Origin: Pseudopedobacter saltans DSM 12145
GTDB lineage: Bacteria > Bacteroidota > Bacteroidia > Sphingobacteriales > Sphingobacteriaceae
Length of the DNA: 64,000 nt
Assembly: GCF_000190735.1 (NCBI RefSeq)
Contig: NC_015177.1
Span: 1,488,001 to 1,552,000, forward strand
Direction of reading: 5' to 3'
Shown: positions 1-64,000 of the stretch, in pieces
How positions within the stretch are numbered: the stretch's first letter is position 1
Layout of the letters: every line of letters starts with the position of its first letter
The notes under the pieces: generated by a model
Seen by the model: the letters and a program-made list of their open reading frames with translations, nothing else
Databases searched by the model: none
What the model was told of the DNA's origin: nothing
Translations under genes and position numbers: made by a program

Positions 1-580
1 TTCCTTTAGTTTTGTGTTGATTCGAAATAAATGATGCGGCATCCCAAAAATCGTCAGATATCCAGTTCGGAATCCTGTTAAGGTTCCCGTTAACCTGCCA
101 CTGGTCTTCGTTTCCATTATTAATCAATATCGACTTGCAACCGGCAGATTTACCGGCCTCAACATCGTCCAGAATATCGCCTATCATCCAAGATTGCAAT
201 AAATCGATCCCATGATCCTGTGCAGCATTTAGTATAAGCTGGGGGCCGGGTTTCCTGCATGTACATTTTATACTGTATTCCGGCACAATCCCGTCTTCCG
301 AATGCGGACAATAATAAAAACCCGACAATACCAGACCGCGCTGGTTCAATAACTGCCTTATCCGCCTTTCTACGCCAACAAGATCTTGTTCTTCAAAATA
401 CCCTCTGGCGATCCCCGCCTGGTTGCTGATAATGATAAAGCAATAACCTAAGCTATCCAGTAGCTCCAGGCCATCCAACACACCTTCATTCAGCGTAATC
501 AAATCAGGATTTACATTATATGGGATATCCCTAACAATTGTCCCGTCCTTATCCAAAAAGATTGCCTTCTTAGCTTCCAT
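1..580 (-). CDS. gmhB: D-glycero-D-manno-heptose-1,7-bisphosphate 7-phosphatase-like HAD hydrolase (partial)
   Basis: The reading frame starts with ATG at 580 (revcomp) and runs off the left edge with no stop, giving about 193 residues. It begins MEAKKAIFLDKDGTIV, the HAD motif I (DxDGT-type) with the nucleophile in FLDKDGT. SNQAGIARG is the HAD-IIIA motif II region, and CTCRKPGP and MIGDILDDVEAG match GmhB motifs III and IV. The CxC-R-KPGP segment is typical of the zinc loop of GmhB/HisB-type phosphatases. GmhB removes the 7-phosphate from heptose bisphosphate in the cytosol during ADP-heptose synthesis. The start overlaps the 3' end of the upstream fused GmhA-like gene by 11 nt, so the two are probably translationally coupled. 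The assignment to GmhB rather than histidinol phosphatase rests on this neighbour. Confidence 0.82.
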   Translation of the reverse strand, partial: MEAKKAIFLDKDGTIVRDIPYNVNPDLITLNEGVLDGLELLDSLGYCFIIISNQAGIARGYFEEQDLVGVERRIRQLLNQRGLVLSGFYYCPHSEDGIVPEYSIKCTCRKPGPQLILNAAQDHGIDLLQSWMIGDILDDVEAGKSAGCKSILINNGNEDQWQVNGNLNRIPNWISDDFWDAASFISNQHKTKG

Positions 581-2492
581 AACCCTTATAATTTTGGTGA
601 ATATTCAAATAGGCTGGTTGGTTGTTTACGTTTAGTCTGGCCAAAGGAAGATTTAGAGGTTTTATTGTTTTTTCCACACGGTCATGTGCTACTACCCTTT
701 GCTCAATAATAGTACACAGCTGATGTACAATGTGCAAATGCAGTTCCTGAATACGCTGCGTACTCTTAGAAGGCACAATAATGTTATACCGCGAGTATCT
801 GGCGGCCATACCACCATCTTTTCCTAACAGGCTAACCGTCACCATTCCTTTATCTTCTGCTGCATTTATGGCTCTTACAATATTGTCAGACTGCCCACTG
901 GTGCTCAAGCAGAACAGTACGTCGCCCCGGTCTCCATAAGCTTCAACCTGTCGCGCAAATACATCGTCATAACCAAAGTCATTTGCCCAGGCAGTTAAAA
1001 TCGAAGTATCCGCATTCAGTGATAACGCTGGCAAACCCCTTCTCTGGCTCACTTCAAAACGCCCTACCAGCTCCGCTGTAAAATGCTGACTCTCTGCGGC
1101 ACTTCCTCCATTTCCGCAAACCAGAATCTTCTTGCCCGATAACAAGGCATTACTCATTACCGTTCCCGCATGCAGAATATCTTCAGCTATTTCCCTTGCC
1201 GAATTTTTAAACGTAATGGCAGCTTCCACAAAAGACTCTTTCAAAGGATCCAGCAAATTGTCGACATATTGTATCTTCAGTACTTTTTTGTACAGATCTA
1301 TTACCTGATCGGCAATATGGCACCACTTAAACTTCTTCACGTATCGCTGTGCATAAGCTCCCATACTTTCCAGCAATTCAGGCCGGGCAAGCAAAAACTG
1401 CAGTTTATCCGCCAAAGCTACCGGATCATTGGGCGCTACTAACAGCCCGGTTTTGCCATCAAGTACAGAATACTTGATGCCACCTACATTAGCCCCTACA
1501 ACCGGCGTTCCGCAAGACATCGCCTCTAAAGGCGTAATACCAAAAGGTTCGTACCACGGTGTAGTAACAAACACATCCGCTGCACTATAATAGTATTTCA
1601 GCAAATCACGTTCCTTGCGGCCTGCAAATACAACCTGTTTTTCAATCCGCAGTTCCTTTACCAGATCTTTCAACCTGTCAATTTCCTGATAACCGACACT
1701 CTCCTCACGTTCTCCACCAACAACCAACAGTTTATAAACTTCGCCGTTCTCGCAAAGTTTAGCTACAGCACGTATCACATTGTCAATACCTTTTCGGGGA
1801 ACAATACGCCCCAGTTGCAAAATCACTTTCTCGTCCTGCTCTATCTGCAGTAAAGTCCTGGCGGTTTGCTTGGGTACCGGGTAAAAATCCTTAGGATTAA
1901 AACCACAGGCAATAACAGGTACCTTAGATTCTTCCGCTTCATATAGCTTAATCAGGTCTTCCCGATCCTGCGGACATTCGGCAATCACCGCATCTGCATG
2001 TTTAACAATCTCTTTTTCGATATCCACACGTTTATCTGGAAATCTGTCGTTCTCCTTTTGGAAAACCTTGCGGATATATCCCAACGCGTGAAAAGTAATT
2101 ACAAAGGGAATATTCATTCGCTGTTTCAATTCCATGGCAACCAGTCCCGACATCCAGAAATTGGCATGTACAAGATGATATTCCAGCTCTTCGCGCTGAA
2201 TAAAATTCTCCATTTGCTTTCTAAACTCGCCCATATAAACAAAAATGTCTTCCTTAGGGATAACCTGTGCCGGCCCTGCATCCACCAGGATAACCCGTAC
2301 ACCCCGGACAAAAGGTATAATTTGCGGAGAATCCCTGTCCTCCCTTCTCGTAAATACATCAACCTCATATCCCTTTCTGGCTATCTGTTTCGCCAGTTCA
2401 GCAACATAGACGTTCTGCCCGCCACTGTCTACTCCGCCCAACGATGCCAGGGGCGAAGCGTGTTCACTTATAAATGCAATTCTGTTTCTCAT
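570..2492 (-). CDS. Fusion protein: GT4 glycosyltransferase + GmhA-like SIS phosphoheptose isomerase
   Basis: 640 residues with two domains. Residues 1-405 are a GT4 (GT-B fold) glycosyltransferase: GGVDSGGQNVYV at 19-30 is the N-terminal glycine-rich loop seen in sucrose-phosphate-synthase and MshA-like enzymes. Further on come LGRIVPRKGID and the donor-binding EPFGITPLEAMSCGTPVVG segment. Residues about 420-600 are a SIS domain closely resembling sedoheptulose-7-phosphate isomerase GmhA: CGNGGSAAESQ at 459-469, LSTSGQSDNI, and a conserved QELHLHIVHQLC helix. GmhA makes heptose-7-phosphate, and the next gene downstream is the matching phosphatase. The fusion therefore joins a precursor step to a transfer step, or tethers the isomerase to a glycan assembly site. 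Each domain is full length and no stop or frameshift lies at the junction. The roughly 40-residue tail after the SIS domain is unrecognised. Confidence 0.88.
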   Translation of the reverse strand: MRNRIAFISEHASPLASLGGVDSGGQNVYVAELAKQIARKGYEVDVFTRREDRDSPQIIPFVRGVRVILVDAGPAQVIPKEDIFVYMGEFRKQMENFIQREELEYHLVHANFWMSGLVAMELKQRMNIPFVITFHALGYIRKVFQKENDRFPDKRVDIEKEIVKHADAVIAECPQDREDLIKLYEAEESKVPVIACGFNPKDFYPVPKQTARTLLQIEQDEKVILQLGRIVPRKGIDNVIRAVAKLCENGEVYKLLVVGGEREESVGYQEIDRLKDLVKELRIEKQVVFAGRKERDLLKYYYSAADVFVTTPWYEPFGITPLEAMSCGTPVVGANVGGIKYSVLDGKTGLLVAPNDPVALADKLQFLLARPELLESMGAYAQRYVKKFKWCHIADQVIDLYKKVLKIQYVDNLLDPLKESFVEAAITFKNSAREIAEDILHAGTVMSNALLSGKKILVCGNGGSAAESQHFTAELVGRFEVSQRRGLPALSLNADTSILTAWANDFGYDDVFARQVEAYGDRGDVLFCLSTSGQSDNIVRAINAAEDKGMVTVSLLGKDGGMAARYSRYNIIVPSKSTQRIQELHLHIVHQLCTIIEQRVVAHDRVEKTIKPLNLPLARLNVNNQPAYLNIHQNYKGYGS

Positions 2493-2510
2493 GGTAGATA
2501 GATTTTTTAT

Positions 2511-3515
2511 TTAATTAAAGGCCTGTTTACATACCGAAACTTCTAAAAACAACATTTCCCAATCCCGCGCAAACCTTTGGATATCGAAATGCTTTTTAGC
2601 AGATTCCTTTGCATTAGCACTCAGTTCAAAAGCTTTCGATTTATTTTCGATAAGCATATTCATGCAGTCTATCAAAAAAGAGATATCTGAATGCACATAA
2701 CCGTTATAACCGTTTTTTATAATATTAGGCATCTCTGTTGTAGCCAAACCGACTATCGGAATCCCTATCGTCATGGCCTCGCACACAGCCAGTCCCAAAC
2801 TGGTGTATCTTATCGGGTTAAAGAAAAACCTGTATTTCGAAATAAAATCAGGCAATTGGGGATGCAGCACCTCACCCAGTCCCAATCCCTCGGTCCCCAT
2901 CCCTACCAGATCCAGTGGTACCTGCTCGCGTACCCGTTCGAAAATATCATAGCCTAATAAGCGGCCTCTTTGCTGCAGGTTATTAATAACCACTATTCCC
3001 CGGTCTATTTCTCCTGTATAACTTGCCGTAGCGGGCATAACACCATGTTCAATCACCCTTACATCGTCTACAGCAGTATTCCACATCAATTTATTAAAAT
3101 GGGTCACATGCACCACCGTTACATCATTATCCTCTATGGGATGTAACTCGTTGGTCGGATGTCCCCAGGGCGGGTCATGCTCCAGATAAATCTTAGGCAA
3201 TGCCCTTTGTTCCTCCGTTAAAATCTCGTACTGATCTACGAAATAATTCTCATCGGCCTGAAATAACAGCACATCAAAATCAAGACTTTTTACCTCTTCG
3301 GCCCTAACCTCTATTACATTTGCTCCAAAAGGAAACGTATTACCCCTGCCACAATACCTTTCGCTTCTTTGTTCATTCACAGGAATATATATATCATAAT
3401 TTCCCTGTGACAGATAAAACAAATAACTGCCATGTATATGCCATGTAAAAATCCGCATCCTCTTTCTGTCAGCGGATAAAAGCTTATCGATATCAAAATC
3501 TGCTTGATGTGCCAT
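2511..3515 (-). CDS. Glycosyltransferase, GT-B fold (GT4-like)
   Basis: 334 residues. The C-terminal half carries GT4-like features: GLGLGEVLHPQLPDFISKYRF, then YTSLGLAVCEAMTIGIPIVG, which has the donor-nucleotide-binding E-x-M pattern, followed by a helical tail. The N-terminal part (FTWHIHGSYLFYLSQ, FDVLLFQADENYF) looks like the acceptor domain. ATG at 3515 is used here; an internal ATG 19 codons later (MRIFTWHIHG) is a plausible alternative because the family usually begins at such a beta strand. It lies 18 nt upstream of the GT-SIS gene and 27 nt downstream of the acidic-protein gene, so it is one of at least four genes in a leftward operon. Donor and acceptor are not deducible, although the heptose genes suggest a surface glycan. 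Confidence 0.78.
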   Translation of the reverse strand: MAHQADFDIDKLLSADRKRMRIFTWHIHGSYLFYLSQGNYDIYIPVNEQRSERYCGRGNTFPFGANVIEVRAEEVKSLDFDVLLFQADENYFVDQYEILTEEQRALPKIYLEHDPPWGHPTNELHPIEDNDVTVVHVTHFNKLMWNTAVDDVRVIEHGVMPATASYTGEIDRGIVVINNLQQRGRLLGYDIFERVREQVPLDLVGMGTEGLGLGEVLHPQLPDFISKYRFFFNPIRYTSLGLAVCEAMTIGIPIVGLATTEMPNIIKNGYNGYVHSDISFLIDCMNMLIENKSKAFELSANAKESAKKHFDIQRFARDWEMLFLEVSVCKQAFN

Positions 3516-3542
3516 TTTCTCTTTCTGTTTGTTAAAAATTAA

Positions 3543-4106
3543 TTATTGTTCGTCCTCATCTTCGTCTTCATCACCGTTCAAACCGGGCTCTTTGTAATAA
3601 TCAGCGTCGCTGCCTCTTATCTCTTCGTCCCTGTCAATAAGCTGCGAATGCTCATTGTCATTCTCCTGTGACATGTTATTGTCCCTTCTCTCAGAATCCG
3701 GGTTATGATTATCTCCGCCAACTTCATCCGACACCGAAGCGGTACCTTCATTTTCATTACCCGATGATGCATTGTCACCATTTCCGCCAGTATTAGACTT
3801 CTGGTTACTACTACCAATCTGATCCACCTCTTCCGAAGTAGCTCCTTCACCTGCCAGCCCTTCCGATACGTCGTTGCCGTGTCTCTCTGGTCCCTGGCCC
3901 TCGTTATCTCCACCAAGTTCGTTCTCTTCGTCAGAATCTAAACCCATTTGCGGAGAATCAGACCATTGGTCCCTGCCATCCTGATGCATCGGATCTGGTT
4001 GGTTATTGCCATCCCCCTGCTGGCTATTACCATTTCCATGGTTTTGCGCATTTCCTCCTTGCTGTCCACCATTGTTTTGCTTTTCTTGTTCTTCTCTGTT
4101 TTCCAT
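3543..4106 (-). CDS. Acidic low-complexity Gly/Asn/Gln/Asp/Glu-rich protein
   Basis: 187 residues with almost no hydrophobic content and no signal peptide or membrane segment. The first 50 residues are Q/N/G-rich; the rest is dominated by G, D, E, N and S and ends in an alternating acidic run (DEDEDE). It is very probably disordered. It is first in the operon with the two glycosyltransferase genes, 27 nt upstream of the nearer one. I do not recognise a family. The frame is uninterrupted on the same strand as its neighbours, and the composition resembles the acidic disordered proteins often annotated as hypothetical in Sphingobacteriaceae. A role in stress or desiccation tolerance, or as a scaffold, is speculation. 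Confidence 0.6.
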   Translation of the reverse strand: MENREEQEKQNNGGQQGGNAQNHGNGNSQQGDGNNQPDPMHQDGRDQWSDSPQMGLDSDEENELGGDNEGQGPERHGNDVSEGLAGEGATSEEVDQIGSSNQKSNTGGNGDNASSGNENEGTASVSDEVGGDNHNPDSERRDNNMSQENDNEHSQLIDRDEEIRGSDADYYKEPGLNGDEDEDEDEQ

Positions 4107-4339
4107 AGCGTAAATGATTAAAATTTTAAACCTGGTTGTTAAACGTTGTCTTGAATAAACAGGTCCTTATAGGGAATGTTCTCCTGTATAATACCTGTTT
4201 TGTATCCATAGAATACTTGTTCGCTTATCGTATAAATACCCAAAAAGCGTTGTTTTATACCCATTAATCAGCAAGTCTGTACCCACACCATTTAATTGGC
4301 ATTTTGTTGGCCGCACTACCTCAATAAATCTTTATTATC
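4107..4339. other. Divergent intergenic region between glycan operon and DUF4142 gene
   Basis: This 233-bp gap must hold the promoter of the leftward glycan operon and the promoter of the rightward DUF4142 gene. It is AT-rich. I see no clean TAnnTTTG -7 box in either direction and no strong hairpin. Confidence 0.4.
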
Positions 4340-4903
4340 ATGAAAAAATACAGTTTCCTCAGCTTGCCGATTGCCTTGTTAATTTGCCAGGCATGCATCA
4401 ATAACAACAACCGTAAAACAGACTCCAAATCCGACACTTTAAAAGAGTCTACCGTCTTGCTCAACGAGAGCAGCGTGGATGGAGACGCGGCCTTCTTTCT
4501 TAAACAAGCCGCAGCAGGTGGTATAATGGAAGTGGAAGCAGCCAAGGTTGCCCTTAAGAAAACAAAAAACAAACAGGTAACAGATTTTGCCAGAATGATG
4601 CTTACAGACCATTCAAATATCAACAAGACCGTAAAACAACTGGCTTCCGATAAAAAGATCATCCTGCCCGAGGAACTCGACCCGGAACACAAAGCGCACA
4701 TAGATAAGCTAAACAGCTTGAGTGAAAGCAATTTTGATAAAGAATATATAGATATGATGGTAGAAGATCACCGTAAAGACATCAAAATGTTCGAAGACTA
4801 CTACAAAAGCTTAAGAGATAAAGATATATTGAACCTTATACAACAAACCTTGCCCATACTTAAAAAACATGCTGAAGCTGTGGAGAGGATAAAGAGAGGT
4901 TAA
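4340..4903 (+). CDS. DUF4142 lipoprotein
   Basis: 187 residues. A short hydrophobic leader ends in a lipobox-like LICQAC with the acylatable Cys at residue 19, predicting an envelope lipoprotein. From DAAFFLKQAAAGG onward the protein matches the DUF4142 family (formerly 'putative membrane protein'): a four-helix ferritin-like bundle with EVEAAKVALKKTKNKQV, FARMMLTDHSNINK, YIDMMVEDHRKDIKMFE and a closing LPILKKHAEAVERI helix. The MxxDH and MVEDH histidines are the family's conserved positions. The family is abundant in Bacteroidota and soil bacteria and has no firmly established function; envelope stress is often suggested. It is monocistronic, with repeats downstream. Confidence 0.85.
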   Translation: MKKYSFLSLPIALLICQACINNNNRKTDSKSDTLKESTVLLNESSVDGDAAFFLKQAAAGGIMEVEAAKVALKKTKNKQVTDFARMMLTDHSNINKTVKQLASDKKIILPEELDPEHKAHIDKLNSLSESNFDKEYIDMMVEDHRKDIKMFEDYYKSLRDKDILNLIQQTLPILKKHAEAVERIKRG

Positions 4904-5547
4904 TTTTAGATGTTTAGTTTTTAATGTTGAATGATTAATGTTTGATATTTAGTGTTGAGTTATTATAACTTGTTTGGACTCGCTTTGGGATAGTTTATAT
5001 ACTCCATTGGTGTACTTTATTTTCCTGCACACAGGCTCTCCGTCCTCAGAACCTTTCCCGAACTCGCTTCGGGAGCCGGACAGGCCTAGTTCTTTTTTCA
5101 GAAGGTATTTGATTTCTATAATGGCCTTCAAGAATGCTGAAGCATTTCCCTCCAGCTGGAAAGAACCGTTCCTGTTTAGCTCAAAATCCTATAATGCCAT
5201 AAAGGCGTTCTTGGGAATGTTTGTAGGTTAGTAACCTTCAATGCATCATCCTGAGAAACTCGAAGCCCGCCTGTCTTAGCTATGCACTTGTATCGGCCTG
5301 CAGCTGTCTCTGCGTTAATGCCTTCTACTTCAGTTTTTCCTTATTATCAAAGACCTCCACCTTCAATAGTTATCTGATTCCGCTCCGACATAAAGTCGGG
5401 ACAGGCTTCCAAATCTAATCATGCCGAAGGCATCCCTTGGGAAACTAGCAACCAAGAAAGGAAAACTTACTACTTACTACTTACTACTAAGAACTAACAA
5501 CTAAACAACTAATAAACTATCTTTGCCGAAATTTTAATACAGGCATA
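4904..5547. repeat. Gene-free stretch with decayed interspersed repeats
   Basis: No credible gene. About 5035-5185 is a reverse-complement copy of the repeat also present at about 40757-40895: it shares the GGCCTGTCCGGCTCCCGAAG block, the CAAATACCTTCT block and a Lys/Phe-like A/T run. Bases 5185-5235 are an inverted copy of the block 'cattcctaagaacg..tatggcattataa' found repeatedly at 38-39.5 kb. The 3' part (5478-5517) consists of tandem ACTACTTACTACTTACT-like short repeats. TATCTTTG at 5518-5525, just upstream of the ABC-F start, fits the Bacteroidota -7 element. Confidence 0.6.
5518..5525 (+). promoter_or_regulatory. Predicted -7 promoter element of the ABC-F gene
   Basis: TATCTTTG is an exact match to the Bacteroidota -7 consensus TAnnTTTG, 22 nt before the GTG start at 5548. 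No convincing TTTG -33 box is seen. Confidence 0.5.
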
Positions 5548-7179
5548 GTGATCAACGTAAACAACATTTCCGTATCATTTGGCGGAACAAAGCTATTTAG
5601 TGACGTAACCTTTTCTATCAACGAGAATGACAAAATTGCGCTTATGGGTAAAAACGGCGCAGGCAAGTCGACCCTTTTAAAAATAATAGCAGGCGCGGGC
5701 CAACCTACCAGTGGCAGCGTAACAGGACCAAAAAATGCGGTAATTGCTTATTTACCACAACACTTACTAACAAAAGACAATGTAACCGTATTCGAAGAAA
5801 CCTCCAGGGCATTCGACGATATACATAAAATGCGCGACGAGCTGGATCAGTTAAACGAACAGCTAACAATACGCACAGACTACGACAGTGACGATTATAT
5901 GAAATTAATCGAACAGGTGTCCGAACTGAGCGAGAAATTCTACTCTATAGAAGAAACCAATTACGATGCCGAAGTTGAGAAAGTACTGAAGGGACTAGGT
6001 TTCGAACGTTCAGATTTCACCCGTCAAACCTCTGAGTTTTCCGGCGGCTGGCGTATGCGTATCGAGCTGGCGAAGATCCTGTTAAAAAAGCCTGATCTGA
6101 TCCTTCTTGATGAGCCTACCAACCATATGGATATCGAAAGTATCCAGTGGCTAGAAGAATTTCTATTGAATTCCGCAAAAGCGGTCATTGTCATTTCTCA
6201 CGACAGGGCCTTTGTTGATAATATCACCAACCGTACCATAGAAGTAACCATGGGTCGTATTTACGACTATAAAGCAAAATACAGCCATTACCTGGAACTT
6301 CGGAAAGAGCGCCGTCAGCATCAGCTAAAAGCTTATGAAGAGCAACAACGTTTTATTGCCGACACTACAGAGTTTATAGAACGCTTTAAGGGAACTTATT
6401 CAAAAACCTTGCAGGTACAATCGCGTGTCAAGATGCTCGAAAAACTAGAGATCATCGAAGTGGATGAGGTGGACAACTCCGCTTTGCGTTTAAAATTCCC
6501 TCCTTCTCCACGTTCGGGCAATTATCCGGTGATAGTGGAAGAGCTTAGCAAATCCTACGGGGACCATGTCGTATTCCAAAAGGCAAATATGGTGATCGAA
6601 CGCGGTCAGAAAGTAGCATTTGTAGGGAAAAATGGCGAAGGTAAATCAACCATGATCAAAGCCATCATGGGTGAAATAGATTTCGAAGGTTCTTTAAAAG
6701 TCGGTCATAATGCCAAGATTGGCTATTTCGCACAAAATCAGGCTGCTCTACTGGACGAAGATCTAACCGTCTACGAAACTATCGATCAGATTGCCGTAGG
6801 TGATGTACGCGTTAAAATAAAGGATCTGCTGGGTGCATTCATGTTCAGCGGCGATGATACTACCAAAAAGGTAAAAGTACTCTCAGGCGGAGAAAAGACC
6901 CGTTTAGCGATGATTAAATTATTGCTCGAACCGGTAAACGTTCTTATCCTGGATGAGCCTACCAACCATCTGGACATGAAAACCAAAGACATCATCAAAG
7001 AAGCTTTACAGGATTTCGATGGCACCATCATATTGGTATCCCACGACAGGGATTTCCTGGACGGACTGGCAGAAAAAGTATTCGAATTCGGAAACAAACG
7101 CGTACGCGAACATTTCGAAGACATCAAAGGCTTCCTGGAATATAAGAAAATGAGTAGTTTGAAAGAGATTGAGAAGTAA
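5548..7179 (+). CDS. ABC-F family ATP-binding protein
   Basis: 543 residues, the usual length for an ABC-F protein: two ABC ATPase domains and no membrane segment. Domain 1 has Walker A GKNGAGKST, signature SGGWRMRI, and Walker B LILLDEPTNHMD; domain 2 has Walker A GKNGEGKST, signature LSGGEKTRL, and LILDEPTNHLD. The charged helical linker between them (about residues 240-310) is the P-site tRNA interaction motif region of ABC-F factors. These proteins act on the ribosome, as translation factors or in antibiotic protection. Housekeeping use is more likely here because the gene stands alone. The start is GTG at 5548 (MINVNNISVSF), which places the first strand of the ABC fold at the N terminus and sits just behind a -7 box. 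A terminator follows. Confidence 0.93.
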   Translation: MINVNNISVSFGGTKLFSDVTFSINENDKIALMGKNGAGKSTLLKIIAGAGQPTSGSVTGPKNAVIAYLPQHLLTKDNVTVFEETSRAFDDIHKMRDELDQLNEQLTIRTDYDSDDYMKLIEQVSELSEKFYSIEETNYDAEVEKVLKGLGFERSDFTRQTSEFSGGWRMRIELAKILLKKPDLILLDEPTNHMDIESIQWLEEFLLNSAKAVIVISHDRAFVDNITNRTIEVTMGRIYDYKAKYSHYLELRKERRQHQLKAYEEQQRFIADTTEFIERFKGTYSKTLQVQSRVKMLEKLEIIEVDEVDNSALRLKFPPSPRSGNYPVIVEELSKSYGDHVVFQKANMVIERGQKVAFVGKNGEGKSTMIKAIMGEIDFEGSLKVGHNAKIGYFAQNQAALLDEDLTVYETIDQIAVGDVRVKIKDLLGAFMFSGDDTTKKVKVLSGGEKTRLAMIKLLLEPVNVLILDEPTNHLDMKTKDIIKEALQDFDGTIILVSHDRDFLDGLAEKVFEFGNKRVREHFEDIKGFLEYKKMSSLKEIEK

Positions 7180-7204
7180 GTATTTTTTAATTTGATATTT
7201 GTAA

Positions 7205-7240
7205 TAGTCCGGCATTAAGACGCCGGACTATATTTTCTTT
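7205..7240 (+). terminator. Rho-independent terminator after ABC-F gene
   Basis: The 9-bp arms TAGTCCGGC (7205-7213) and GCCGGACTA (7222-7230) are perfect complements, followed by a T-rich run, 25 bp after the ABC-F stop. Confidence 0.85.
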
Positions 7241-7282
7241 CTGCCATCTCACTTCCTCCATCATCTCAGCCCCCCTCTCCCC

Positions 7283-7778
7283 GTCATCTCGAGCGATCCC
7301 GAACGCTTTCGGGAGAGTCGAGAGATCTACAACCTGCCAGCACAAAACCAAACATAACTCTCCTGCTTCCATAGCCTACAGATTTCTCCACTCCGGTCGG
7401 AATGACGATCGATGAACGTCATCTCGAGCGAGCTTGAGAGTCGAGAGATCCCTAACCTAGCAGCACAAAACCAAACATAACTCTCCTGCTTCCATAGCTA
7501 ACAGATTCCTCCACTACGGTCGGAATGACGCAAAAAAGTCATCTCGAGCAGTGCAACGAGCCGAGAGATCTCCAACCTACCAGCATAAAACCAAACATAA
7601 CTCTCCTGCTTCCATACCCAACAGATTCCTCCACTCCGGTCGGAATGACACAAAAAAGTCATCTCGAGCGAGCTTGAGAGCCGAGAGATCTCCAACCTAG
7701 CAGCACAAAACCAAACATACTCTCCTGCTTCCATAGCCAACAGATATCTCCATTACGTTCCACTTCAGTCGAAATGAC
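7283..7778. repeat. Four tandem BIME-like units (paired inverted REP sequences)
   Basis: Four head-to-tail units at 7283-7406, 7418-7529, 7538-7649 and 7658-7778. Each starts with GTCATCTCGAGCG...GAGAGATC and ends with the inverse of a sister sequence, AGATTCCTCCACTCCGGTCGGAATGAC, split here as AGATTCCTCC and GGTCGGAATGAC. A conserved core of about 60 bp (...AGCACAAAACCAAACATA...TCCTGCTTCCATAG...) separates the arms. The variable parts are the inner REP loops, for example GCTTGAGAG against CAGTGCAACGAG. The short reading frames crossing the units differ between copies and are not genes. Confidence 0.85.
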
Positions 7779-7781
7779 AAT

Positions 7782-8099
7782 TCAAATCAAAGAATAAACA
7801 TCCTCCGCCACTTCATCATTCAAAAAGCCCCATGTCGGATTCATCTTATTAATCAAATCCTCTTTCTTTTCCCTCGACCACCTTTTCAATTGCTTTTCCC
7901 TATCTATTGCCTGACTAATAGAATCCAGAAACTCATAATATACCAGATACAACACGTTGTATCGAAAAGTAAAACTTTGCCGGTTGTTACTGTTCATATG
8001 TTCCCAAATTCTTCCTTTTAAATCAGAAGTAACACCGATATATAATACAGTTTTATTTTTATTGGTTAGAATATATACAAATCCACCTTTATACATCAT
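7782..8099 (-). CDS. Small GIY-YIG nuclease-domain protein
   Basis: About 105 residues from the MM pair at 8094-8099, the start chosen because the family begins directly at the first strand. The frame can extend to 8189, but that extension has no family similarity and enters the flanking repeat. FVYILTNKNKTVLYIGVTSDL holds the GIY-YIG pair (YIL...YIG), with R and E in LKGRIWEHM and the later catalytic-type E in DSISQAIDREKQLKRWSREKK. This is the short single-domain UvrC-N/YhbQ-like class common in Bacteroidota. Its biological role is not established. It lies alone, 4 bp from BIME-like unit 4 on one side and about 85 bp from unit 5 on the other. Confidence 0.82.
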   Translation of the reverse strand: MMYKGGFVYILTNKNKTVLYIGVTSDLKGRIWEHMNSNNRQSFTFRYNVLYLVYYEFLDSISQAIDREKQLKRWSREKKEDLINKMNPTWGFLNDEVAEDVYSLI

Positions 8100-8184
8100 T
8101 ACATATTTAGGTTTACAACTGAATATAAACTTATTGCTGATAAGAATCAAATTGATGTATCCTTTTTCCATTCTCCGTCTCCCC

Positions 8185-8425
8185 GTCATCTCGAGCGCTC
8201 CCGAACGCTTTCGGGAGAGCCGAGAGATCCCTAACCTAGCAGCACAAAAACCATAACTCTCCTACTTCCATAGCCAACAGATTCCTCCACTACGGTCGGA
8301 ATGACACAAAAAAGTCATCTCGAGCGAGTGCAACGAGTCGAGAGATCTACAACCTGCCAGCACAAAAGCCATATATACATCCTGCTTACATAGCTAACAG
8401 ATTCCTCCATTCCGGTCGGAATGAC
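8185..8425. repeat. Two BIME-like units on the other side of the GIY-YIG gene
   Basis: Units at 8185-8305 and 8314-8425 have the same orientation, core and terminal GTCATCTCGAGCG / CGGTCGGAATGAC arms as the four at 7.3-7.8 kb. The rest of the gap to 8561 is AT-rich with no further gene and no clear -7 box. Confidence 0.82.
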
Positions 8426-8561
8426 GATCGATGAATGATGAACGTCAAATAAAACCCTCAAACAACATTATGATGACATTAGGATTAAGAAACGAACAAT
8501 AAATTGGTCTATTTTTAGCTATTAGTTTTACCAAATAAATTTTAGCATCTGATCATATACG

Positions 8562-9584
8562 ATGAAAAAAATAGGATTCTTATCATTTGGACATTGGGCC
8601 AACCATCCGGCTTACCAAACACAATCCGCCAGCGATGTATTGCTTCAATCCATTGATTTGGCTGTTGCTGCCGAAGAAATTGGTTTAGACGGAGCCTATT
8701 TCAGGGTTCACCACTTTGCGGCTCAACTGGCTTCGCCTTTCCCTTTGCTTTCGGCTATTGGTGCTAAAACCAATAAAATCGAGATTGGAACAGGCGTTAT
8801 AGATATGCGTTATGAAAACCCGCTTTATATGGTTGAAGATGCCGGAGCTGCCGATTTAATATCCGAAGGCAGATTGCAACTGGGCATCAGCAGAGGGTCG
8901 CCCGAGCAAGTTATTGATGGATGGCGATATTTTGGCTATGAAACTTTAGAGGGAGAAAACGATGCCGATATGGGGCGTCGCAAAGCACTGGAATTCTTAG
9001 ACAAACTAAAAGGTATTGGCTTTGCCCAGCCTAACCCATACCCTATGTTTCCTAATCCACCAGGCTTACTACGATTAGAGCCTCATTCTGAAGGCTTACG
9101 CGATCGTATCTGGTGGGGAGCAGCTTCCAATGCTACAGCGATTTGGGCTGCAGAAAATGGAATGTTTCTCCAAAGCTCAACCTTGAAATACGATGAAAAT
9201 GGCAAACCTTTTCATATCCAACAAGCAGAACAAATTAGGCTTTATAAAGAAGCATGGAAAAAAGCCGGACACCAACGCGAACCAAGAGTTTCTGTTAGCC
9301 GCTCTATATTTGCTTTGGTAAACGAACAAGACCGCTATTACTTCGGACAGGAAGCCAATAAAACCGATAAAATTGGTTTAATTGAACAAGATAAACGGGC
9401 CATTTTTGGAAGAAGCTATGCCGCAGAACCCGATCAACTCATTAAAGAACTGGCCGGGGATGAAGCTTTACAAGAAGCAGATACTATTCTTTTAACCATA
9501 CCAAATACCTTAGGCGTCGATTATAATGTTCATCTGCTGTCATCAATTTTAAAATACATTGCACCAGAACTGGGCTGGCGTTAA
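8562..9584 (+). CDS. LLM-class (luciferase-like) flavin-dependent oxidoreductase
   Basis: 340 residues, full length for a bacterial luciferase-like TIM-barrel. Diagnostic features: the N-terminal KIGFLSFGHW strand; the helix IDLAVAAEEIGLDGAYFRVHHF; IGAKTNKIEIGTGVIDM followed by NPLYMVEDAGAADLISEGRLQLGISRG, the F420/FMN-binding core; and a C-terminal LLTIPNTLGVDYNVHLLSSI region. Members use reduced FMN (or F420) and oxygen to oxidise a substrate that cannot be read from the sequence. It is monocistronic and flanked on both sides by BIME-like repeats, so it may be an accessory gene. Confidence 0.88.
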   Translation: MKKIGFLSFGHWANHPAYQTQSASDVLLQSIDLAVAAEEIGLDGAYFRVHHFAAQLASPFPLLSAIGAKTNKIEIGTGVIDMRYENPLYMVEDAGAADLISEGRLQLGISRGSPEQVIDGWRYFGYETLEGENDADMGRRKALEFLDKLKGIGFAQPNPYPMFPNPPGLLRLEPHSEGLRDRIWWGAASNATAIWAAENGMFLQSSTLKYDENGKPFHIQQAEQIRLYKEAWKKAGHQREPRVSVSRSIFALVNEQDRYYFGQEANKTDKIGLIEQDKRAIFGRSYAAEPDQLIKELAGDEALQEADTILLTIPNTLGVDYNVHLLSSILKYIAPELGWR

Positions 9585-10254
9585 AAATAAGATTAGTTCT
9601 CGAAACAGAACAAGATATAATTTTTATACCATACATGGTCTGTGTCTTCATTAGGCCATATATATTTTTACCATCAAACTCTCCCGTCTTTCGTCATCTC
9701 GCCCCTTCCCCGTCATCTCGACCATTCCTTCCCCGTCATCTCGAGCGAGTCGAGAGATCTCTAACATAGTAGCACAAAACCAAATATACATCCTGCTTCC
9801 ATAGCCAACAGATATCTCCATTCCGTTCCACTTCAGTCGATATGACAAAAATTAATAACCGCCATCTCCGCCCCCCTTCCCCGTCATCTCGAGCGAGCCC
9901 AGCGAGTCGAGAGATCCCTAACCTAGTAGCACAAAACCAAACATATATCCTGCTTCCATAGCCAACAGATTCCTCCACTCCAGTCGGAATGACGAACGAT
10001 GAAGGTCATCTCGCCCCTTCCCCGTCATCTCGACCGTAGCGGAGAGATCTCCAACCTACCCGCACAATCCCAACCTACCTCCATAACCAACAGATGCCTC
10101 CGTTCCATTTCGTTACAGTCGACATGACGGAATGGGGCTATCACTCTTGTTCAGAAAAATACAGATTATGAATTATTAAAATAAGCAAATCTTAAATATT
10201 CATTTTTATAAAAATCATATTGCCAGGTTTGATGTTCTTTTAAATAAAAACAAT
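9585..10254. repeat. Gene-free stretch with three BIME-like units
   Basis: Complete units occupy 9735-9846, 9883-9993 and 10024-10128, in the same orientation as those at 7.3-8.4 kb. Solo GTCATCTCG half-sequences precede them at about 9694, 9717 and 10006. The flanks (9585-9690 and 10130-10254) are AT-rich and hold nothing recognised apart from the promoter region of the Crp-like gene. Confidence 0.8.
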
Positions 10255-10833
10255 ATGGAAACCCAAGCACTTTTTAGCTTACTTGAAGACCTGGTGGAAG
10301 AAATCCCTCAATCTTTCTTCATAAAGCTTGATCAGGAATTAAAACCTAAGCTATATTCTGAACGTACTATTATTATAGAACGAGGTTCTTATCAAAGGTA
10401 CTTTTACTATCTATCTAAAGGAATAGCAACAGGAAGAGATGAAGAAAGAATAGTATCCTTCTTTTGCGAAGAAAATGAGATTATTCTATTTGATGAATCT
10501 TTCATAGACGACCTACCGTCCACATTGGAAATAACAGTAGAGAAAGGAAGTGTAGTTTATGAGATTGAGCGAGATAAGTTTTTAAAATTTGAAAACAAAC
10601 ATTTCACAAATATTCTTTTGACAAAAATCCTATTAGCTAATGATAGCTATTTTAATAGTTTAAACACCAAAATGAAATCTTTATCAGTAAAAGAGCGAAT
10701 TGAATTAGTGCGCAAACGCCATAAAAGTTTCTTTTTAGCTAAATTAGATATACTAGCATCTTTTATGGGAGCATCTATTGCTCAAGTGTGTACACATCGA
10801 AAAGCTTTGGCTAAATTAGGTGTTAAATCATAG
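10255..10833 (+). CDS. Crp/Fnr-family transcriptional regulator
   Basis: 192 residues. The N-terminal beta-barrel has the cyclic-nucleotide-binding-domain pattern (YSERTIIIERGSYQRYFYYLSKG, IVSFFCEENEIIL, VVYEIERDKFLKF). The C-terminal part has a degenerate helix-turn-helix (AKLDILASFMGASIAQVCTHRKALAKLG). The phosphate-binding cassette residues of true cAMP receptors are absent, as in most Bacteroidota Crp-like sensors, so the ligand is unknown. Such genes are often next to the oxidoreductase they control; the LLM gene is 670 bp upstream on the same strand, but that link is inference. Confidence 0.75.
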   Translation: METQALFSLLEDLVEEIPQSFFIKLDQELKPKLYSERTIIIERGSYQRYFYYLSKGIATGRDEERIVSFFCEENEIILFDESFIDDLPSTLEITVEKGSVVYEIERDKFLKFENKHFTNILLTKILLANDSYFNSLNTKMKSLSVKERIELVRKRHKSFFLAKLDILASFMGASIAQVCTHRKALAKLGVKS

Positions 10834-10933
10834 CACAATCCAGACGAACAAGCCTACAAGCAAACTTACCACTCTCTACTTACTACTTACTACTTACTAC
10901 TTACCACCTATAACTTAAAACCCAATACCCCCC

Positions 10934-10990
10934 CAAAAAAACCACCCGCCGCCTAGATAAAAGCCCTATATCTATTTGCGAGCAGGTGGC
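10934..10990 (-). terminator. Terminator downstream of the 87-aa gene
   Basis: Read leftward, CCACCTGC...ATAGATA pairs with TATCT...GCGGGTGG, an imperfect stem over 10942-10989. Seven T follow (A on the plus strand at 10935-10941). Confidence 0.7.
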
Positions 10991-11022
10991 CAATAAACCG
11001 CTATGAATTATAAAAAAGGTTT

Positions 11023-11286
11023 TTAAACTTTCATTGAAACTGCTATCTCTCCCCTTTCTGTCTTCAACTCAATCTCCAACAATTCCAATACATCCAGCAA
11101 ACGTTTCAAATGCTCATAAAAAGCCAACAGGTCTTTCTTCTGTGCTACGGGCTGACTGCTGAATCCATCAGAAACGGTTAAAGCAAAAAACTTCCAGAGC
11201 AACTCTTTGCTCTCTGCCGATTTATAATCGCCTAACAGTTTCTCCAGTTCGGAGATAACTTGCTGGTATTTATACTCTATGCTCAT
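11023..11286 (-). CDS. Small helical protein, paralogue A (unrecognised family)
   Basis: 87 residues, all predicted helix, charged, with no signal or membrane segment. It is clearly homologous to the neighbouring 90-residue protein: LLWKFFALTVSDGFSSQP aligns with YLWQLFSLTVSGAYNSQP, and LLAFYEHLKRLLDVLE with LLAVYAHLQQVLNALE. The shared core is (L/Y)LW-x2-F-x-LTVS-x3-SQP. I do not recognise the family. The gene is preceded at -43 by a hairpin (11329-11394) and followed by a terminator. A frameshifted relic of the same family lies at 48.5 kb, which implies copy-number turnover in this genome. Confidence 0.7.
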   Translation of the reverse strand: MSIEYKYQQVISELEKLLGDYKSAESKELLWKFFALTVSDGFSSQPVAQKKDLLAFYEHLKRLLDVLELLEIELKTERGEIAVSMKV

Positions 11287-11321
11287 ATATTGATTAGGTT
11301 TATGGTTAAGATTTTAATGAT

Positions 11322-11394
11322 AAAAAACAGGCTGTCCAACCTGCATGGCTTCAATAAAAAACTACTACTATTTTTACCATAACATGGACAGCCT
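11322..11394 (-). promoter_or_regulatory. Long-loop hairpin with T-run between the two small paralogues
   Basis: The 10-bp arms AGGCTGTCCA (11329-11338) and TGGACAGCCT (11385-11394) are perfect complements. Read leftward, the second arm is followed by GTTTTTT. The element lies 43 bp upstream of the 87-aa gene and just after the 90-aa gene. It could be the terminator of the latter, a leader attenuator of the former, or both. The segment just before the leftward 3' arm (TGAAGCCATGCAGG) is shared with the hairpin at 11.75 kb. Confidence 0.55.
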
Positions 11395-11409
11395 TATGAG
11401 AGCGAAAAA

Positions 11410-11682
11410 TTATTCTGGTGATTTGATAATATAAGGATCTGTTAATTGACGGCTACCTAAGGTGCTTTCGGTTAGCATAGGTTCCAAAGCATTCAGCACC
11501 TGCTGCAAATGCGCGTAAACCGCCAAAAGCTTTTCCCTCCTTTCCAAAGGCTGACTGTTGTAAGCTCCGGATACAGTAAGCGAAAACAATTGCCAGAGAT
11601 AGGCCCTGGTCTCCTCAAGGGAGAACTCTTGAAAGCATTCTTGTAGCATGTCTTCGAAAAGCTGGGTCTTTTGTTTTTCCAT
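11410..11682 (-). CDS. Small helical protein, paralogue B (unrecognised family)
   Basis: 90 residues and homologous throughout its central 55 residues to the 87-aa neighbour (LFSLTVSGAYNSQPLERREKLLAVYAHLQQVLNALE). The C-terminal tail differs. There are no cysteines in the conserved core and no membrane segment. The function is unknown. The start at 11682 is preceded by a hairpin (11732-11808) about 50 bp upstream, the same distance as for paralogue A. The pair looks like a tandem duplication of a 'leader hairpin plus gene' unit. Confidence 0.68.
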   Translation of the reverse strand: MEKQKTQLFEDMLQECFQEFSLEETRAYLWQLFSLTVSGAYNSQPLERREKLLAVYAHLQQVLNALEPMLTESTLGSRQLTDPYIIKSPE

Positions 11683-12004
11683 GATACCCGTTATTTATTT
11701 AACGAGTCTTGCAATAGAATAGAAATACAAAAGTGGGTTTCTACCTACCATAGCTTCAGTTTGGTTCTCACGCCTTATGTTGATATGGAATTACAGTAGA
11801 AACCCACTCTTATTTAGAAATGCTAAAATAGCATAAACTACAAAAGAATGGGTAAAAATCTACTGTTTTGCATCAACGGCGTGAGAAATGAAGCTGCAAA
11901 ACTCTTATTTATACCTTTTTATAATCAAATCAAATATAATAAAAATATTTAAATAAGGACAAATAAGTCCTAATATTTTCTTCTTAATATTTGGATTTTG
12001 CGGT
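11683..12004. promoter_or_regulatory. Gap with leader hairpin of paralogue B and candidate XRE operator
   Basis: The 13-bp arms AGTGGGTTTCTAC (11732-11744) and GTAGAAACCCACT (11796-11808) are perfect inverted repeats around a 51-nt loop; leftward, the second arm is followed by TTTTG. Further right, AGGAC (11956-11960) and GTCCT (11967-11971) form a small inverted repeat in AT-rich sequence, 34-49 bp before the XRE start. It is a plausible autoregulatory operator. Confidence 0.5.
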
Positions 12005-12232
12005 GTGGGAAAACAGTATAGAGATCAAGAATATTTAATCAATGTCGGCAAACGACTTATGGAAATCCGTGAAGCGAAAAATATAACACAGGAAAAGCTT
12101 CAAGAATTGACTGGATTAGATATTAGACAAATCGGTCGTATTGAACGAGCCGAAACCAATGTCTCTATAAGTAGTATAAAATTGATTGCTGACTGTCTAA
12201 AAATTTCTGTATCAGAGTTATTAGATGTATAG
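12005..12232 (+). CDS. XRE-family (Cro/C1-type) helix-turn-helix regulator
   Basis: 75 residues, almost entirely one HTH_3 domain: RLMEIREAKNITQEKLQELTGLDIRQIGRIERAETNVSISSIKLIADCLKISVSELLDV, quoted in parts: the recognition helix lies in LTGLDIRQIGRIE. The proposed start is GTG at 12005, giving a short N-terminal arm typical of these proteins; an ATG at codon 19 would cut into helix 1. It stands next to the defence island, converging on the AbiH gene, and may regulate island or phage-related functions. That is inference from position. Confidence 0.8.
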   Translation: MGKQYRDQEYLINVGKRLMEIREAKNITQEKLQELTGLDIRQIGRIERAETNVSISSIKLIADCLKISVSELLDV

Positions 12233-12266
12233 GTTTTGGACAACAAAGTAAAATCTCAATTAAGAC

Positions 12267-13511
12267 CTAATTACACTGCGGAAAAGCATTAGCTTCATCA
12301 AACTCAACAATAAGCTTACGCATTCTACCCTTATCACTAAAATGCCTTCCTAAATTCACTGTCTTCTCCCAAAAGTCATTAGTCCCATCAGGCTTTTGAT
12401 AATGGAATATCTTTACTGATTTACAATGCTCATGATCAAAAATTTCTTTAAACATGGTGCGATCAGATAAACCACAAGAATGTCCCATTATAAATACTTG
12501 ATAATCGCCGCTATTTAAAAAACGAATTAGATTTCTATAATTAGGAGTGTTAAAGTATTGATAGGATTTGATATGGGTAAATAAATCATTATTGCCTTGC
12601 TCCTCAAACGTTAAGTAATCTTTATCATGTTCATCTCCAAAACCAAAAATGAGAGGATTTTTAAGCTCATATAACTCGCCATGGATATGATTAATTTCTA
12701 CCTTTCTAAATATACTTTGTTCAATAACATGATCTTTATAATGATTGAATGTATCGGTATAATTAAAATTAACAACGTACAAATAATGGTCTTCTTCTTT
12801 AAACCTATCATCAAATCCCAATTTTTGTCTTAAATTTTCATAATCTACTGTAGTGTCAAAATCAGATATATTATATTTTGATTTAATATGTGCGATAAGG
12901 TTTCCTTTTACACTTACTCTTGCATTTTTTTGTTGTATTTCTAAATACTCTTTAAGCTTTCCTTTTATAAATTGGAGTTCATCATTTAACTGATTAACTT
13001 TTTTAAAGTCAAATTGACCTTCTCTATTTTTACAGTTCTTTAAAGCTTCAAAATATTCATTTTCTACATCTACCCAATTACAATCTTGACAATTGATTAT
13101 TAGATTTTTTAATAAATCGGATAAGACATTTACTTTAAAAGGTTCATTACGATTATCATCTGACACTGAAAAGTGATCACTATCAGCTATTATGAAAACC
13201 GGAATATACTTTTCATTAATATTCAACAGCTCTTTTATAGTTCTTTGTTCAAAATGACTTGCTATAAAGTAAATCAAATCATCCTTTGTATAACCAGAAT
13301 GGTAAACCCCTTCTTTATATGCAGTAACAACTCTTGTGAAAGAATAAAAATCTTTAAATTCAATCTGAAGCAATTCATCTTTGTAAATGCTAGGTAGGTA
13401 GCTTCTACTACCAAAACATTCAGCTAAATACCATATCAAAAAATCCTTATAGCTGGTTTTTAAACCATGCGCTAAATCAAAACCATTACCTACAAGTATA
13501 AGTCTATTCAT
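12267..13511 (-). CDS. AbiH-family abortive infection protein
   Basis: 414 residues. The N terminus NRLILVGNGFDLAHGLKTSYKDFLIWYL is the family hallmark (GNGFDLxHGLxTxYxDF), given here in parts: VGNGFDLAHGL and TSYKDFL. The C-terminal half has NFNYTDTF and HIHGE, then FGFGDEHDKDY and IMGHSCGLSDRTMFKEIF, all typical of AbiH. AbiH was described in Lactococcus as a phage abortive-infection protein; its mechanism is unresolved. It is the last gene of the leftward defence series, 30 nt behind the 323-aa protein. The gene is AT-rich like the PIN and TrlF genes, which suggests horizontal acquisition. Confidence 0.88.
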   Translation of the reverse strand: MNRLILVGNGFDLAHGLKTSYKDFLIWYLAECFGSRSYLPSIYKDELLQIEFKDFYSFTRVVTAYKEGVYHSGYTKDDLIYFIASHFEQRTIKELLNINEKYIPVFIIADSDHFSVSDDNRNEPFKVNVLSDLLKNLIINCQDCNWVDVENEYFEALKNCKNREGQFDFKKVNQLNDELQFIKGKLKEYLEIQQKNARVSVKGNLIAHIKSKYNISDFDTTVDYENLRQKLGFDDRFKEEDHYLYVVNFNYTDTFNHYKDHVIEQSIFRKVEINHIHGELYELKNPLIFGFGDEHDKDYLTFEEQGNNDLFTHIKSYQYFNTPNYRNLIRFLNSGDYQVFIMGHSCGLSDRTMFKEIFDHEHCKSVKIFHYQKPDGTNDFWEKTVNLGRHFSDKGRMRKLIVEFDEANAFPQCN

Positions 13512-13541
13512 ACACTTTACTACGCTTAGTTTTAATAAAAC

Positions 13542-14513
13542 TTAGAACACATTATCCAACGATTTCGCATTTAATATTCTATCACGCGACGAATACCTGG
13601 GACTTTGAGGTGCTTTTCCTTTTATCTTTCCTAAAGGTATACTTTTAATCTTCTGAGCAGGTTCTGCAAAGTGGAGTATATATTTATTGGTGTCCTTCCA
13701 TTGCTCTATAGACTTCACCTCCGCAATATGCGTAATAGCCGAAATAGGCGCTACCTGATAAGCAGCAATATATTTTATTTTAGGTATCATAGATGAATTT
13801 AGGCGTATTGCATACCAACAATTTTCATCTATAAATACCTCCTTAAACCCATCTTCCCTAGCAGGAATTACAATGGTATCTATATCAGAAATATCTATTT
13901 TTTCTGTATCCTCTGTTACTTCATTCAAAAAAGGCTCAAACTCGTAAAGCAGTTTACCACTTTCAGATTGATATCTTTTTAACGTAGTAACCTCTACCGG
14001 AAACTTAAAACGACTAATTAATACCGTTTCAAGCTCATCTCCTAACTCATCAATAATTAATAAGGCATTAAAAGAGTCTTTTTTATGGATAATAGATTCC
14101 AATAAATAATCAACATTTTCATAACCATTACTTTTTGCAAATGCTTCACACTTTTTCCATTCAACAGGTCTTTTCTGAAGCATTTCTTTAATGATGTTCT
14201 TCACTTTTACTTTCGAACTTTCAAAAGACAAAGAGAATTCCAAAATCTGAACGGCTATATGTTTTAAATGTTGATGGCTAGCTAAATCATTTTCTACCAC
14301 AAATATCTTTGGGTCCTGCTTATTGGTTAAATCTATTAAATAGCCATCAGGTAAATTATTAGTATTTCCCTTCTGTCCTATTTTTTTCTTATCGTCAAGA
14401 TAAATTCTTGTCGAACCAAATAAAGCATCTTTCACAAAATGTACAGCCTCTTCTAAGTCTGCCTCTTTTTCGAACGGAACCTCTGTATATTGTTCTTCTT
14501 TATTCCAAAGCAT
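13542..14513 (-). CDS. Uncharacterised type I RM-associated protein (possible PD-(D/E)xK-like fold)
   Basis: 323 residues, not recognised as a named family. It sits 26 nt downstream of hsdR and 30 nt upstream of abiH, so it is probably cotranscribed. The N-terminal third resembles a restriction-nuclease-like layout: a helix (EEAVHFVKDALFG), then PDGYLIDLTNKQDPKIFVVENDL, where D and E-x-D fall at the spacing of a PD-(D/E)xK core with the Lys replaced by Asp. ASHQHLKHIAVQILEFS follows as the helix with a Q. The middle (NALLIIDELGDELETVLI) is an alpha/beta segment; the C-terminal third (ENCWYAIRLNSSMIPKIKYIAAYQVAPISAITHIAEV) is beta-rich and could bind nucleic acid. The nuclease reading is inference only. 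Confidence 0.6.
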   Translation of the reverse strand: MLWNKEEQYTEVPFEKEADLEEAVHFVKDALFGSTRIYLDDKKKIGQKGNTNNLPDGYLIDLTNKQDPKIFVVENDLASHQHLKHIAVQILEFSLSFESSKVKVKNIIKEMLQKRPVEWKKCEAFAKSNGYENVDYLLESIIHKKDSFNALLIIDELGDELETVLISRFKFPVEVTTLKRYQSESGKLLYEFEPFLNEVTEDTEKIDISDIDTIVIPAREDGFKEVFIDENCWYAIRLNSSMIPKIKYIAAYQVAPISAITHIAEVKSIEQWKDTNKYILHFAEPAQKIKSIPLGKIKGKAPQSPRYSSRDRILNAKSLDNVF

Positions 14514-14539
14514 GATTACTTTTAATAATTATCTTAAAA

Positions 14540-17500
14540 CTACCTATTCCTCTTAAAATTCTCTGCCTGTTCCAATACATTCTTATACACGTCATCCTGT
14601 GTAATGGGCGGATAACCATACTGATGTAGTTTCACTATAATATCCATTTTCAATTGCGCCTTAATATCATCCCGATCTGCCCAATCCGGATACTTAGCCG
14701 TATTATCCACTATTATTTTAATTTCTTTGGCTAGCTCCAGCATTTTATCCTTATCAAACTCAAAACCGTACTGTTTACAAATCATATACAGGATATCATA
14801 AAAAGCTTTCTCTTCATAATCAATTCCCAAATCATGAAAAGAATCCATCTCTATACGAAGTTTTATAATCAGGTCCAGCATTTGCTCAGCCGTATCAGCC
14901 TGGATACCATCATAATCTAATACATCCCTTTCGCTTCGTTCGTTATACCTATTAACAATCGTCTGTAAACGTACCGAGAAATCTTGTCCTTTTACTTTAT
15001 TTACTTTTTTAAAATCGCCGATAGCTTGTTTTAATAAGCGCTCCAGAATTTTAATTTTAGTATTAGGTAATTCTAAATTAGCTATCTTTTCAATAAACTT
15101 ATCATTAAACAAATCAATCGTATTTGCCTTATGATCATCCAGTTTAAAAATCTCTTCAACTCCTTCAGAAATAATCGCTTCTTCTACCAGCTTAGCAACC
15201 TTTTCATTCATCTGTGCCGTATCAGGTGCCTCACCTTTAGTCAACTTCACTACAATAGATTTTACCGCAAAGTAGAAATGAATTTCATCCACCTCTCTTA
15301 AAGCAAACAATTCCGAACCACTCACCAAATTATAGGCAGACTTTAATTTCTTGGTTACATTTACAAAAAACTTCTCCGACTCCTCGGTTTGCAAAACCAA
15401 TTCAGAAGCATTATTTAAACACTGTAAACGTTCTACCGGCAAACCATCGTAATATTTTGAAGCATCAAACTTGTAGAAGAATTGTCTAAGTAAATCAATC
15501 TGATCACGAACAATAATCTCTGCCTGACTGATATCTTCAAAATCATCATCTGCTGTCTGATTATTGAATAATCCTAAAGCATGGTTCAGATTTTTCTTGA
15601 TACCAATATAATCCACTACCAGACCTCTATCCTTACCCTGATATTTACGATTTACCCGGGAAATAGTCTGAATAAGATTATGCGTTTGCAAAAGTTTGTC
15701 AATATAAATAGTATCTAAAAATGGTACATCAAAGCCCGTCAGCCACATATCTACCACAATGGCTATCTTGAAATTAGATTTAACCTGTTTGAACTGGCGA
15801 TCCAGTTCTTTGCGCTCCTCCTTACTACCCAACAAATCCCATAAATCCTTTTCGTCATCCTTATTACGGGTCATCACCATCTTAACACGCTCTATAGGCT
15901 TAATCTCTTTCTGCTCTTTTTCATTTAAGCCCTCAGGAAGCATAACCTCTCCCCATGCCGGGCGCAATACTAAAATTTCTTTGTATAATTTATAGGCAAT
16001 ACCACGTGAGGCACAAACAAACATCACTTTCCCGGCAACTGTTGCATTTTCTTCTATACGCTTTTCGTAATGCGTTATAAAATCCTGTGCAATAGCCTTA
16101 ATACGATCGCCATCACCTAAAACAACTTCCATTTTTGCAATAGCTCTTTGACTGTACTCTACATGATATTCCGAAGCGCCTTCTTGCAGTGCATTTTCAT
16201 AATAATTTTCAATTTCCTGTACCTTATTATAATCCAGATTCACTTTAGCTGCCCTGCCCTCATACACCAAACGCACAGTAATCTCATCATTTACAGACTC
16301 AAACATTGTGTACGAATCCACCACATCGCCAAACACCTCTAAAGTTTTATCTATTGGTGTTCCCGTAAAACCAACGTAGGTTGCATAGGGTAAGGAATCA
16401 TGTAAATACTTAGCAAAGCCATACGATTTGGTTACTCCTTTTTCCTCATCAATTTTCACCTTTAAGTCCAGATTAACCTGCGAACGATGCGCCTCATCAG
16501 AGATACAGATAATATTAAAACGATCTGATAGGATCTCGTCATCTTCAGCAAATTTCTGAACCGTTGTCAGGAATACCCCGCCACTTTCTCTACCACGTAA
16601 ACGGGCTCTTAAATCAGCTCTCGATTCAATATTGATGATATTCTCGTCTCCTATAAAATCTTTGGCATTGGTAAAATCTTTAGACAGCTGGTCATCCAGG
16701 TCCGTACGGTCCGATATAATAATAATCGTGGGGCTGGCAAAATCTGTAGAGCGCATCAGCAAACGCGATAAATACAACATGGTATAGCTTTTACCACATC
16801 CCGTTGCTCCAAAATAAGTTCCCCCTTTACCATCTCCCTCTGGCTTACGATGCGCTAGAATATTTTTATATAACTTATTGGCAGCATAATATTGCGGATA
16901 GCGTGTCAATATCTTCAATTCATGTTTAGACGTATCTGGAAACAACACAAAATGGTGAATAATATCTACCAATCTGCTTTGGTTTAGCATTCCATGAACA
17001 ATAGACGTAGCGGTTTCTATACCCGTCAGGGCTTTCTTTTCATTTCCTGTAATTTTGTTCCACCCGTAATAAAATTCGTAAGGCGAAAATACCGTACCCG
17101 CTTTGTTATTCACACCATCAGAAATCACACAAAACACATTGTATTTCATCAACTCCGGAATGTCTCTACGGTAGCGTACAGTCAATTGCTTATAAGCATC
17201 ATAAATGGTAATTTCCTCTTCAATAGCGGTTTTAAATTCAAAAACCACTACAGGAATTCCATTGAGATATAAAATCAAATCCGGAATACGCAATTCTGAT
17301 CCTTGAACCTCTAATTGATTGGCAATTTTGAATGTATTATTAGCTATATGCTCGATATCAATATATCGAATATGCAAATCTTTCTTTTGTGGATTGTTTC
17401 GTTTAAAAATCAAACCATCTGCTAATAATTTACAAATGTATTTATTAGAGTCATACAGATTGGAAGCTGACTGAAAAGCTATTTCGTTGACAATGCTTTC

Positions 17501-17677
17501 CAATTCTATTTCTTCCAAATCTTCGTAACGATTCAATAAAAAAGAACGCAAATCTTCCTTAATCAGAACTTCTTGATTAGAAACTCTCGATAATTCTTTC
17601 CCATCTATATAATGATAACCCTCTGTTTCCAAAAGGTGGATAAATGCTTGTTCTAATTGCAATTCGGTGTATTTCAT
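14540..17677 (-). CDS. hsdR: Type I restriction endonuclease subunit R
   Basis: 1045 residues, a normal HsdR length. The N-terminal HsdR_N nuclease domain has the PD-(D/E)xK triad as D133 in RIPDLILYL and E147-x-K149 in VFEFKT. SF2 translocase motifs follow: Walker A GATGCGKS (290-297), IIIISDRTDLDDQLS, DEAH box ISDEAHRSQ, VGFTGTP, and the C-terminal RecA domain with VVDMWLTGFDVP and QTISRVNR. The protein translocates DNA and cuts it when complexed with HsdM/HsdS. It is separated from its hsdM and hsdS by about 7 kb of inserted cargo genes, yet all lie on one strand. The first 12 codons are duplicated in the scar at 22621-22657. Confidence 0.95.
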   Translation of the reverse strand: MKYTELQLEQAFIHLLETEGYHYIDGKELSRVSNQEVLIKEDLRSFLLNRYEDLEEIELESIVNEIAFQSASNLYDSNKYICKLLADGLIFKRNNPQKKDLHIRYIDIEHIANNTFKIANQLEVQGSELRIPDLILYLNGIPVVVFEFKTAIEEEITIYDAYKQLTVRYRRDIPELMKYNVFCVISDGVNNKAGTVFSPYEFYYGWNKITGNEKKALTGIETATSIVHGMLNQSRLVDIIHHFVLFPDTSKHELKILTRYPQYYAANKLYKNILAHRKPEGDGKGGTYFGATGCGKSYTMLYLSRLLMRSTDFASPTIIIISDRTDLDDQLSKDFTNAKDFIGDENIINIESRADLRARLRGRESGGVFLTTVQKFAEDDEILSDRFNIICISDEAHRSQVNLDLKVKIDEEKGVTKSYGFAKYLHDSLPYATYVGFTGTPIDKTLEVFGDVVDSYTMFESVNDEITVRLVYEGRAAKVNLDYNKVQEIENYYENALQEGASEYHVEYSQRAIAKMEVVLGDGDRIKAIAQDFITHYEKRIEENATVAGKVMFVCASRGIAYKLYKEILVLRPAWGEVMLPEGLNEKEQKEIKPIERVKMVMTRNKDDEKDLWDLLGSKEERKELDRQFKQVKSNFKIAIVVDMWLTGFDVPFLDTIYIDKLLQTHNLIQTISRVNRKYQGKDRGLVVDYIGIKKNLNHALGLFNNQTADDDFEDISQAEIIVRDQIDLLRQFFYKFDASKYYDGLPVERLQCLNNASELVLQTEESEKFFVNVTKKLKSAYNLVSGSELFALREVDEIHFYFAVKSIVVKLTKGEAPDTAQMNEKVAKLVEEAIISEGVEEIFKLDDHKANTIDLFNDKFIEKIANLELPNTKIKILERLLKQAIGDFKKVNKVKGQDFSVRLQTIVNRYNERSERDVLDYDGIQADTAEQMLDLIIKLRIEMDSFHDLGIDYEEKAFYDILYMICKQYGFEFDKDKMLELAKEIKIIVDNTAKYPDWADRDDIKAQLKMDIIVKLHQYGYPPITQDDVYKNVLEQAENFKRNR

Positions 17678-17813
17678 AGTAACTTTTTCAAGCTAAGTTT
17701 TTTTTATTCTGTAGTGTCTATTAACAGGTTAAACTTGTTTGTCCAAATAAGCACATTTAAACATGCTTATTTGGATGTTTTTGTATCAAATAAGAAATAT
17801 CTGCTCAATCACG
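17678..17813. promoter_or_regulatory. hsdR upstream region with perfect 12-bp inverted repeat
   Basis: TCCAAATAAGCA (17742-17753) and TGCTTATTTGGA (17764-17775) are perfect complements around a 10-nt loop, in the 136-bp gap between the AbiEii stop and the hsdR start. Read rightward it is followed by T-rich sequence, but no rightward gene needs a terminator here. A regulator-binding site or an mRNA hairpin before hsdR is more likely. Confidence 0.5.
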
Positions 17814-18821
17814 CTACTTATTTTGACCCTGTTCATTCCATTTATTTTCAATCTCTTGTATTCTATTCAATAATTCTTTCCAATCCAAACTTTCGTCAAC
17901 AATCATATTTTCTTGCATAGTCTTATAATCCGCTTCCCATTTCGAGCGCACTTCGTCTGGCGGAAGTATCTTTATTTTTCCTTTCTTATGATTTGAATAG
18001 TCAAGGCCTCTTATAGGGTTAACTGTTTTTCTATGCTCTACAATAGCATGAAACAATTCTTCATCTTGTAGAGCTAACAGACCATATTCTGCCTTCATTA
18101 ATTTTTCTAAATCATAAAAATGCCTCGTTAATCTATCGGTTCTAATTTTATCAGTAGGTTTAGAGAATTCTTCGTGTAATAATAAAACTTTCTCAATAAA
18201 AGTTCGGGTAGGCACTACAACCTGCACTTCAAATGCCGGCTCCGCAAAAGATAAACCTTTATAATTTTCGTCTATAAATGAAATAATAGATTTAGTTTCT
18301 GCGGGCTCTGTTAACGATCTTGCACCTAATTCTAAAAGAACTCTTTGCTCAACATACGCATTGCTAACAGGTACTACAGATTGATAATATACCCCTAAAG
18401 TATTCGGATCACTGGTATCATCTACATGGTCATTGTACTTAATTTCGTAGAAAGCCTTATCAATTCCTAATTGATCTAATTGATGAATCAACTCTTCTCT
18501 AAACTCATTGATAATAAAACTTCCGGAAGCTTTTCTTAATTTTTTGATTTGTGTTATTGAAGTTAATTCATCAAACCCTAATAAATGACGATCAATGACT
18601 AAATCAATATCCTCTGAAAATCGATGGATTAAATGATAGGCCTTGCTTAGCGAAGTTCCACCTTTAAAAATAACAGACTTTGCGTATTTAGACTGAAAAA
18701 TTGCTTTCAATAAAATACAAACCCACCAATCTTTTTCTATTACAAAAGCAGGCAACCCTTTCGCTATACCCGTTTGTTCAAGCACCTGAACTTTTTGTTC
18801 TTTTGTGAGCTTAATCCACAT
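17814..18821 (-). CDS. AbiEii-type nucleotidyltransferase toxin
   Basis: 335 residues from ATG at 18821 (MWIKLTKEQ). The frame is open to 18875, but the longer start would overlap the antitoxin gene by 50 bp and adds a non-family leader. VIFKGGTSLSKAYHLIHRFSEDIDLVID carries the DNA polymerase beta-like signature GGTS...SEDIDL. The C-terminal region (RHFYDLEKLMKAEYG) is typical of AbiEii/AbiGii toxins (PF08843). In characterised members the toxin adds nucleotides to tRNA acceptor ends. Its gene begins 4 nt after the stop of the AbiEi-like gene, the standard order for this type IV toxin-antitoxin pair. Confidence 0.9.
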   Translation of the reverse strand: MWIKLTKEQKVQVLEQTGIAKGLPAFVIEKDWWVCILLKAIFQSKYAKSVIFKGGTSLSKAYHLIHRFSEDIDLVIDRHLLGFDELTSITQIKKLRKASGSFIINEFREELIHQLDQLGIDKAFYEIKYNDHVDDTSDPNTLGVYYQSVVPVSNAYVEQRVLLELGARSLTEPAETKSIISFIDENYKGLSFAEPAFEVQVVVPTRTFIEKVLLLHEEFSKPTDKIRTDRLTRHFYDLEKLMKAEYGLLALQDEELFHAIVEHRKTVNPIRGLDYSNHKKGKIKILPPDEVRSKWEADYKTMQENMIVDESLDWKELLNRIQEIENKWNEQGQNK

Positions 18822-18825
18822 TTCG

Positions 18826-19428
18826 CTAGGCTGTATAAAGATTAGTGATATGCTTCTGTATCCATACAGGAGCATATTTTAACTGTTTTTGGATCACTTG
18901 CTCATCTAATTGAAGGATGTGAGGCTTTATTTGTTCTAAGAACGCTGCTGATATTTCTTGCTGACCTGTTTCTTTAAAGGCCTGCACAATTAAATGCAAC
19001 AAGTCGTCTTTGATAGCAAAACTTTTGGGAACTGTTTTTTTAAATTGAATGGTTCTGTTACCTATAGCTATAGCCCTTTGCGAACCATCTGTTAAATACA
19101 CTGCTTTTAAGGGAATCTGCGTGGTAAGTCCCAATAAAAACAAAGCCAATACCCCTGTTGGAGCAATACGGGCTTTATCTCGTTGTGCTATTTGTCTGGC
19201 AATTTCTTCGGTATTCGGATAAATGGTTCCTAATAAAGGATCTTTCTTAGGTTTCAGATAAATACCATGTGCCAAACGCTCTACAATGCCCTCTTGCTCT
19301 AAACGAGAAAGTACCTTGCGAATATTATCTGCAGAACCATACTTTGCAAAATCATCCAAAAAAAATATTTCGCCAAATGAAGACTTAGAAATCTTTGTTT
19401 GTATTTGATTTTTAGACGATTCTGTCAT
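18826..19428 (-). CDS. AbiEi-like antitoxin (DUF6088-type)
   Basis: 200 residues. The N-terminal winged helix (EIFFLDDFAKYGSADNIRKVLSRLEQEGIVERLAHGIYLKP) is the AbiEi antitoxin domain. The rest (YPNTEEIARQIAQRDKARIAPTGVLALFLLGLTTQIP, then KAVYLTDGSQRAI) matches the DUF6088 proteins that accompany AbiEii toxins in Bacteroidota. AbiEi proteins bind inverted repeats at their own promoter and neutralise the toxin. An excellent inverted repeat lies directly upstream at 19441-19477. The pair is therefore probably an autonomously regulated unit inside the restriction locus. Confidence 0.87.
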   Translation of the reverse strand: MTESSKNQIQTKISKSSFGEIFFLDDFAKYGSADNIRKVLSRLEQEGIVERLAHGIYLKPKKDPLLGTIYPNTEEIARQIAQRDKARIAPTGVLALFLLGLTTQIPLKAVYLTDGSQRAIAIGNRTIQFKKTVPKSFAIKDDLLHLIVQAFKETGQQEISAAFLEQIKPHILQLDEQVIQKQLKYAPVWIQKHITNLYTA

Positions 19429-19440
19429 GTTTTTTTATTG

Positions 19441-19477
19441 GTTTTGTCACAAATTTAGTAAATATTTGTGACAAAAC
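19441..19477 (-). promoter_or_regulatory. AbiEi operator: perfect 14-bp inverted repeat over a -7 box
   Basis: GTTTTGTCACAAAT (19441-19454) and ATTTGTGACAAAAC (19464-19477) are perfect complements with a 9-bp spacer, 12 bp upstream of the antitoxin start. On the leftward strand TAAATTTG (complement of 19450-19457) matches the -7 consensus TAnnTTTG inside the repeat, so bound antitoxin would block the promoter. Confidence 0.82.
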
Positions 19478-19554
19478 GTATCCTTCACAATAAGGATTAT
19501 CCTGTTATGAATAGAGGATAAAGGTTGGTTTTAATGAGGATTTGGTGTATTTCA

Positions 19555-22524
19555 CTATTCGTAATATTTTAATTTACGTTTATTGAATGCAGGCATTGCA
19601 CCTTCTAAAACTTTTACGATACAATCGTTTATTACAGGATTTTCGATAGCTCCAGCTTTAAACGAAAATTTATAATTGTTTTCCTTATCTAATTCTGTGA
19701 AAATTACCTGTTCAGCATCCGCAACAACAGCTAAATTAGGATTATGTGTAACTAAAATTATTTGTCTTTTAGCTTTTGCTTTTTTTATAAATGGAACTAA
19801 AATATTAGCTACACTATGATTATCTAAATTATCTTCTGGTTGGTCAATGATCAGCGGAATATCATTATTATCTAACAATAAATAGAAAATTAAAAGCAAA
19901 GCACCTTTCTCTCCTGGGGATAATTGGTTTAAGCTTTTATTACCTTGACGAAGTTCATAATTATAATCAACGAAATCTAATGAGAATAAATAATCATATA
20001 ATTCAACGACATCACTAACTTGATTTTCAATATTAGTTGATTGATTATTAGCATCTCTCAAATCAACAAACAAAGCATTAGTAATAGATTTTAACAGGTC
20101 TGAAATATTATCAAATGTATCTAAACTTGATTGTTCCAATATTTTCTTTAACTGAAGTTCAGCGTTTTCTTTACCATAAAAAGTTCCTATTTTATTCAGA
20201 GAAATATATTCTAAAAACTTCTTTTGAAAGTTAGACTTCAAAACAAATGAAGCTTCTACTTGTATAGGGTATGCTGCAAGTAAATAAGCATTTTCTTCAA
20301 TTATTTTATCAATTTTTTGTTTAACATTTTTATAAATTCCTAATACAGATTCTTTTAGTTCAAAAATTTCTTTAGTTACTTCTATACGTAATTCTCTTTC
20401 TGTTTGAATTTCAGAATCAAGTATTTCATTAATATATTTTATTTCATTCTTAAAGAACTCAAGACTGCCACTTGTAGCGACATTTCCAATGATCTTATTC
20501 CTATTTTCTTCCCAATGCTTTTTATTAATAAGATAATTTTGATAGATTTTATCTGCCTCACCTAGCTCATTTTGTATTCTCGCTTGTTGTAACTTTAGTT
20601 CATTAATCTTTTGAGGAATAGTTTTAAAATTAGGATCATCGCTATTTTCTTCTCCTAATAGTACTTTTATTTTTGTGTATTCATCATCTTTTACTGTTAA
20701 TACCCTATCAATACTTTCTAGATTAGAAGTTATTGTTAAGATAGTGTTGATATCCAAACCGTATTTTAACAATTCATCTTTTATTTCTATTTTGAAGAAT
20801 TCAAATTCTTTAAGCTTATTTTCAATCTTTTGCTTAATTGCCTTCAAATTATTAATCTCAATCAATATATTTGATTTCTTATTCGTGGTAGAAATCAACA
20901 ATTCAGTTTCATCTTCAATTTTCTGATTTAATTCGAAAAGCTTCTGATTTATTACTAGATTATTTTTAGCATGTTCTGGGTCATCATTAGGATTAGGAAC
21001 TGCATTAGGTTCAATCAAAGCTTTTAATTCATTGTCTTTTAGTTGAATTTGATTTTCAATGCCTTTTTTATACTCAGGATTTAGTTTTTTCTCTTTCTCA
21101 AATAATGATTTATTTATTGCCAGAAGTTTGTTTTTTAAACCAAGTATTTCCTCTTCAGTAACTGAAGTTTTAAAATCGATTAATTGCTGAAAGGTATTTT
21201 TCCCCAATTTATCTGCTTCTTCTAAATGAGTGAACACAACATTCTCTATCTCTCTATTAAAATCCTCAACAGAATCGTGATTGTTTGTTAATCTTTCAAA
21301 ATAACCTTGAGGTAAATATTTCACCTTTTCGGGTACGGATTCCGCAACTTTGTCATTTAAGTTCTTGGTTACTGAGTTACCACTTTTCCATGTTAGCGTA
21401 GCTTCAAAATTAGATGATTTTCTACCATTATTTTCTCCAAATCGTTTCTTATTTAAAAAAGAAAAATCATCATGACTACCGCTATAATCTCCACATAATC
21501 CAATAATATCAGCTAATGCACTTTTACCATTACCTTTGTTTCCAATAATTGCAACTAATTCTGGATTCAGCGGAATTTCTATATTATTAAACCATTCACC
21601 TTGTGTTTTAGGATCATAGCCAGCAACTGAATTTAATTTAATTGAATCAATGTATTTTGTACGATTTGTATTTATCCTTTCTTCAATCGGATTTTTATCT
21701 TTAATTAGAACCCTATCAATAGGTTCAACAATTAAATGCTGTAATGCTTTAAAACTTTTTTCTCCTTTAATCCAACAGTATCTAGCAGTTGGTTTTGAAT
21801 CTCTATCTCGTAATTTCCCAAATGGATAATCTAATTGATGTGCATCACTACCTTTTAAACAAGCTATATTTTTTCCAACATCATTTACACACCTATCACT
21901 TAAAAAATAATCGATTTGCTTTTGATTTCCTGAACCTAATAAATGAGCAATATTAATAATACCTAATTTAAAAAACCCATCATTAACTGGATCTATAGCA
22001 TCAATTCCACCATATTCGTCATATGGAACCCATATTAAAAATTTGTTTTTTAATATAGAAGAATTAAGTTTTTTAATTGTTTCAAAATAATCGAAAGATA
22101 TTTTTTTTAACTCTTCAGGATTAGTAACATGTCCGAGTTTAGATTCATTTCCTCCATCAAATTTACATTCTAAACTATTTATCTCGACTTCTATGCTATT
22201 TACATCAATACTATTGTCAAATATTATATGAAAATTAATACTAACACCCCCATCGGTCGCAGTTGAATTTTTGTGATTAATTTTATTGTTCATTCTTAAT
22301 TCCACTACAGGAAATAGAATTTTATTATCAACACCTCCTAAATCAATAATTTTTTTATATCCTTGAATAGAACAATAATCATTAATGCCAATTACATCAG
22401 CTTCTGATTTTTTTAGATTTTCGATTAACGTTGGATAATCAGCATCATTTGCAAAACCCGATGCAGGTGTGTGCACATGTAAATCCCAAACATTCCATTC
22501 TGAACCTTTATTTATCATAATCAA
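19555..22524 (-). CDS. TrlF-type PHP-domain AAA/SMC-like ATPase
   Basis: 989 residues. Residues 10-260 are a PHP phosphoesterase domain: WDLHVHTPAS (13-22) gives the HxH metal site, VIGINDY the second motif, and GSDAHQ (225-230) the C-terminal metal motif. An ABC/SMC-type ATPase split by a coiled coil follows: Walker A IIGNKGNGKSALADI (GNKGNGKS at 328-335); a coiled coil over about 430-800; signature LSPGEKG; Walker B with D-loop LIIDQPEDNLDNHS; and H-loop ILVTHNPNLAV. The architecture matches the family annotated TrlF in restriction loci. Whether it cleaves nucleic acid or a nucleotide is unknown. The start could be the third codon (ATG). It is very AT-rich compared with hsdM. Confidence 0.85.
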   Translation of the reverse strand: MIMINKGSEWNVWDLHVHTPASGFANDADYPTLIENLKKSEADVIGINDYCSIQGYKKIIDLGGVDNKILFPVVELRMNNKINHKNSTATDGGVSINFHIIFDNSIDVNSIEVEINSLECKFDGGNESKLGHVTNPEELKKISFDYFETIKKLNSSILKNKFLIWVPYDEYGGIDAIDPVNDGFFKLGIINIAHLLGSGNQKQIDYFLSDRCVNDVGKNIACLKGSDAHQLDYPFGKLRDRDSKPTARYCWIKGEKSFKALQHLIVEPIDRVLIKDKNPIEERINTNRTKYIDSIKLNSVAGYDPKTQGEWFNNIEIPLNPELVAIIGNKGNGKSALADIIGLCGDYSGSHDDFSFLNKKRFGENNGRKSSNFEATLTWKSGNSVTKNLNDKVAESVPEKVKYLPQGYFERLTNNHDSVEDFNREIENVVFTHLEEADKLGKNTFQQLIDFKTSVTEEEILGLKNKLLAINKSLFEKEKKLNPEYKKGIENQIQLKDNELKALIEPNAVPNPNDDPEHAKNNLVINQKLFELNQKIEDETELLISTTNKKSNILIEINNLKAIKQKIENKLKEFEFFKIEIKDELLKYGLDINTILTITSNLESIDRVLTVKDDEYTKIKVLLGEENSDDPNFKTIPQKINELKLQQARIQNELGEADKIYQNYLINKKHWEENRNKIIGNVATSGSLEFFKNEIKYINEILDSEIQTERELRIEVTKEIFELKESVLGIYKNVKQKIDKIIEENAYLLAAYPIQVEASFVLKSNFQKKFLEYISLNKIGTFYGKENAELQLKKILEQSSLDTFDNISDLLKSITNALFVDLRDANNQSTNIENQVSDVVELYDYLFSLDFVDYNYELRQGNKSLNQLSPGEKGALLLIFYLLLDNNDIPLIIDQPEDNLDNHSVANILVPFIKKAKAKRQIILVTHNPNLAVVADAEQVIFTELDKENNYKFSFKAGAIENPVINDCIVKVLEGAMPAFNKRKLKYYE

Positions 22525-22657
22525 AGTTTTCTAGTAGTTTTTATTAGTTTTAATTTTCCACCAACCTCGCAAAGCGACTTAACAAAAAAGATTGCTATTG
22601 AGTGAGTTTTTAGACGATTATAAAAGCTTGTTCTAATTGTGATTCGGTGTATTTCAT
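22525..22657 (-). pseudogene. Deletion scar: hsdR 5' end joined to hsdS 3' end
   Basis: Read leftward, 22657 down to about 22620 encodes MKYTESQLEQAFI, nearly identical at DNA level to the start of the intact hsdR at 17677-17640 (MKYTELQLEQAFI). It then runs straight into 22608-22555, encoding KLTQ-stop-QSFLLSRFARL, which matches the C terminus of the intact hsdS (KLTQLQSFLLNRLTRLEG). The ATG of the relic overlaps the TGA stop of the PIN gene (ATGA), so the PIN gene was once coupled to an hsdR. The segment is therefore not intergenic filler but the remains of two type I genes. It has an in-frame stop and is not functional. Confidence 0.88.
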
Positions 22658-24711
22658 TGGTTAATTTCCTTCTCCCATTTATTTTTAAATTCAGTGAATT
22701 TATTTTCAATGTTTTCACCATTCAAAAGTCTATTAAAAATAAAAATAGCTGATCCTATCAAAAAAGTTGTAGGTAGTAACCATAACCATTTACAATATTC
22801 TTTTTGCATAGACCCTTCAGGCAGAGAGTTTGCATACTTGGTATAAACGGAAACCATATTCCAACCTTCATCTTGCCAAGCGAACAATAAAGTAATAAAA
22901 ATCAAACAAATAATTAAGATAGGGATACAGTAAAATGCTTTTGATTTATACTTCGCTAAATCAAGTTTCGCTTTAGTATTAATAAGTTCATTTCTAACCT
23001 TAGTATTTTTAGCTATTTCTGCTATTTTCTGCTCCTTTTCAACATCTTTTATTTGTTGTAGCTCTTCAATTGCATGTAACGTGTTTTCTTGATATTTCTC
23101 GAATTTGTTTTCTAATCTAGTCTTAGATTTCATCAATTGCTCAATTTGAATTTCTAATTGAGATTTAGCAAACAATCGAGATTTTTCAATTATTTCTTCT
23201 TCAGTATTAGCTTTATCTAAAATTCCTTTAAAACCAATATTAATCATTTGAGAAACGATAGTACTTTGTTGAGTAAAATCAGTTGTTATCTCCGAAATCC
23301 CATTTAATATCAATTGAAGGTTCTCATTAGAAATTCCCTTTTCCCCATTACTAATATTTAAAAAACTAACAAAACTCTTAAAGTCGTCATTTGTTCTATT
23401 TAGATATCGTAATAAAATACTCATCCACTGGGAAGGTAACAAAACTATAGGAATGGAATTATTTTGACTATAATCCCATTTTCTTAATAGCTGATCTGCT
23501 GAGATTAAGTAATATTTACAATCAAAAATATTAGCATAATGACCATTTCTGAGAAATTTAATTACTTGAATATTTTTTGCATCTAATATACTAGCCTCTA
23601 AATTAGATGGTCTCCTCTCACTTTTGAAAGAATTTATTTGAGACCCCATATCTAATATTAATTCTTCAATTTTTGAGTCCTTAACATCATAGTGCTCTTT
23701 ATAATCCTCTTTAATATCAAATTTTTTCTTTAAGTCATCTATTAAAGAAAATATATGCGCACTAAACAATTCGGTTGAATCATTTACTCTTTTTCTTCTC
23801 CATGTATGATAGTAATCAATAAAGTCTTGACTTTTTCTAAAATTCAGAAAAACCTCTGAGTTAATTTTGGCAGTATTATATTTTGCCATTTGTCCTATAT
23901 AGAAATCCAAAGTCTTTTTTATTTCATCTATAGTATATTTTGAAATATACAAAGACTCTTTTGCATCCTTAAATTTTTCAAGGAAAGTTAGCGTTCTATT
24001 CATACGATTTTCGCCATTTATTCCAATAGCTCTAAAAATCACATTCGTATCAAGATAAAACACCTTGTTTTTAAGATTCTCTAATTTAAAATTTGTCCCC
24101 TTTTTATTAGTGATTAAACAATACTCAAGAGCTAAATTTGAAATATCAAAAATCATTTTATTTTTCTCATCATTATCCCAATTCAAAAATGTATTGATAA
24201 TATCAATTTCTAAAGAATTTAAATTGTGATCATTATTACTCAATAAATCTTGAATCTGAATTGTAGGGTCTACAAGTTTGCTAAAACTAGAAATGTTGGT
24301 CTGAAAAATTTCGTACAAAAATCTATAAATGATAATTTTTAAATCTTTTAAATCAAATTGACCATTACTCTTGTGAAATTCTTCAATAAAATATTCTAAA
24401 TTATTCGTGACTATTTTGCTTTTAACAGCTTCAAAACGCTTTTGTGTAAGTGTAATTTTTATCTCATCAATTTTACAATTTGAGGTGTTAAAATAATCAG
24501 CATCTGAAACCACATCTCGAATTTCTTCTTCAGTAAAGTCTAAATTATATTGTTTATTTAGCTTATCAATTAATGAATGTAAACCAAGAAAATCATTATG
24601 ATTGTCTATGAAAACTGACTCTATGACTTTTCTATGTAAAGTTTTAGAACTTACTTCATAATTGTTATCAGCATAAAGAATAGCTGCTAGTCTAAATATT
24701 TCTTCTTTCAT
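22654..24711 (-). CDS. PIN-like nuclease with C-terminal coiled coil and two membrane helices
   Basis: 685 residues. The central part is PIN-like: VFYLDTNVIF with D221 at the end of the first strand, E263 in YTIDEIKK, D377 in LEASILDAKNIQVIKFL and D406 in YLISADQLL, an arrangement that fits the acidic quartet of PIN ribonucleases. The N-terminal 200 residues are helical and unrecognised. Residues about 510-590 are a charged coiled coil. Two hydrophobic helices follow at about 594-613 and 642-661, then a charged tail, so the nuclease part is probably tethered to the inner membrane on its cytosolic face. The gene lies 37 nt downstream of hsdS, and its stop overlaps the start of the hsdR relic. 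Assignment as a PIN-like defence effector is inference from motifs and context. Confidence 0.78.
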   Translation of the reverse strand: MKEEIFRLAAILYADNNYEVSSKTLHRKVIESVFIDNHNDFLGLHSLIDKLNKQYNLDFTEEEIRDVVSDADYFNTSNCKIDEIKITLTQKRFEAVKSKIVTNNLEYFIEEFHKSNGQFDLKDLKIIIYRFLYEIFQTNISSFSKLVDPTIQIQDLLSNNDHNLNSLEIDIINTFLNWDNDEKNKMIFDISNLALEYCLITNKKGTNFKLENLKNKVFYLDTNVIFRAIGINGENRMNRTLTFLEKFKDAKESLYISKYTIDEIKKTLDFYIGQMAKYNTAKINSEVFLNFRKSQDFIDYYHTWRRKRVNDSTELFSAHIFSLIDDLKKKFDIKEDYKEHYDVKDSKIEELILDMGSQINSFKSERRPSNLEASILDAKNIQVIKFLRNGHYANIFDCKYYLISADQLLRKWDYSQNNSIPIVLLPSQWMSILLRYLNRTNDDFKSFVSFLNISNGEKGISNENLQLILNGISEITTDFTQQSTIVSQMINIGFKGILDKANTEEEIIEKSRLFAKSQLEIQIEQLMKSKTRLENKFEKYQENTLHAIEELQQIKDVEKEQKIAEIAKNTKVRNELINTKAKLDLAKYKSKAFYCIPILIICLIFITLLFAWQDEGWNMVSVYTKYANSLPEGSMQKEYCKWLWLLPTTFLIGSAIFIFNRLLNGENIENKFTEFKNKWEKEINQ

Positions 24712-24748
24712 TTAAGTCTTTATCGGTTAATAGTCTATTGTACTTAGT

Positions 24749-25942
24749 TTACCCCTCCAACCTAGTCAATCGGTTTAACAAAAACGATTGTAGTTGAGTA
24801 AGTTTTTGGTTTTGTATAGTCTTTGATATTTTAACTCGGCTTACCAATTCAATATCTTTAGAAAACGTTGCTAAAATCTCTTTTTTAGGAAGTAATATTT
24901 TATATTCTAAAATCCAATCTTTATCTCCTCGTGGCATTTTTGTTCCTTTTGCTCCTTGCATTACGTAATCAAAGAATTGATCATTAAAAAGAATATTTAA
25001 TGCAAAAAACTGGTATACAATTTCTTTTGATCTAATACATAAAACATCATTTGAACATCCACCTTTTTTATTTGCAAACCAGATTTTTTTAAGATAAGGT
25101 CGAATATTTGAAATTAATATATCTCCTTTTTCAAAAACAGTTACATTATTTCCTTCTGGTACATTTGAAATAAATTCTACACCTTTTTTTTCAGGTAACA
25201 TACTTTCGGTTGAAATATAATTATCCGTTGTAAGATTTTTTAAAGCAATTTTAGTATCTGAGTAATAAATAATATCTTCTAACTTTCCAACCTCCCAACC
25301 CTCAGGAATTTCCTTTTCTAGTTCTTCGTTAAAAACCATTATTCCGCCAGAAGATTTATAAGGTTCTCCGTTTTCATTCGGAAACTCAAAATCTACAAAC
25401 CATTGTTTGTATAAGGTTTGCGCAGTCGCTTCTAATTGCTCACAAATTTGCTCGTTGACTTTGATTTTGTTTTCTACTGCTTGGTATTGAGCTACAATTT
25501 CACGTTGTTTTTCGATGGAAGGAATGGGTAATTCTACTTCACATAGATCCTCCCAATCAAAGGCTTCTCGCGTACTACCATGTGAATGATAACGAGCATA
25601 ACGATCAAACTCTGGTCTAGAAAACCACATCATTAAATATTCAGGTAATAATAGATTGGTATCAATAACCTCAAATACAATATAAATTTGAGAAACTAAA
25701 GCTTTGTCATATTCATCAGCTAAAGCAATCGAGATTTTATCTCCATTTCTGGAAGTAATCGTTCCATAGGCAAATTGTCCTTTTTCAACAATTTTGTAAG
25801 CAGACATATCTGTTCCAACCGTATTCGCAATGGAAGGAATCAATTTCTTGGTAATACTTACCCCTAACAATGTTTCAACTTGTAAATCTCGGTTACGGTT
25901 ATTTACTTGTTGAATGTAATCACCCAACTTTTTATAACTCAT
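24749..25942 (-). CDS. hsdS: Type I restriction-modification specificity subunit S
   Basis: 397 residues with the two-half plan of HsdS. TRD1 is about 1-145. The central conserved helix begins at LPIPSIEKQREIVAQYQAVE and ends at YKQWFVDFEFP. TRD2 is about 215-355 (PEGWEVGKLEDIIYYSD is its start), and the distal helix ends LTQLQSFLLNRLTRLEG. Each TRD reads half of a bipartite DNA target, which cannot be predicted here. The start overlaps the hsdM stop by 11 nt. Only one complete hsdS is present; a relic of the 3' end of another occurs at 22555-22608. Confidence 0.94.
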   Translation of the reverse strand: MSYKKLGDYIQQVNNRNRDLQVETLLGVSITKKLIPSIANTVGTDMSAYKIVEKGQFAYGTITSRNGDKISIALADEYDKALVSQIYIVFEVIDTNLLLPEYLMMWFSRPEFDRYARYHSHGSTREAFDWEDLCEVELPIPSIEKQREIVAQYQAVENKIKVNEQICEQLEATAQTLYKQWFVDFEFPNENGEPYKSSGGIMVFNEELEKEIPEGWEVGKLEDIIYYSDTKIALKNLTTDNYISTESMLPEKKGVEFISNVPEGNNVTVFEKGDILISNIRPYLKKIWFANKKGGCSNDVLCIRSKEIVYQFFALNILFNDQFFDYVMQGAKGTKMPRGDKDWILEYKILLPKKEILATFSKDIELVSRVKISKTIQNQKLTQLQSFLLNRLTRLEG

Positions 25943-27491
25943 AACCTAACGATTTAAACACATTAGCTACTTCTTGTTTCAATGCTTCTTCTTGTTGAAA
26001 CAAATCTTTCAATTCCGTTTGTAAACTTTGCATTTGCGTATCGTAATCTAAATTTTCATCACGGTTCACAAACTCAATGTATTTACTCGGTACTAAAGAA
26101 TAATCTTTTTTACGGATTTCTTCTACGTTTGCGCTGTAACAATATTCTGCTTCGTTAGTATATTTCGATTCAAAATCTTTCTGTTGCCAATTATGATAGG
26201 TTCCTGTAATGTATTCAATATCATTTTCAGAGAACTGAATAAATTTCTTTTCAAAAGGTTCTCCTTTTTGACGTAAATCCATAAACAACACTTCACCTTT
26301 ACGATTACGGTAGTTCTTTATACCATCGTTAACTTCAACCGTACGTTCTGTTTTGTTACGGTTCAAAATCCAAAGCGTTACCGAAATATCTGTAGAATAA
26401 AACATTGCTCTTGGTAAAATCACAATCGCTTCTACCAAGTCGTTTTCTATAATTTGTTTACGGATTTTGTATTCTTCACCACCACCTGAAAGGGCTCCAT
26501 TGGCTAAGATAAAACCAGCTACACCGTTTTGCGAAAGTTTCGAAATCATGTTCAAAATCCACGCATAGTTGGCATTGGATTTTGGAGGAACTTCGTAACC
26601 AGTCCAACGGGTATCGTCAGTCAACTCGTTTTCGGCTCGCCAATCTTTTAAATTGAAGGGAGGATTCGCCATGATGTAATCCGCTTTCAATTCTTTGTGC
26701 TGGTCATCAGCAAAAGTATCGGCAGCTTTGTTTCCTAAATTGGCAGAAATACCACGGATAGCCAGGTTCATTTTAGCCAGTTTAAAGGTGGTATTGGTCA
26801 ATTCTTGTCCGTAAATAGAAATGTCTTTTTTATTGCCCTGATGTTTTTCAATAAATTTTAACGATTGTACAAACATACCACCCGAACCACAGGAAGGGTC
26901 ATAGATTTTACCTTTGTAAGGTTCTATCATCTCAGCAATCAGGTTCACAATGGACTTCGGCGTATAGAATTCACCTTTCCCTTTTCCTTCGGCTATGGCA
27001 AATTTGCTTAAGAAATATTCGTACACACGTCCCACAATATCTTGCGCTTCATCACGTAGGGTATCAATGTTATTGATGGTATCCAATAAAGCCGAAAACT
27101 TGGATTGGTCTAAGCCCAAACGGGAGAAATAATTATCTGGCAAAGCACCTTCCAACGATTTATTGGTGCGCTCTATGGTTTTTAAGGCTGAATCTACTTT
27201 CAGCGTGATATCCTCTTGTTTGGCGTTTTCGATAATATACGTCCAACGTGATTCCACAGGCAAATAGAAAACATTTTCTGCCTGATAGAATTCCGGAATT
27301 TCCAGAAAAGCATTTTGTCCTTCTTTAATGAGTTCTTCTCTACGTCTGATGAATTTATCACTTGCAAACTTTAAGAAAATTAAACTCAATACTACATGCT
27401 TATATTCTGAAGGCTCTACCGAACCCCTTAATTTATTTGCCGAATCCCACAGTATCTCTTCTGTTGATTTTGTTTGTACTTTTTTTGCCAT
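25932..27491 (-). CDS. hsdM: Type I restriction-modification DNA methyltransferase subunit M
   Basis: 519 residues. The N-terminal helical domain (ILWDSANKLRGSVEPSEYKHVVL) is HsdM_N. The methyltransferase core has GEFYTPKSIVNLIAEM, the SAM-binding IYDPSCGSGGMFVQS, and the catalytic NPPF (MANPPFNLKDW), the N6-adenine (N/D)PPF/Y motif. C-terminal helices contact HsdS. It modifies adenine in the target set by HsdS and forms the M2S1 core to which HsdR binds. It is the first gene of the restriction series, with a 170-bp gap upstream that should contain its promoter; no convincing -7 box was found. Confidence 0.95.
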   Translation of the reverse strand: MAKKVQTKSTEEILWDSANKLRGSVEPSEYKHVVLSLIFLKFASDKFIRRREELIKEGQNAFLEIPEFYQAENVFYLPVESRWTYIIENAKQEDITLKVDSALKTIERTNKSLEGALPDNYFSRLGLDQSKFSALLDTINNIDTLRDEAQDIVGRVYEYFLSKFAIAEGKGKGEFYTPKSIVNLIAEMIEPYKGKIYDPSCGSGGMFVQSLKFIEKHQGNKKDISIYGQELTNTTFKLAKMNLAIRGISANLGNKAADTFADDQHKELKADYIMANPPFNLKDWRAENELTDDTRWTGYEVPPKSNANYAWILNMISKLSQNGVAGFILANGALSGGGEEYKIRKQIIENDLVEAIVILPRAMFYSTDISVTLWILNRNKTERTVEVNDGIKNYRNRKGEVLFMDLRQKGEPFEKKFIQFSENDIEYITGTYHNWQQKDFESKYTNEAEYCYSANVEEIRKKDYSLVPSKYIEFVNRDENLDYDTQMQSLQTELKDLFQQEEALKQEVANVFKSLGYEL

Positions 27492-27661
27492 AAATCTATT
27501 ACCCCATCCAACCTTTGTATAAAATTATAAGCTTACAAAAGCATTTGAAGCGAATGTTTTTCTTGAAAATTAAAAGGGTAAATCTAAGAATTATAAATCC
27601 TAGTCATAAGACAATAGATCAGCAAGTTTTCAACAATTAGCAAGGAAGAGGAAGTATCCAT

Positions 27662-28297
27662 TTAGCTCAATGGATTATCATAGTGGTATTTCACTTTTTT
27701 TAGTACATTTTTTGTTTCCTCAAACGCATTATCCAGTTCAACATCTTCAAAAATTTTAAGCTCAAACTGCCCGGTATGAATATTAAATATGCCTACCTCC
27801 ACTTTATCTACTTCGCACTGGTAATATCTTTCTGCCAGATACATTTGAAAAAGAGGATATTTCAATTGATTGTACCAAGGCAATGTATTCTCTTCTATAG
27901 AAAAGGCTATATTTCTAGTATCATTAGAACATAGAATCGGAGATCTTCCTCCTAAAAAGGCATCAGGAAGTACCTTCCAATTTATCAGGGTATAATTATT
28001 ATCCAATCCAAAACCGTTCTCATCCATAAACTTTGTATAAGCAAGAAAAGCGTCACAATATTTCACAGCCCTTCTTTCGTTATCAGCATTGGCAACAAAG
28101 CTCAATTTAAAAGCATCGCTTAAAAGTGCGTGAAGTTTCTCAATTTCTATATCTTCATGATGAAATCGCCCTATATAATTAGAAAATGTACCTTTAAAAG
28201 AACCGTTATTTCCAAATCCAGATTTTTTGCCTAATTCAGCAGCTACTGATTTAGGATCAAATCTCGCATTCTCTAGTTTTGTAACACTTAATTTCAT
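27662..28297 (-). CDS. Uncharacterised protein upstream of hsdM
   Basis: 211 residues, no signal peptide or membrane segment, and not recognised as a family. The first part reads KLSVTKLENARFDPKSVAAELGKKSGFGNNGSFKGTF, Gly/Lys/Ser-rich. The C-terminal part LFQMYLAERYYQCEVDKVEVGIFNIHTGQFELKIFED has the helix-strand-strand feel of a nuclease-like or Cas4/RecB-type core, with E and an E-x-K-like FELKIF, but this is weak. It is on the same strand as the type I genes and 170 bp ahead of hsdM. It may belong to the island or be its left-over boundary gene. Confidence 0.6.
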   Translation of the reverse strand: MKLSVTKLENARFDPKSVAAELGKKSGFGNNGSFKGTFSNYIGRFHHEDIEIEKLHALLSDAFKLSFVANADNERRAVKYCDAFLAYTKFMDENGFGLDNNYTLINWKVLPDAFLGGRSPILCSNDTRNIAFSIEENTLPWYNQLKYPLFQMYLAERYYQCEVDKVEVGIFNIHTGQFELKIFEDVELDNAFEETKNVLKKVKYHYDNPLS

Positions 28298-28628
28298 AGT
28301 CTACTTTAGATTTTAACTATAAATATAGTAAATACAACAATTATATAAATCAATAATAAACAACAACTTAACAATTAACATTATTTCAAAAAAAATCCAA
28401 CAACATCTATTTAAGTAGGCAATGCAGGTACATGTATATTACTTAAAGGAAACATATATCTCCATTACCTAAAAAGGTTGTCAAAAAATAACATTATGCA
28501 GAACTATGTCTCAAAAATCCTCAAACTTTTACTCTTGAATAAAGTAATGACCTTTTGTAAGATGCATAAAAGATCTTCACTAAATTCATGATAACTATCC
28601 GGATTTTTGAGACAAATTCAATAACTAG
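28298..28628. repeat. Gene-free stretch holding a 108-bp element with 14-bp terminal inverted repeats
   Basis: TGTCTCAAAAATCC (28507-28520) and GGATTTTTGAGACA (28601-28614) are perfect complements bracketing 80 bp of AT-rich sequence. It marks the junction between the defence island and the lysis-like cassette. No flanking direct duplication is evident. It could be a miniature element or a recombination boundary. 28298-28500 is AT-rich with nothing recognised. Confidence 0.55.
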
Positions 28629-29108
28629 CTATCCTCGCCTCTCCACCCACCACCACCACCCCAAAACAAATATCACCAGCACACCACCCACAATCCATTT
28701 AAAACCAAAGCTCCACTTATCCCGACTAACCTCCTTTTGTTCACTCTGCTTCAACTCCATCGAAACGTGGCGATCCTTCCTTACTACCCTTTGTTCCCTC
28801 TGATCCATCATTTTTTCCCTCTGCCTGTTCTGCTTCAATTTAGAAATCACCAACTGACCACCATCCAAACGTAGCCCGGAATCCGGATGCCACTGGAAGG
28901 GCTGTTGTGAGATAATGGAGACCTGGTAAAGCGCTGCATTAACATGATCCCATTCATGGGTTGTCTCTGACAATGCACTACTATCCTGTAGGTTCGTCTG
29001 CACATGTAAAGCCAGAGAATCTTTGCTGATAGATTTATGCCGGGAAGAGTTACGAGCGTTACAAGCCAATACTAACAGAATAACAACGCTATAGATAGTT
29101 GTTTTCAT
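28629..29108 (-). CDS. Lipoprotein with C-terminal membrane helix (single-molecule spanin-like)
   Basis: 159 residues. The N terminus MKTTIYSVVILLVLAC is a lipoprotein signal with acylatable Cys16. The C terminus has one strong membrane helix at about 134-153 (FKWIVGGVLVIFVLGWWWW) followed by VERRG. The intervening about 115 residues are polar and mostly helical, rich in K, R, Q and E. A lipid anchor at one end and an inner-membrane helix at the other is the defining plan of phage unimolecular spanins, which link outer and inner membranes. The start overlaps the CHAP gene stop by 4 nt (ATGA). I infer a spanin-like role from topology and from the adjacent CHAP and holin-like genes; no sequence family is recognised. 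Confidence 0.72.
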   Translation of the reverse strand: MKTTIYSVVILLVLACNARNSSRHKSISKDSLALHVQTNLQDSSALSETTHEWDHVNAALYQVSIISQQPFQWHPDSGLRLDGGQLVISKLKQNRQREKMMDQREQRVVRKDRHVSMELKQSEQKEVSRDKWSFGFKWIVGGVLVIFVLGWWWWVERRG

Positions 29109-29656
29109 AAGCTGGCCTCCTTTCCTACCCAGTCGGCATAACTGTAAATAGTTTTCTTATGCCTTCTTTTACGGTATACGCCGTCGCCTTCCCAAGAGCC
29201 ATTATTATTAGTATTACCTTCAATGGTAATCAGCCAATCGCCATCTACCCGTTCCACCAGTCCAACATGAGCTACCCTTTTAAGCTCAGGAAAGTAGATG
29301 CCAAAAACCACAGCCCTTTGTGGCTGCTTCACATTTACAGCGTTATTAAACATGGCCGGAGACCATGCCGTACGTGGTTGCGCAAAGCCAGCTTTCTGGA
29401 ACACCCAGCTTACGAAAGCTGCACACCAGGGCGCTTCTTGTTTTAAGCCTACAGCTTTAAGGTATTCTGCTATCCTTTTACCATCGTTGTTGCCAGTAAG
29501 CTCCCGTACGCCAATTTCATTACGGGCCAGCTGGACAATCCGGTTTCTACTTTGCAGATCGGCCGACGGATTCTTTAACAGATTGCTATGAGACAGGCTA
29601 TAGCTGTGAACAGCAATAAGGCAAAGGATGCCCAGTAAAGCTTGAATTGTTGCCAT
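29105..29656 (-). CDS. CHAP-domain peptidoglycan hydrolase (endolysin-like) with N-terminal hydrophobic segment
   Basis: 183 residues. Residues 1-20 are a hydrophobic signal or signal-anchor. The CHAP domain (NlpC/P60-like amidase/endopeptidase) follows: VQLARNEIGVRE; the catalytic Cys in EAPWCAAFVSWVF; the His in RVAHVGLVE; and the polar residue in TIEGNTNNNG. Such enzymes cleave peptide crosslinks or the amide bond of peptidoglycan. The gene overlaps the upstream holin-like gene by 82 nt. No later ATG is available, so the overlap seems real unless an alternative start codon is used. Gene order and overlaps resemble a phage holin-endolysin-spanin cassette. Confidence 0.82.
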   Translation of the reverse strand: MATIQALLGILCLIAVHSYSLSHSNLLKNPSADLQSRNRIVQLARNEIGVRELTGNNDGKRIAEYLKAVGLKQEAPWCAAFVSWVFQKAGFAQPRTAWSPAMFNNAVNVKQPQRAVVFGIYFPELKRVAHVGLVERVDGDWLITIEGNTNNNGSWEGDGVYRKRRHKKTIYSYADWVGKEASL

Positions 29657-29937
29657 ACCGAAAGTAATTTAATTTGTGAAACCATAGTTTGAATATCCGG
29701 AAGCCCCAGCATGTCCAGGAAATGCTCCATCAACCACCAGCACAGCGCTAGGAGCAGCATGAATACGATAATTGCCAGGATAATCAGATACCAGATACCC
29801 ATATCTACCAGTCCAATGGTACTGTCTACACGGTAAATCCAGAAAGGTGCGCTCCACCATAATAGCAAGAGCATGCTGAAAAACAGCAAAGCCGCATAGG
29901 GCTTAAAAGAATATTGAAAAAGTTTTAAAGTACTCAT
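29575..29937 (-). CDS. Small three-helix membrane protein (holin-like)
   Basis: 120 residues with three strongly hydrophobic helices at about 13-34, 46-70 and 100-119, and a short charged stretch (PDIQTMVSQIK) before the last. The size and three-helix plan are those of class I holins; holin sequences are too divergent for a family call. It directly precedes and overlaps the endolysin-like CHAP gene, which supports the reading. It could instead be a generic membrane protein of a secretion unit. Confidence 0.62.
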   Translation of the reverse strand: MSTLKLFQYSFKPYAALLFFSMLLLLWWSAPFWIYRVDSTIGLVDMGIWYLIILAIIVFMLLLALCWWLMEHFLDMLGLPDIQTMVSQIKLLSVWQQFKLYWASFALLLFTAIACLIAIC

Positions 29938-29963
29938 GATTATGAAATTTTTATGGAATAATT

Positions 29964-30012
29964 AAAACAAAAGCTCCCTCTAACAGAGGTAATCTCACTT
30001 GCAGAGGGAGCT
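29964..30012 (-). terminator. Terminator after the DUF6266 gene
   Basis: Perfect 10-bp arms AGCTCCCTCT (29972-29981) and AGAGGGAGCT (30003-30012). Leftward they are followed by TTTGTTTT. It lies between the DUF6266 gene and the holin-like gene, so the lysis-like genes may depend on read-through or on their own promoter. Confidence 0.75.
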
Positions 30013-30077
30013 GTTTAAGCTGTACCGGAAGATTTTTCAACCAATCATCCCGGCAACAGCTATCACTTGGTTAACCT

Positions 30078-30728
30078 TTAGGAAGCAATCAGCGCTTTGC
30101 CTACATACTCGCTATTAGATACCTTTTTTCCGTCTCTGGAGATAAAGGCCACGTAGACCTCCACTTCATCGCCCGAAAAGTTAAGCGGCACCACCACATC
30201 CTGACTTTCCGAACCACGGGTAACACCTCCTCTCTGGAAGATATAACGCGCCTTGGCCGGATTATACACCAGAAACATCAGTTTATCATCCGTGTGTGCA
30301 TTTTCTTCATGGCTGGTATTGTCTGTCCAGCTAATGGTTAAACTTCCGGCTGCTGATGACTCTGCTAGAGGATCCATAGCCGGAGCTACAGGTCCCACGC
30401 TGATAAGCAATTTGGTATAGTCTAGCTCATAATCCGGAAAAGTACCTGTGATGGCATTTTTCATGGTGTACTGCACCGCCAAATTATAACCGCTTACCCT
30501 TTGTTTCGCATAATTACCAAAGCCTGTATTGACCAGGACACTGATAGGTTTATTGAAGTTTACCGCCAGCGCAAATTTTAAATGCTGGCTCATTTGACTT
30601 TCTGTAGGCGCCTTGCCCGATTTTCTTGGAAGACTGCGCATATAATCTATGCCTTTCCAATGACTGCCTATAACTGTTCCGACCTTGCCGGAAAAGTTTC
30701 CGAGTATTCCTCGACTATAACGTCCCAT
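30078..30728 (-). CDS. DUF6266-family protein
   Basis: 216 residues, without a signal peptide. It begins MGRYSRGILGNFSGKVGTVIGSHWKGIDYMRSLPRK, the conserved opening of DUF6266 (GRYxxGILGxFSGKVGxVVG), quoted in parts: GILGNFSGKVGTVIGSHWKG. The second half (SLTISWTDNTSHEENAHTDDKLMFLVYN and VEVYVAFISRDGKKVSNSEYVG) is a beta-sandwich reminiscent of fibronectin-like modules. The family is frequent and multicopy in Sphingobacteriaceae; its function is unknown. Placed before a holin/endolysin/spanin-like set, it could be a structural or exported protein. This is inference. Confidence 0.85.
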   Translation of the reverse strand: MGRYSRGILGNFSGKVGTVIGSHWKGIDYMRSLPRKSGKAPTESQMSQHLKFALAVNFNKPISVLVNTGFGNYAKQRVSGYNLAVQYTMKNAITGTFPDYELDYTKLLISVGPVAPAMDPLAESSAAGSLTISWTDNTSHEENAHTDDKLMFLVYNPAKARYIFQRGGVTRGSESQDVVVPLNFSGDEVEVYVAFISRDGKKVSNSEYVGKALIAS

Positions 30729-31298
30729 TTTTTTGACTTTTAAAAATTAATAATTAGACCAAATGGCTGCTGCTGATACCGGTATATTTGCTTGCCACAT
30801 AACAAACATAACGTGTTGATTTACAGAGAACAACAGCATGACTAGTATTGAAGGAATTTGATTGATATTGGTTGATATTGAAGGTTTTTCCTTCGCTGAT
30901 TTTACTGTTCAGGCCGAAATTACCGGGACAGGTCATCAGCAAGGCATGTACTGGTACGCCGTTTTATCTTCGTTTTTCCTTCACTTTTCTTAGTGTTTTC
31001 CTTCGTTCCGTAAGAGAAACGTAAGACAAGCGTAAGAGGAACGTAAGACAAGCGTAAGAGAAACGTAGGAGAAGCGTAAGAAAAACGTAAGCCTTGCAAG
31101 GGAGATGGTACGGAGGAGTGAAGGAGAAATGTAAGAGAAACGTAAGAAAACCGAAGGCCCTCGATTAACTGTTAGACATGTTCTGTAAACTGTGTTGGAA
31201 GTACTCTATTGGGCAGCTTTACGCTTTTAGCCTTTGGTCTTCAGTGGTTTAAATTCCAGCACCGTCTCTGGAAAAGAACGATGCCGGAAATTTAACAT
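30729..31298. repeat. Gene-free stretch dominated by an 11-bp-phased repeat array
   Basis: From 30968 to about 31160 the sequence is built of 11-bp units. Four units in one orientation (CTTCGTTTTTC, CTTCACTTTTC, TTAGTGTTTTC, CTTCGTTCCGT) are followed from 31009 by at least seven uninterrupted units of consensus CGTAAGARAAR. More units (GAAATGTAAGA, GAAACGTAAGA) follow after a short break. The 11-bp period does not preserve a reading frame. A 62-codon frame at 30754-30942 has no recognised similarity and I do not call it a gene. Confidence 0.7.
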
Positions 31299-31595
31299 TC
31301 AGAGATCTTTGTCGAATTTTTGCTCTACGGCATAAATGTCCGATAACAGATAGAACTTACCTCCTAATGCCCGGGGAACCAGGATTCCTTTCTGTTTGTA
31401 ACGCAATAAGGTGCTATCGCTGATACCCAATAGCTTTTTTACCCGGGTTGCGTCAACGACATGGTCTTTATCCAAAGCGTTGAGCTGGTTTTCCTTTGCT
31501 TTTAGTTCCATCATTTTTTTCAATAACTCAGCGATTTGTTGCATTTCACTCTTAATCACTGGTAGCTCTTGTAAAAGGTGTAAAATTTCAATCAT
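31299..31595 (-). CDS. Helix-turn-helix protein (MerR-like HTH_17 / excisionase type)
   Basis: 98 residues. The N-terminal half is a coiled-coil-like helix (LHLLQELPVIKSEMQQIAELLKKMM). The C-terminal half is a winged HTH: VVDATRVKKLLGISDSTLLRYKQKGILVPRALGGKFYLLSDI matches the HTH_17 pattern of small DNA-binding proteins in Bacteroidota mobile elements. It could regulate the DUF6266/lysis-like genes 570 bp downstream or bind the 11-bp-phased repeats between them. That is a positional inference. Confidence 0.8.
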   Translation of the reverse strand: MIEILHLLQELPVIKSEMQQIAELLKKMMELKAKENQLNALDKDHVVDATRVKKLLGISDSTLLRYKQKGILVPRALGGKFYLLSDIYAVEQKFDKDL

Positions 31596-31668
31596 ACGTA
31601 GTGTTATTTTTTAAAAATTTAAAATTATTATGCATTAAGAAATAAATCGTAAGTTTATAACTCCAATT

Positions 31669-31676
31669 TAACTTTG
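31669..31676 (+). promoter_or_regulatory. Predicted -7 element of the Crp-like gene
   Basis: TAACTTTG matches TAnnTTTG exactly, 38 nt before the ATG at 31715. No TTTG at the expected -33 distance was found. Confidence 0.5.
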
Positions 31677-31714
31677 TTAGATTAAAAATTAATTAACCGA
31701 AATCAAATAATGTT

Positions 31715-32290
31715 ATGGAAAAAGATTCGCTCTTAGAATATCTGGATGAAGTGCATCCGCTATCGGAAGATTTGAAAATATTTTTAGGCAACCGCCTGCG
31801 TTTTTTAACTATTTCAAAGAATGATTTTTTGTACAGACAAGGGGAAATTCTGCAAACTGTTTACTTTGTTATAGAGGGACTTTTAGTTAGACAAACACGT
31901 ATAGAAGAACGTGAGCAGATTACAGCTTTCTATAAAGAAAAGGATTTCCTGATAGAGCATCATAGCTTCCATTTACATCAAAAAGTGCGTTATACGGTGT
32001 TTGCAGAGGAAAATACCCGTCTGCTGTGCTTGCATTACAGAGATGTCATGAGTATGTACCAGCTGTATCCGGAGTCGAATTATATTGCCCGCTTTTTTCT
32101 GGAACACTACCATTGTCTGAAAGATCAGCATACTTCTTTACTCCTTTACCTTAACCGTTCTATGCGTTATGCTAAATTTAAAGAACTGATGCCCTGGGCA
32201 TTATGTCGTTTGAAATTGGGACAGATTGCCTCTTATCTGAACATGGCTCCAGAAACACTTAGCCGGGTCAGAAACGCAGCTATGCCTTGA
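31715..32290 (+). CDS. Crp/Fnr-family transcriptional regulator
   Basis: 191 residues. The cNMP-binding-like barrel has FLTISKNDFLYRQGEILQTVYFVIEGLLV, then ITAFYKEKDFLIEHHSF and RLLCLHYRDVM. The C-terminal HTH is LKLGQIASYLNMAPETLSRVRN, the typical Crp recognition helix (APETLSRVR). The cyclic-nucleotide phosphate-binding motif is not conserved, so the ligand is unknown. It is divergent from the HTH_17 gene with a 119-bp shared upstream region, so it may control the neighbouring cassette or unrelated genes. Confidence 0.83.
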   Translation: MEKDSLLEYLDEVHPLSEDLKIFLGNRLRFLTISKNDFLYRQGEILQTVYFVIEGLLVRQTRIEEREQITAFYKEKDFLIEHHSFHLHQKVRYTVFAEENTRLLCLHYRDVMSMYQLYPESNYIARFFLEHYHCLKDQHTSLLLYLNRSMRYAKFKELMPWALCRLKLGQIASYLNMAPETLSRVRNAAMP

Positions 32291-32496
32291 TTTAAATCAA
32301 TAATTTTTTGGTGGGCAACAATAAAATTTTGCGTCGGTTATGAAAATTTTTCTTTGACAGGTTCAGTTTGAATCTGGTCTTTCATTATTTTGTCGCAGGT
32401 AAATATTAATATGAAAAATTATCGGCAACATTTAACACGAGTAGCTTGAATTTTCAACTCAACCTGCTTAGCTCATCTATTTACCATAGTACACTA

Positions 32497-32703
32497 CTAA
32501 ATTGGAGAAAATAGTGATTTTAAAATAAAAGCTATACCAATTATTATACATATAATAATTGTCCCCCAACCGTGAACATACAAAGGCAATATTGGTCCAT
32601 TCCAATTGGTATGCTCCGAAGCAGGTCCCCCTTTAATTCCCCGATAAATTAAATAAGCCACTAATAAGAAGCCAACACCTATAAAAAAATATTTCCAGTT
32701 CAT
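32497..32703 (-). CDS. Small two-helix membrane protein
   Basis: 68 residues with two hydrophobic helices (YFFIGVGFLLVAYLIYRG and GTIIICIIIGIAFILKSLF) joined by a short loop containing GPASEHTNWNGP. The pattern recurs in small uncharacterised inner-membrane proteins of Bacteroidota. There are no catalytic motifs. It is on the same strand as the following lipoprotein gene. Confidence 0.62.
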   Translation of the reverse strand: MNWKYFFIGVGFLLVAYLIYRGIKGGPASEHTNWNGPILPLYVHGWGTIIICIIIGIAFILKSLFSPI

Positions 32704-32784
32704 TTAAGATAAAGAATTTAAAATTCGAATATGTGGCTAGTCAAAAGATTCCTATTCTAATTTATCAATTGAAACTTCTTATAT

Positions 32785-33363
32785 TTATAATTTAAAAGAT
32801 ATAGTCCCTTCTTCATTAACCATTTCGGTATCATATCCCAAAGAATTATAGGTCCGCTTAAATTTCAGTTTAGAAATATCTAAGCCGTCTTCCAATTGAA
32901 TTCCCTTTGCTGCACTTTTTAATACATCATACTGCAAAGGCATCTCGCCCCACTCTAGCGTATAGGAATATGCATCCAATATCGTATTATTTTGATTGGC
33001 CTTGATGATTAATATATCATGAAATGTTTTAACTGAGTCTCCTTCCTCTCCAGGAAAAGTCAGGTTCTCACCTTTGAAAGTGGCAATAAATTGGTAATAA
33101 TTGTACTTTCCCTGTTCAGGTTCAAAGATTGAAATTAGATTCTTTGTCACTACCGCACTTTTTATATGGGCATCTATATTATTAAGTTGTTTGTAGTTGA
33201 AATCGGCATTTATCAAATGTTTCTTTAGCACAAATTTCCTGGACTCATGCAAACCAGTAACTGCTGTATCTATCTTATCGGACTCAAAAATGGTTTTTGT
33301 TGTTGCCCTATTCCTGCAATTTGTAAATAAGAGGATGGCAAAAAGTATGGTATACCTTATCAT
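32785..33363 (-). CDS. Uncharacterised lipoprotein
   Basis: 192 residues with a lipoprotein signal: MIRYTILFAILLFTNC, Cys16. The mature part is polar and probably beta-rich (VVTKNLISIFEPEQGKYNYYQFIATFKGENLTF). No family is recognised. It probably shares a transcript with nothing upstream, because the next upstream gene is on the opposite strand. Confidence 0.65.
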   Translation of the reverse strand: MIRYTILFAILLFTNCRNRATTKTIFESDKIDTAVTGLHESRKFVLKKHLINADFNYKQLNNIDAHIKSAVVTKNLISIFEPEQGKYNYYQFIATFKGENLTFPGEEGDSVKTFHDILIIKANQNNTILDAYSYTLEWGEMPLQYDVLKSAAKGIQLEDGLDISKLKFKRTYNSLGYDTEMVNEEGTISFKL

Positions 33364-33496
33364 ATTTCGATGTTTTTACCCTTCATTCAATTTAATAATC
33401 AAAAAAAGATTATTGCTTATTGCAAGTTAAAAGAATATTGGAATTTTAGGCGGAATTTGGTTACATTAGAGTTATTTCGAATTATATTCAACAGCG

Positions 33497-33802
33497 ATGT
33501 TCCCCACCGATATAGAATTTACAACCTTATATGTTATATATTTTATAGGCTTTGTTTTTACTATATACCTCATTTTAAAAAGTAGAAGAACCAATAAAAT
33601 CAGGTTAGTATTGATAACGGCAAGCAGCCTGGCATTAAATGCAAGTTTGTTTTATAATCCCGAAAATTTCAAATATGGTGGTTCTTTAGTTATTCTGTTC
33701 TACTCGGTAATTATTTTCTTACTCACCATAACTGCTGTAACTGTAAATCAGCTTTATCCGCACATTAAACGGAGCAATAAACACCACCGGACAGATGAGT
33801 AG
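33497..33802 (+). CDS. Possible small membrane protein
   Basis: 101 residues with three hydrophobic stretches (TTLYVIYFIGFVFTIYLIL, IRLVLITASSLALNASLF, SLVILFYSVIIFLLTITAV) and a basic C terminus (HIKRSNKHHRTDE). There is no recognised family and no clear promoter. Regular helix spacing and a basic end favour a real protein. A frame-overlapping alternative at 33370-33585 has no such features. Confidence 0.5.
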   Translation: MFPTDIEFTTLYVIYFIGFVFTIYLILKSRRTNKIRLVLITASSLALNASLFYNPENFKYGGSLVILFYSVIIFLLTITAVTVNQLYPHIKRSNKHHRTDE

Positions 33803-34036
33803 TTCAGCAAATGGGGCATGTGGATAAGGAAATACGCAAGGTCGATAATTCGCATGCCAAAATTTGAGATTCAAAAAGGTAAATAAAAGTTCTGTAAGCG
33901 TATTAATGGCAATAGCTATTAACGCAAAGATCCTTCGACTCTCCCGAAGCCAATTCGGGACAGGCTGCTCAGAATGACGATGTTGAGAGTTTGTATAATA
34001 CAAACTAACACAGAACCAAGAACACCAGCACAAGCA
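33803..34036. repeat. Short gap with solo REP-like sequence
   Basis: Around 33930-33985 the block CCTTCGACTCTCCCGAAG ... GGGACAGGCTGCTCAGAATGACG is a solo REP-like sequence related to the arms at 7-10 kb and 58 kb. Nothing else is recognised. Confidence 0.5.
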
Positions 34037-34999
34037 TTATAAACACACCCTTGCAACAGGAAGTATTATGGATTCTATAAATTCCTTATGAAAAAGTAAG
34101 GGTACAGGAGCAACAAGACATGAAAATGTCCATAGTCTTGCCGTTACAGCATTCTGTAAAAAAACGAATCTGTTTTTAATCAGTTCTTTTTCAATTATCA
34201 CCAAAAGTCCCTGAATTACAAAGTACAAAAATGGTAAGCCTAAACCAGCTTTCACCGGGACACTTATTGCCAGTTCGTGAAGCAAACCAGAAAATAAAAA
34301 AGCAAGGACCAATGCAAAAGAATTTCCGGTTTTATCTCTTAAAGGCCTGAATACTGCTATCGATGTCATTTCACTAAAAGCCAGATTCCAGCGTTTGCTC
34401 CAAAATTCATTCAGGCTTTTAGATTTCAGGGGAGAGCGAAATAAAGAATAAGTACCTACTCCAAAGAATCTCCAGACGCCTGCATTGATACTTAATATTC
34501 CAAAATGTAAGATCAGGCTGAAAGCGATCAATAAAATGGCTGCTATAGGTATATATAATAAATCAGGCCGAAGTGGCAATAAGGTTAATATATGCGCTAA
34601 GGCGATTAATATTACTCCAGACAATATACTAACAAGACCGGATTGAATTTTAGGCCAGGCACCCGCTAATGGCTTTCCTCCTAACGTTTCAAAGATCTGC
34701 GCCCGCATTCCAAACCATCCCACAAAAAACAAGGTCCAGTTTATAAACGGAAGCGTGAGTACTTTCCCTTTGTAACTCTCTGTGGTAGTGATAATTTTCA
34801 TGCCTGAAAAAGCAATACCAATTAAAGCCAGCATTCTTAAAATTGCATTTTCATCTGCAAACATCAAGCAGGTGACACATATGCCGGAAATAAAAACTAT
34901 CCAGCTCGTAACTATACATCCATTCCTTACCACCCAATAACCCAGAGGGATAAATATGATATTCAACACTATAAAACAGAATATGTGCTGCTCCATCAA
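34037..34999 (-). CDS. MBOAT/wax-synthase-like membrane acyltransferase
   Basis: 320 residues with about eight membrane helices. LFRSPLKSKSLNEFWSKRWNLAFSEM and, later, FLFSGLLHELAISVPVK correspond to the wax-synthase/MBOAT motif pair: the FWSRRWN-type motif, and the conserved His in the GLLHEL helix. These inner-membrane enzymes transfer fatty acyl groups to alcohol or sugar hydroxyls. It is the last gene of a four-gene operon under a GbsR regulator and overlaps the previous gene by 4 nt. The substrate is unknown. Confidence 0.8.
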   Translation of the reverse strand: MMEQHIFCFIVLNIIFIPLGYWVVRNGCIVTSWIVFISGICVTCLMFADENAILRMLALIGIAFSGMKIITTTESYKGKVLTLPFINWTLFFVGWFGMRAQIFETLGGKPLAGAWPKIQSGLVSILSGVILIALAHILTLLPLRPDLLYIPIAAILLIAFSLILHFGILSINAGVWRFFGVGTYSLFRSPLKSKSLNEFWSKRWNLAFSEMTSIAVFRPLRDKTGNSFALVLAFLFSGLLHELAISVPVKAGLGLPFLYFVIQGLLVIIEKELIKNRFVFLQNAVTARLWTFSCLVAPVPLLFHKEFIESIILPVARVCL

Positions 35000-35424
35000 T
35001 AAAAGTGTTGATAATTATAATAGAATGCCCAACTATAAACTGTAGCAAGGAAGAAGAAAAGGAGTACGAAAACGATCTCCCCTAACTTATTCCATATTCC
35101 CGGTGGAAAAGCCGTTCTGTCAAAATAAAAAAACTGTATGGCTACTCTTGATATCCAATAAATCGCAATAAAACCACAGACGATACAGGCTAAAAAAGAA
35201 CCATTGGTTAGGTCTTCAAATGCTAAAATAGATAATATACCAAAGCATAAATTAATAACGAGAATATAAGCGGCATAAGTCCAGAACATTTGTTTAATTA
35301 AGGTTTGAACTTTATCTAATTCAACTGTCCATTGCAATATTCTGGGGATTAGCAAACTGCCGAACACCAATATAATCTGTGCAAACCCGGCAAAATATAT
35401 TGCCTTTTGAATAATAGATAACAT
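34996..35424 (-). CDS. Four-helix membrane protein of the GbsR operon
   Basis: 142 residues with four hydrophobic helices (AGFAQIILVFGSLLIPRIL, MFWTYAAYILVINLCFGILS, LACIVCGFIAIYWISRVAI, LGEIVFVLLFFFLATVYSW). The family is not recognised. Its stop overlaps the start of the acyltransferase gene (ATGA). A joint membrane role with the acyltransferase is likely. Confidence 0.68.
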   Translation of the reverse strand: MLSIIQKAIYFAGFAQIILVFGSLLIPRILQWTVELDKVQTLIKQMFWTYAAYILVINLCFGILSILAFEDLTNGSFLACIVCGFIAIYWISRVAIQFFYFDRTAFPPGIWNKLGEIVFVLLFFFLATVYSWAFYYNYQHFY

Positions 35425-35438
35425 GGCTCGCCCTCCTT

Positions 35439-36365
35439 TTAATTTTTAATACTTAAAAGATCTTTAATAGCGTAATCGGCTTTAGAAAAAAGGAAATTAT
35501 AACCACTATCCAGAAGTTTTTGGGGTATAACCCATCGACTTTTTAAGATCAATTCAGTTTCTGTTCCAATTACCATTGCACCAATCTCCAGCAGCCATGC
35601 AGGAGCTGGCAAACCTATCGACACGCCATACGCTTTCCGGATCATGCGCATGAAATCGGTATTTTGTACCGGAGCAGGCGCTGTACAATTTATGATACCT
35701 TGCAGCGCTTCATGATCGATCAGCCATTCTGTACATTTTGCTGCGTCTTGTTCGTGTATCCAGGAAATATACTGCTCACCCTCGCCCTGTTTACCTCCTA
35801 AACCAAATCGCACCAGATTCAGTAAACGTGGGAAAGCAGCATCAGTTCTTCCTAAAACAATTCCCATTCTTAATGCTATTTTTCTGGTTAATGGTGTATC
35901 TGTATTGAAAAAAGTCTTTTCCCATTTTTTACATACATCAACTGAGAAACCGTAACCAATATCTCCATTATATTCGTCCTGAGGTCTGTCTTCTGCATGT
36001 CTGTATATCGTTGCAGAAGTAATGTTAATCCAAAGCCTTGGCGGATTTTGCATTTGTCCGATTACCTCTCCCAAAAGCTTGGTAGGAACAACTCTGGATG
36101 CTATAATCTCTTCCCTGTTCTTTTGGGTATACCTGCAATTGACATTTTTACCACAAAGATTTATAAGTACATCAGCTCCTTCCAAGCTGCTAATCCACTC
36201 GCCTTTTGTACTTCCATTCCAAACTATGGTTTCTATATTTTCTTCTTTTGCCTTAGCTTTTCTGCTTAGGATGATTACTTCCCGGGCCAGGTCCTTATAA
36301 TATTTTGCGAATACTGTTCCCAGATAACCATTACCTCCGGCAAGTACTATTTTATTATATTTCAT
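35439..36365 (-). CDS. TIGR01777-family NAD(P)-dependent epimerase/oxidoreductase
   Basis: 308 residues. The Rossmann start IVLAGGNGYLGTVFAKYY carries the GGxGxxG dinucleotide motif. ADVLINLCGKNVNCRYTQKNREEI and RMGIVLGRTDAAFPRLL are family signatures, and the C-terminal domain (PAPVQNTDFMRMIRKAYG) is the DUF1731-like end. Typical members are YfcH/SDR39U1-like with an unknown substrate. The start overlaps the upstream DCC gene by 4 nt. Confidence 0.87.
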   Translation of the reverse strand: MKYNKIVLAGGNGYLGTVFAKYYKDLAREVIILSRKAKAKEENIETIVWNGSTKGEWISSLEGADVLINLCGKNVNCRYTQKNREEIIASRVVPTKLLGEVIGQMQNPPRLWINITSATIYRHAEDRPQDEYNGDIGYGFSVDVCKKWEKTFFNTDTPLTRKIALRMGIVLGRTDAAFPRLLNLVRFGLGGKQGEGEQYISWIHEQDAAKCTEWLIDHEALQGIINCTAPAPVQNTDFMRMIRKAYGVSIGLPAPAWLLEIGAMVIGTETELILKSRWVIPQKLLDSGYNFLFSKADYAIKDLLSIKN

Positions 36366-37189
36366 ATCAGTTGGTTAAAAATGAATAACAGAACCAAAAC
36401 ACGGTACAATATCCAGGTCGCCGTTGGAAGCCATCCTAGCTGCAATATTTTACACCGGCGCATATGTTCCAATAGCATCAACCCTACAATTCCCATGAAC
36501 CATAGCATATAAAAAATTGGTGCTATACTAACGAACTGTGCTATAAGCAATGCGGGAAGTAAAAGAAGAGCTCCCACAAAAGAAATAGTCATCATATTTC
36601 CCAAATAAGCCCAAAATTTATTGCTGTCGATACCGTTGATTACAAAACCCTGAAAAATTAGCTGTATTCCGCAAATCAGATATTCCCTATATGTCCCCCC
36701 TTTAGGCAATAGTTCGTTTAACAATGGCACATAAGCCGTAAGTATTGCCGCGGTAAGTATCCAGGTCACCAACAGATATGCTACCCTATATTTTAATTTA
36801 AAAGCGGGCTGCAATTGATAGGCGTTTGCTTCGACAGCAGCGGGTACAATAACCCGTCGATTAAATGAAATGAAAGCATAACATTTTTTCATTATCCAAA
36901 CAAAAGGTTTAAATGTAAACAGCCCTTTAAAGAAAGGATAGGAAGTAGCAAATACCTTAAAAAGGCTTTCAACCCCATAAGTTACCTCTCCTGTTTCCTG
37001 GTTGATCAATGCTATTTCATTGACTGCCCGCTGTCGGTCCAGCATGGGACACATTTGTTCTGAAACATCCTGATAAGCCGTTCTTCCATCCTTGTCCAGC
37101 ATACCACTATCTACAAATGTTTGTGTATACAGACGACACATGGGGCATTCCGCATCAAAAAGGATAAGATGATTTTTAAGCGTTTTCAT
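36362..37189 (-). CDS. DCC1-like thiol-disulfide oxidoreductase with membrane domain
   Basis: 275 residues. The thioredoxin-like N terminus has the family motif DxxCxxC as D12-C15-C18 (FDAECPMCRLY). After about residue 130 come four hydrophobic helices, so the redox domain is attached to the membrane. Members are predicted disulfide or thiol handlers. It is the first structural gene behind the GbsR regulator, and a candidate regulator site lies in the 67-bp gap. Confidence 0.83.
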   Translation of the reverse strand: MKTLKNHLILFDAECPMCRLYTQTFVDSGMLDKDGRTAYQDVSEQMCPMLDRQRAVNEIALINQETGEVTYGVESLFKVFATSYPFFKGLFTFKPFVWIMKKCYAFISFNRRVIVPAAVEANAYQLQPAFKLKYRVAYLLVTWILTAAILTAYVPLLNELLPKGGTYREYLICGIQLIFQGFVINGIDSNKFWAYLGNMMTISFVGALLLLPALLIAQFVSIAPIFYMLWFMGIVGLMLLEHMRRCKILQLGWLPTATWILYRVLVLLFIFNQLI

Positions 37190-37214
37190 GATATATTACA
37201 TTTATTAATTATTG

Positions 37215-37238
37215 AATTTTCAGAAAAAACTGAAAATT
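37215..37238 (-). promoter_or_regulatory. Candidate GbsR site between regulator and operon
   Basis: AATTTTCAG (37215-37223) and CTGAAAATT (37230-37238) are a perfect 9-bp inverted repeat with a 6-bp spacer, 26 bp upstream of the DCC1-like start. A near-identical element lies in front of the regulator gene. Confidence 0.65.
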
Positions 37239-37256
37239 TAAAACAAAAAAAATATT

Positions 37257-37763
37257 CTATTTGAATATTTTAAAAATTGAGCCCCAAAACCAGTTCTCTT
37301 CTGCTTTTAACATAGTATCTAATGTCTTGTCAACATTTTTCGCCAACTTATTGATATCGGTAACAGATTTATTAAATACCTTATATTCTGGATTATTCTT
37401 ATCTCCTTCTACTTTGGATAATTCATCCAGAATCTTCAATACCGGATCGAGTTCTCTTTTCCTGCGCTCTTTGGCAACCTGGCGGGCAATATTCCAGGTA
37501 TCTTTATCTGCATAAAAGTATTCCTTTCGCTCTCCTGCTTTATGCTGTTTTTCTACCAATCCCCATCCCATCAGGTCTCTTAGCGTCATGTTGGCATTCC
37601 CTCTGGAGATACTTAAGGTTTCCATAATCTCTTCAGTAGTTAAAGCCTCAGGCGATATCAGCAATAAGGCATGGACCTGCGCCATGGTTCGGTTTATCCC
37701 CCACTCTGAGCCTAGTTTGCCCCATGCTTCGATGAATTTTCTTTTTGCTTCTTCCAGTTCCAT
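37257..37763 (-). CDS. GbsR/MarR-family transcriptional regulator
   Basis: 168 residues. The winged HTH in NRTMAQVHALLLISPEALTTEEIMETLSISRGNANMTLRDLMGWGLVEK is typical of GbsR-type regulators (SRGNxNMxLRxLxxWGLV). The C-terminal half is a helical dimerisation domain. It heads the DCC1/TIGR01777/membrane/acyltransferase operon and is expected to bind the TTTCA-N-CTGAAA-type inverted repeats at 37.2 and 37.8 kb. Confidence 0.88.
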   Translation of the reverse strand: MELEEAKRKFIEAWGKLGSEWGINRTMAQVHALLLISPEALTTEEIMETLSISRGNANMTLRDLMGWGLVEKQHKAGERKEYFYADKDTWNIARQVAKERRKRELDPVLKILDELSKVEGDKNNPEYKVFNKSVTDINKLAKNVDKTLDTMLKAEENWFWGSIFKIFK

Positions 37764-40700
37764 GAAGCAAACATAATTAATATTATTAAACTTTCAAAAA
37801 ATACTGAAAATTAAATAACAAGCAAATTAGTATGGATCGCCATATCGCGGGTCAGGACAGGCATCCAATCATAAAAGTAAAATAACACTCTATTTGTGGA
37901 ATTCATTCCCTACAGTCAGAATGACGAGGATAGTGAAATTAACCTACAAACCATCCTCAGGAACATCCTATGGCATTATAAGATTTGGATAGCCTGTCCC
38001 GACTTTACGAAGTGAAATCAGATCAACTATTGATGATGGAAGTCTTTGAGAATAAGAAAAAACTGTAGTAAAGGTATTAACACAGAGATCCCTGCCGGCC
38101 GACACAAGTGCACAGCTAAAACAGGCGTCGAGTACCTCAGGATGACGCATTGGAGGTTAGGATACTACAACTTAACCTCAAAACATTCCTAAGAACGCTC
38201 TATGGCATTATAAGATTTGGAAGCATAATCGGATAAATCTTTATGCATAAACAATAAAACAGCATAAGCAAGCAATCCAATGTGTTGTAAAAAGCGTCAC
38301 TAAGCAATAACATTCACACATATCCGGATTGCGCCAATTAAAGATTTATCCAGATGGAGCGACAAAGATTATACGCCACGGCTCTTTGGTTCTTTCCAGC
38401 TGAAGGGAAAGAACTTGGCCCGTCTGGCTAAGAAGACGGAAAGCATTGAGCAGGGGAAGAAAAAAGTAATTGCAATAATATCGATGACAGGAGTCATTAA
38501 TACAAAGCCCCCTGCCGATACGAGACAGGTTAAGGTAATGTTTCAGTGCAACGCATTGAAGATTAGTATATTATATGTTAATTTCAAAACATTCCTAAGA
38601 ACGTTCTATGGCATTATAAGATTTGGATAGACTGTCCCGACTTTACGTCGGGGGCATAATACTACTAGGCCTATCTGGCTATGAGGCGGACTGCCATTCA
38701 TTCTTCGCATAGGCATTCTACTAATATTATTGTCGCTGATATTCTTTTTTCTTTTTTGAAAAAGAAACAAAAACATTTTCTTTTTATGGCCTTAGCTCTA
38801 TCCTCACGCTCAGGGAAAAATGACATCGCACCAACTTTCCTTTGCCACTCTGCTTTTTCAAAATAATCTACCCAATTGAGCAAAGAAAAGAGGCTCGGTT
38901 ATGCTATCCGTTCCCCGGTGCAACCATTTTTACAACGAACATTGCAAACCTCCACTTTCTTCGATAGTACAGCCAGTGGCATTATATGATTTGGAGACCT
39001 TGTCCCGACTTTACGTCGGGGTAAAATCAGATAAATCTTTGTGCACAAACAATAAATAAGTAAACCCTAAGCAATCCAATGTGCTGTATAAAGCAACATA
39101 AAGTATCAACGGACACACATATCCGGATTGCGCTAATGAAAGATTTATCCAGATGGAGCGACAAAGATTATACGCCTTGATTTTTTTGGTCCCTTTTTGT
39201 ATTAAGACAAAAAGGACTAGGCCTGTCTGGCCAAGAAGACGGAAAGCCCTGAGCTTAAGAAAATATTAATATAATAACCCTGCGATACGATACAGAGCTA
39301 ATGCAGGCGGGCTTCGATTGCCAGGTGACCTATTTAAGGTTAGGATACTATAACTTAACCTCAAAACATTCCTAAGAACGCTCTATGGCATTATAAGATT
39401 TGGATAGCCTGTCCCGACTTTTCGTCGGGGGCATAATACTATATCGAAAAAAAGGACTAGGCCTATCTGGCTATTGAGGAGGACTGCCATTCACTCTTCG
39501 CATGGGCATTCTACTAATATTATTGTCGCTGATATTCTTTTTTCTTTTTTGAAAAAGAAACAAAAACGTTTTCTTTTTATGGCCTTAGCTCTATCCTCAC
39601 GCTCAGGGAAAAATGTCATCGCACCAACTTTCCTTTGCCACTCTGCTTTTTCAAAATAATCTACTCGATGAGCAAAGAAAAGAGGCTCGGTTATACTATC
39701 CGTTCCCCGGTGCAACCATTTTTACAACGAACATTGCAAACTTACACTTTCTTTGATAGTACGGCCAGTGGCATGATAAGATTTGGAAGCATAATCGGAT
39801 AAATCTTTGTGCACAAACAATAAATAAGTAAACCCCAAGCAATCCAATGTGCTGTATAAAGCAACATAAAGTATCAACGGACACACATATCCGGATTGCG
39901 CTAATTAAGATTTATCCAGATGGAGCGACAAAGATTATACGCCTTGATTTATTCATTAGATTTTTATTTCTTTTTATCGGGATTCATGAACTCGTTTACT
40001 CGTTTTTTTGGTCCCTTTTTGTATCAAGACAAAAAGGACTAGGCCAGCCGCCGGCTATGAGGCGGAGCAACTTTCATTCTTCGTATAGGCATTCTACTAA
40101 TATTATTGTCGCTGATATTCTTTTTTCTTTTTTGAAAAAGAAACAAAAACATTTTCTTTTTATGGCCTTAGCTCTATCCTCACGCTCAGGGAAAAATGAC
40201 ATCGCACCAACTTTCCTTTGCTATTCTGCTTTTTGAAAAGAATCTATCAAATTGAGCAAAGAAAAGAGGCTCGGTTATGCTATCCGTTCCCCGGTGCAAC
40301 CATTTTTACAACGAACATTGCAAACCTCCACTTTCTTCGATAGTACAGCCAGTGGCATTATATGTCCCGACTTTACGTCAGGGGCATAATACTATATCGA
40401 AAAAAAGGACTAGGCCAGCCGCCGGCTATGAGGCGGACTGCCATTCATTCTTCGCATAGGCATTCTACTAATACTATTGTCGCTGATATTCTTTTTTCTT
40501 TTTTGAAAAAGAAAAAAAAACATTTTCTTTTTATGGCCTTGGCTCTATCCTCACGCTCAGGGAAAAATGACATCGCACCAACTTTCCTTTGCCACTCTGC
40601 TTTTTCAAAAGAATCTACCCAATTGAGCAAAGAAAAGAGACTCGGTTATGCTATCCGTTCCCCGGTGCAACCATTTTTACAACGAACATTGCAAACCTCC

Positions 40701-41044
40701 ACTTTCTTCGATAGTACAGCCAGTGGCATTATATGATTTGGAAGCCGGAGGTAGGTTTGGATCTTTCCAGCTAAAGGGAAATGCTTCCGCATTCTTGAAG
40801 CACATTATAGAAAACATCAAATACCTTCTAAAAAAACTAGGCCTGTCCGGCTCCCGAAGAGAGTTCGGGACAGGTTCTGAGGACGGAAAGCCCGAAGCGT
40901 AGTAGAAGATGAGGGAAAGATTATATAAGTATAGCCCTCATCCGCCCTTCGGGCACCTTCTCCCCAAGGAGAAGGACAAATAAAACAATGGTAGTGAATG
41001 CTTATAGGAGATCCTGGAACGAGCTCAGGATAACGTATTAGCAG
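37764..41044. repeat. 3.2-kb mosaic array of non-coding interspersed repeats
   Basis: No credible gene. Repeat type R1 (about 315 bp, from CTGCCATTCATTCTTCGCAT through the TTTTTGAAAAAGAAAC hairpin and GCTCTATCCTCACGCTCAGG to CCAGTGGCATTATATG) occurs at 38678-38992, 39471-39786, 40057-40363 and 40427-40740. Type R2 (about 150 bp, ends GGATAAATCTTT and AAAGATTTATCC) occurs at 38222-38378, 39028-39177 and 39791-39944. Type R3 (ACATTCCTAAGAACGCTCTA..GGCATTATAAG) occurs at about 37945, 38180, 38587 and 39365. A reverse copy of the 5.1-kb repeat is at 40757-40895. Short frames inside R1 appear in every copy on both strands and vary in length. Confidence 0.8.
37768..37813 (-). promoter_or_regulatory. 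GbsR promoter with overlapping operator; predicted leaderless start
   Basis: On the leftward strand TTTG (complement of 37795-37798) and TATGTTTG (complement of 37768-37775) are separated by exactly 19 bp, matching the Bacteroidota -33/-7 promoter. An imperfect inverted repeat (CTTTCA...CTGAAAATT, 37791-37813) covers the -33 box. Only four bases separate the -7 box from the ATG at 37763, so the transcript would start at or almost at the start codon. Confidence 0.7.
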
Positions 41045-42403
41045 TTAAGACAGAACAAACACAAAAAAACTCGATCCCACACCTTCAGTACTTTCAAACC
41101 CTATTCTCCCACCCTGTTTTTCAATAAACTCCCTGCACAGTGCCAGTCCCAAACCCACACCTTTTTCGTTATTGGTTCCGGAAGTAGCTTCCGATTTTAT
41201 AGAAAATACATTCTCCTGCATTTCCTTTGGAATGCCTCTTCCATTATCACTGACAGTGATTTTACACATCTGCTCAGACTCCAGACTGGTATTAACAGAA
41301 ATACGGCCTCCATCGGCCGTAAACTTTATGGCATTACTAATTAAATTGCGGATCACCAATTGCAACATATCCACATCTGCCCTTACAATAATATCATTAG
41401 GAATGTCATACCGTAGTGATATATTTTTCTTCCCCGCCTGAATAGCCTGCATTTCCAAAGTCCCTTCCAGCACAGAAAAAAGATTAGCACTTACCAACTT
41501 CACCTGAGCACCTTCCATCTGCGATTTGGACCAGTATAACATGTTAGACAACATTTCCAATGTGCTGTTGGTAGACTTCAGCAAATTTTCCTCGACCATA
41601 ATTCGCTCTTCACCGTTAAGATCCTGGTTGTGAAGTAGCTCAAGATAGCTTTGAATATTTAACAAAGGAGTTCGGATATCATGCGAAATAATAGACATCA
41701 GCTTATTTTTCTTGGTATTACTTTGCTCCAGCTGATTCCTATGTAACGTAATTTGCTCTTTACTCTTCTCTATGGCAATAGTCTTCTCCTCTACTATTTT
41801 CCTCTCTTTATCATAACTTCTGCGGATATATCTGATAATAATATAAATACCGATAACCGGCATAGGAAACGCTGTAATGCGGTCAATAAACTGACCCTTT
41901 CCTGGGCTAAAAGGATATTGCACTAGTGACGGATAGTAAAATTCCAGCGCATGTAATAACAGGAAAGCCACTAAATAGATCACTAACCACTTGAAATGTT
42001 GTTGGTATGGAGAAATAGCGAACAGCAATAATAAATAGACGGGCCAGATCAGATCGGTAGAGCCATTTATGCCCGAATTCGAAAAGTAATTAATACCAAA
42101 AATAAACACTCCCAGTAGTCCGAAAAACAAATTACTATGTTTTTTACCATGGAATCTGGAATAATAGTATTGATGCAGTAAGAACAAAGCAATAATTACT
42201 GCTGATACCGAGCCCACATAAAGTCCGGCATATAAATTATATGGCGCATATACACTGGCGAGTAAGATGAAACAAATACTGATAGAATGAAAAATCCTAC
42301 TTTCCATAGAAAATTCCGAAGAACTTCCTATGAGCTCTTTCCAAAAACTATTTTCGCTTTTTAACGAGGAATAGCTAAAGATGTTGAAATTCAGTTTTGG
42401 CAT
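41045..42403 (-). CDS. Membrane sensor histidine kinase
   Basis: 452 residues. Residues 36-195 contain six or so membrane helices with no large periplasmic loop. A coiled coil (198-232) leads into HisKA with the phospho-acceptor H241 in SIISHDIRTPLLN. HATPase_c has the N box LISNAIKFT, G1 DNGRGIP and G2 GVGLGLALCREF. No response regulator lies beside it, so it is an orphan kinase; the signal is unknown. It is embedded in repeat arrays on both sides. Confidence 0.92.
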   Translation of the reverse strand: MPKLNFNIFSYSSLKSENSFWKELIGSSSEFSMESRIFHSISICFILLASVYAPYNLYAGLYVGSVSAVIIALFLLHQYYYSRFHGKKHSNLFFGLLGVFIFGINYFSNSGINGSTDLIWPVYLLLLFAISPYQQHFKWLVIYLVAFLLLHALEFYYPSLVQYPFSPGKGQFIDRITAFPMPVIGIYIIIRYIRRSYDKERKIVEEKTIAIEKSKEQITLHRNQLEQSNTKKNKLMSIISHDIRTPLLNIQSYLELLHNQDLNGEERIMVEENLLKSTNSTLEMLSNMLYWSKSQMEGAQVKLVSANLFSVLEGTLEMQAIQAGKKNISLRYDIPNDIIVRADVDMLQLVIRNLISNAIKFTADGGRISVNTSLESEQMCKITVSDNGRGIPKEMQENVFSIKSEATSGTNNEKGVGLGLALCREFIEKQGGRIGFESTEGVGSSFFVFVLS

Positions 42404-43757
42404 AAATCAATTAACCAGACATCTCGGCCCAACGTAATTGCGTGATCAATATAATAATACGCATCAAATTTAGCACTATAGTTTATAAAGCTTTTTTCGA
42501 TTTATTGAAGGCGAAGCAACAAAGTTATAGAACTAGCTTTCCAGTCTTCGCATAGGCATTTTACTAATAACCTGAGTTCGATTAATATTTCATTGTTTCT
42601 GAGTGATTTAAACATTATTTCATGTTGAGTTCCGAAGTAAATTCGGAAGACGCCCCTATTTTTGTCATTGCGAGGAGGTACAGCCTGTCCCGAACTTGAT
42701 TCGGGAACGAAGCAATCTCTTTTGGCACTACTTTCATAGCCTTTTTATAATCGAACTCAGGTTAATATCACTGACAGTGATATTCTTTTTTCTTTTTTGA
42801 AAAAGAAACAAAAACATTTTCTTTTTATGGCCTTAGCTCTATCCTCACGCTCCAGGAAAAATGTCTTCGCACCAACTTTCCTTTGCTACTCTGCTTTTTG
42901 AAAATAATCTACCCGATTGAGCAAAGAAAAGAGGCTCGGTTATACTATTCGTTCCCCGGTGCAACCATTTTTACAACGAACATTGCAAACCTCCACTTTC
43001 TTCGATAGTACGGCCAGTGGCATTATAAGATTTGGAGCTAAAATCAGATAAATCTTTGTGCACAAACAATAAATAAGTAACCCCAAGCAATCTAATGTGC
43101 TGTAGAAAGCAAAATAAAGCACCAACGAACACACATATCCGGATTGCGCTAATGAAAGATTTATCTAGATGGAGCGACAAAGATTATACGCCTTGATTTT
43201 TTTGGTCCCTTTTTGTATCAAGACAAAAAGGACTAGGCCAGCCGCCGGCTATGAGGCGGACTGCCATTCATTCTTCGCATAGGCATTCTACTAATATTAT
43301 TGTCGCTGATATTCTTTTTTGAAAAAGAAACAAAAACATTTTCTTTTTATGGCCTTAGCTCTATCCTCACGCTCAGGCAAAAATGACATCGCACCAACTT
43401 TCCTTTGCCACTCTGCTTTTTGAAAATAATCTACCCAATTGAGCAAAGAAAAGAGGCTCGGTTATGCTATCCGTTCCCGGTGCAACCATTTTTACAACAA
43501 ACATTGCAAACTTACACTTTCTTCGATATTACAGCCAGTGGCATGATAAGATTTGGAGACCTTGTCCCGACTTTACGTCGGGGGTAAAATCAGATAAATC
43601 TTTATGCACAAACAATAAATAGTCAACCCCGGGCACCTCACAACTCTCCTCACCAATCTTATCAATAAAAACAGCAGGATGCCCGAGGGTCTTATAAAAA
43701 CGCAAACATAAAAAAGAATGGTTCTTCGTTTTCAAGTAAAATACAGAATATAAAGCC
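42404..43757. repeat. Second mosaic repeat array
   Basis: Continues the 38-41 kb repeat set. An R1 copy interrupted by a 193-bp element spans about 42541-43030, and a further R1 copy 43248-43556 lacks part of the T-rich hairpin. R2 copies occur at 43038-43192 and, truncated, 43586-43625. No gene is supported. The remaining 130 bp before the lipoprotein gene hold a GGATGCCCGAGGGTCTT-type end of unknown origin. Confidence 0.75.
42565..42767. mobile_element. 193-bp MITE-like element with 15-bp TIRs and TAATA target duplication
   Basis: ACCTGAGTTCGATTA (42570-42584) and TAATCGAACTCAGGT (42748-42762) are perfect inverted ends. TAATA flanks both sides (42565-42569 and 42763-42767). Removing the element and one TAATA restores the R1 repeat: flanks CTAATA and TATCACTG rejoin to match the uninterrupted CTAATATTATTG of other copies. 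The interior has no gene and contains GTCATTGCGAGG...GAAGCAATCTC, a REP-like sequence. Confidence 0.85.
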
Positions 43758-43973
43758 CTATCTACCGTATCCTGTGTTTACAGTATCACTTGTCCCTCTA
43801 CCCATAGAATCACGTCCCATAGAATCGGTATGCATTTGATCAGTATTAGATCGGTCCGTTCCCGGATAATCATTTCTTTCCGGTATGGTATCCTGAGACT
43901 TCCCTCTGTTATTGTTCGAATTGCATGCACCTAGTGCCAGGGCAATTACGGCAATTAAACATATTTTTTTCAT
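43758..43973 (-). CDS. Small lipoprotein, Asp/Ser/Gly-rich
   Basis: 71 residues. A clear lipoprotein signal MKKICLIAVIALALGAC (Cys17) is followed by a short polar segment with repeats of (T)DSMGR(D/G) near the end (TDSMGRDSMGRGTSD). It is probably an outer-membrane-anchored small lipoprotein. No family function is known. Confidence 0.78.
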   Translation of the reverse strand: MKKICLIAVIALALGACNSNNNRGKSQDTIPERNDYPGTDRSNTDQMHTDSMGRDSMGRGTSDTVNTGYGR

Positions 43974-44210
43974 AGGTCATTTTGTTTTTCCTAGACATTA
44001 CAAAGCCCGTACCCATAAGTCCCTACATGGGATTTAAACTTCAAAATGCGTATATATTGCAAGCAAACGGAGATACAAAAACAGAGAGTACCGTTGTTTA
44101 TACCTGTTATGTAAAGAACAAAATGTTACAAATACCTGAAAAAAAAATAGATGGCAACGATTTTCTGTTTAATTCGTTGATAAAGTAAACATCTAAAATT
44201 TTATTATACT

Positions 44211-44732
44211 ATGAAAAAGACAAGAGAAACGGAGAACATGCCTAATGCGCATTTACATGATTTAATGGTTGACGAATTGAGAGACATTCTGGGAGCCGAA
44301 AAACAATTATTAAAAGGATTAAAGAAAATGAGCTCCGAAGCAGAAAACGAAGAGCTTAAACAGGCTTTCCAGGAACACTTAAAACAAACAGAAGGCCATA
44401 TAGAAAGATTAAAACAAGCATTCGACCATTTGGGTATCAGACCAAGATCCAAAACCTGCAAAGCAATGGAAGGTCTGTTAAACGAAGCAGAAGAAATTAT
44501 TAGCGACTTCGACGACAATCCTGCAAAAGACGCCGCATTAATATGTGCCGCACAAAAGATAGAGCATTACGAAATTGCGTCTTACGGTTCATTGGCGACC
44601 TATGCAGAGCTCATGCAACATGATGAAGTTGCAGAACTTTTGAAAGAAACCCTGTCAGAAGAGAAAGACACCGATTCTAAACTGACTGAGATCGCCATGA
44701 ATTCCGCTAACGTAGAACAAACGGCATCTTAA
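44211..44732 (+). CDS. DUF892 ferritin-like protein (YciE/YciF type)
   Basis: 173 residues. LHDLMVDELRDILGAEKQLLKGLKKM is the DUF892 opening. The four-helix bundle keeps the metal-type residues E in DELRDILGAE, E/H in HLKQTEGHIERL, and AAQKIEHYEIASYGSLATYAE with E-x2-H. The family is associated with general stress in enterics; biochemistry is unresolved. A terminator follows immediately. Confidence 0.88.
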   Translation: MKKTRETENMPNAHLHDLMVDELRDILGAEKQLLKGLKKMSSEAENEELKQAFQEHLKQTEGHIERLKQAFDHLGIRPRSKTCKAMEGLLNEAEEIISDFDDNPAKDAALICAAQKIEHYEIASYGSLATYAELMQHDEVAELLKETLSEEKDTDSKLTEIAMNSANVEQTAS

Positions 44733-44766
44733 TCATAAAACATTCCCTTAATTCGTTTTAAGAGAT

Positions 44767-44792
44767 GCCCGAGCAATCGGGCGTTTCTTTTT
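44767..44792 (+). terminator. Terminator between DUF892 and MFS genes
   Basis: GCCCGA (44767-44772) and TCGGGC (44777-44782) with a GCAA loop are followed by GTTTCTTTTT. It ends only 10 nt before the MFS start, so it may also attenuate MFS expression. Confidence 0.82.
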
Positions 44793-44801
44793 ATATTTCT
44801 T

Positions 44802-46274
44802 ATGAAACCACAGATACATATCGAAAATAAGGATATAGAAAGAAGCCTTAAGCTGATTATAATAGACGGGGTTACATCAGAAATTGTTGTATGTCTTACC
44901 AGTGGAACATTCCTGGTGGCAATAGCCCTGCTTCTGGGCGCTTCCAATTTTCAGATAGGTCTGTTAGCCGCCTTTCCCTCACTAACCAATCTGGCACAAA
45001 TAATATCCATTATATTGATGCGGAGATTTCCAAACCGGAAAAGCATTACCACCATATCATTAATTTTTGCCCGTACACCTTTAGTCATCATCGGAGCCCT
45101 CCTATTGCAATTTGGGATTTCAATCTACTTTTTGATGACTATGATGTTTCTGCATTACTTTTTTAGCTCGGTGGGCGGAGCAAGCTGGAACTCGTGGATA
45201 AAAGATCTTGTTCCCGAAAACAGGCTCGGACAATATTTCTCCCAAAGAAGCCGCTATATGCAGATCATCAATATCTGTCTGAGCCTTTTAGTAGCGGTAA
45301 TGGTGGACTATTTCACTACCCAACGCACAAATGAGCTCGACAGACTATACGCCGTCTATTTTGTGATAGCAGGATGTGCAGGTTTAATAGGCACCTTCTT
45401 CTTATCCAGGGCAACGGAGCCACAATCCTATCTGTCTAAAGGGAGTTTCTTCGACCTGTTTATGATGCCGCTTCAGAACAGGAACTTCAGAAACATGCTT
45501 TGGTTTAACGGAGCCTGGGTATTCGCTGTCAATATTGCCGTACCATTCTTTACGGTTTTTATGCTGGAAAGTCTGCAGATTCCCATGACCTATATCATAG
45601 CTTTAGCCATTATCAGCCAGGTATTCAGCGTACTTACCGTACAGCTCTGGGGCAAGCTATCCGACCGGTATAGCAATAAAAGTATCATCTACCTTAGCGC
45701 ACCAATATATATAGTTTGCATACTTGCCTGGATTTTCGTAGGAATATACTCCAGATGGTATATAAATATGGCACTGCTTGTAGGAATCCATATGTTTACC
45801 GGAATAGCCACCGCCGGTGTAAACCTTGCCCTCACCAATATCGGGCTTAAACTTGCTCCTAAAACGGACGCCGTAGTTTACCTTTCCATAAAAAACATCG
45901 CAACATCCATCTTTTCCTCCATTTCTCCACTTATAGGAGGTATGCTGGCCGACTATTTCAAAGACAAGCAGCTTAAGATTACATTCGAGTGGACAAGCCC
46001 CGGCCTCAACAAAATACTCAAACTCATTCACCTGCATGAATGGAACTTCCTTTTCCTGATCGGCGCTCTTATGGCCTTAATCTCCCTCCGTCTTTTAGGA
46101 CAAGTACAGGAACAAGGTGAAGTAGGCCATTCGGTAGTTAAACGCATCATGAAAACCCGCTTCAAAAGCGACTTAAAAGAAAGCTTCATTATAGGAAATA
46201 TCGTTGTATGGCACAGTATGCTCAAAGCGATTTTAAGAAGAAAGAGAGCCGGGGAATTGGAAAGTAAAGAGTAA
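44802..46274 (+). CDS. MFS transporter
   Basis: 490 residues, twelve predicted membrane helices with a central cytoplasmic loop around LSKGSFFDLFMMPLQNRNFRNM. The first helices (SEIVVCLTSGTFLVAIALLLGASNFQIGLLAAFPSL) and the MRRFPNRKS loop fit MFS_1, and the later LWGKLSDRYSNKSIIYLS is the A-like motif of the second half. A substrate cannot be assigned. Its start follows the DUF892 terminator by 10 nt. Confidence 0.87.
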   Translation: MKPQIHIENKDIERSLKLIIIDGVTSEIVVCLTSGTFLVAIALLLGASNFQIGLLAAFPSLTNLAQIISIILMRRFPNRKSITTISLIFARTPLVIIGALLLQFGISIYFLMTMMFLHYFFSSVGGASWNSWIKDLVPENRLGQYFSQRSRYMQIINICLSLLVAVMVDYFTTQRTNELDRLYAVYFVIAGCAGLIGTFFLSRATEPQSYLSKGSFFDLFMMPLQNRNFRNMLWFNGAWVFAVNIAVPFFTVFMLESLQIPMTYIIALAIISQVFSVLTVQLWGKLSDRYSNKSIIYLSAPIYIVCILAWIFVGIYSRWYINMALLVGIHMFTGIATAGVNLALTNIGLKLAPKTDAVVYLSIKNIATSIFSSISPLIGGMLADYFKDKQLKITFEWTSPGLNKILKLIHLHEWNFLFLIGALMALISLRLLGQVQEQGEVGHSVVKRIMKTRFKSDLKESFIIGNIVVWHSMLKAILRRKRAGELESKE

Positions 46275-46354
46275 AATCGTATGATGATAATAGCGTAGCG
46301 GAATTGGACATCACATTGAGGCTTTCGAAATGTGATGCATTGGGGTACTACTTA

Positions 46355-46732
46355 CTACTCGCCACCCTCAATTTTCTTTCCCACCAACGCATTCCTGTAA
46401 GAAATTCCCCATTTCGCAATTTCTTCAATAATAGGTTCCAAAGTACGGCCGTATTCTGTAACCTCGTATTCTACTGTAATAGGTTTCGTATCAAGAACCG
46501 TACGGCGGACGAGCTGATTCATTTCCATATCCTGCAATTCTTTGGACAACATTTTAGCCGCAATACCATCTACTTCACGCATCAGATCCATAAAACGCAT
46601 TTTACCACCCAAAATAAGCGTCCCCAGAATATGAAATTTCCATTTTCCTGATAAAAGCTCCATGGTGTCTTTGATACCTGTAATCCGTACCTGACAGACA
46701 GCGGAGTTATTTATATTCTGCTTTTTTCTCAC
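46355..46732 (-). CDS. HxlR-family transcriptional regulator
   Basis: 125 residues from GTG at 46732 (coding RKKQNINNSAVCQVRITG). The frame is open to 46801, but the upstream part contains the -7 box and operator repeats, so the shorter start is preferred. The winged helix has MELLSGKWKFHILGTLILGGKMRFMDLMREV and KMLSKELQDMEMNQLVRRTV, typical of HxlR (GKWxxxIL...G.xRFxxL...I..KxLxxxL). The protein may sense thiols or oxidants through C-type residues; the retained Cys lies in SAVCQVRIT. It is divergent from the DoxX/DsbA-like pair. Confidence 0.83.
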   Translation of the reverse strand: MRKKQNINNSAVCQVRITGIKDTMELLSGKWKFHILGTLILGGKMRFMDLMREVDGIAAKMLSKELQDMEMNQLVRRTVLDTKPITVEYEVTEYGRTLEPIIEEIAKWGISYRNALVGKKIEGGE

Positions 46733-46751
46733 TTCTTTAAATTTTATATCG

Positions 46752-46808
46752 CAAAGATACAGATAATCTGACATAGTTTCCAATTGGTAAGTAGTTTCCA
46801 AAAGGTAA
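46752..46808. promoter_or_regulatory. HxlR promoter with tandem operator repeats
   Basis: TATCTTTG on the leftward strand (complement of 46752-46759) is a -7 box. AGTTTCCAATTGGTAA (46775-46790) and AGTTTCCAAAAGGTAA (46793-46808) are two direct copies at 18-bp spacing, each partly palindromic. They lie between the two divergent promoters and are suitable HxlR dimer sites. Confidence 0.7.
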
Positions 46809-46837
46809 CTGATAACATTTATAAACTATCTTAAATA

Positions 46838-46845
46838 TACCTTTG
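46838..46845 (+). promoter_or_regulatory. -7 element of the DoxX/DsbA-like operon
   Basis: TACCTTTG matches TAnnTTTG, 24 nt before the DoxX ATG and 30 bp beyond the second HxlR-type repeat. Confidence 0.55.
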
Positions 46846-46869
46846 TAATAGATTTTTAAAATATAGAAA

Positions 46870-47241
46870 ATGAAAACACATCACATCTTATTTTGGAGCG
46901 CAACCGGATTATTTGTCGCTTTTATGCTTTTTAGCGGTTACAGTTACCTTACTTCAGAAGAAATGAAAGGTGCATTTACTTTTTTGGGATTCCCTGACTT
47001 TTTCAGAGTAGAACTTGCTATCGCTAAAATTTTAGGAGCTTTGGCACTCATTCTTCCTTTTGTACCTAAGCCATTGAAAATTGCTGCTTATGTGGGATTT
47101 GCTATCAATTTAGTTTCTGCTATTGTAGCGCATGTGGCGAAAGACTACCATTCTTATGGGTTCATTGTTTTTGCTATAGCCACCTTAAGCCTATCCTATT
47201 ATTCATACGTTAAATTACAACCCGAAGTCATTAAAAAATAA
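46870..47241 (+). CDS. DoxX-family membrane protein
   Basis: 123 residues, four membrane helices. ILFWSATGLFVAFMLFSGYSYL, FRVELAIAKILGALALILPF, and IAAYVGFAINLVSAIVAH fit DoxX-like proteins. Related proteins act with oxidoreductases in thiol or oxidative stress. It is 4 nt upstream of the DsbA-like gene and under the HxlR region. Confidence 0.85.
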   Translation: MKTHHILFWSATGLFVAFMLFSGYSYLTSEEMKGAFTFLGFPDFFRVELAIAKILGALALILPFVPKPLKIAAYVGFAINLVSAIVAHVAKDYHSYGFIVFAIATLSLSYYSYVKLQPEVIKK

Positions 47242-47245
47242 AATC

Positions 47246-48169
47246 ATGTCGAACGAAATCATAAAAACCAATCCTTTATTGTGCGACCCGGAAACAGGTA
47301 TATGTGAAATACCGGGTTTCGGAGAGCAAGAAATAAGCGCTGGTAATGCTCAGTCAAATGAAAAACCAGTTAAGGTGGTTTACTTTACCGACCCCATCTG
47401 TTCTTCCTGCTGGGGAATCGAGCCTCAGCTACGAAAACTAAAATTGGAATACGGCAATAATATAGAAATCGAATACCGGATGGGTGGCTTATTACCGGAC
47501 TGGAGCTATAGTGGCGGCGGTATTAGTAAACCGTCTGACGTTGCCCACCATTGGGACGAAGCAAGCGAATATTACGATATGCCGATTGATGGCGATGTTT
47601 GGCTGGAAGATCCGCTGAACTCTTCTTACCCACCTTCTATTGCATTTAAAGCAGCTCAGTTGCAGGATCAGGATAAAGCTATCTTATTTTTAAGGGAGAT
47701 CAAAGAAATGGTTTTCTTAGAGAAAAAGAACATTAGCAAGTGGGAACACCTGGAAACAGCAGCTCAAAAAGTGGGTTTAGATGTAGAAAAATTAAAATCA
47801 GATTTCGAAGGCGAGGCAAAAGCACTCTTTAATGGAGATTTAAAGATAGCCAGAGAATATGGAGTAAGGGGTTTTCCTACCCTATTTTTTGAAGGTAGCA
47901 ACGGCAACAGAGAAATGGTTTACGGTTCTAAACCCTATCCATTCTATGAAACCGCTATTTTAAAATTAGCTCCAAACCTATCAAAGTCAGAATACGACAA
48001 AAATTGGGAATCCTTATTCTCAAAACATACTTCATTTACAGCGAAGGAATTTACAGAACTATCCGGTATCAGAAGATCTGAAAGTGAGGAAATTCTGGAT
48101 AAACTTGTTTCTGAAGGTAAATTGGAAAAGCTTAATACCAAAAATGGTGCGTTGTGGATGAGCAGATAG
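47246..48169 (+). CDS. DsbA-family (FrnE/SpxH-like) thioredoxin-fold protein
   Basis: 307 residues. The thioredoxin fold starts at KVVYFTDPICSSCWGIEPQLR with a CxxC active site (C-S-S-C) followed by W, as in the SpxH/YjbH group. The fold closes at YGVRGFPTLFFEG, whose cis-Pro is GFPT. There is no signal peptide, so it is cytosolic. The extra C-terminal 80 residues include FTAKEFTELSGIRRSESEEILDKLVSEGKLEKLN, which resembles a winged-helix fold. The function may be a redox protein or an adaptor for proteolysis; it cannot be distinguished here. Confidence 0.85.
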   Translation: MSNEIIKTNPLLCDPETGICEIPGFGEQEISAGNAQSNEKPVKVVYFTDPICSSCWGIEPQLRKLKLEYGNNIEIEYRMGGLLPDWSYSGGGISKPSDVAHHWDEASEYYDMPIDGDVWLEDPLNSSYPPSIAFKAAQLQDQDKAILFLREIKEMVFLEKKNISKWEHLETAAQKVGLDVEKLKSDFEGEAKALFNGDLKIAREYGVRGFPTLFFEGSNGNREMVYGSKPYPFYETAILKLAPNLSKSEYDKNWESLFSKHTSFTAKEFTELSGIRRSESEEILDKLVSEGKLEKLNTKNGALWMSR

Positions 48170-48236
48170 TATTACGCTAGTAGTATAGGGTATATATAAA
48201 AAACGTGAATGGTAGAATCTTCGTTTCTGCTTATAT

Positions 48237-48275
48237 AAAAGCTTCTGTTTAAAATAGTACAGAAGCTTTTTCTGT
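48237..48275 (+). terminator. Terminator of the DoxX/DsbA-like operon
   Basis: Perfect 12-bp arms AAAAGCTTCTGT (48237-48248) and ACAGAAGCTTTT (48259-48270) are followed by TCTGTTT, 68 bp after the stop. Confidence 0.83.
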
Positions 48276-48518
48276 TTAATGATTTATTCGTAGGGTCACG
48301 CTGAGGTTCTCGAAATGTAACACATTGGGAGCAACTTGTTTAAGTATTTTCTATGTAAACCACGAATGCCACGCCACATTGAATTGTTTACAAATCAATA
48401 TAGGATCACGCTTTCCACCTGGCGTCCTCTTAATCCCGCTCAAAGCGGGAGAAAGATCCCACATGCAAATTAAAATTGGTAAGATGAGATATTTATCCCC
48501 AAAATGAATTATGAAGAC

Positions 48519-48628
48519 TTAATGAACCTCCATAGAAACGCTTGCTCCTTCCCTCTCCTTCCTCAGTTCGAACTCCAACAGCTCAAATACATCTAAGAGC
48601 GTTGGAGATGCCTGTAAAAATTGTGAGT
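48519..48628 (-). pseudogene. Frameshifted relic of the small helical protein family
   Basis: Leftward, one frame reads NFYRHLQR and, after a single-base frameshift at about 48599, another reads LLDVFELLEFELRKEREGASVSMEV before a stop at 48519. Together they align with paralogue A at 11 kb: AFYEHLKRLLDVLELLEIELKTERGEIAVSMKV, quoted in parts: FYEHLKR and LLDVLELLEIELKTERG. The conserved N-terminal half of the gene is missing. It is a truncated copy. Confidence 0.82.
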
Positions 48629-48760
48629 ATTGAAATAATCTTTTTAATATTTTAGTTAGATTTACTCATAAATAAGCGGATTTCAAAATCTACAGCATTC
48701 GATATTCTTGTTACCTCTTAAATAACAACCCGAATAGGTTGACATTACCCACTATAATAA

Positions 48761-51700
48761 CTATATTTTCTCTAACAATTCTACTCTAATTCCTTGTATA
48801 TAAAAATGTAATTTTATTAGATATTTTTCTGATACTTTAGGTTGAAAATGTTTAATTGAATCTTTAAGTAACCTAAATTGTTGTTGCAATTCTATTACCT
48901 TAATCTGAACATATCCTCTTTTATTGGAATTTATAATTCCCGTAAACACTGCATCTTCACCATTTTCATCAAACCATACTTCATGTAAATTTGGATTTAG
49001 TATAGTACCCATTTGGTAAATTTCTTCCAAATTTTCAAAAGAATATTTAAAATTCTTATTATATGACTCAGCTATATATGAATAGAAGTTCAGCCTCAAA
49101 AAATCTTTATTTTTAAAATCATAACCGCTTTTAATTAAAGAAAAGAAACTGCTTCTGTAATTAGATATATGCAAATTACGCCCATAATAAGTAAATAAAG
49201 TCTTAGAAACTTCATCATTAAACTTATAATATTCTAACTCTGGAATAATTTGCTCCGCATCTTCTAAACGATTATTTTCCAGTAGATAGTTATATTTCAA
49301 TACTAGTGAATAGGGTCTTGTTTCTTCTTCATCATACAACCCATCTAAGTATTCTAGAAGAGTTTTATCTTCAGTTTTCATACTCACGTCTAGATGAGTA
49401 AAGTATTTTGCCCTCAACCTGATTAAAATATCGGTGTTCTCGAATACTGCCCTAGATGCAATGTCAAATAATTCTTGTATTCGTATATGTAATAACAGGA
49501 GGTTCTTTTCATCCAATTCTATCTTATTCAGAACCCATAATTCGAGATTTATATAATCTATGTAACTATAAGAACTAAATGGATCTTCCATTCTCTTTAT
49601 CTCAAAAAGTTCCCTTGCTTCCTCAAGGTATCCATAAGTTTTATTCAATATTTTTTCGTTTTTATAGGTAATTTTTGCTAGTTGATAATTTAGAACAGCT
49701 CTTCTATGTGTTAATAGATGATTTCTTCTTTCTAACGATGCTTCAGCATGTGTTAATTTAGAAAGAGCTTTTTTCATGTGATAAGCTGTCTTCCTTTGTT
49801 GTAGATTTATAGAATAATGGATTACGAAATGTGGATTGGTATCGAAAATTTGATCTGCAACATCAAAAAGTTTATCTATTTTTTCTTCATCAAATGCTTT
49901 ATCATATCTTATAGATTTGATTAAGTCTATAAATAATTTAGCATTTTCGTCATTTTCAATAAGCTGGGCAACAATTTTTCTAGTTTTGTCAAACTTCTCA
50001 TCATTCTTTCTTAGTACCTTCTCTATTAAACGCTTAGATAATAAAGAGTGTTTTGTCCTAAAAAACAAATCTGTTTCTTTTGTTTCTTGAATCAAGATAT
50101 TTTTCGAATCATATCTTAGAATATCATCTTCGAAGCTTTTCCAATCTTTTGACACCAGTTTCATAAGTAAAGCCGAGGGCATTAATATTTTATGCTGGTA
50201 CAATAAAGATGTATAAATGAAGGCTTCTTTGGCTTCTTTACTTAACTGCTCGTAAGCACTATAAAGTATTTCATCGAAATTACTATTAGAAATTAAGGAA
50301 ATTAAAGAAATAAAAGTATCTCCGCCATACTCATTTAATATTTTGTTTATTAGAATATTTTTTTCACCAACATCTCTAAATCTTATTAAACTTTGCTCAC
50401 TTAGCTTGTTTATTAAATCTTCTGCTTCTCTTCTTGTCAGACCACCATCTATATTTATCTCATAAATACTCGAATACTTATAATTTCTAAGAAATTTCTG
50501 GTAAATATTTTCTCTAATTGATACAAGAAAATACACATTAAAATTTGTAAACTGAGCTACACTTAATTGATTTCTTAAATTCATCATTTCCTTAAATGAA
50601 CTATCTAACTCTATTTCTTGACATGTTATAAAAATATTCTTTGCCTTAGTTAGAGAAAATAACTCTTCAAGATCTTGTACTCTTAGTTTATGTAATTCAC
50701 TAATTTCAAAAGCAACCGAATTAAATTTTGAATCGTGAAGAATTGAATGTAACAGCCTGTACAAGAACGTAGATTTTCCAGTACCAAACATTCCTGACAA
50801 AAAGAATATTGGTATTAATTTATTTCCATTTTTAGAAATAACATTGAAGAGTTCATCTTTTACAAATTGTATTTTGTTTTCTTTAACAACATCATAATTT
50901 TTCCTTATGACATCATAAGTAGGCACTTCTCCTTTATAAAAGGAAGCTGCATCAAATGATTTAATAGCTCCGTCATCCGTAAGTTGGCTAACACTTTCTC
51001 CCAACTGTAATTTCAACCTACCACTCAGCTGCAACTTATTATTCTCAATATTTTTAAAATTAATATTCTTCCTTTTAGCGAGCTCATTACTATGCTTATT
51101 TTCCCATTCTTTGTATAGCTTAAATAATTCTTCCGAAGTAATCTTCAACACTACAATCCCACTTTCTTTCAAAGAAGGAAGCCTAGTTTCTTGAATATAC
51201 GGATCTACGCAATAAATAGGTTTCTTGTTTCTAAAGTTGAATGAATCAAAATATTTAATTAAATATTTTGAGAATGGATCTACAAATGAATAGCCTACAC
51301 TTAGAAACTTGACATCAAAAGACATATTACTCAACGATTTCAATATCATTTTGTGATATTGCCTACTATGCCCAAAATCCTTAGTTGAAAATACCAAAGG
51401 ATATTTGGACTTATCCTTTATACAACCATTTAATTTGATATATTTCACAAATCCATTACCGTTAATTTGATGAAAATCTGATACATTTCTAATAATTTTT
51501 AACGTTTTGTGTTGCTCTACTGTATTTTCGATTAAATCAAACGCCTTTTCGATCATCAAATCCACATTGGTAGTAATTATTTGATTCCAATTTAATGATG
51601 CGATGATTTTATGCGATTCCTTGGGAATATATTTTGATAATACATCAACTATATAGTTATCAAAATCTTCTCTATTGAAATTTGGCATCGCAGAAACCAA

Positions 51701-51910
51701 ATCCATGAATTCCAACAGATCTGTTGTTTCTGCATCAATACCTAGCTTGTCTTGATAAAATTTAACAGTGTCTATTCCCAAAAACTTTTTTTCTGTAACT
51801 GATGATCCAGCTCCCAAAAAGAGAATTATTTCACCTTTAAATATTGAAGGAAATAACTCTGTATTTAAAAAATGTTCGAAACGACTATCGATTTCTAAAA
51901 AATGTTCCAT
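48761..51910 (-). CDS. SIR2-domain / P-loop ATPase (STAND-like) protein
   Basis: 1049 residues. Residues about 25-265 are a SIR2-like domain: IILFLGAGSS (GAGSS at 33-37), IITTNVDLMIEKAF (TTNVD 113-117), KYIKLNGCI (159-163), and LSVGYSFVDP (GYSF 206-209). A P-loop ATPase follows with Walker A GMFGTGKS at 373-380. The rest (about 560-1040) is helical and repeat-like (tetratricopeptide-type), with a TPR-like series ending in QLQQQFRLLKDSIKHF. SIR2-ATPase-repeat proteins act as NAD-depleting anti-phage effectors. Here the KLHG histidine is replaced by Asn. It is an isolated gene with a 591-bp gap after it and a 1.6-kb gene-free tract before it, at 51.9-53.5 kb, and is AT-rich. Confidence 0.85.
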   Translation of the reverse strand: MEHFLEIDSRFEHFLNTELFPSIFKGEIILFLGAGSSVTEKKFLGIDTVKFYQDKLGIDAETTDLLEFMDLVSAMPNFNREDFDNYIVDVLSKYIPKESHKIIASLNWNQIITTNVDLMIEKAFDLIENTVEQHKTLKIIRNVSDFHQINGNGFVKYIKLNGCIKDKSKYPLVFSTKDFGHSRQYHKMILKSLSNMSFDVKFLSVGYSFVDPFSKYLIKYFDSFNFRNKKPIYCVDPYIQETRLPSLKESGIVVLKITSEELFKLYKEWENKHSNELAKRKNINFKNIENNKLQLSGRLKLQLGESVSQLTDDGAIKSFDAASFYKGEVPTYDVIRKNYDVVKENKIQFVKDELFNVISKNGNKLIPIFFLSGMFGTGKSTFLYRLLHSILHDSKFNSVAFEISELHKLRVQDLEELFSLTKAKNIFITCQEIELDSSFKEMMNLRNQLSVAQFTNFNVYFLVSIRENIYQKFLRNYKYSSIYEINIDGGLTRREAEDLINKLSEQSLIRFRDVGEKNILINKILNEYGGDTFISLISLISNSNFDEILYSAYEQLSKEAKEAFIYTSLLYQHKILMPSALLMKLVSKDWKSFEDDILRYDSKNILIQETKETDLFFRTKHSLLSKRLIEKVLRKNDEKFDKTRKIVAQLIENDENAKLFIDLIKSIRYDKAFDEEKIDKLFDVADQIFDTNPHFVIHYSINLQQRKTAYHMKKALSKLTHAEASLERRNHLLTHRRAVLNYQLAKITYKNEKILNKTYGYLEEARELFEIKRMEDPFSSYSYIDYINLELWVLNKIELDEKNLLLLHIRIQELFDIASRAVFENTDILIRLRAKYFTHLDVSMKTEDKTLLEYLDGLYDEEETRPYSLVLKYNYLLENNRLEDAEQIIPELEYYKFNDEVSKTLFTYYGRNLHISNYRSSFFSLIKSGYDFKNKDFLRLNFYSYIAESYNKNFKYSFENLEEIYQMGTILNPNLHEVWFDENGEDAVFTGIINSNKRGYVQIKVIELQQQFRLLKDSIKHFQPKVSEKYLIKLHFYIQGIRVELLEKI

Positions 51911-53488
51911 GGGAAGTTCACGTTTGGTTAGTTTTTCAAATTAAATAAATTTCAATAATTTTATGACATATATTTCTTTCGGTCTCAGTTTCCTTGATAG
52001 CATACATTCACACCGTTGTTTACTGTCAATCTTATAAACTTATCATTATTGACATCAAATAAATTATGTCTATGATTTCATTTACCTTTACATTAGGTTA
52101 TATTTCGATTGCTTAAAAACCTATGGCCAGATTATCTTTAAAATAATTGATCATGTTTTGAATTCTGAGACGTTACGCAATCTCGGTCTACATATACTAG
52201 TTTCCATACGTTCCTTTAAGTTTCACTTTACTGCCTATGCAAAAAAACTATCAAAAGAAATGTTTTTGCTTATTACCACTACTCACATTGCACATTTCCT
52301 TGCAAACAATAAAATTAGTGAATTTTTAAATTAAGTTTAGTAAATGAAAGTTATATCATTTTTATTTTACTTGCAAATATTTCTAACAGACCATCTAAAT
52401 TAAGATCAGCACAAACCAATTTTCCGGGATGTATTTGAGACAGATCCGAGACAAAGTCGAGAATTGTTCGGGAAATTTTGCAGTTTTCTTCGACAGTTCT
52501 TCGACAATCCTTCGACAAAAGGTACTGTTTCTTCGACAAGTGTTCGACAAACCTTCGGCAAATGCCGAAGCGCACCCGAACAATTCCCGAAGGAAAGTCG
52601 AATCTGGTATCCGTCTATCTCGAACCAATCTGGATTCAATTACCTTGTTTTATCAAACCTTTTCTTGCATGGGTTCCTCTTCTGTGTTTCGTTCTTCCTC
52701 CGCTTGGAAAAATAGTATTATATGCAGTCATAGAATAAGTTAGGCGTTTCTGATGAAGATTTTCGCATAAGGGTATTAATGGCGTAACCATTAACACGGA
52801 GATCCCTGCCGGCCGATGCAAGTGCACATCTAAGGCAGGCGGGCTTCTACTGCGCTCAGGATGACGTGGTTAAAGGTAAGACAGTACAATTAACTTACAA
52901 GCCATTACCAAGAACGAAATCCGGCCTCATAACGATTTGCCAGCCTGTCCGGCAGGCAGGCGTTAAGAAAACCATCGTATGTGAGCGCCCGAAACAAAAT
53001 GTTGTCTGAGCGGAGCGAGTTTCATTCCTGCCGGCCGGACAGGCGGGTTGTTTAGCGAACGGAGCCTGGTTTTTAGCAAATCTTATGCAGCCGCGGCTTT
53101 CCTGCCTGCCGGCGAGGCAGGTTTGGTCACTTTTTCAGCTGATGGAAAAATGCTTTAGCATTCATGAGGGCCACTAAAAACTATTTAACTACCGAATAAA
53201 GTAACTAGGCCTGTCCGGCTATTGAGGACGGAAAGACTTGAGCGTAAGAAAACAATTATTAATACCCTCCCTGCCCTTCGGGCATCTCACCCTGCTCTAA
53301 AGGAGTCCCTTCGGGAATAGGGCGAGAAGATTACTATGAAAGGGAGTTCCCCTTACTCAATATGGCAGGTAAAACCGAGAACTTACTCCAATATACAAAA
53401 CAGTGTAAAATAACGCAGATAATCTTAAAAAAAATCACAGAAGCAAAGTGATTTATGTATCTTTGCGCTTTCAATCTAAAGTAGAATC
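51911..53488. repeat. 1.6-kb gene-free tract with 11-bp-phased repeats and REP-like blocks
   Basis: TTCGACA or close variants occur at 52489, 52500, 52511, 52532, 52543 and 52554, almost all 11 bp apart; related TTCGGGA and TCGAGA motifs precede them in the same phase. 52800-53230 carries CCTGCCGGCCG/CAGGCAGG-type palindromes and a copy of the 5.1/40.8-kb repeat. No gene is supported. TATCTTTG at 53458-53465 is the likely -7 box of purL. Confidence 0.65.
53458..53465 (+). promoter_or_regulatory. Predicted -7 element of purL
   Basis: TATCTTTG matches TAnnTTTG 23 nt before the ATG at 53489. No purine-type riboswitch is visible in the short leader. Confidence 0.5.
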
Positions 53489-56400
53489 ATGATCGTTTTT
53501 GCTAAAAGCAATAGTGGTAGTATTTACGCCATACATTCTCAAAATCCAATCTCTTCAGAAGACAAAGAAAAACTGAACTGGCTGTTAGACGGCAAAGTAT
53601 TAGACAACAATACTTTAGAGGGATTTTTTAAAGGTCCGCGTAAAGAAATGTTAACTCCGTGGGCAACAAATGCCGTAGAAATTACTCAGAATATGGGTAT
53701 TCAGGGTATTTTACGTATCGAAGAGTTTTCTGAAGTAGACAATGCAAACGCTGCTCACGACAGCATGCTGGAAGTAATTTATAATGGCCTGGGTCAGGAT
53801 ATTTTCGAAATCAATATCAAACCAGAGCCTATTAAATATATTGATGACATTGACACCTTCAATAAAGAAGAAGGTTTGGCATTGAGTGACGAAGAAATAA
53901 ATTACCTGAAATCTGTTGCCGAGAAAAACGGACGTAAACTAACAGATTCTGAAGTTTTTGGTTTTTCTCAGGTAAACTCAGAACACTGCCGTCATAAAAT
54001 ATTCAATGGTCGTTTCATTATAGATGGTGAGGAGAAACCGCTTTCACTATTCAAATTGATTAAGAAAACTACAGAGACCAATCCTAACAAAGTAGTTTCT
54101 GCATATAAAGACAATGTTTCTTTTACCAAAGGGCCAAAAATAGAGCAATTTGCTCCGGCTACACAGGATAAAGCAGACTTCTTCGAAATTAAAGAAGTGG
54201 ATTCTGTTCTTTCTCTGAAAGCTGAGACGCATAACTTCCCTACTACGGTAGAGCCATTCAATGGTGCTGCTACTGGTTCTGGTGGTGAGATCAGAGACAG
54301 GATTGCCGGAGGTATTGGTAGTGCTCCTTTAGCCGGAACCGCGGTTTACATGACCGCTTATTCCCGTTTGGAAGAAGGCAGAACATGGGAAAACGGCATG
54401 GCAGAAAGAAACTGGTTATACCAAACACCTATGGATATCCTGATCAAAGCGTCTAATGGTGCTTCGGATTTCGGAAATAAATTCGGTCAGCCGGTAATCA
54501 ACGGTTCTGTGTTCACTTTCGAGCATCAGGAAAACGGAAAACGTTACGGTTTCGACAAAGTGATTATGCAGGCGGGTGGCGTTGGCTACGGTTTGTATAA
54601 AGACGCTAAAAAGAACGATCCTAAAGCCGGCGATAAAATTGTGGTGATGGGTGGCGATAACTACCGTATTGGTATGGGCGGTTCGGCAGTATCTTCTTTA
54701 GATACCGGAGCTTCTAACAGCGCTATCGAGCTGAACGCTATCCAACGTTCTAACCCCGAAATGCAAAAAAGGGTTTTTAACGCCATCAGGGCGATGATGG
54801 AAAGTGGACATAACCCAATTGTTTCTATCCACGACCATGGTGCTGGCGGTCATTTAAACTGTCTTTCTGAATTGGTGGAAGCTACAGGCGGTAAGATTGA
54901 TCTTGCTAAATTACCTGTGGGCGACCCTACCCTTTCTGCTAAAGAAATCTGCGGAAACGAGTCTCAGGAAAGAATGGGATTGGTAATTCAGGAAAAAGAT
55001 ATCGATACATTACAAAAAGTAGCTGAAAGAGAAAGAGCACCTTTCTATGTGGTTGGTGATATCACCGGCGACCATCAGTTTACTTTTGAATCTTCGGTTA
55101 CCGGCGAAAAACCTATCGACTGGAAACTGGAAGATATGTTCGGTAATCCTCCGAAAACGATTATGAATGACGAGAAACAAAATGATAGTTTCTCTGATAT
55201 CGAATATAAAGAAGAAAAATTAGCAGACTATCTGAATGATGTTCTTCAACTGGAAGCTGTTGCTTGTAAAGACTGGTTAACAAACAAGGTTGACCGTTCT
55301 GTAACAGGTAGAGTTGCCCAACAACAAAACGTAGGTTCTTTACAATTACCATTAAGCAATTTTGGTGCTATGGCTATGGATTACAGAGGAAAAGCTGGCG
55401 TGGCAACTGCTGTTGGACATGCGCCTGCAATTGCTTTGGCTAATCCTGCTGCCGGTTCAAGAATCGCTATTGCTGAATCTTTGGCAAACATCGTTTTTGC
55501 GCCTATCGAAAGTGGTCTTGCTGGTATTTCTTTGAGTGCCAACTGGATGTGGCCTTGTAAAAATAAAGGTGAAGATGCTCGTTTATACGAAGCTGTTGAA
55601 GCGGTAAGTGATTTTGCCTGCGAATTGGGAATCAATATCCCTACAGGTAAAGACTCGTTATCTATGACACAGAAATACAAAGACGGCGTGGTTTACTCTC
55701 CGGGTACTGTTATTATTTCTGCTTCTGGTGAGGTAACAGATGTTAAAAAACATGTTACACCTAATTTGGTAAAAGAAGAAGGTACTGAGTTAATCTATAT
55801 CGATTTAACTAAATCTCCTTTAGCTTTAGGCGGATCTTCTTTTGCACAGGTATTAAATAAAGTTGGAAACAACACTCCTGACATTAAAGATGTAGCTTAT
55901 TTTAAAGCTGCTTTTAATGCTGTTCAGGATTTAATTGAGAATGATCTGGTTCTTGCGGGTCACGACGTTTCTTCCGGTGGTTTAATTACTACTTTATTGG
56001 AAATGTGTTTCGCAGAAAAGAATATCGCTATTAATGCCAATGTTGATTTCTTCAAAGAATCTAGTCTGGTAAAAGTATTATTTGCAGAAAATCCTGCTTT
56101 GGTACTTCAGGTTAAAAATGCGGAAGAGGTTAAAAACGCATTAGCAGCAAAAGGTGTTCAGGCAGAGAAAATAGGTACGGTTGTAAAAGGAAATGAACTG
56201 ACAGTGAACTTAAACGGTAACAGCAAATCTTTCAACGTTGACGATTTAAGAACTACCTGGTACAAAACATCTTATTTATTAGATGCTAAACAAACCAAGC
56301 CAGAATTGGCGAAAGAACGTTTCGAGAATTATACCAACCACGAATTGCAATTCAACTATCCGGCACATTTTACCGGGAAAATGGTTGATTTAGGTTTAGA

Positions 56401-57181
56401 GCATGGCAGAAAAACGAAAAGCGGAATTAAGGCGGCAATCATCAGAGAAAAAGGTGTAAATGGCGACCGTGAGATGGCCTACTCGATGTTCTTAGCTGGT
56501 TTTGACGTAAAAGACGTTCACATGACCGACCTGATTGCAGGTAGAGAAGATCTTTCTGACGTAAACTTTATTGTTTATGTAGGTGGTTTCTCTAACTCCG
56601 ATGTTTTAGGTTCTGCCAAAGGCTGGGCTGGTGCATTCTTGTATAACGAGAAAGCGAAAGCTGCTTTAGATAATTTCTATGCCCGTCCCGACACTTTATC
56701 TTTAGGTGTTTGTAACGGCTGCCAGTTAATGGTAGAATTAGGTTTGATTTATCCTGAGCATCAAGAAAGAGTAAAAATGAAACATAACAGTTCAGGTAAA
56801 TTTGAATCTATCTTCCTGAATGTGAATATTGCTAAAAATACCAACTCGATCTTATTAAAATCTTTGGCTGGTTCTAAATTGGGTATCTGGGTTGCTCACG
56901 GAGAGGGTAAATTCGAATTCCCTTACGAATGCAGCGAATATAACATTGCTATTGGTTACAGCCACGGAACTTATCCTGCAAATCCTAACGGATCGAGAGA
57001 TAATACCGCTGCTATCGTTTCTAAAGATGGCCGTCATTTAGCCATGATGCCTCACTTGGAAAGAGCAATTTTCCCTTGGCAAACTGGTTTCTATCCTAAC
57101 GAAAGAAAATCTGACGAGGTTACGCCTTGGATTGAGGCTTTCGTTAACGCCAGAAAATGGATTGAGGAAAATAAAAAATAA
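53489..57181 (+). CDS. purL: Phosphoribosylformylglycinamidine synthase (single-chain)
   Basis: 1230 residues, the fused large form with synthase and glutaminase in one chain. SEVFGFSQVNSEHCRHKIF and LKAETHNFPTTVEPFNGAATGSGGEIRDR are the FGAR-AT hallmarks (EHCRHK; AETHNFP). The C-terminal GATase has LGVCNGCQLMVELG with the nucleophilic Cys and HGEGKFEFP with the His. It catalyses the ATP- and glutamine-dependent conversion of FGAR to FGAM in purine synthesis. A repeat-containing terminator follows. Confidence 0.97.
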   Translation: MIVFAKSNSGSIYAIHSQNPISSEDKEKLNWLLDGKVLDNNTLEGFFKGPRKEMLTPWATNAVEITQNMGIQGILRIEEFSEVDNANAAHDSMLEVIYNGLGQDIFEINIKPEPIKYIDDIDTFNKEEGLALSDEEINYLKSVAEKNGRKLTDSEVFGFSQVNSEHCRHKIFNGRFIIDGEEKPLSLFKLIKKTTETNPNKVVSAYKDNVSFTKGPKIEQFAPATQDKADFFEIKEVDSVLSLKAETHNFPTTVEPFNGAATGSGGEIRDRIAGGIGSAPLAGTAVYMTAYSRLEEGRTWENGMAERNWLYQTPMDILIKASNGASDFGNKFGQPVINGSVFTFEHQENGKRYGFDKVIMQAGGVGYGLYKDAKKNDPKAGDKIVVMGGDNYRIGMGGSAVSSLDTGASNSAIELNAIQRSNPEMQKRVFNAIRAMMESGHNPIVSIHDHGAGGHLNCLSELVEATGGKIDLAKLPVGDPTLSAKEICGNESQERMGLVIQEKDIDTLQKVAERERAPFYVVGDITGDHQFTFESSVTGEKPIDWKLEDMFGNPPKTIMNDEKQNDSFSDIEYKEEKLADYLNDVLQLEAVACKDWLTNKVDRSVTGRVAQQQNVGSLQLPLSNFGAMAMDYRGKAGVATAVGHAPAIALANPAAGSRIAIAESLANIVFAPIESGLAGISLSANWMWPCKNKGEDARLYEAVEAVSDFACELGINIPTGKDSLSMTQKYKDGVVYSPGTVIISASGEVTDVKKHVTPNLVKEEGTELIYIDLTKSPLALGGSSFAQVLNKVGNNTPDIKDVAYFKAAFNAVQDLIENDLVLAGHDVSSGGLITTLLEMCFAEKNIAINANVDFFKESSLVKVLFAENPALVLQVKNAEEVKNALAAKGVQAEKIGTVVKGNELTVNLNGNSKSFNVDDLRTTWYKTSYLLDAKQTKPELAKERFENYTNHELQFNYPAHFTGKMVDLGLEHGRKTKSGIKAAIIREKGVNGDREMAYSMFLAGFDVKDVHMTDLIAGREDLSDVNFIVYVGGFSNSDVLGSAKGWAGAFLYNEKAKAALDNFYARPDTLSLGVCNGCQLMVELGLIYPEHQERVKMKHNSSGKFESIFLNVNIAKNTNSILLKSLAGSKLGIWVAHGEGKFEFPYECSEYNIAIGYSHGTYPANPNGSRDNTAAIVSKDGRHLAMMPHLERAIFPWQTGFYPNERKSDEVTPWIEAFVNARKWIEENKK

Positions 57182-57204
57182 GAATATCAAAATTTTAAAA
57201 AAGA

Positions 57205-57335
57205 GGGTATCTAAAAGCCACAATGTCGTCATTTCGATGAGCGGAGTGAAGAGAAATCTCTAACAGAGCACTTCTGACAGAGATTCCACACAATCCTACT
57301 CAAGGCGACGGGAGCTTTTAAAGATACCCTTTTTC
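57205..57335 (+). terminator. purL terminator with a REP-like sequence in its loop
   Basis: GGGTATCTAAAAGC (57205-57218) pairs with GCTTTTAAAGATACCC (57314-57329; a two-base bulge) and is followed by TTTTTC. The roughly 95-nt loop contains GTCGTCATTTCGATGAGCGG...GAGAAATCTC, a REP-like sequence of the type seen at 7-10 kb. Confidence 0.7.
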
Positions 57336-57366
57336 ATTAGGCATTTTTGCCGCTTATACTACATTC

Positions 57367-58722
57367 ATGACATCGTTTGAAACGTTAAACTTAATTCAAC
57401 CTATACAAAAAGCCTTAAAGGCTTTAAATTACCAAACCCCCACTCCAATTCAAGCTCAGGCTATTCCACTTATTTTACAACGGAAAGATCTGTTGGGATG
57501 TGCTCAAACGGGAACCGGAAAAACTGCTGCTTTTGCGATCCCTATTTTACAGTTATTGGATGAAGATCTGAAGAAGAACCATCAAAAGAATACCATTAAG
57601 GCATTGATAGTCACGCCAACGCGTGAATTGGCTATTCAGATTGGCGACAGCTTTAGTGATTACGGCAAAAACCTGAGGTTAAAACATGCTGTAATTTTTG
57701 GTGGGGTAAATCAAAAATCGCAGGTAGACGCTTTACAAAAAGGTGTAGATATTTTAGTGGCTACTCCAGGACGTTTGCTGGATCTGATGCATCAAAAGCA
57801 CCTGAGCTTAAAGCATATCAACCTTTTTGTGCTGGACGAAGCTGACAGAATGCTGGACATGGGATTTATTAATGATGTTAAAAAGATTATTGCAGTATTG
57901 CCTCAGCACAGACAATCGCTATTCTTTTCGGCTACCATGCCGCCTGTCATTCAGAAATTGTCTGAAGAGATTTTAAAATCACCTGTTAAGGTAGAAGTTA
58001 CTCCCGTTTCGTCTACTGCAGATACCATTAATCAGACTGTATTTTTTGTAGACAAAAACAATAAGAACGATTTACTGCTCCATATCCTGAAAGACCAGTT
58101 GCTTGATTCTGTTCTGGTATTTACCCGTACGAAACATGGTGCTGACAGGGTTGTGAAAACATTGGCTAAACAGCATATCAAGTCTGCCGCCATACATGGC
58201 AATAAATCTCAAAATGCCAGACAACGCGCTTTAGACGATTTTAAAACTAAAGCTATACGTGTATTGGTTGCTACCGATATTGCTGCCAGAGGTATAGATA
58301 TAGACAGTCTGAAATATGTAATTAACTACGAGATTCCGAATATCCCAGAAACTTATGTGCATAGAATAGGAAGAAGCGGAAGAGCCGGAGCCGAAGGTAT
58401 CGCTATTTCTTTTTGTGATGTAGACGAAAAACCATTTTTAAAGGATATTGAGAAAATCATTGGAAAAAGTGTTCCTCTCGGTGAGGATAATCCTTTCCCT
58501 ATGGAAAACTTTGTTGCCAAAGAAACGAGTAAAAAGCAAGGCAAGAAGCCACAACAGCAGGCTAGAAAACCTGAAGGTAACAAGCCTAAAGCAGCTCATA
58601 AAGGCAAAGATAACGACAGAAAAGAAAACAACTGGAAGAATAAAGAGAGAAGCTTTTCTAAAGAAGGGAATTCACAATCGAACTGGGAATCTAAAAGGAG
58701 AAGATTTAGAAAAAGTAGTTAA
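57367..58722 (+). CDS. DEAD-box RNA helicase (RhlE-like)
   Basis: 451 residues. Motifs in order: Q-motif in LNYQTPTPIQAQAIP; I GCAQTGTGKT; Ia VTPTRELAIQ; DEAD with NLFVLDEADRMLDMGF; SATMPP; IV VFTRTKHGADRV; V VATDIAARGIDI; VI YVHRIGRSGRAG. The C-terminal 65 residues are basic and low-complexity (KKQGKKPQQQARKPEGNKPK), typical for RNA binding. Role: RNA remodelling in ribosome assembly or decay, likely important at low temperature. Confidence 0.95.
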   Translation: MTSFETLNLIQPIQKALKALNYQTPTPIQAQAIPLILQRKDLLGCAQTGTGKTAAFAIPILQLLDEDLKKNHQKNTIKALIVTPTRELAIQIGDSFSDYGKNLRLKHAVIFGGVNQKSQVDALQKGVDILVATPGRLLDLMHQKHLSLKHINLFVLDEADRMLDMGFINDVKKIIAVLPQHRQSLFFSATMPPVIQKLSEEILKSPVKVEVTPVSSTADTINQTVFFVDKNNKNDLLLHILKDQLLDSVLVFTRTKHGADRVVKTLAKQHIKSAAIHGNKSQNARQRALDDFKTKAIRVLVATDIAARGIDIDSLKYVINYEIPNIPETYVHRIGRSGRAGAEGIAISFCDVDEKPFLKDIEKIIGKSVPLGEDNPFPMENFVAKETSKKQGKKPQQQARKPEGNKPKAAHKGKDNDRKENNWKNKERSFSKEGNSQSNWESKRRRFRKSS

Positions 58723-59075
58723 GCTCTACTTTTTTGCCTTGCTAACTCCGTTTTTAGTGTAAAATACCATATAGTTTCAGAGCTTCTTCCTTTACTATTT
58801 TATCCTTCTCCATTAGGGAGAAGGTGCCCAAAGGGCGGATGAGGAAGCAAAAAGAATCTCTCAGAAAATTAGTAAAAATGGAATCGCCTACTATTGAGAT
58901 TGCCTGACTGCCGTCAGGCAGGCTTCGATTCCTCTCAATGACGCCCCTATTTCTGTCATCGCGGGAAGGTACAACGTGGCAATTTCCCAACAACAACTAA
59001 CTAAAAACCAAACAGGGTCTATTCCTGAAGAAATAAACCCTGTTTGGTTTGGTATACGTTCACCAACTATTAGTA
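58723..59075. repeat. Convergent gap with REP-like remnants and shared terminator
   Basis: 353 bp. It contains CTTCTCCATTAGGGAGAAGG, a TGCCTGACTGCCGTCAGGCA palindrome and a GTCATCGCGGGAAGG...AATTTCCC REP-like block. No gene is present. Confidence 0.6.
59005..59050. terminator. Bidirectional terminator between helicase and SlyD-like genes
   Basis: The 14-bp arms AAACCAAACAGGGT (59005-59018) and ACCCTGTTTGGTTT (59037-59050) are perfect complements, with A-rich sequence on the left and T-containing sequence on the right. It lies 26 bp from the SlyD-like stop and serves mainly that gene. Confidence 0.85.
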
Positions 59076-59573
59076 TTAGTGATGATGACCACCTTCTCCA
59101 TGAACGTGACCGTGATCTAACTCTTCTTGAGTCGCTGGTCTTACATCCTGAATAGTTCCGTTGAAATGTAATTCGTGTCCGGCCATCGGATGGTTTAAGT
59201 CAACCAAAACACCATCTTCTGCTATAGATACTACTCTACCTTGGAATTGATTTCCCTGATTATCTTGTAACGGAAGAACAGCTCCCGGCTCAGGCAAACC
59301 ACCCTGATTTGTAAACATATCTTTAGGTAAGCTTACCACCGCAGCCTCATCATATTCGCCGTAAGCATCACCAGCTGATAAAGAGAACGAATAATCATCA
59401 CCTATAGAAAGTCCTATTAAGTTTTCTTCAAATTTTGGAAGCATCATTCCTACTCCAAATAAAAATACCAGGGGTCTGTCTGTAGTAGCGCTTTCTACGT
59501 GTTTTTTTTCTCCATTCTCAGTAATATATAGATCATAAGTTACCGATACTACGTTTTTGTTGTCAATTTTCAT
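59076..59573 (-). CDS. FKBP-type peptidyl-prolyl isomerase, SlyD-like
   Basis: 165 residues. VVSVTYDLYITENGEKKHVE starts the FKBP fold. PLVFLFGVGMMLPKFEENLIGLSIGDDYSFSL is the FKBP core around the IF (insert-in-flap) position, and MAGHELHFNG is the SlyD motif. The His-rich tail (HGHVHGEGGHHH) is a metal-binding SlyD signature. It folds proteins and may handle nickel; it is cytosolic. Confidence 0.93.
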   Translation of the reverse strand: MKIDNKNVVSVTYDLYITENGEKKHVESATTDRPLVFLFGVGMMLPKFEENLIGLSIGDDYSFSLSAGDAYGEYDEAAVVSLPKDMFTNQGGLPEPGAVLPLQDNQGNQFQGRVVSIAEDGVLVDLNHPMAGHELHFNGTIQDVRPATQEELDHGHVHGEGGHHH

Positions 59574-59604
59574 TCTTTAGTTTTTGTGAAGCGGTCAATT
59601 GCTT

Positions 59605-61614
59605 CTATTTTAATATTTGTTTAATTGCGTCTTGTATATTATTCGCTGGCAATTGACAGGTTTTATTTTCACAAACAAAAATCCAAGTACCATTTATAAA
59701 CTTATCTTCCAACAAAGGTAATGTTCCAGATTTACCACCCAAAATTATCTTATTTGGAATATAGTTTTTTTCGAAGTCTTTACGCAGACTTTCTGACATG
59801 CCGCCTGTTATAGCGATTTCATACGTTCCGAATACTTCATCTAACAATAATGAAGCCCAATTTGAATAAGCTGAACCATAAGAAGCCATTTGCGGTTCTA
59901 CAGTTCTTAACATCCCTTTGTAAATATGGCTGTAATCCTCCTGATCGAACAATAAACTTAATTTCCTTAAATTCCATGCCATAACAGAATTGGAAGACGG
60001 AATGACATTATCCATGATTTCATACTTTCTGGCAACAAGCGCTTCGCTTGCATCAGATGTATAAAAAAACATACCTGACTGGGCATCAGAGAAATGTTTT
60101 ATCACATAGTCGCAAAGAGATTTTGCTTTGAATATCCATGCTTCATCAAATGTCACCTCGTAAAGCGAGATAAATGCTTGTGCCAATAAGGCATAGTCAT
60201 CTAAAAAAGCTTCTATTGTTGCTTTACCATTTTTATAATTACGATAAAGCATTCCATCTTCTCTGCAAAGATTGTTTAACAGGAATTTGGCATTATCCAA
60301 AGCCAGTGTTAAAAATTGCTGATCTGCAAAAGCCTTATAGGCATCGCACAAACCTTTTAACATCAAGGCATTCCATGAGGTAAGGATTTTATCGTCCAAA
60401 CCTGGATGTATTCTTTTATTTCTGTATTCGAGTAGTTGGGTTTTACTGTGCTGAATAATTTCGTCCAGCCTTTCAATCGAAATATGAAAGGCTTCGGCAA
60501 TATGCTGCTTTTCTTTCCTTATCCAAAGATGGTTGATTTCCTCTTCTTCCCAGTTACCTTCATCTGTAACCGCGTAATATGCATTAAAAATAGCTGCTTG
60601 CTCTTTATCTAGAATCTTTTCTATTTCCTGCTTATCCCAGGTATAAAATTTTCCTTCAACACCTTCACTATCGGCATCCAGAGCGGAATAAAAACCATAT
60701 TCGGGTGATGTCATTTCCCGTTTTATCCAGTCGTAAGTTTCATAAACAACTTCTTTATAACGCTCATTCTTATAATATTTATAGGCATCGGCATACAGAG
60801 ACATTAATTGTCCATTGTCGTAAAGCATTTTTTCGAAATGCGGGATGTGCCATTCGTGATCTACCGAGTAACGCGCAAACCCACCTCCCAATTGATCATA
60901 AATACCACCCGCAGCCATTTTATCCAAGGTTAACCGGGTAATTACGAATGCGGCATCATCTTTCATCAGGTGTGCAACTTTCATTAAAAAGGCCCAGTTA
61001 TCGGGCATTGGAAATTTAGGTGCGCGGTTTTGTCCGCCTTCCGAAAAATCGAAATGCATTTTCCAGGGCTTGACAATATTTTCGATATGTTCTTGAGTGT
61101 ATTCCTTTTCTTCTTTAACAAAAGACAGACGTTCTGATTGATTGATACCATCCATTAACCGCACAGCATATTCTTCGGCTTCCTGAAGTTTGTTGGCATA
61201 AAAGCCTGCCAGATTATGCAGTATGTTTTTCCAGTCTTCTTTCTGAAAATAAGTTCCTCCATAAATAGGACGCTGATCTGGCAAACAAAAGCAGTTTAAA
61301 GGCCACCCACCCCTACCTGTCATCAGCTGAACGGCATTCATATAGATCTGATCGATATCCGGTCTTTCTTCCCGATCTACCTTAATGCATACAAAATGCT
61401 CATTCATAATCTGCGCCACCTCTTCGTCCTCGAAACTTTCATGTTCCATTACATGACACCAGTGACAGGCTGAATATCCGACACTCACCAGAATCAGTTT
61501 ATTTTCGGCCCTGGCCTTTTCCAGTGCTTCTTTTCCCCACGGAAACCAATCTACCGGATTATGAGCATGCTGCAATAAATAGGGTGATGACTCTTGTGCT
61601 AATCTATTTGCCAT
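59605..61614 (-). CDS. Thioredoxin-domain protein of the YyaL/DUF255 family
   Basis: 669 residues. The N-terminal thioredoxin-like domain ([27 protein letters not shown]) has [17 protein letters not shown], the family's CxxC site, and the rest is an alpha/alpha toroid ([31 protein letters not shown], then [16 protein letters not shown]). The family (spermatogenesis-associated protein 20-like) has no settled function. It is 31 nt from the SlyD-like gene on the same strand. Confidence 0.93.
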
Positions 61615-61682
61615 TTCTTTTGGTATTATAAAGTTTTGACTTTTCTGCTATATAAATGAACGGTAAAGGTTATTTTTTGTTT

Positions 61683-62588
61683 CTAATAAAGATGGTGCTG
61701 AATGAGCAGAGAACTCAGGTCTTCTTCATCTCCGTTGAACACATTTAAGTCCGTTTTACCTTTTATACCATCTATAGTAGCTTCGTCTGTATGTTGCCAG
61801 AATTTCCATTGGGTATTTTCCAGTTTTAGTTTTGGCTTGTAATAATGCGCTACCCAAAGCGGATAATCATCAAACTTACCCTGTAAATAATCCACATAGA
61901 ATTTGTATCCCGTATAAATAATGGGTTTTACCCTTACTTTTCGTTCTACCTCATCTAAAAAGTCCTGAACATTAGCCTGCAGCTCTTCTTTAGACAAATG
62001 TCCTATTTCTTCTATATCTAAAACTGGTGGCAGGTCGCCCTGTTCGAATTTAGCGGTCTGCATAAAAAATCTGGCCTGCCATATACCAGATTTTCTTGGT
62101 TTAAAGTAATGGTAGGCCCCGCGTATAATATTGTTCTCTTTGCTCTCGCGCCAATTACGTTGGAAATAAGGATCGACAAGGGTTACTCCCTCGGTGGCTT
62201 TCATAAACGCAAAGGATATCTTGACACCATCATCGTTCATGGAATCTACCAAATGCCATTTTATTTTTTGCTGATAGGAAGAAACATCTATCCCATGTAC
62301 ATAAAAACGTCTTGGGACTTTCACATTCAGCTTATCGTAATGCGGATAATCGTTAAATATAAACAGGTCTTTAATCCATCTGCCGGTAGAAACTGTAGTT
62401 CGTATAATTTTTCCGTAATAGAACGGAGAAAACAACAATAAAACTACAATGGCTATAACGATTTTCCATTTGTATTTTTCGGTAAAACTTTTCTTTTTGG
62501 CTTTCCTGGTCCGAGGTTTTCTTGCGGCACTTCTTGTTATTGGATTTTTCTTTCTCGTCGACGGAACTTTGGTAGCTGGCGGCATCAC
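61683..62588 (-). CDS. GH25 lysozyme-like muramidase with membrane anchor
   Basis: 301 residues. The N terminus is strongly basic (TRKKNPITRSAARKPRTRKAKKK), followed by one helix (WKIVIAIVVLLLFSPFYYG) acting as a signal-anchor. The GH25 barrel begins at FYVHGIDVSSYQQKIKW; catalytic acids fit HGIDVS and LDIEEIG. It cleaves the glycan backbone of peptidoglycan, facing the periplasm. The second ATG at 62585 is an equally possible start. Confidence 0.9.
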   Translation of the reverse strand: MMPPATKVPSTRKKNPITRSAARKPRTRKAKKKSFTEKYKWKIVIAIVVLLLFSPFYYGKIIRTTVSTGRWIKDLFIFNDYPHYDKLNVKVPRRFYVHGIDVSSYQQKIKWHLVDSMNDDGVKISFAFMKATEGVTLVDPYFQRNWRESKENNIIRGAYHYFKPRKSGIWQARFFMQTAKFEQGDLPPVLDIEEIGHLSKEELQANVQDFLDEVERKVRVKPIIYTGYKFYVDYLQGKFDDYPLWVAHYYKPKLKLENTQWKFWQHTDEATIDGIKGKTDLNVFNGDEEDLSSLLIQHHLY

Positions 62589-63059
62589 ACTATTTTATTC
62601 GGTAAAAGTACGAAATAGAAACTGGTTTTGGTAAAATTGGATTTACACATTAAGTATGAATCGATTTGTTTTGGCAGTGTTGGGATTCAGGATAAAAGTT
62701 CCCTGAGAAAGTTCGTCATGTTGAGGGATAACGAAACATTTTATCAGAAGCTTGTACTATATCCTTCTTGCATGTGGTATCTTCGCCCATTCAAATCGGG
62801 TCAGAAGGACACAAATATTCATTTCCAGTCCCGTCATGTTGAACAACAGCTAAACATCCCATTTATTAGAATACATATTTGATTTTGGAGACTATACAGG
62901 CCGGTCTGAACTTTATCTTATTGCTTCCTTTATCAGAATCACCCCGCTTTCAATGGAATTATCAATAAAATGTAAACTAAGTAATAAGTTTAAACAAATG
63001 TTTAATTAAACACTTGTTTAGTTTAAACGATTGTTTAAATTTGCGCACTTCTAAAAAAG
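62589..63059. promoter_or_regulatory. Gap with TetR operators and REP-like remnants
   Basis: 471 bp. Solo GTCATGTTGAGG and CGTCATGTTGAAC sequences at about 62718 and 62832 are REP-like. The right end holds three operators (see separate entry). No gene is supported. Confidence 0.65.
62991..63043 (+). promoter_or_regulatory. Three tandem TetR operators overlapping promoter
   Basis: TAAACAAATGTTTA (62991-63004), TAAACACTTGTTTA (63007-63020) and TAAACGATTGTTTA (63024-63037) share the inverted repeat TAAAC-N4-GTTTA at 16-17 bp spacing. The third overlaps the -7 box TAAATTTG (63036-63043). A TTG at 63014-63016 is exactly 19 bp upstream of the -7 box. The start codon at 63060 follows closely. Confidence 0.88.
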
Positions 63060-63674
63060 ATGGACATCAACGCCAAACAAAAAGAGATTTTATTAGTAGC
63101 TGAAGATTTATTCGCTAAAAACGGTTTCGACGGAACTTCTGTTAGAGACATAGCACAAGAAGCAGGCATAAACGTTGCTATGATAAATTACTATTTCGGT
63201 TCTAAGGAAGGGCTTTTAGAAACGCTTGTAAAGGAAAGAGCGGATAACCACAAATTAGATCCCAAAGAATATAATTTTGAAACAGATCCTTTCAAACGTC
63301 TTGACAGAATGATTGAGCATTATATTGAGACTAAAATAGCCAATCAGCATATCTACCAGATACTGTCTACAGAAGCGTCTGTAAAAAAGCGAGTAGTTAA
63401 TTCGGCCAATTTTATTGAACTAAGGAAACATAATATCAACTGCTTAGCAGAAATTGTTGAATATGGATGCCAACAAAAAGCGTTCAGATACTATGACCCT
63501 ATTTTGCTACACACTACCATGATTGGAACATTCATGAATTTCAGGATGAATCAATCAATTTTTGAAGAGTTGTTAAAGACAGATCCGGAACAGGACTTTG
63601 ACCAATTTTTGAGAGAAGGTCTTACTAAACATTTAAAATTTACAATAAAAGCAATATTAACTCATGAAAATTAA
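63060..63674 (+). CDS. TetR/AcrR-family transcriptional regulator
   Basis: 204 residues. The N-terminal HTH is EDLFAKNGFDGTSVRDIAQEAGINVAMINYYFGSKEGLLETLV, the canonical TetR DNA-binding domain (AGIN...NYYFGSKEGLL). The C-terminal ligand domain is variable. The gene overlaps the TolC-family gene by 11 nt and probably represses this operon through the TAAAC-N4-GTTTA operators. Confidence 0.93.
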   Translation: MDINAKQKEILLVAEDLFAKNGFDGTSVRDIAQEAGINVAMINYYFGSKEGLLETLVKERADNHKLDPKEYNFETDPFKRLDRMIEHYIETKIANQHIYQILSTEASVKKRVVNSANFIELRKHNINCLAEIVEYGCQQKAFRYYDPILLHTTMIGTFMNFRMNQSIFEELLKTDPEQDFDQFLREGLTKHLKFTIKAILTHEN

Positions 63675-64000
63675 GCATTGGACATTTGCATCCTCTATTA
63701 TAATGAGTTCCTTTTCTATACATGCACAGGAAAGGAAACATTTGGACATAGAAGAGGTGCTGCATTTAGCGTTCACACAATCTAATCAGGCCAAAGCATT
63801 AGATGCAAGTGTACAAACAAAACAACTACAATATGAAGCAGCCAAAGACAACTACCTACCAGAAACAAAACTATCCGGCACTTACCTCGCCCTAAATACA
63901 CCTAACATAGATTTAAAGATAAATAAGTCATCTTCCAATAACGGTGGAAACACCAACGGAAATGGTTCTGAAATAGCTCCAAACCAATTGATGCTTGGAC
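63664..64000 (+). CDS. TolC-family outer membrane efflux protein (partial, 3' cut by window)
   Basis: ATG at 63664 gives an open frame of 112 residues to the window end. MKIKHWTFASSIIMSSFSIHAQ is a signal peptide with an A-x-A-like cleavage end. ERKHLDIEEVLHLAFTQSNQAKAL is the outer-membrane efflux protein (OEP) opening. The adaptor and pump genes would follow to the right. With TetR it forms an efflux operon. Confidence 0.85.
   Translation, partial: MKIKHWTFASSIIMSSFSIHAQERKHLDIEEVLHLAFTQSNQAKALDASVQTKQLQYEAAKDNYLPETKLSGTYLALNTPNIDLKINKSSSNNGGNTNGNGSEIAPNQLMLG

What the first reader, a model, noticed from the sequence alone, without database searches (positions are those of the whole stretch)
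28629..31595. Orphan holin-endolysin-spanin-like cassette with DUF6266 and HTH genes
Three overlapping genes encode a three-helix membrane protein, a CHAP hydrolase with an N-terminal hydrophobic segment, and a lipoprotein ending in a membrane helix. The last is the single-molecule spanin topology (Cys16 lipobox, helix 134-153). No phage head, tail or integrase genes surround them. Phage-derived lysis modules are known to export proteins in some Gram-negatives (holin-based secretion). Here DUF6266, abundant and uncharacterised in Sphingobacteriaceae, would be a candidate cargo, with an HTH protein as regulator. To my knowledge this combination has not been described.
Basis: partly seen in the sequence, partly recalled or inferred. 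Interest (0 to 1): 0.75.

Follow-up and report, generated by a model that had tools for sequence, protein, structure and literature searches.

The report
Bacterial lysis cassette with paired protein
A bacterium carries a phage-like set of cell-bursting genes that seems to have become its own, together with a small cytoplasmic protein; probably a few cells burst to release that protein.

Summary
At 28629-31595 (minus strand) lie HTH, DUF6266, a three-TM protein (TM3), a CHAP endolysin and a lipoprotein with a C-terminal TM helix; no head, tail or integrase gene was found nearby. The cassette recurs in Sphingobacteriaceae, with three copies in this genome. TM3 and CHAP overlap by exactly 82 nt in 35 of 43 cellular pairs. 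Bacteroidota phages carry the same pair at similar spacing without DUF6266; a small TM gene sits upstream of TM3 in 42 of 52 viral cases, 0 of 43 cellular. The lysis genes are thus phage-derived, and all five genes are under purifying selection. DUF6266 models as a basic N-domain plus FN3 domain, without a signal peptide. Another protein, FN3B, takes its role in 15 of 61 mapped loci. DUF6266 also pairs with a separate CHAP lineage and with a non-homologous lysis set in Bacteroidales. Best reading: a type-10-secretion-like lytic release system with exchangeable cargo. Against it: most DUF6266 genes stand alone (49 of 76 lack CHAP within 4 kb), TM3 matches no holin family, and release is untested. 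New variant of a known kind.

The parts
31299..31595 (-). HTH protein (98 aa, MerR/excisionase-like), putative regulator
   Evidence: Weak profile matches; HTH near CHAP in 24 of 48 CHAP-bearing cellular loci
31009..31151 (.). Short-period (11/22 bp) tandem repeats between HTH and DUF6266
   Evidence: TRF; short-period repeats in 18 of 37 DUF6266-upstream gaps against 26 of 185 other gaps
30078..30728 (-). DUF6266 protein (216 aa), proposed cargo: basic N-terminal domain plus FN3 domain (residues 112-216), no signal peptide
   Evidence: PF19781 1e-57; AF2 model pLDDT 89; FN3 match Z 12.3, rmsd 2.1, 94 residues; no hydrophobic N-terminus
29575..29937 (-). TM3, three-helix membrane protein, holin by position only
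   Evidence: Family A2; relatives before CHAP in Bacteroidota-type phage contigs; no known holin profile matches
29575..29656 (-). 82-nt out-of-frame overlap: last helix of TM3 and hydrophobic N-terminus of CHAP share DNA
   Evidence: 35 of 43 cellular pairs and 17 of 51 viral pairs have exactly 82 nt, 12 of 51 viral 79 nt; both peptides printed
29105..29656 (-). CHAP endolysin (183 aa) with hydrophobic N-terminus; Cys78, His130, Glu146 and Asn148 invariant in 22 sequences
   Evidence: PF05257, phrog_9589; alignment A4; distant relatives (under 60% identity) annotated endolysin in Streptomyces phages
28629..29108 (-). Lipoprotein (Cys16) with C-terminal TM helix, unimolecular-spanin topology
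   Evidence: Sequence; Cys16 invariant in 21 aligned; C-terminal TM in 36 of 43 relatives, 38 at a relaxed threshold

Best explanation
It is a bacterial, phage-derived lytic release cassette (type 10 secretion-like). On a signal read by the HTH protein, a small fraction of cells makes DUF6266 together with TM3, CHAP and the u-spanin. TM3 permeabilises the inner membrane or times lysis, CHAP cuts peptidoglycan, and the lipoprotein-TM protein fuses or disrupts the outer membrane. The cell opens and the signal-less cytosolic DUF6266 protein (conserved basic N-domain, more variable FN3 domain) is set free to act outside. Shown here: gene content, phage descent of CHAP, a shared TM3-CHAP arrangement with phages, selection, recurrence, and repeated pairing of DUF6266 with lysis genes. 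Inferred: that the triad lyses, that the HTH regulates, that DUF6266 is the cargo, and what it does outside.
For: (1) CHAP within 4 kb of DUF6266: 22 of 56, chance about 0.45. In 151 family genomes, 45 of 53 with CHAP also have DUF6266, against 23 of 98 without (lists; related genomes inflate this). (2) Phage descent: TM3-CHAP pair with 79-82-nt overlap in 29 of 51 viral pairs; on a CHAP tree the 'viral' label needs 3 changes against 39.8 in shuffles. (3) DUF6266 occurs with three lysis backgrounds: the Sphingobacteriaceae CHAP lineage, a separate CHAP lineage in Prolixibacteraceae/Bacteroidales, and a non-homologous holin-endolysin-lipoprotein set in L208, L237, L239, L268. (4) FN3B, a protein not detectably related, takes the same role in 15 of 61 mapped loci, with cargo switches on the CHAP tree. 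(5) dN/dS 0.05-0.40 for the five genes in 15 comparisons, plus one with no amino-acid change; two were saturated. (6) In three genomes of the genus, cargo and HTH are far more diverged than CHAP and spanin between copies. (7) No N-terminal hydrophobic segment in 133 of 133 DUF6266. (8) Known T10SS are holin/endolysin/spanin clusters outside phages (PMC10847048, passages).
Against: Most DUF6266 genes stand alone: 49 of 76 lack CHAP within 4 kb, and 64 of 81 loci in the phylum sample have neither lysis type (some contigs are cut short). TM3 matches no holin family, and the small TM gene that precedes it in phages is missing in the 43 cellular cases, so the holin may be absent. CHAP has its own hydrophobic N-terminus and may not need a holin. 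5 of 48 CHAP-bearing loci have no recognised cargo. The pattern of point 6 fails in the own genome, G023, G035 and G126, where the spanin is as diverged as the cargo or more. In the Bacteroidales CHAP lineage the downstream gene has an N-terminal TM and no lipobox, and L255 keeps a small TM gene. A lipobox-plus-TM gene follows CHAP by my simple test in 30 of 48 cellular loci only. No experiment shows lysis or release.
Confidence: 0.5

Rival explanations
1. Decaying prophage lysis genes that happen to lie beside DUF6266.
For: The lysis genes are of phage descent; a few copies are reduced, e.g. L089 without a labelled TM3 or cargo and L094 without cargo.
Against: Open genes in many species, dN/dS 0.05-0.40 (one genus only); constant gene order; no virion gene found by the scans made here; the cellular form differs consistently from phages in lacking the small TM gene (0 of 43 against 42 of 52).
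Confidence: 0.1
2. Abortive-infection or programmed-death device: the HTH or DUF6266 senses phage infection and triggers lysis.
For: In this window the cassette abuts a defence island with AbiH, HsdR, AbiEii/AbiEi-like, HsdS and HsdM.
Against: No PADLOC match for four of the five proteins, a weak one for the HTH. Whether other copies lie near defence genes was not tested. Lysing an infected cell would help phages unless it came early.
Confidence: 0.13
3. DUF6266 is not cargo but controls lysis, for instance an antiholin or timing factor replacing the phage's small TM gene.
For: It sits where phages carry the small TM gene (22 of 43 cellular TM3 genes have DUF6266 directly upstream).
Against: It occurs with unrelated lysis sets, can lie between TM3 and CHAP (L204, L207, L282), and other loci have FN3B instead; a specific inhibitor would hardly fit all of these.
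Confidence: 0.1
4. Non-lytic export: the same cassette lets cargo out of living cells.
For: Claimed for Salmonella T10SS (PMC13284979, abstract).
Against: Lysis reported for Yersinia entomophaga and Serratia T10SS (PMC10847048, passages); a spanin-like gene is kept here.
Confidence: 0.1

Closest known systems
Type 10 secretion systems (Serratia, Yersinia YenLC, Salmonella)
   Same: Holin/endolysin/spanin gene cluster of phage origin outside a phage, near transcription factors (PMC10847048, passages)
   Different: CHAP endolysin, single-molecule spanin topology, Bacteroidota, an FN3-type protein in the operon, several copies per genome
Lysis genes of Bacteroidota-type phages (IMG/VR contigs)
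   Same: TM3 found in 54 of 80 loci, mostly with 79-82-nt overlap (29 of 51 pairs); a lipobox-plus-TM gene follows CHAP in 32 of 78 by a simple test
   Different: Usually a small TM gene upstream of TM3 and no DUF6266 (0 of 80 loci); the spanin profile of the cells matches only 6 of 80 viral loci
T1 gp11-type unimolecular spanins
   Same: Lipobox, C-terminal TM helix, last gene of a lysis cassette, no other Cys in the window protein (PMC6139136, passages)
   Different: No match to known spanin profiles above cut-off; half of the relatives with a lipobox (14 of 28) have further Cys
Explosive cell lysis of Pseudomonas aeruginosa
   Same: A lysing subpopulation releases cytosolic content (PMC4834629, start of abstract in the listing)
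   Different: There (recalled) the endolysin belongs to a pyocin locus; here lysis genes and one protein form a unit

Membership tests
Type 10 secretion system | Holin + endolysin + spanin gene cluster | tested here: inconclusive
   Endolysin and spanin topology present; holin only by position and topology, no profile match
Type 10 secretion system | Lies outside a phage genome | tested here: met
   No head, tail or integrase match among neighbours scanned; no PF00589 integrase within about 290 kb of any of the three cassettes
Type 10 secretion system | Derived from phage lysis genes | tested here: met
   CHAP tree and shared overlap
Type 10 secretion system | Cargo release depends on the cassette | not testable with these tools
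   Needs deletion and secretome
Unimolecular spanin | Lipobox plus C-terminal TM helix in one protein | tested here: met
   Window protein; 28 of 43 relatives with regex lipobox, 36-38 of 43 with C-terminal TM
Unimolecular spanin | No periplasmic Cys (none in the 58 known) | tested here: met
   Window protein has one Cys only; among relatives only 14 of 28 with a lipobox lack further Cys
DUF6266 (PF19781) | Score above curated cut-off | tested here: met
   195.4 bits against 23.4
CHAP endolysin | CHAP domain with catalytic Cys and His | tested here: met
   PF05257 over cut-off; Cys78 and His130 invariant in 22
TIGR02594 | Score above curated cut-off | tested here: not met
   62.5 bits against 70.55
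Known anti-phage defence system | PADLOC model match | tested here: not met
   None at E 0.01 for four proteins; HTH only mad1 at 0.0025

The most novel reading that the evidence does not exclude
Bacteroidota possess a family of cell-owned lysis-release operons, perhaps about twenty in one genome, each pairing a phage-derived lysis set with its own regulator and an exchangeable FN3-type cargo. The cargo pool (DUF6266, FN3B) moves between unrelated lysis modules. DUF6266 is then a new class of protein released by self-sacrifice, for instance a bacteriocin-like or matrix-binding protein whose FN3 domain sets its target.
Probability: 0.35. Interest if true: 0.8.

Novelty: new variant of a known kind. 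Interest (0 to 1): 0.62.

Why it matters
It would carry lysis-based protein release (type 10 secretion) into the Bacteroidota, where the searches made here found no description, and give DUF6266, found in 68 of 151 family genomes and 21 of 296 phylum genomes, a testable role. An operon with its cargo candidate built in makes the open question of lytic against non-lytic type 10 release testable in a laboratory Pedobacter. The fixed 82-nt gene overlap and the missing small TM gene also give a before-and-after picture of how bacteria may take over phage lysis genes.

Tried and rejected
HU-HIG parallel: the Bacteroidales DUF6266-lysis loci L239 and L238 have DUF3987/PriCT_2 primase-like genes upstream; L229 and L255 seem to as well, by matching positions (inference). 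I recalled a Bacteroides locus of primase, HU-Ig protein and amidase and asked whether DUF6266 sits in the HU-HIG slot. None of 9 HU-HIG loci fetched has a gene of the lysis families I hold, and this genome has no DUF3987, so I dropped it. The recalled paper is not held.

DUF6266 as a phage gene: no match in 50,697 phage records, none in plasmids, no PHROG, 1 locus in IMG/VR on a 4.3-kb contig. Rejected. The best BFVD structure match of the whole model is an uncharacterised viral protein at TM-score 0.47, not followed. N-domain folded alone: best Foldseek E 1.9, best VIA-align Z 3.7; this does not show a new fold. FN3B and DUF6266 are not shown to be related (hhalign probability 0.7%, E 0.08), and the FN3 label of FN3B rests on one below-cut-off match in three proteins scanned. 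Bacteroidetes promoter pattern (recalled): no site in the cassette, 5 in the window against 4.8 expected. Rfam: nothing in 26000-34000. The tail-collar search was not informative. Repeats round many cassettes were considered as element borders, not pursued.
Full report
What is there. TM3 and CHAP overlap by 82 nt out of frame, so the last TM3 helix and the hydrophobic N-terminus of CHAP are coded by the same DNA. CHAP and the lipoprotein overlap by 4 nt. The window lies in a 4.64-Mb genome of one contig. The genome has six DUF6266 genes over the family cut-off and three TM3-CHAP cassettes.

Not chance, and not an orphan. In 60 genomes (own included) I compared all 76 DUF6266 places with 56 CHAP genes: 22 of 56 CHAP genes lie within 4 kb of DUF6266, about 0.45 expected. 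In the other direction the link is weaker: 27 of 76 DUF6266 genes have a CHAP within 4 kb. I fetched eight of these 21, and all eight carry a different ~210-aa protein, FN3B, after CHAP. In all, FN3B was found in 15 of the 61 cellular loci mapped, each time next to a CHAP cassette; in L288 it sits before TM3, in the DUF6266 position. The 61 loci were chosen for DUF6266 or CHAP, so these are not frequencies: 28 have CHAP with DUF6266, 15 CHAP with FN3B, 5 CHAP with neither, 13 no CHAP. In 151 family genomes, 45 of the 53 with CHAP also have DUF6266, against 23 of the other 98; relatedness inflates this. In a similarity-ranked sample (best 80 of 547 genome loci plus one viral contig), 13 of 81 DUF6266 loci have the CHAP set and 4 more the second lysis set, so 64 have neither; some contigs end close by.

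Phage descent. The best 80 of 545 viral-contig relatives of CHAP were mapped: 54 have TM3 beside a CHAP gene call, 6 match the cells' spanin profile, and DUF6266 is in none. The overlap is 82 nt in 17 and 79 nt in 12 of 51 viral pairs, and 82 nt in 35 of 43 cellular pairs. A small TM protein lies directly upstream of TM3 in 42 of 52 viral cases and 0 of 43 cellular ones, where DUF6266 is the upstream gene in 22. A CHAP tree of 119 rows (36 cellular with DUF6266, 15 with FN3B, 5 other, 63 of the viral ones) needs 3 changes of the label 'viral' against 39.8 in shuffles. The 53 Sphingobacteriaceae rows fall together with four viral rows inside, on a fork of moderate support (87/87, drawn open). 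Three Bacteroidales/Prolixibacteraceae rows (L229, L238, L255), also paired with DUF6266, sit with viral rows in a different branch (100/98). There the gene after CHAP has an N-terminal TM and no lipobox, and L255 has a small TM gene between DUF6266 and TM3, so that lineage is closer to the phage form. DUF6266 and FN3B cassettes are interleaved; L276 with DUF6266 lies among FN3B rows (100/98).

A third, unrelated lysis set. In L208, L237, L239 and the short contig L268, DUF6266 is followed by a membrane protein (in L239 a PF05105 holin over its cut-off; in L208 and L237 another small TM protein), a 136-137-aa protein and a lipoprotein with a C-terminal helix. The 136-aa protein resembles PHROG endolysins and proteins of Bacteroides phages annotated mostly as endolysin, in one record as virion protein, some beside a holin. 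Profiles of its endolysin and lipoprotein match nothing in the cellular CHAP loci or the viral loci. That DUF6266 occurs with two CHAP lineages and with a non-homologous set argues for a functional link and not mere inheritance of one cluster.

Selection and exchange. Between cassettes of three genomes of the genus, dN/dS is 0.05-0.14 for DUF6266, 0.09-0.19 for CHAP, 0.19-0.24 for the lipoprotein, 0.14-0.40 for TM3 and 0.10 for HTH; of 18 comparisons two were saturated and one had no amino-acid change. Within G008, G010 and G013, different cassettes share 67-85% of CHAP and 74-91% of spanin residues, but only 20-39% of DUF6266 and 26-31% of HTH; the near-identical pair L086/L087 is the exception. 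This pattern does not hold elsewhere: in the own genome, G023, G035 and G126 the spanin is as diverged as the cargo or more. L080 (G008) and L083 (G010) share 7.9 kb at 97.7% up to inside TM3, yet carry DUF6266 alleles of 22-24% identity beyond it. No long match was found on the other side in the few kilobases held, so a larger rearrangement is possible.

The cargo candidate. The DUF6266 model (85 sequences, pLDDT 89) has a low-confidence beta arm (residues 1-35), two helices and a C-terminal FN3 domain (Z 12.3, rmsd 2.1, 94 residues). The arm is the best conserved part (0.77, against 0.59 for 36-111 and 0.52 for FN3). The N-domain is basic (pI 10.0), the FN3 domain acidic (4.8), and 133 of 133 family members examined lack a hydrophobic N-terminus. 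The N-domain alone gives no clear PDB match. FN3B has a weak fn3 match (E 0.0033 in one of three, below cut-off), and 14 of 15 lack a hydrophobic N-terminus.

How it probably works. The closest known systems are type 10 secretion systems, described as holin/endolysin/spanin clusters outside phages; in Yersinia entomophaga and Serratia they were reported to act by lysis of a subpopulation (PMC10847048, passages), while a 2026 Salmonella study argues for non-lytic export (PMC13284979, abstract). The lipoprotein fits the topology of T1 gp11 (PMC6139136, passages), and unimolecular spanins have been annotated in flavobacterial phages (PMC8776804, passages). I therefore propose lytic release of DUF6266 by a subset of cells under the HTH protein's control. 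The lysis activity, the control and the cargo role are inferred. The weakest points are the absent holin match, the missing small TM gene and the many solitary DUF6266 genes. These may be served in trans, as the Yersinia T10SS lies apart from its toxin island, or may mean that DUF6266 has a function without lysis.

Novelty. Searches of the library for DUF6266 (0 papers), T10SS with Bacteroidota, type 10 secretion system with Bacteroidetes (5 papers, listing only, none by title on this) and lysis cassette with fibronectin type III and Bacteroid found no description. Most subscription journals and preprints are not held.

Noticed in passing
window 12267-27491: Defence island next to the cassette: AbiH, HsdR, AbiEii and DUF6088/AbiEi-like pair, AAA ATPase, HsdS, HsdM.
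   Followed up: partly
window 31009-31151: Short-period tandem repeats (CGTAAGAGAAA type) between HTH and DUF6266; such repeats, of different sequence, are enriched upstream of DUF6266 (18 of 37 gaps against 26 of 185; length-matched 10 of 24 against 16 of 118; loci are related).
   Followed up: partly
window 37927-40745: Array of intergenic repeats (371-bp and longer units), also found beside another cassette of this genome in L072.
   Followed up: no
G035 (L100-L103, L277-L281): One Sphingobacteriaceae genome has about 22 CHAP genes of this family; of nine loci fetched, one has DUF6266 and eight FN3B.
   Followed up: partly
L080 and L083: Near-identical flank and lysis genes (97.7% over 7.9 kb) with quite different DUF6266 and HTH; the match stops inside TM3.
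   Followed up: partly
L238, L239 (also L229, L255 by position): DUF3987/PriCT_2 primase-like genes upstream of DUF6266-lysis cassettes in Bacteroidales.
   Followed up: partly
L259, L261: Four tandem DUF6266 genes with no gene of the CHAP, TM3 or spanin families in the stretch held.
   Followed up: no
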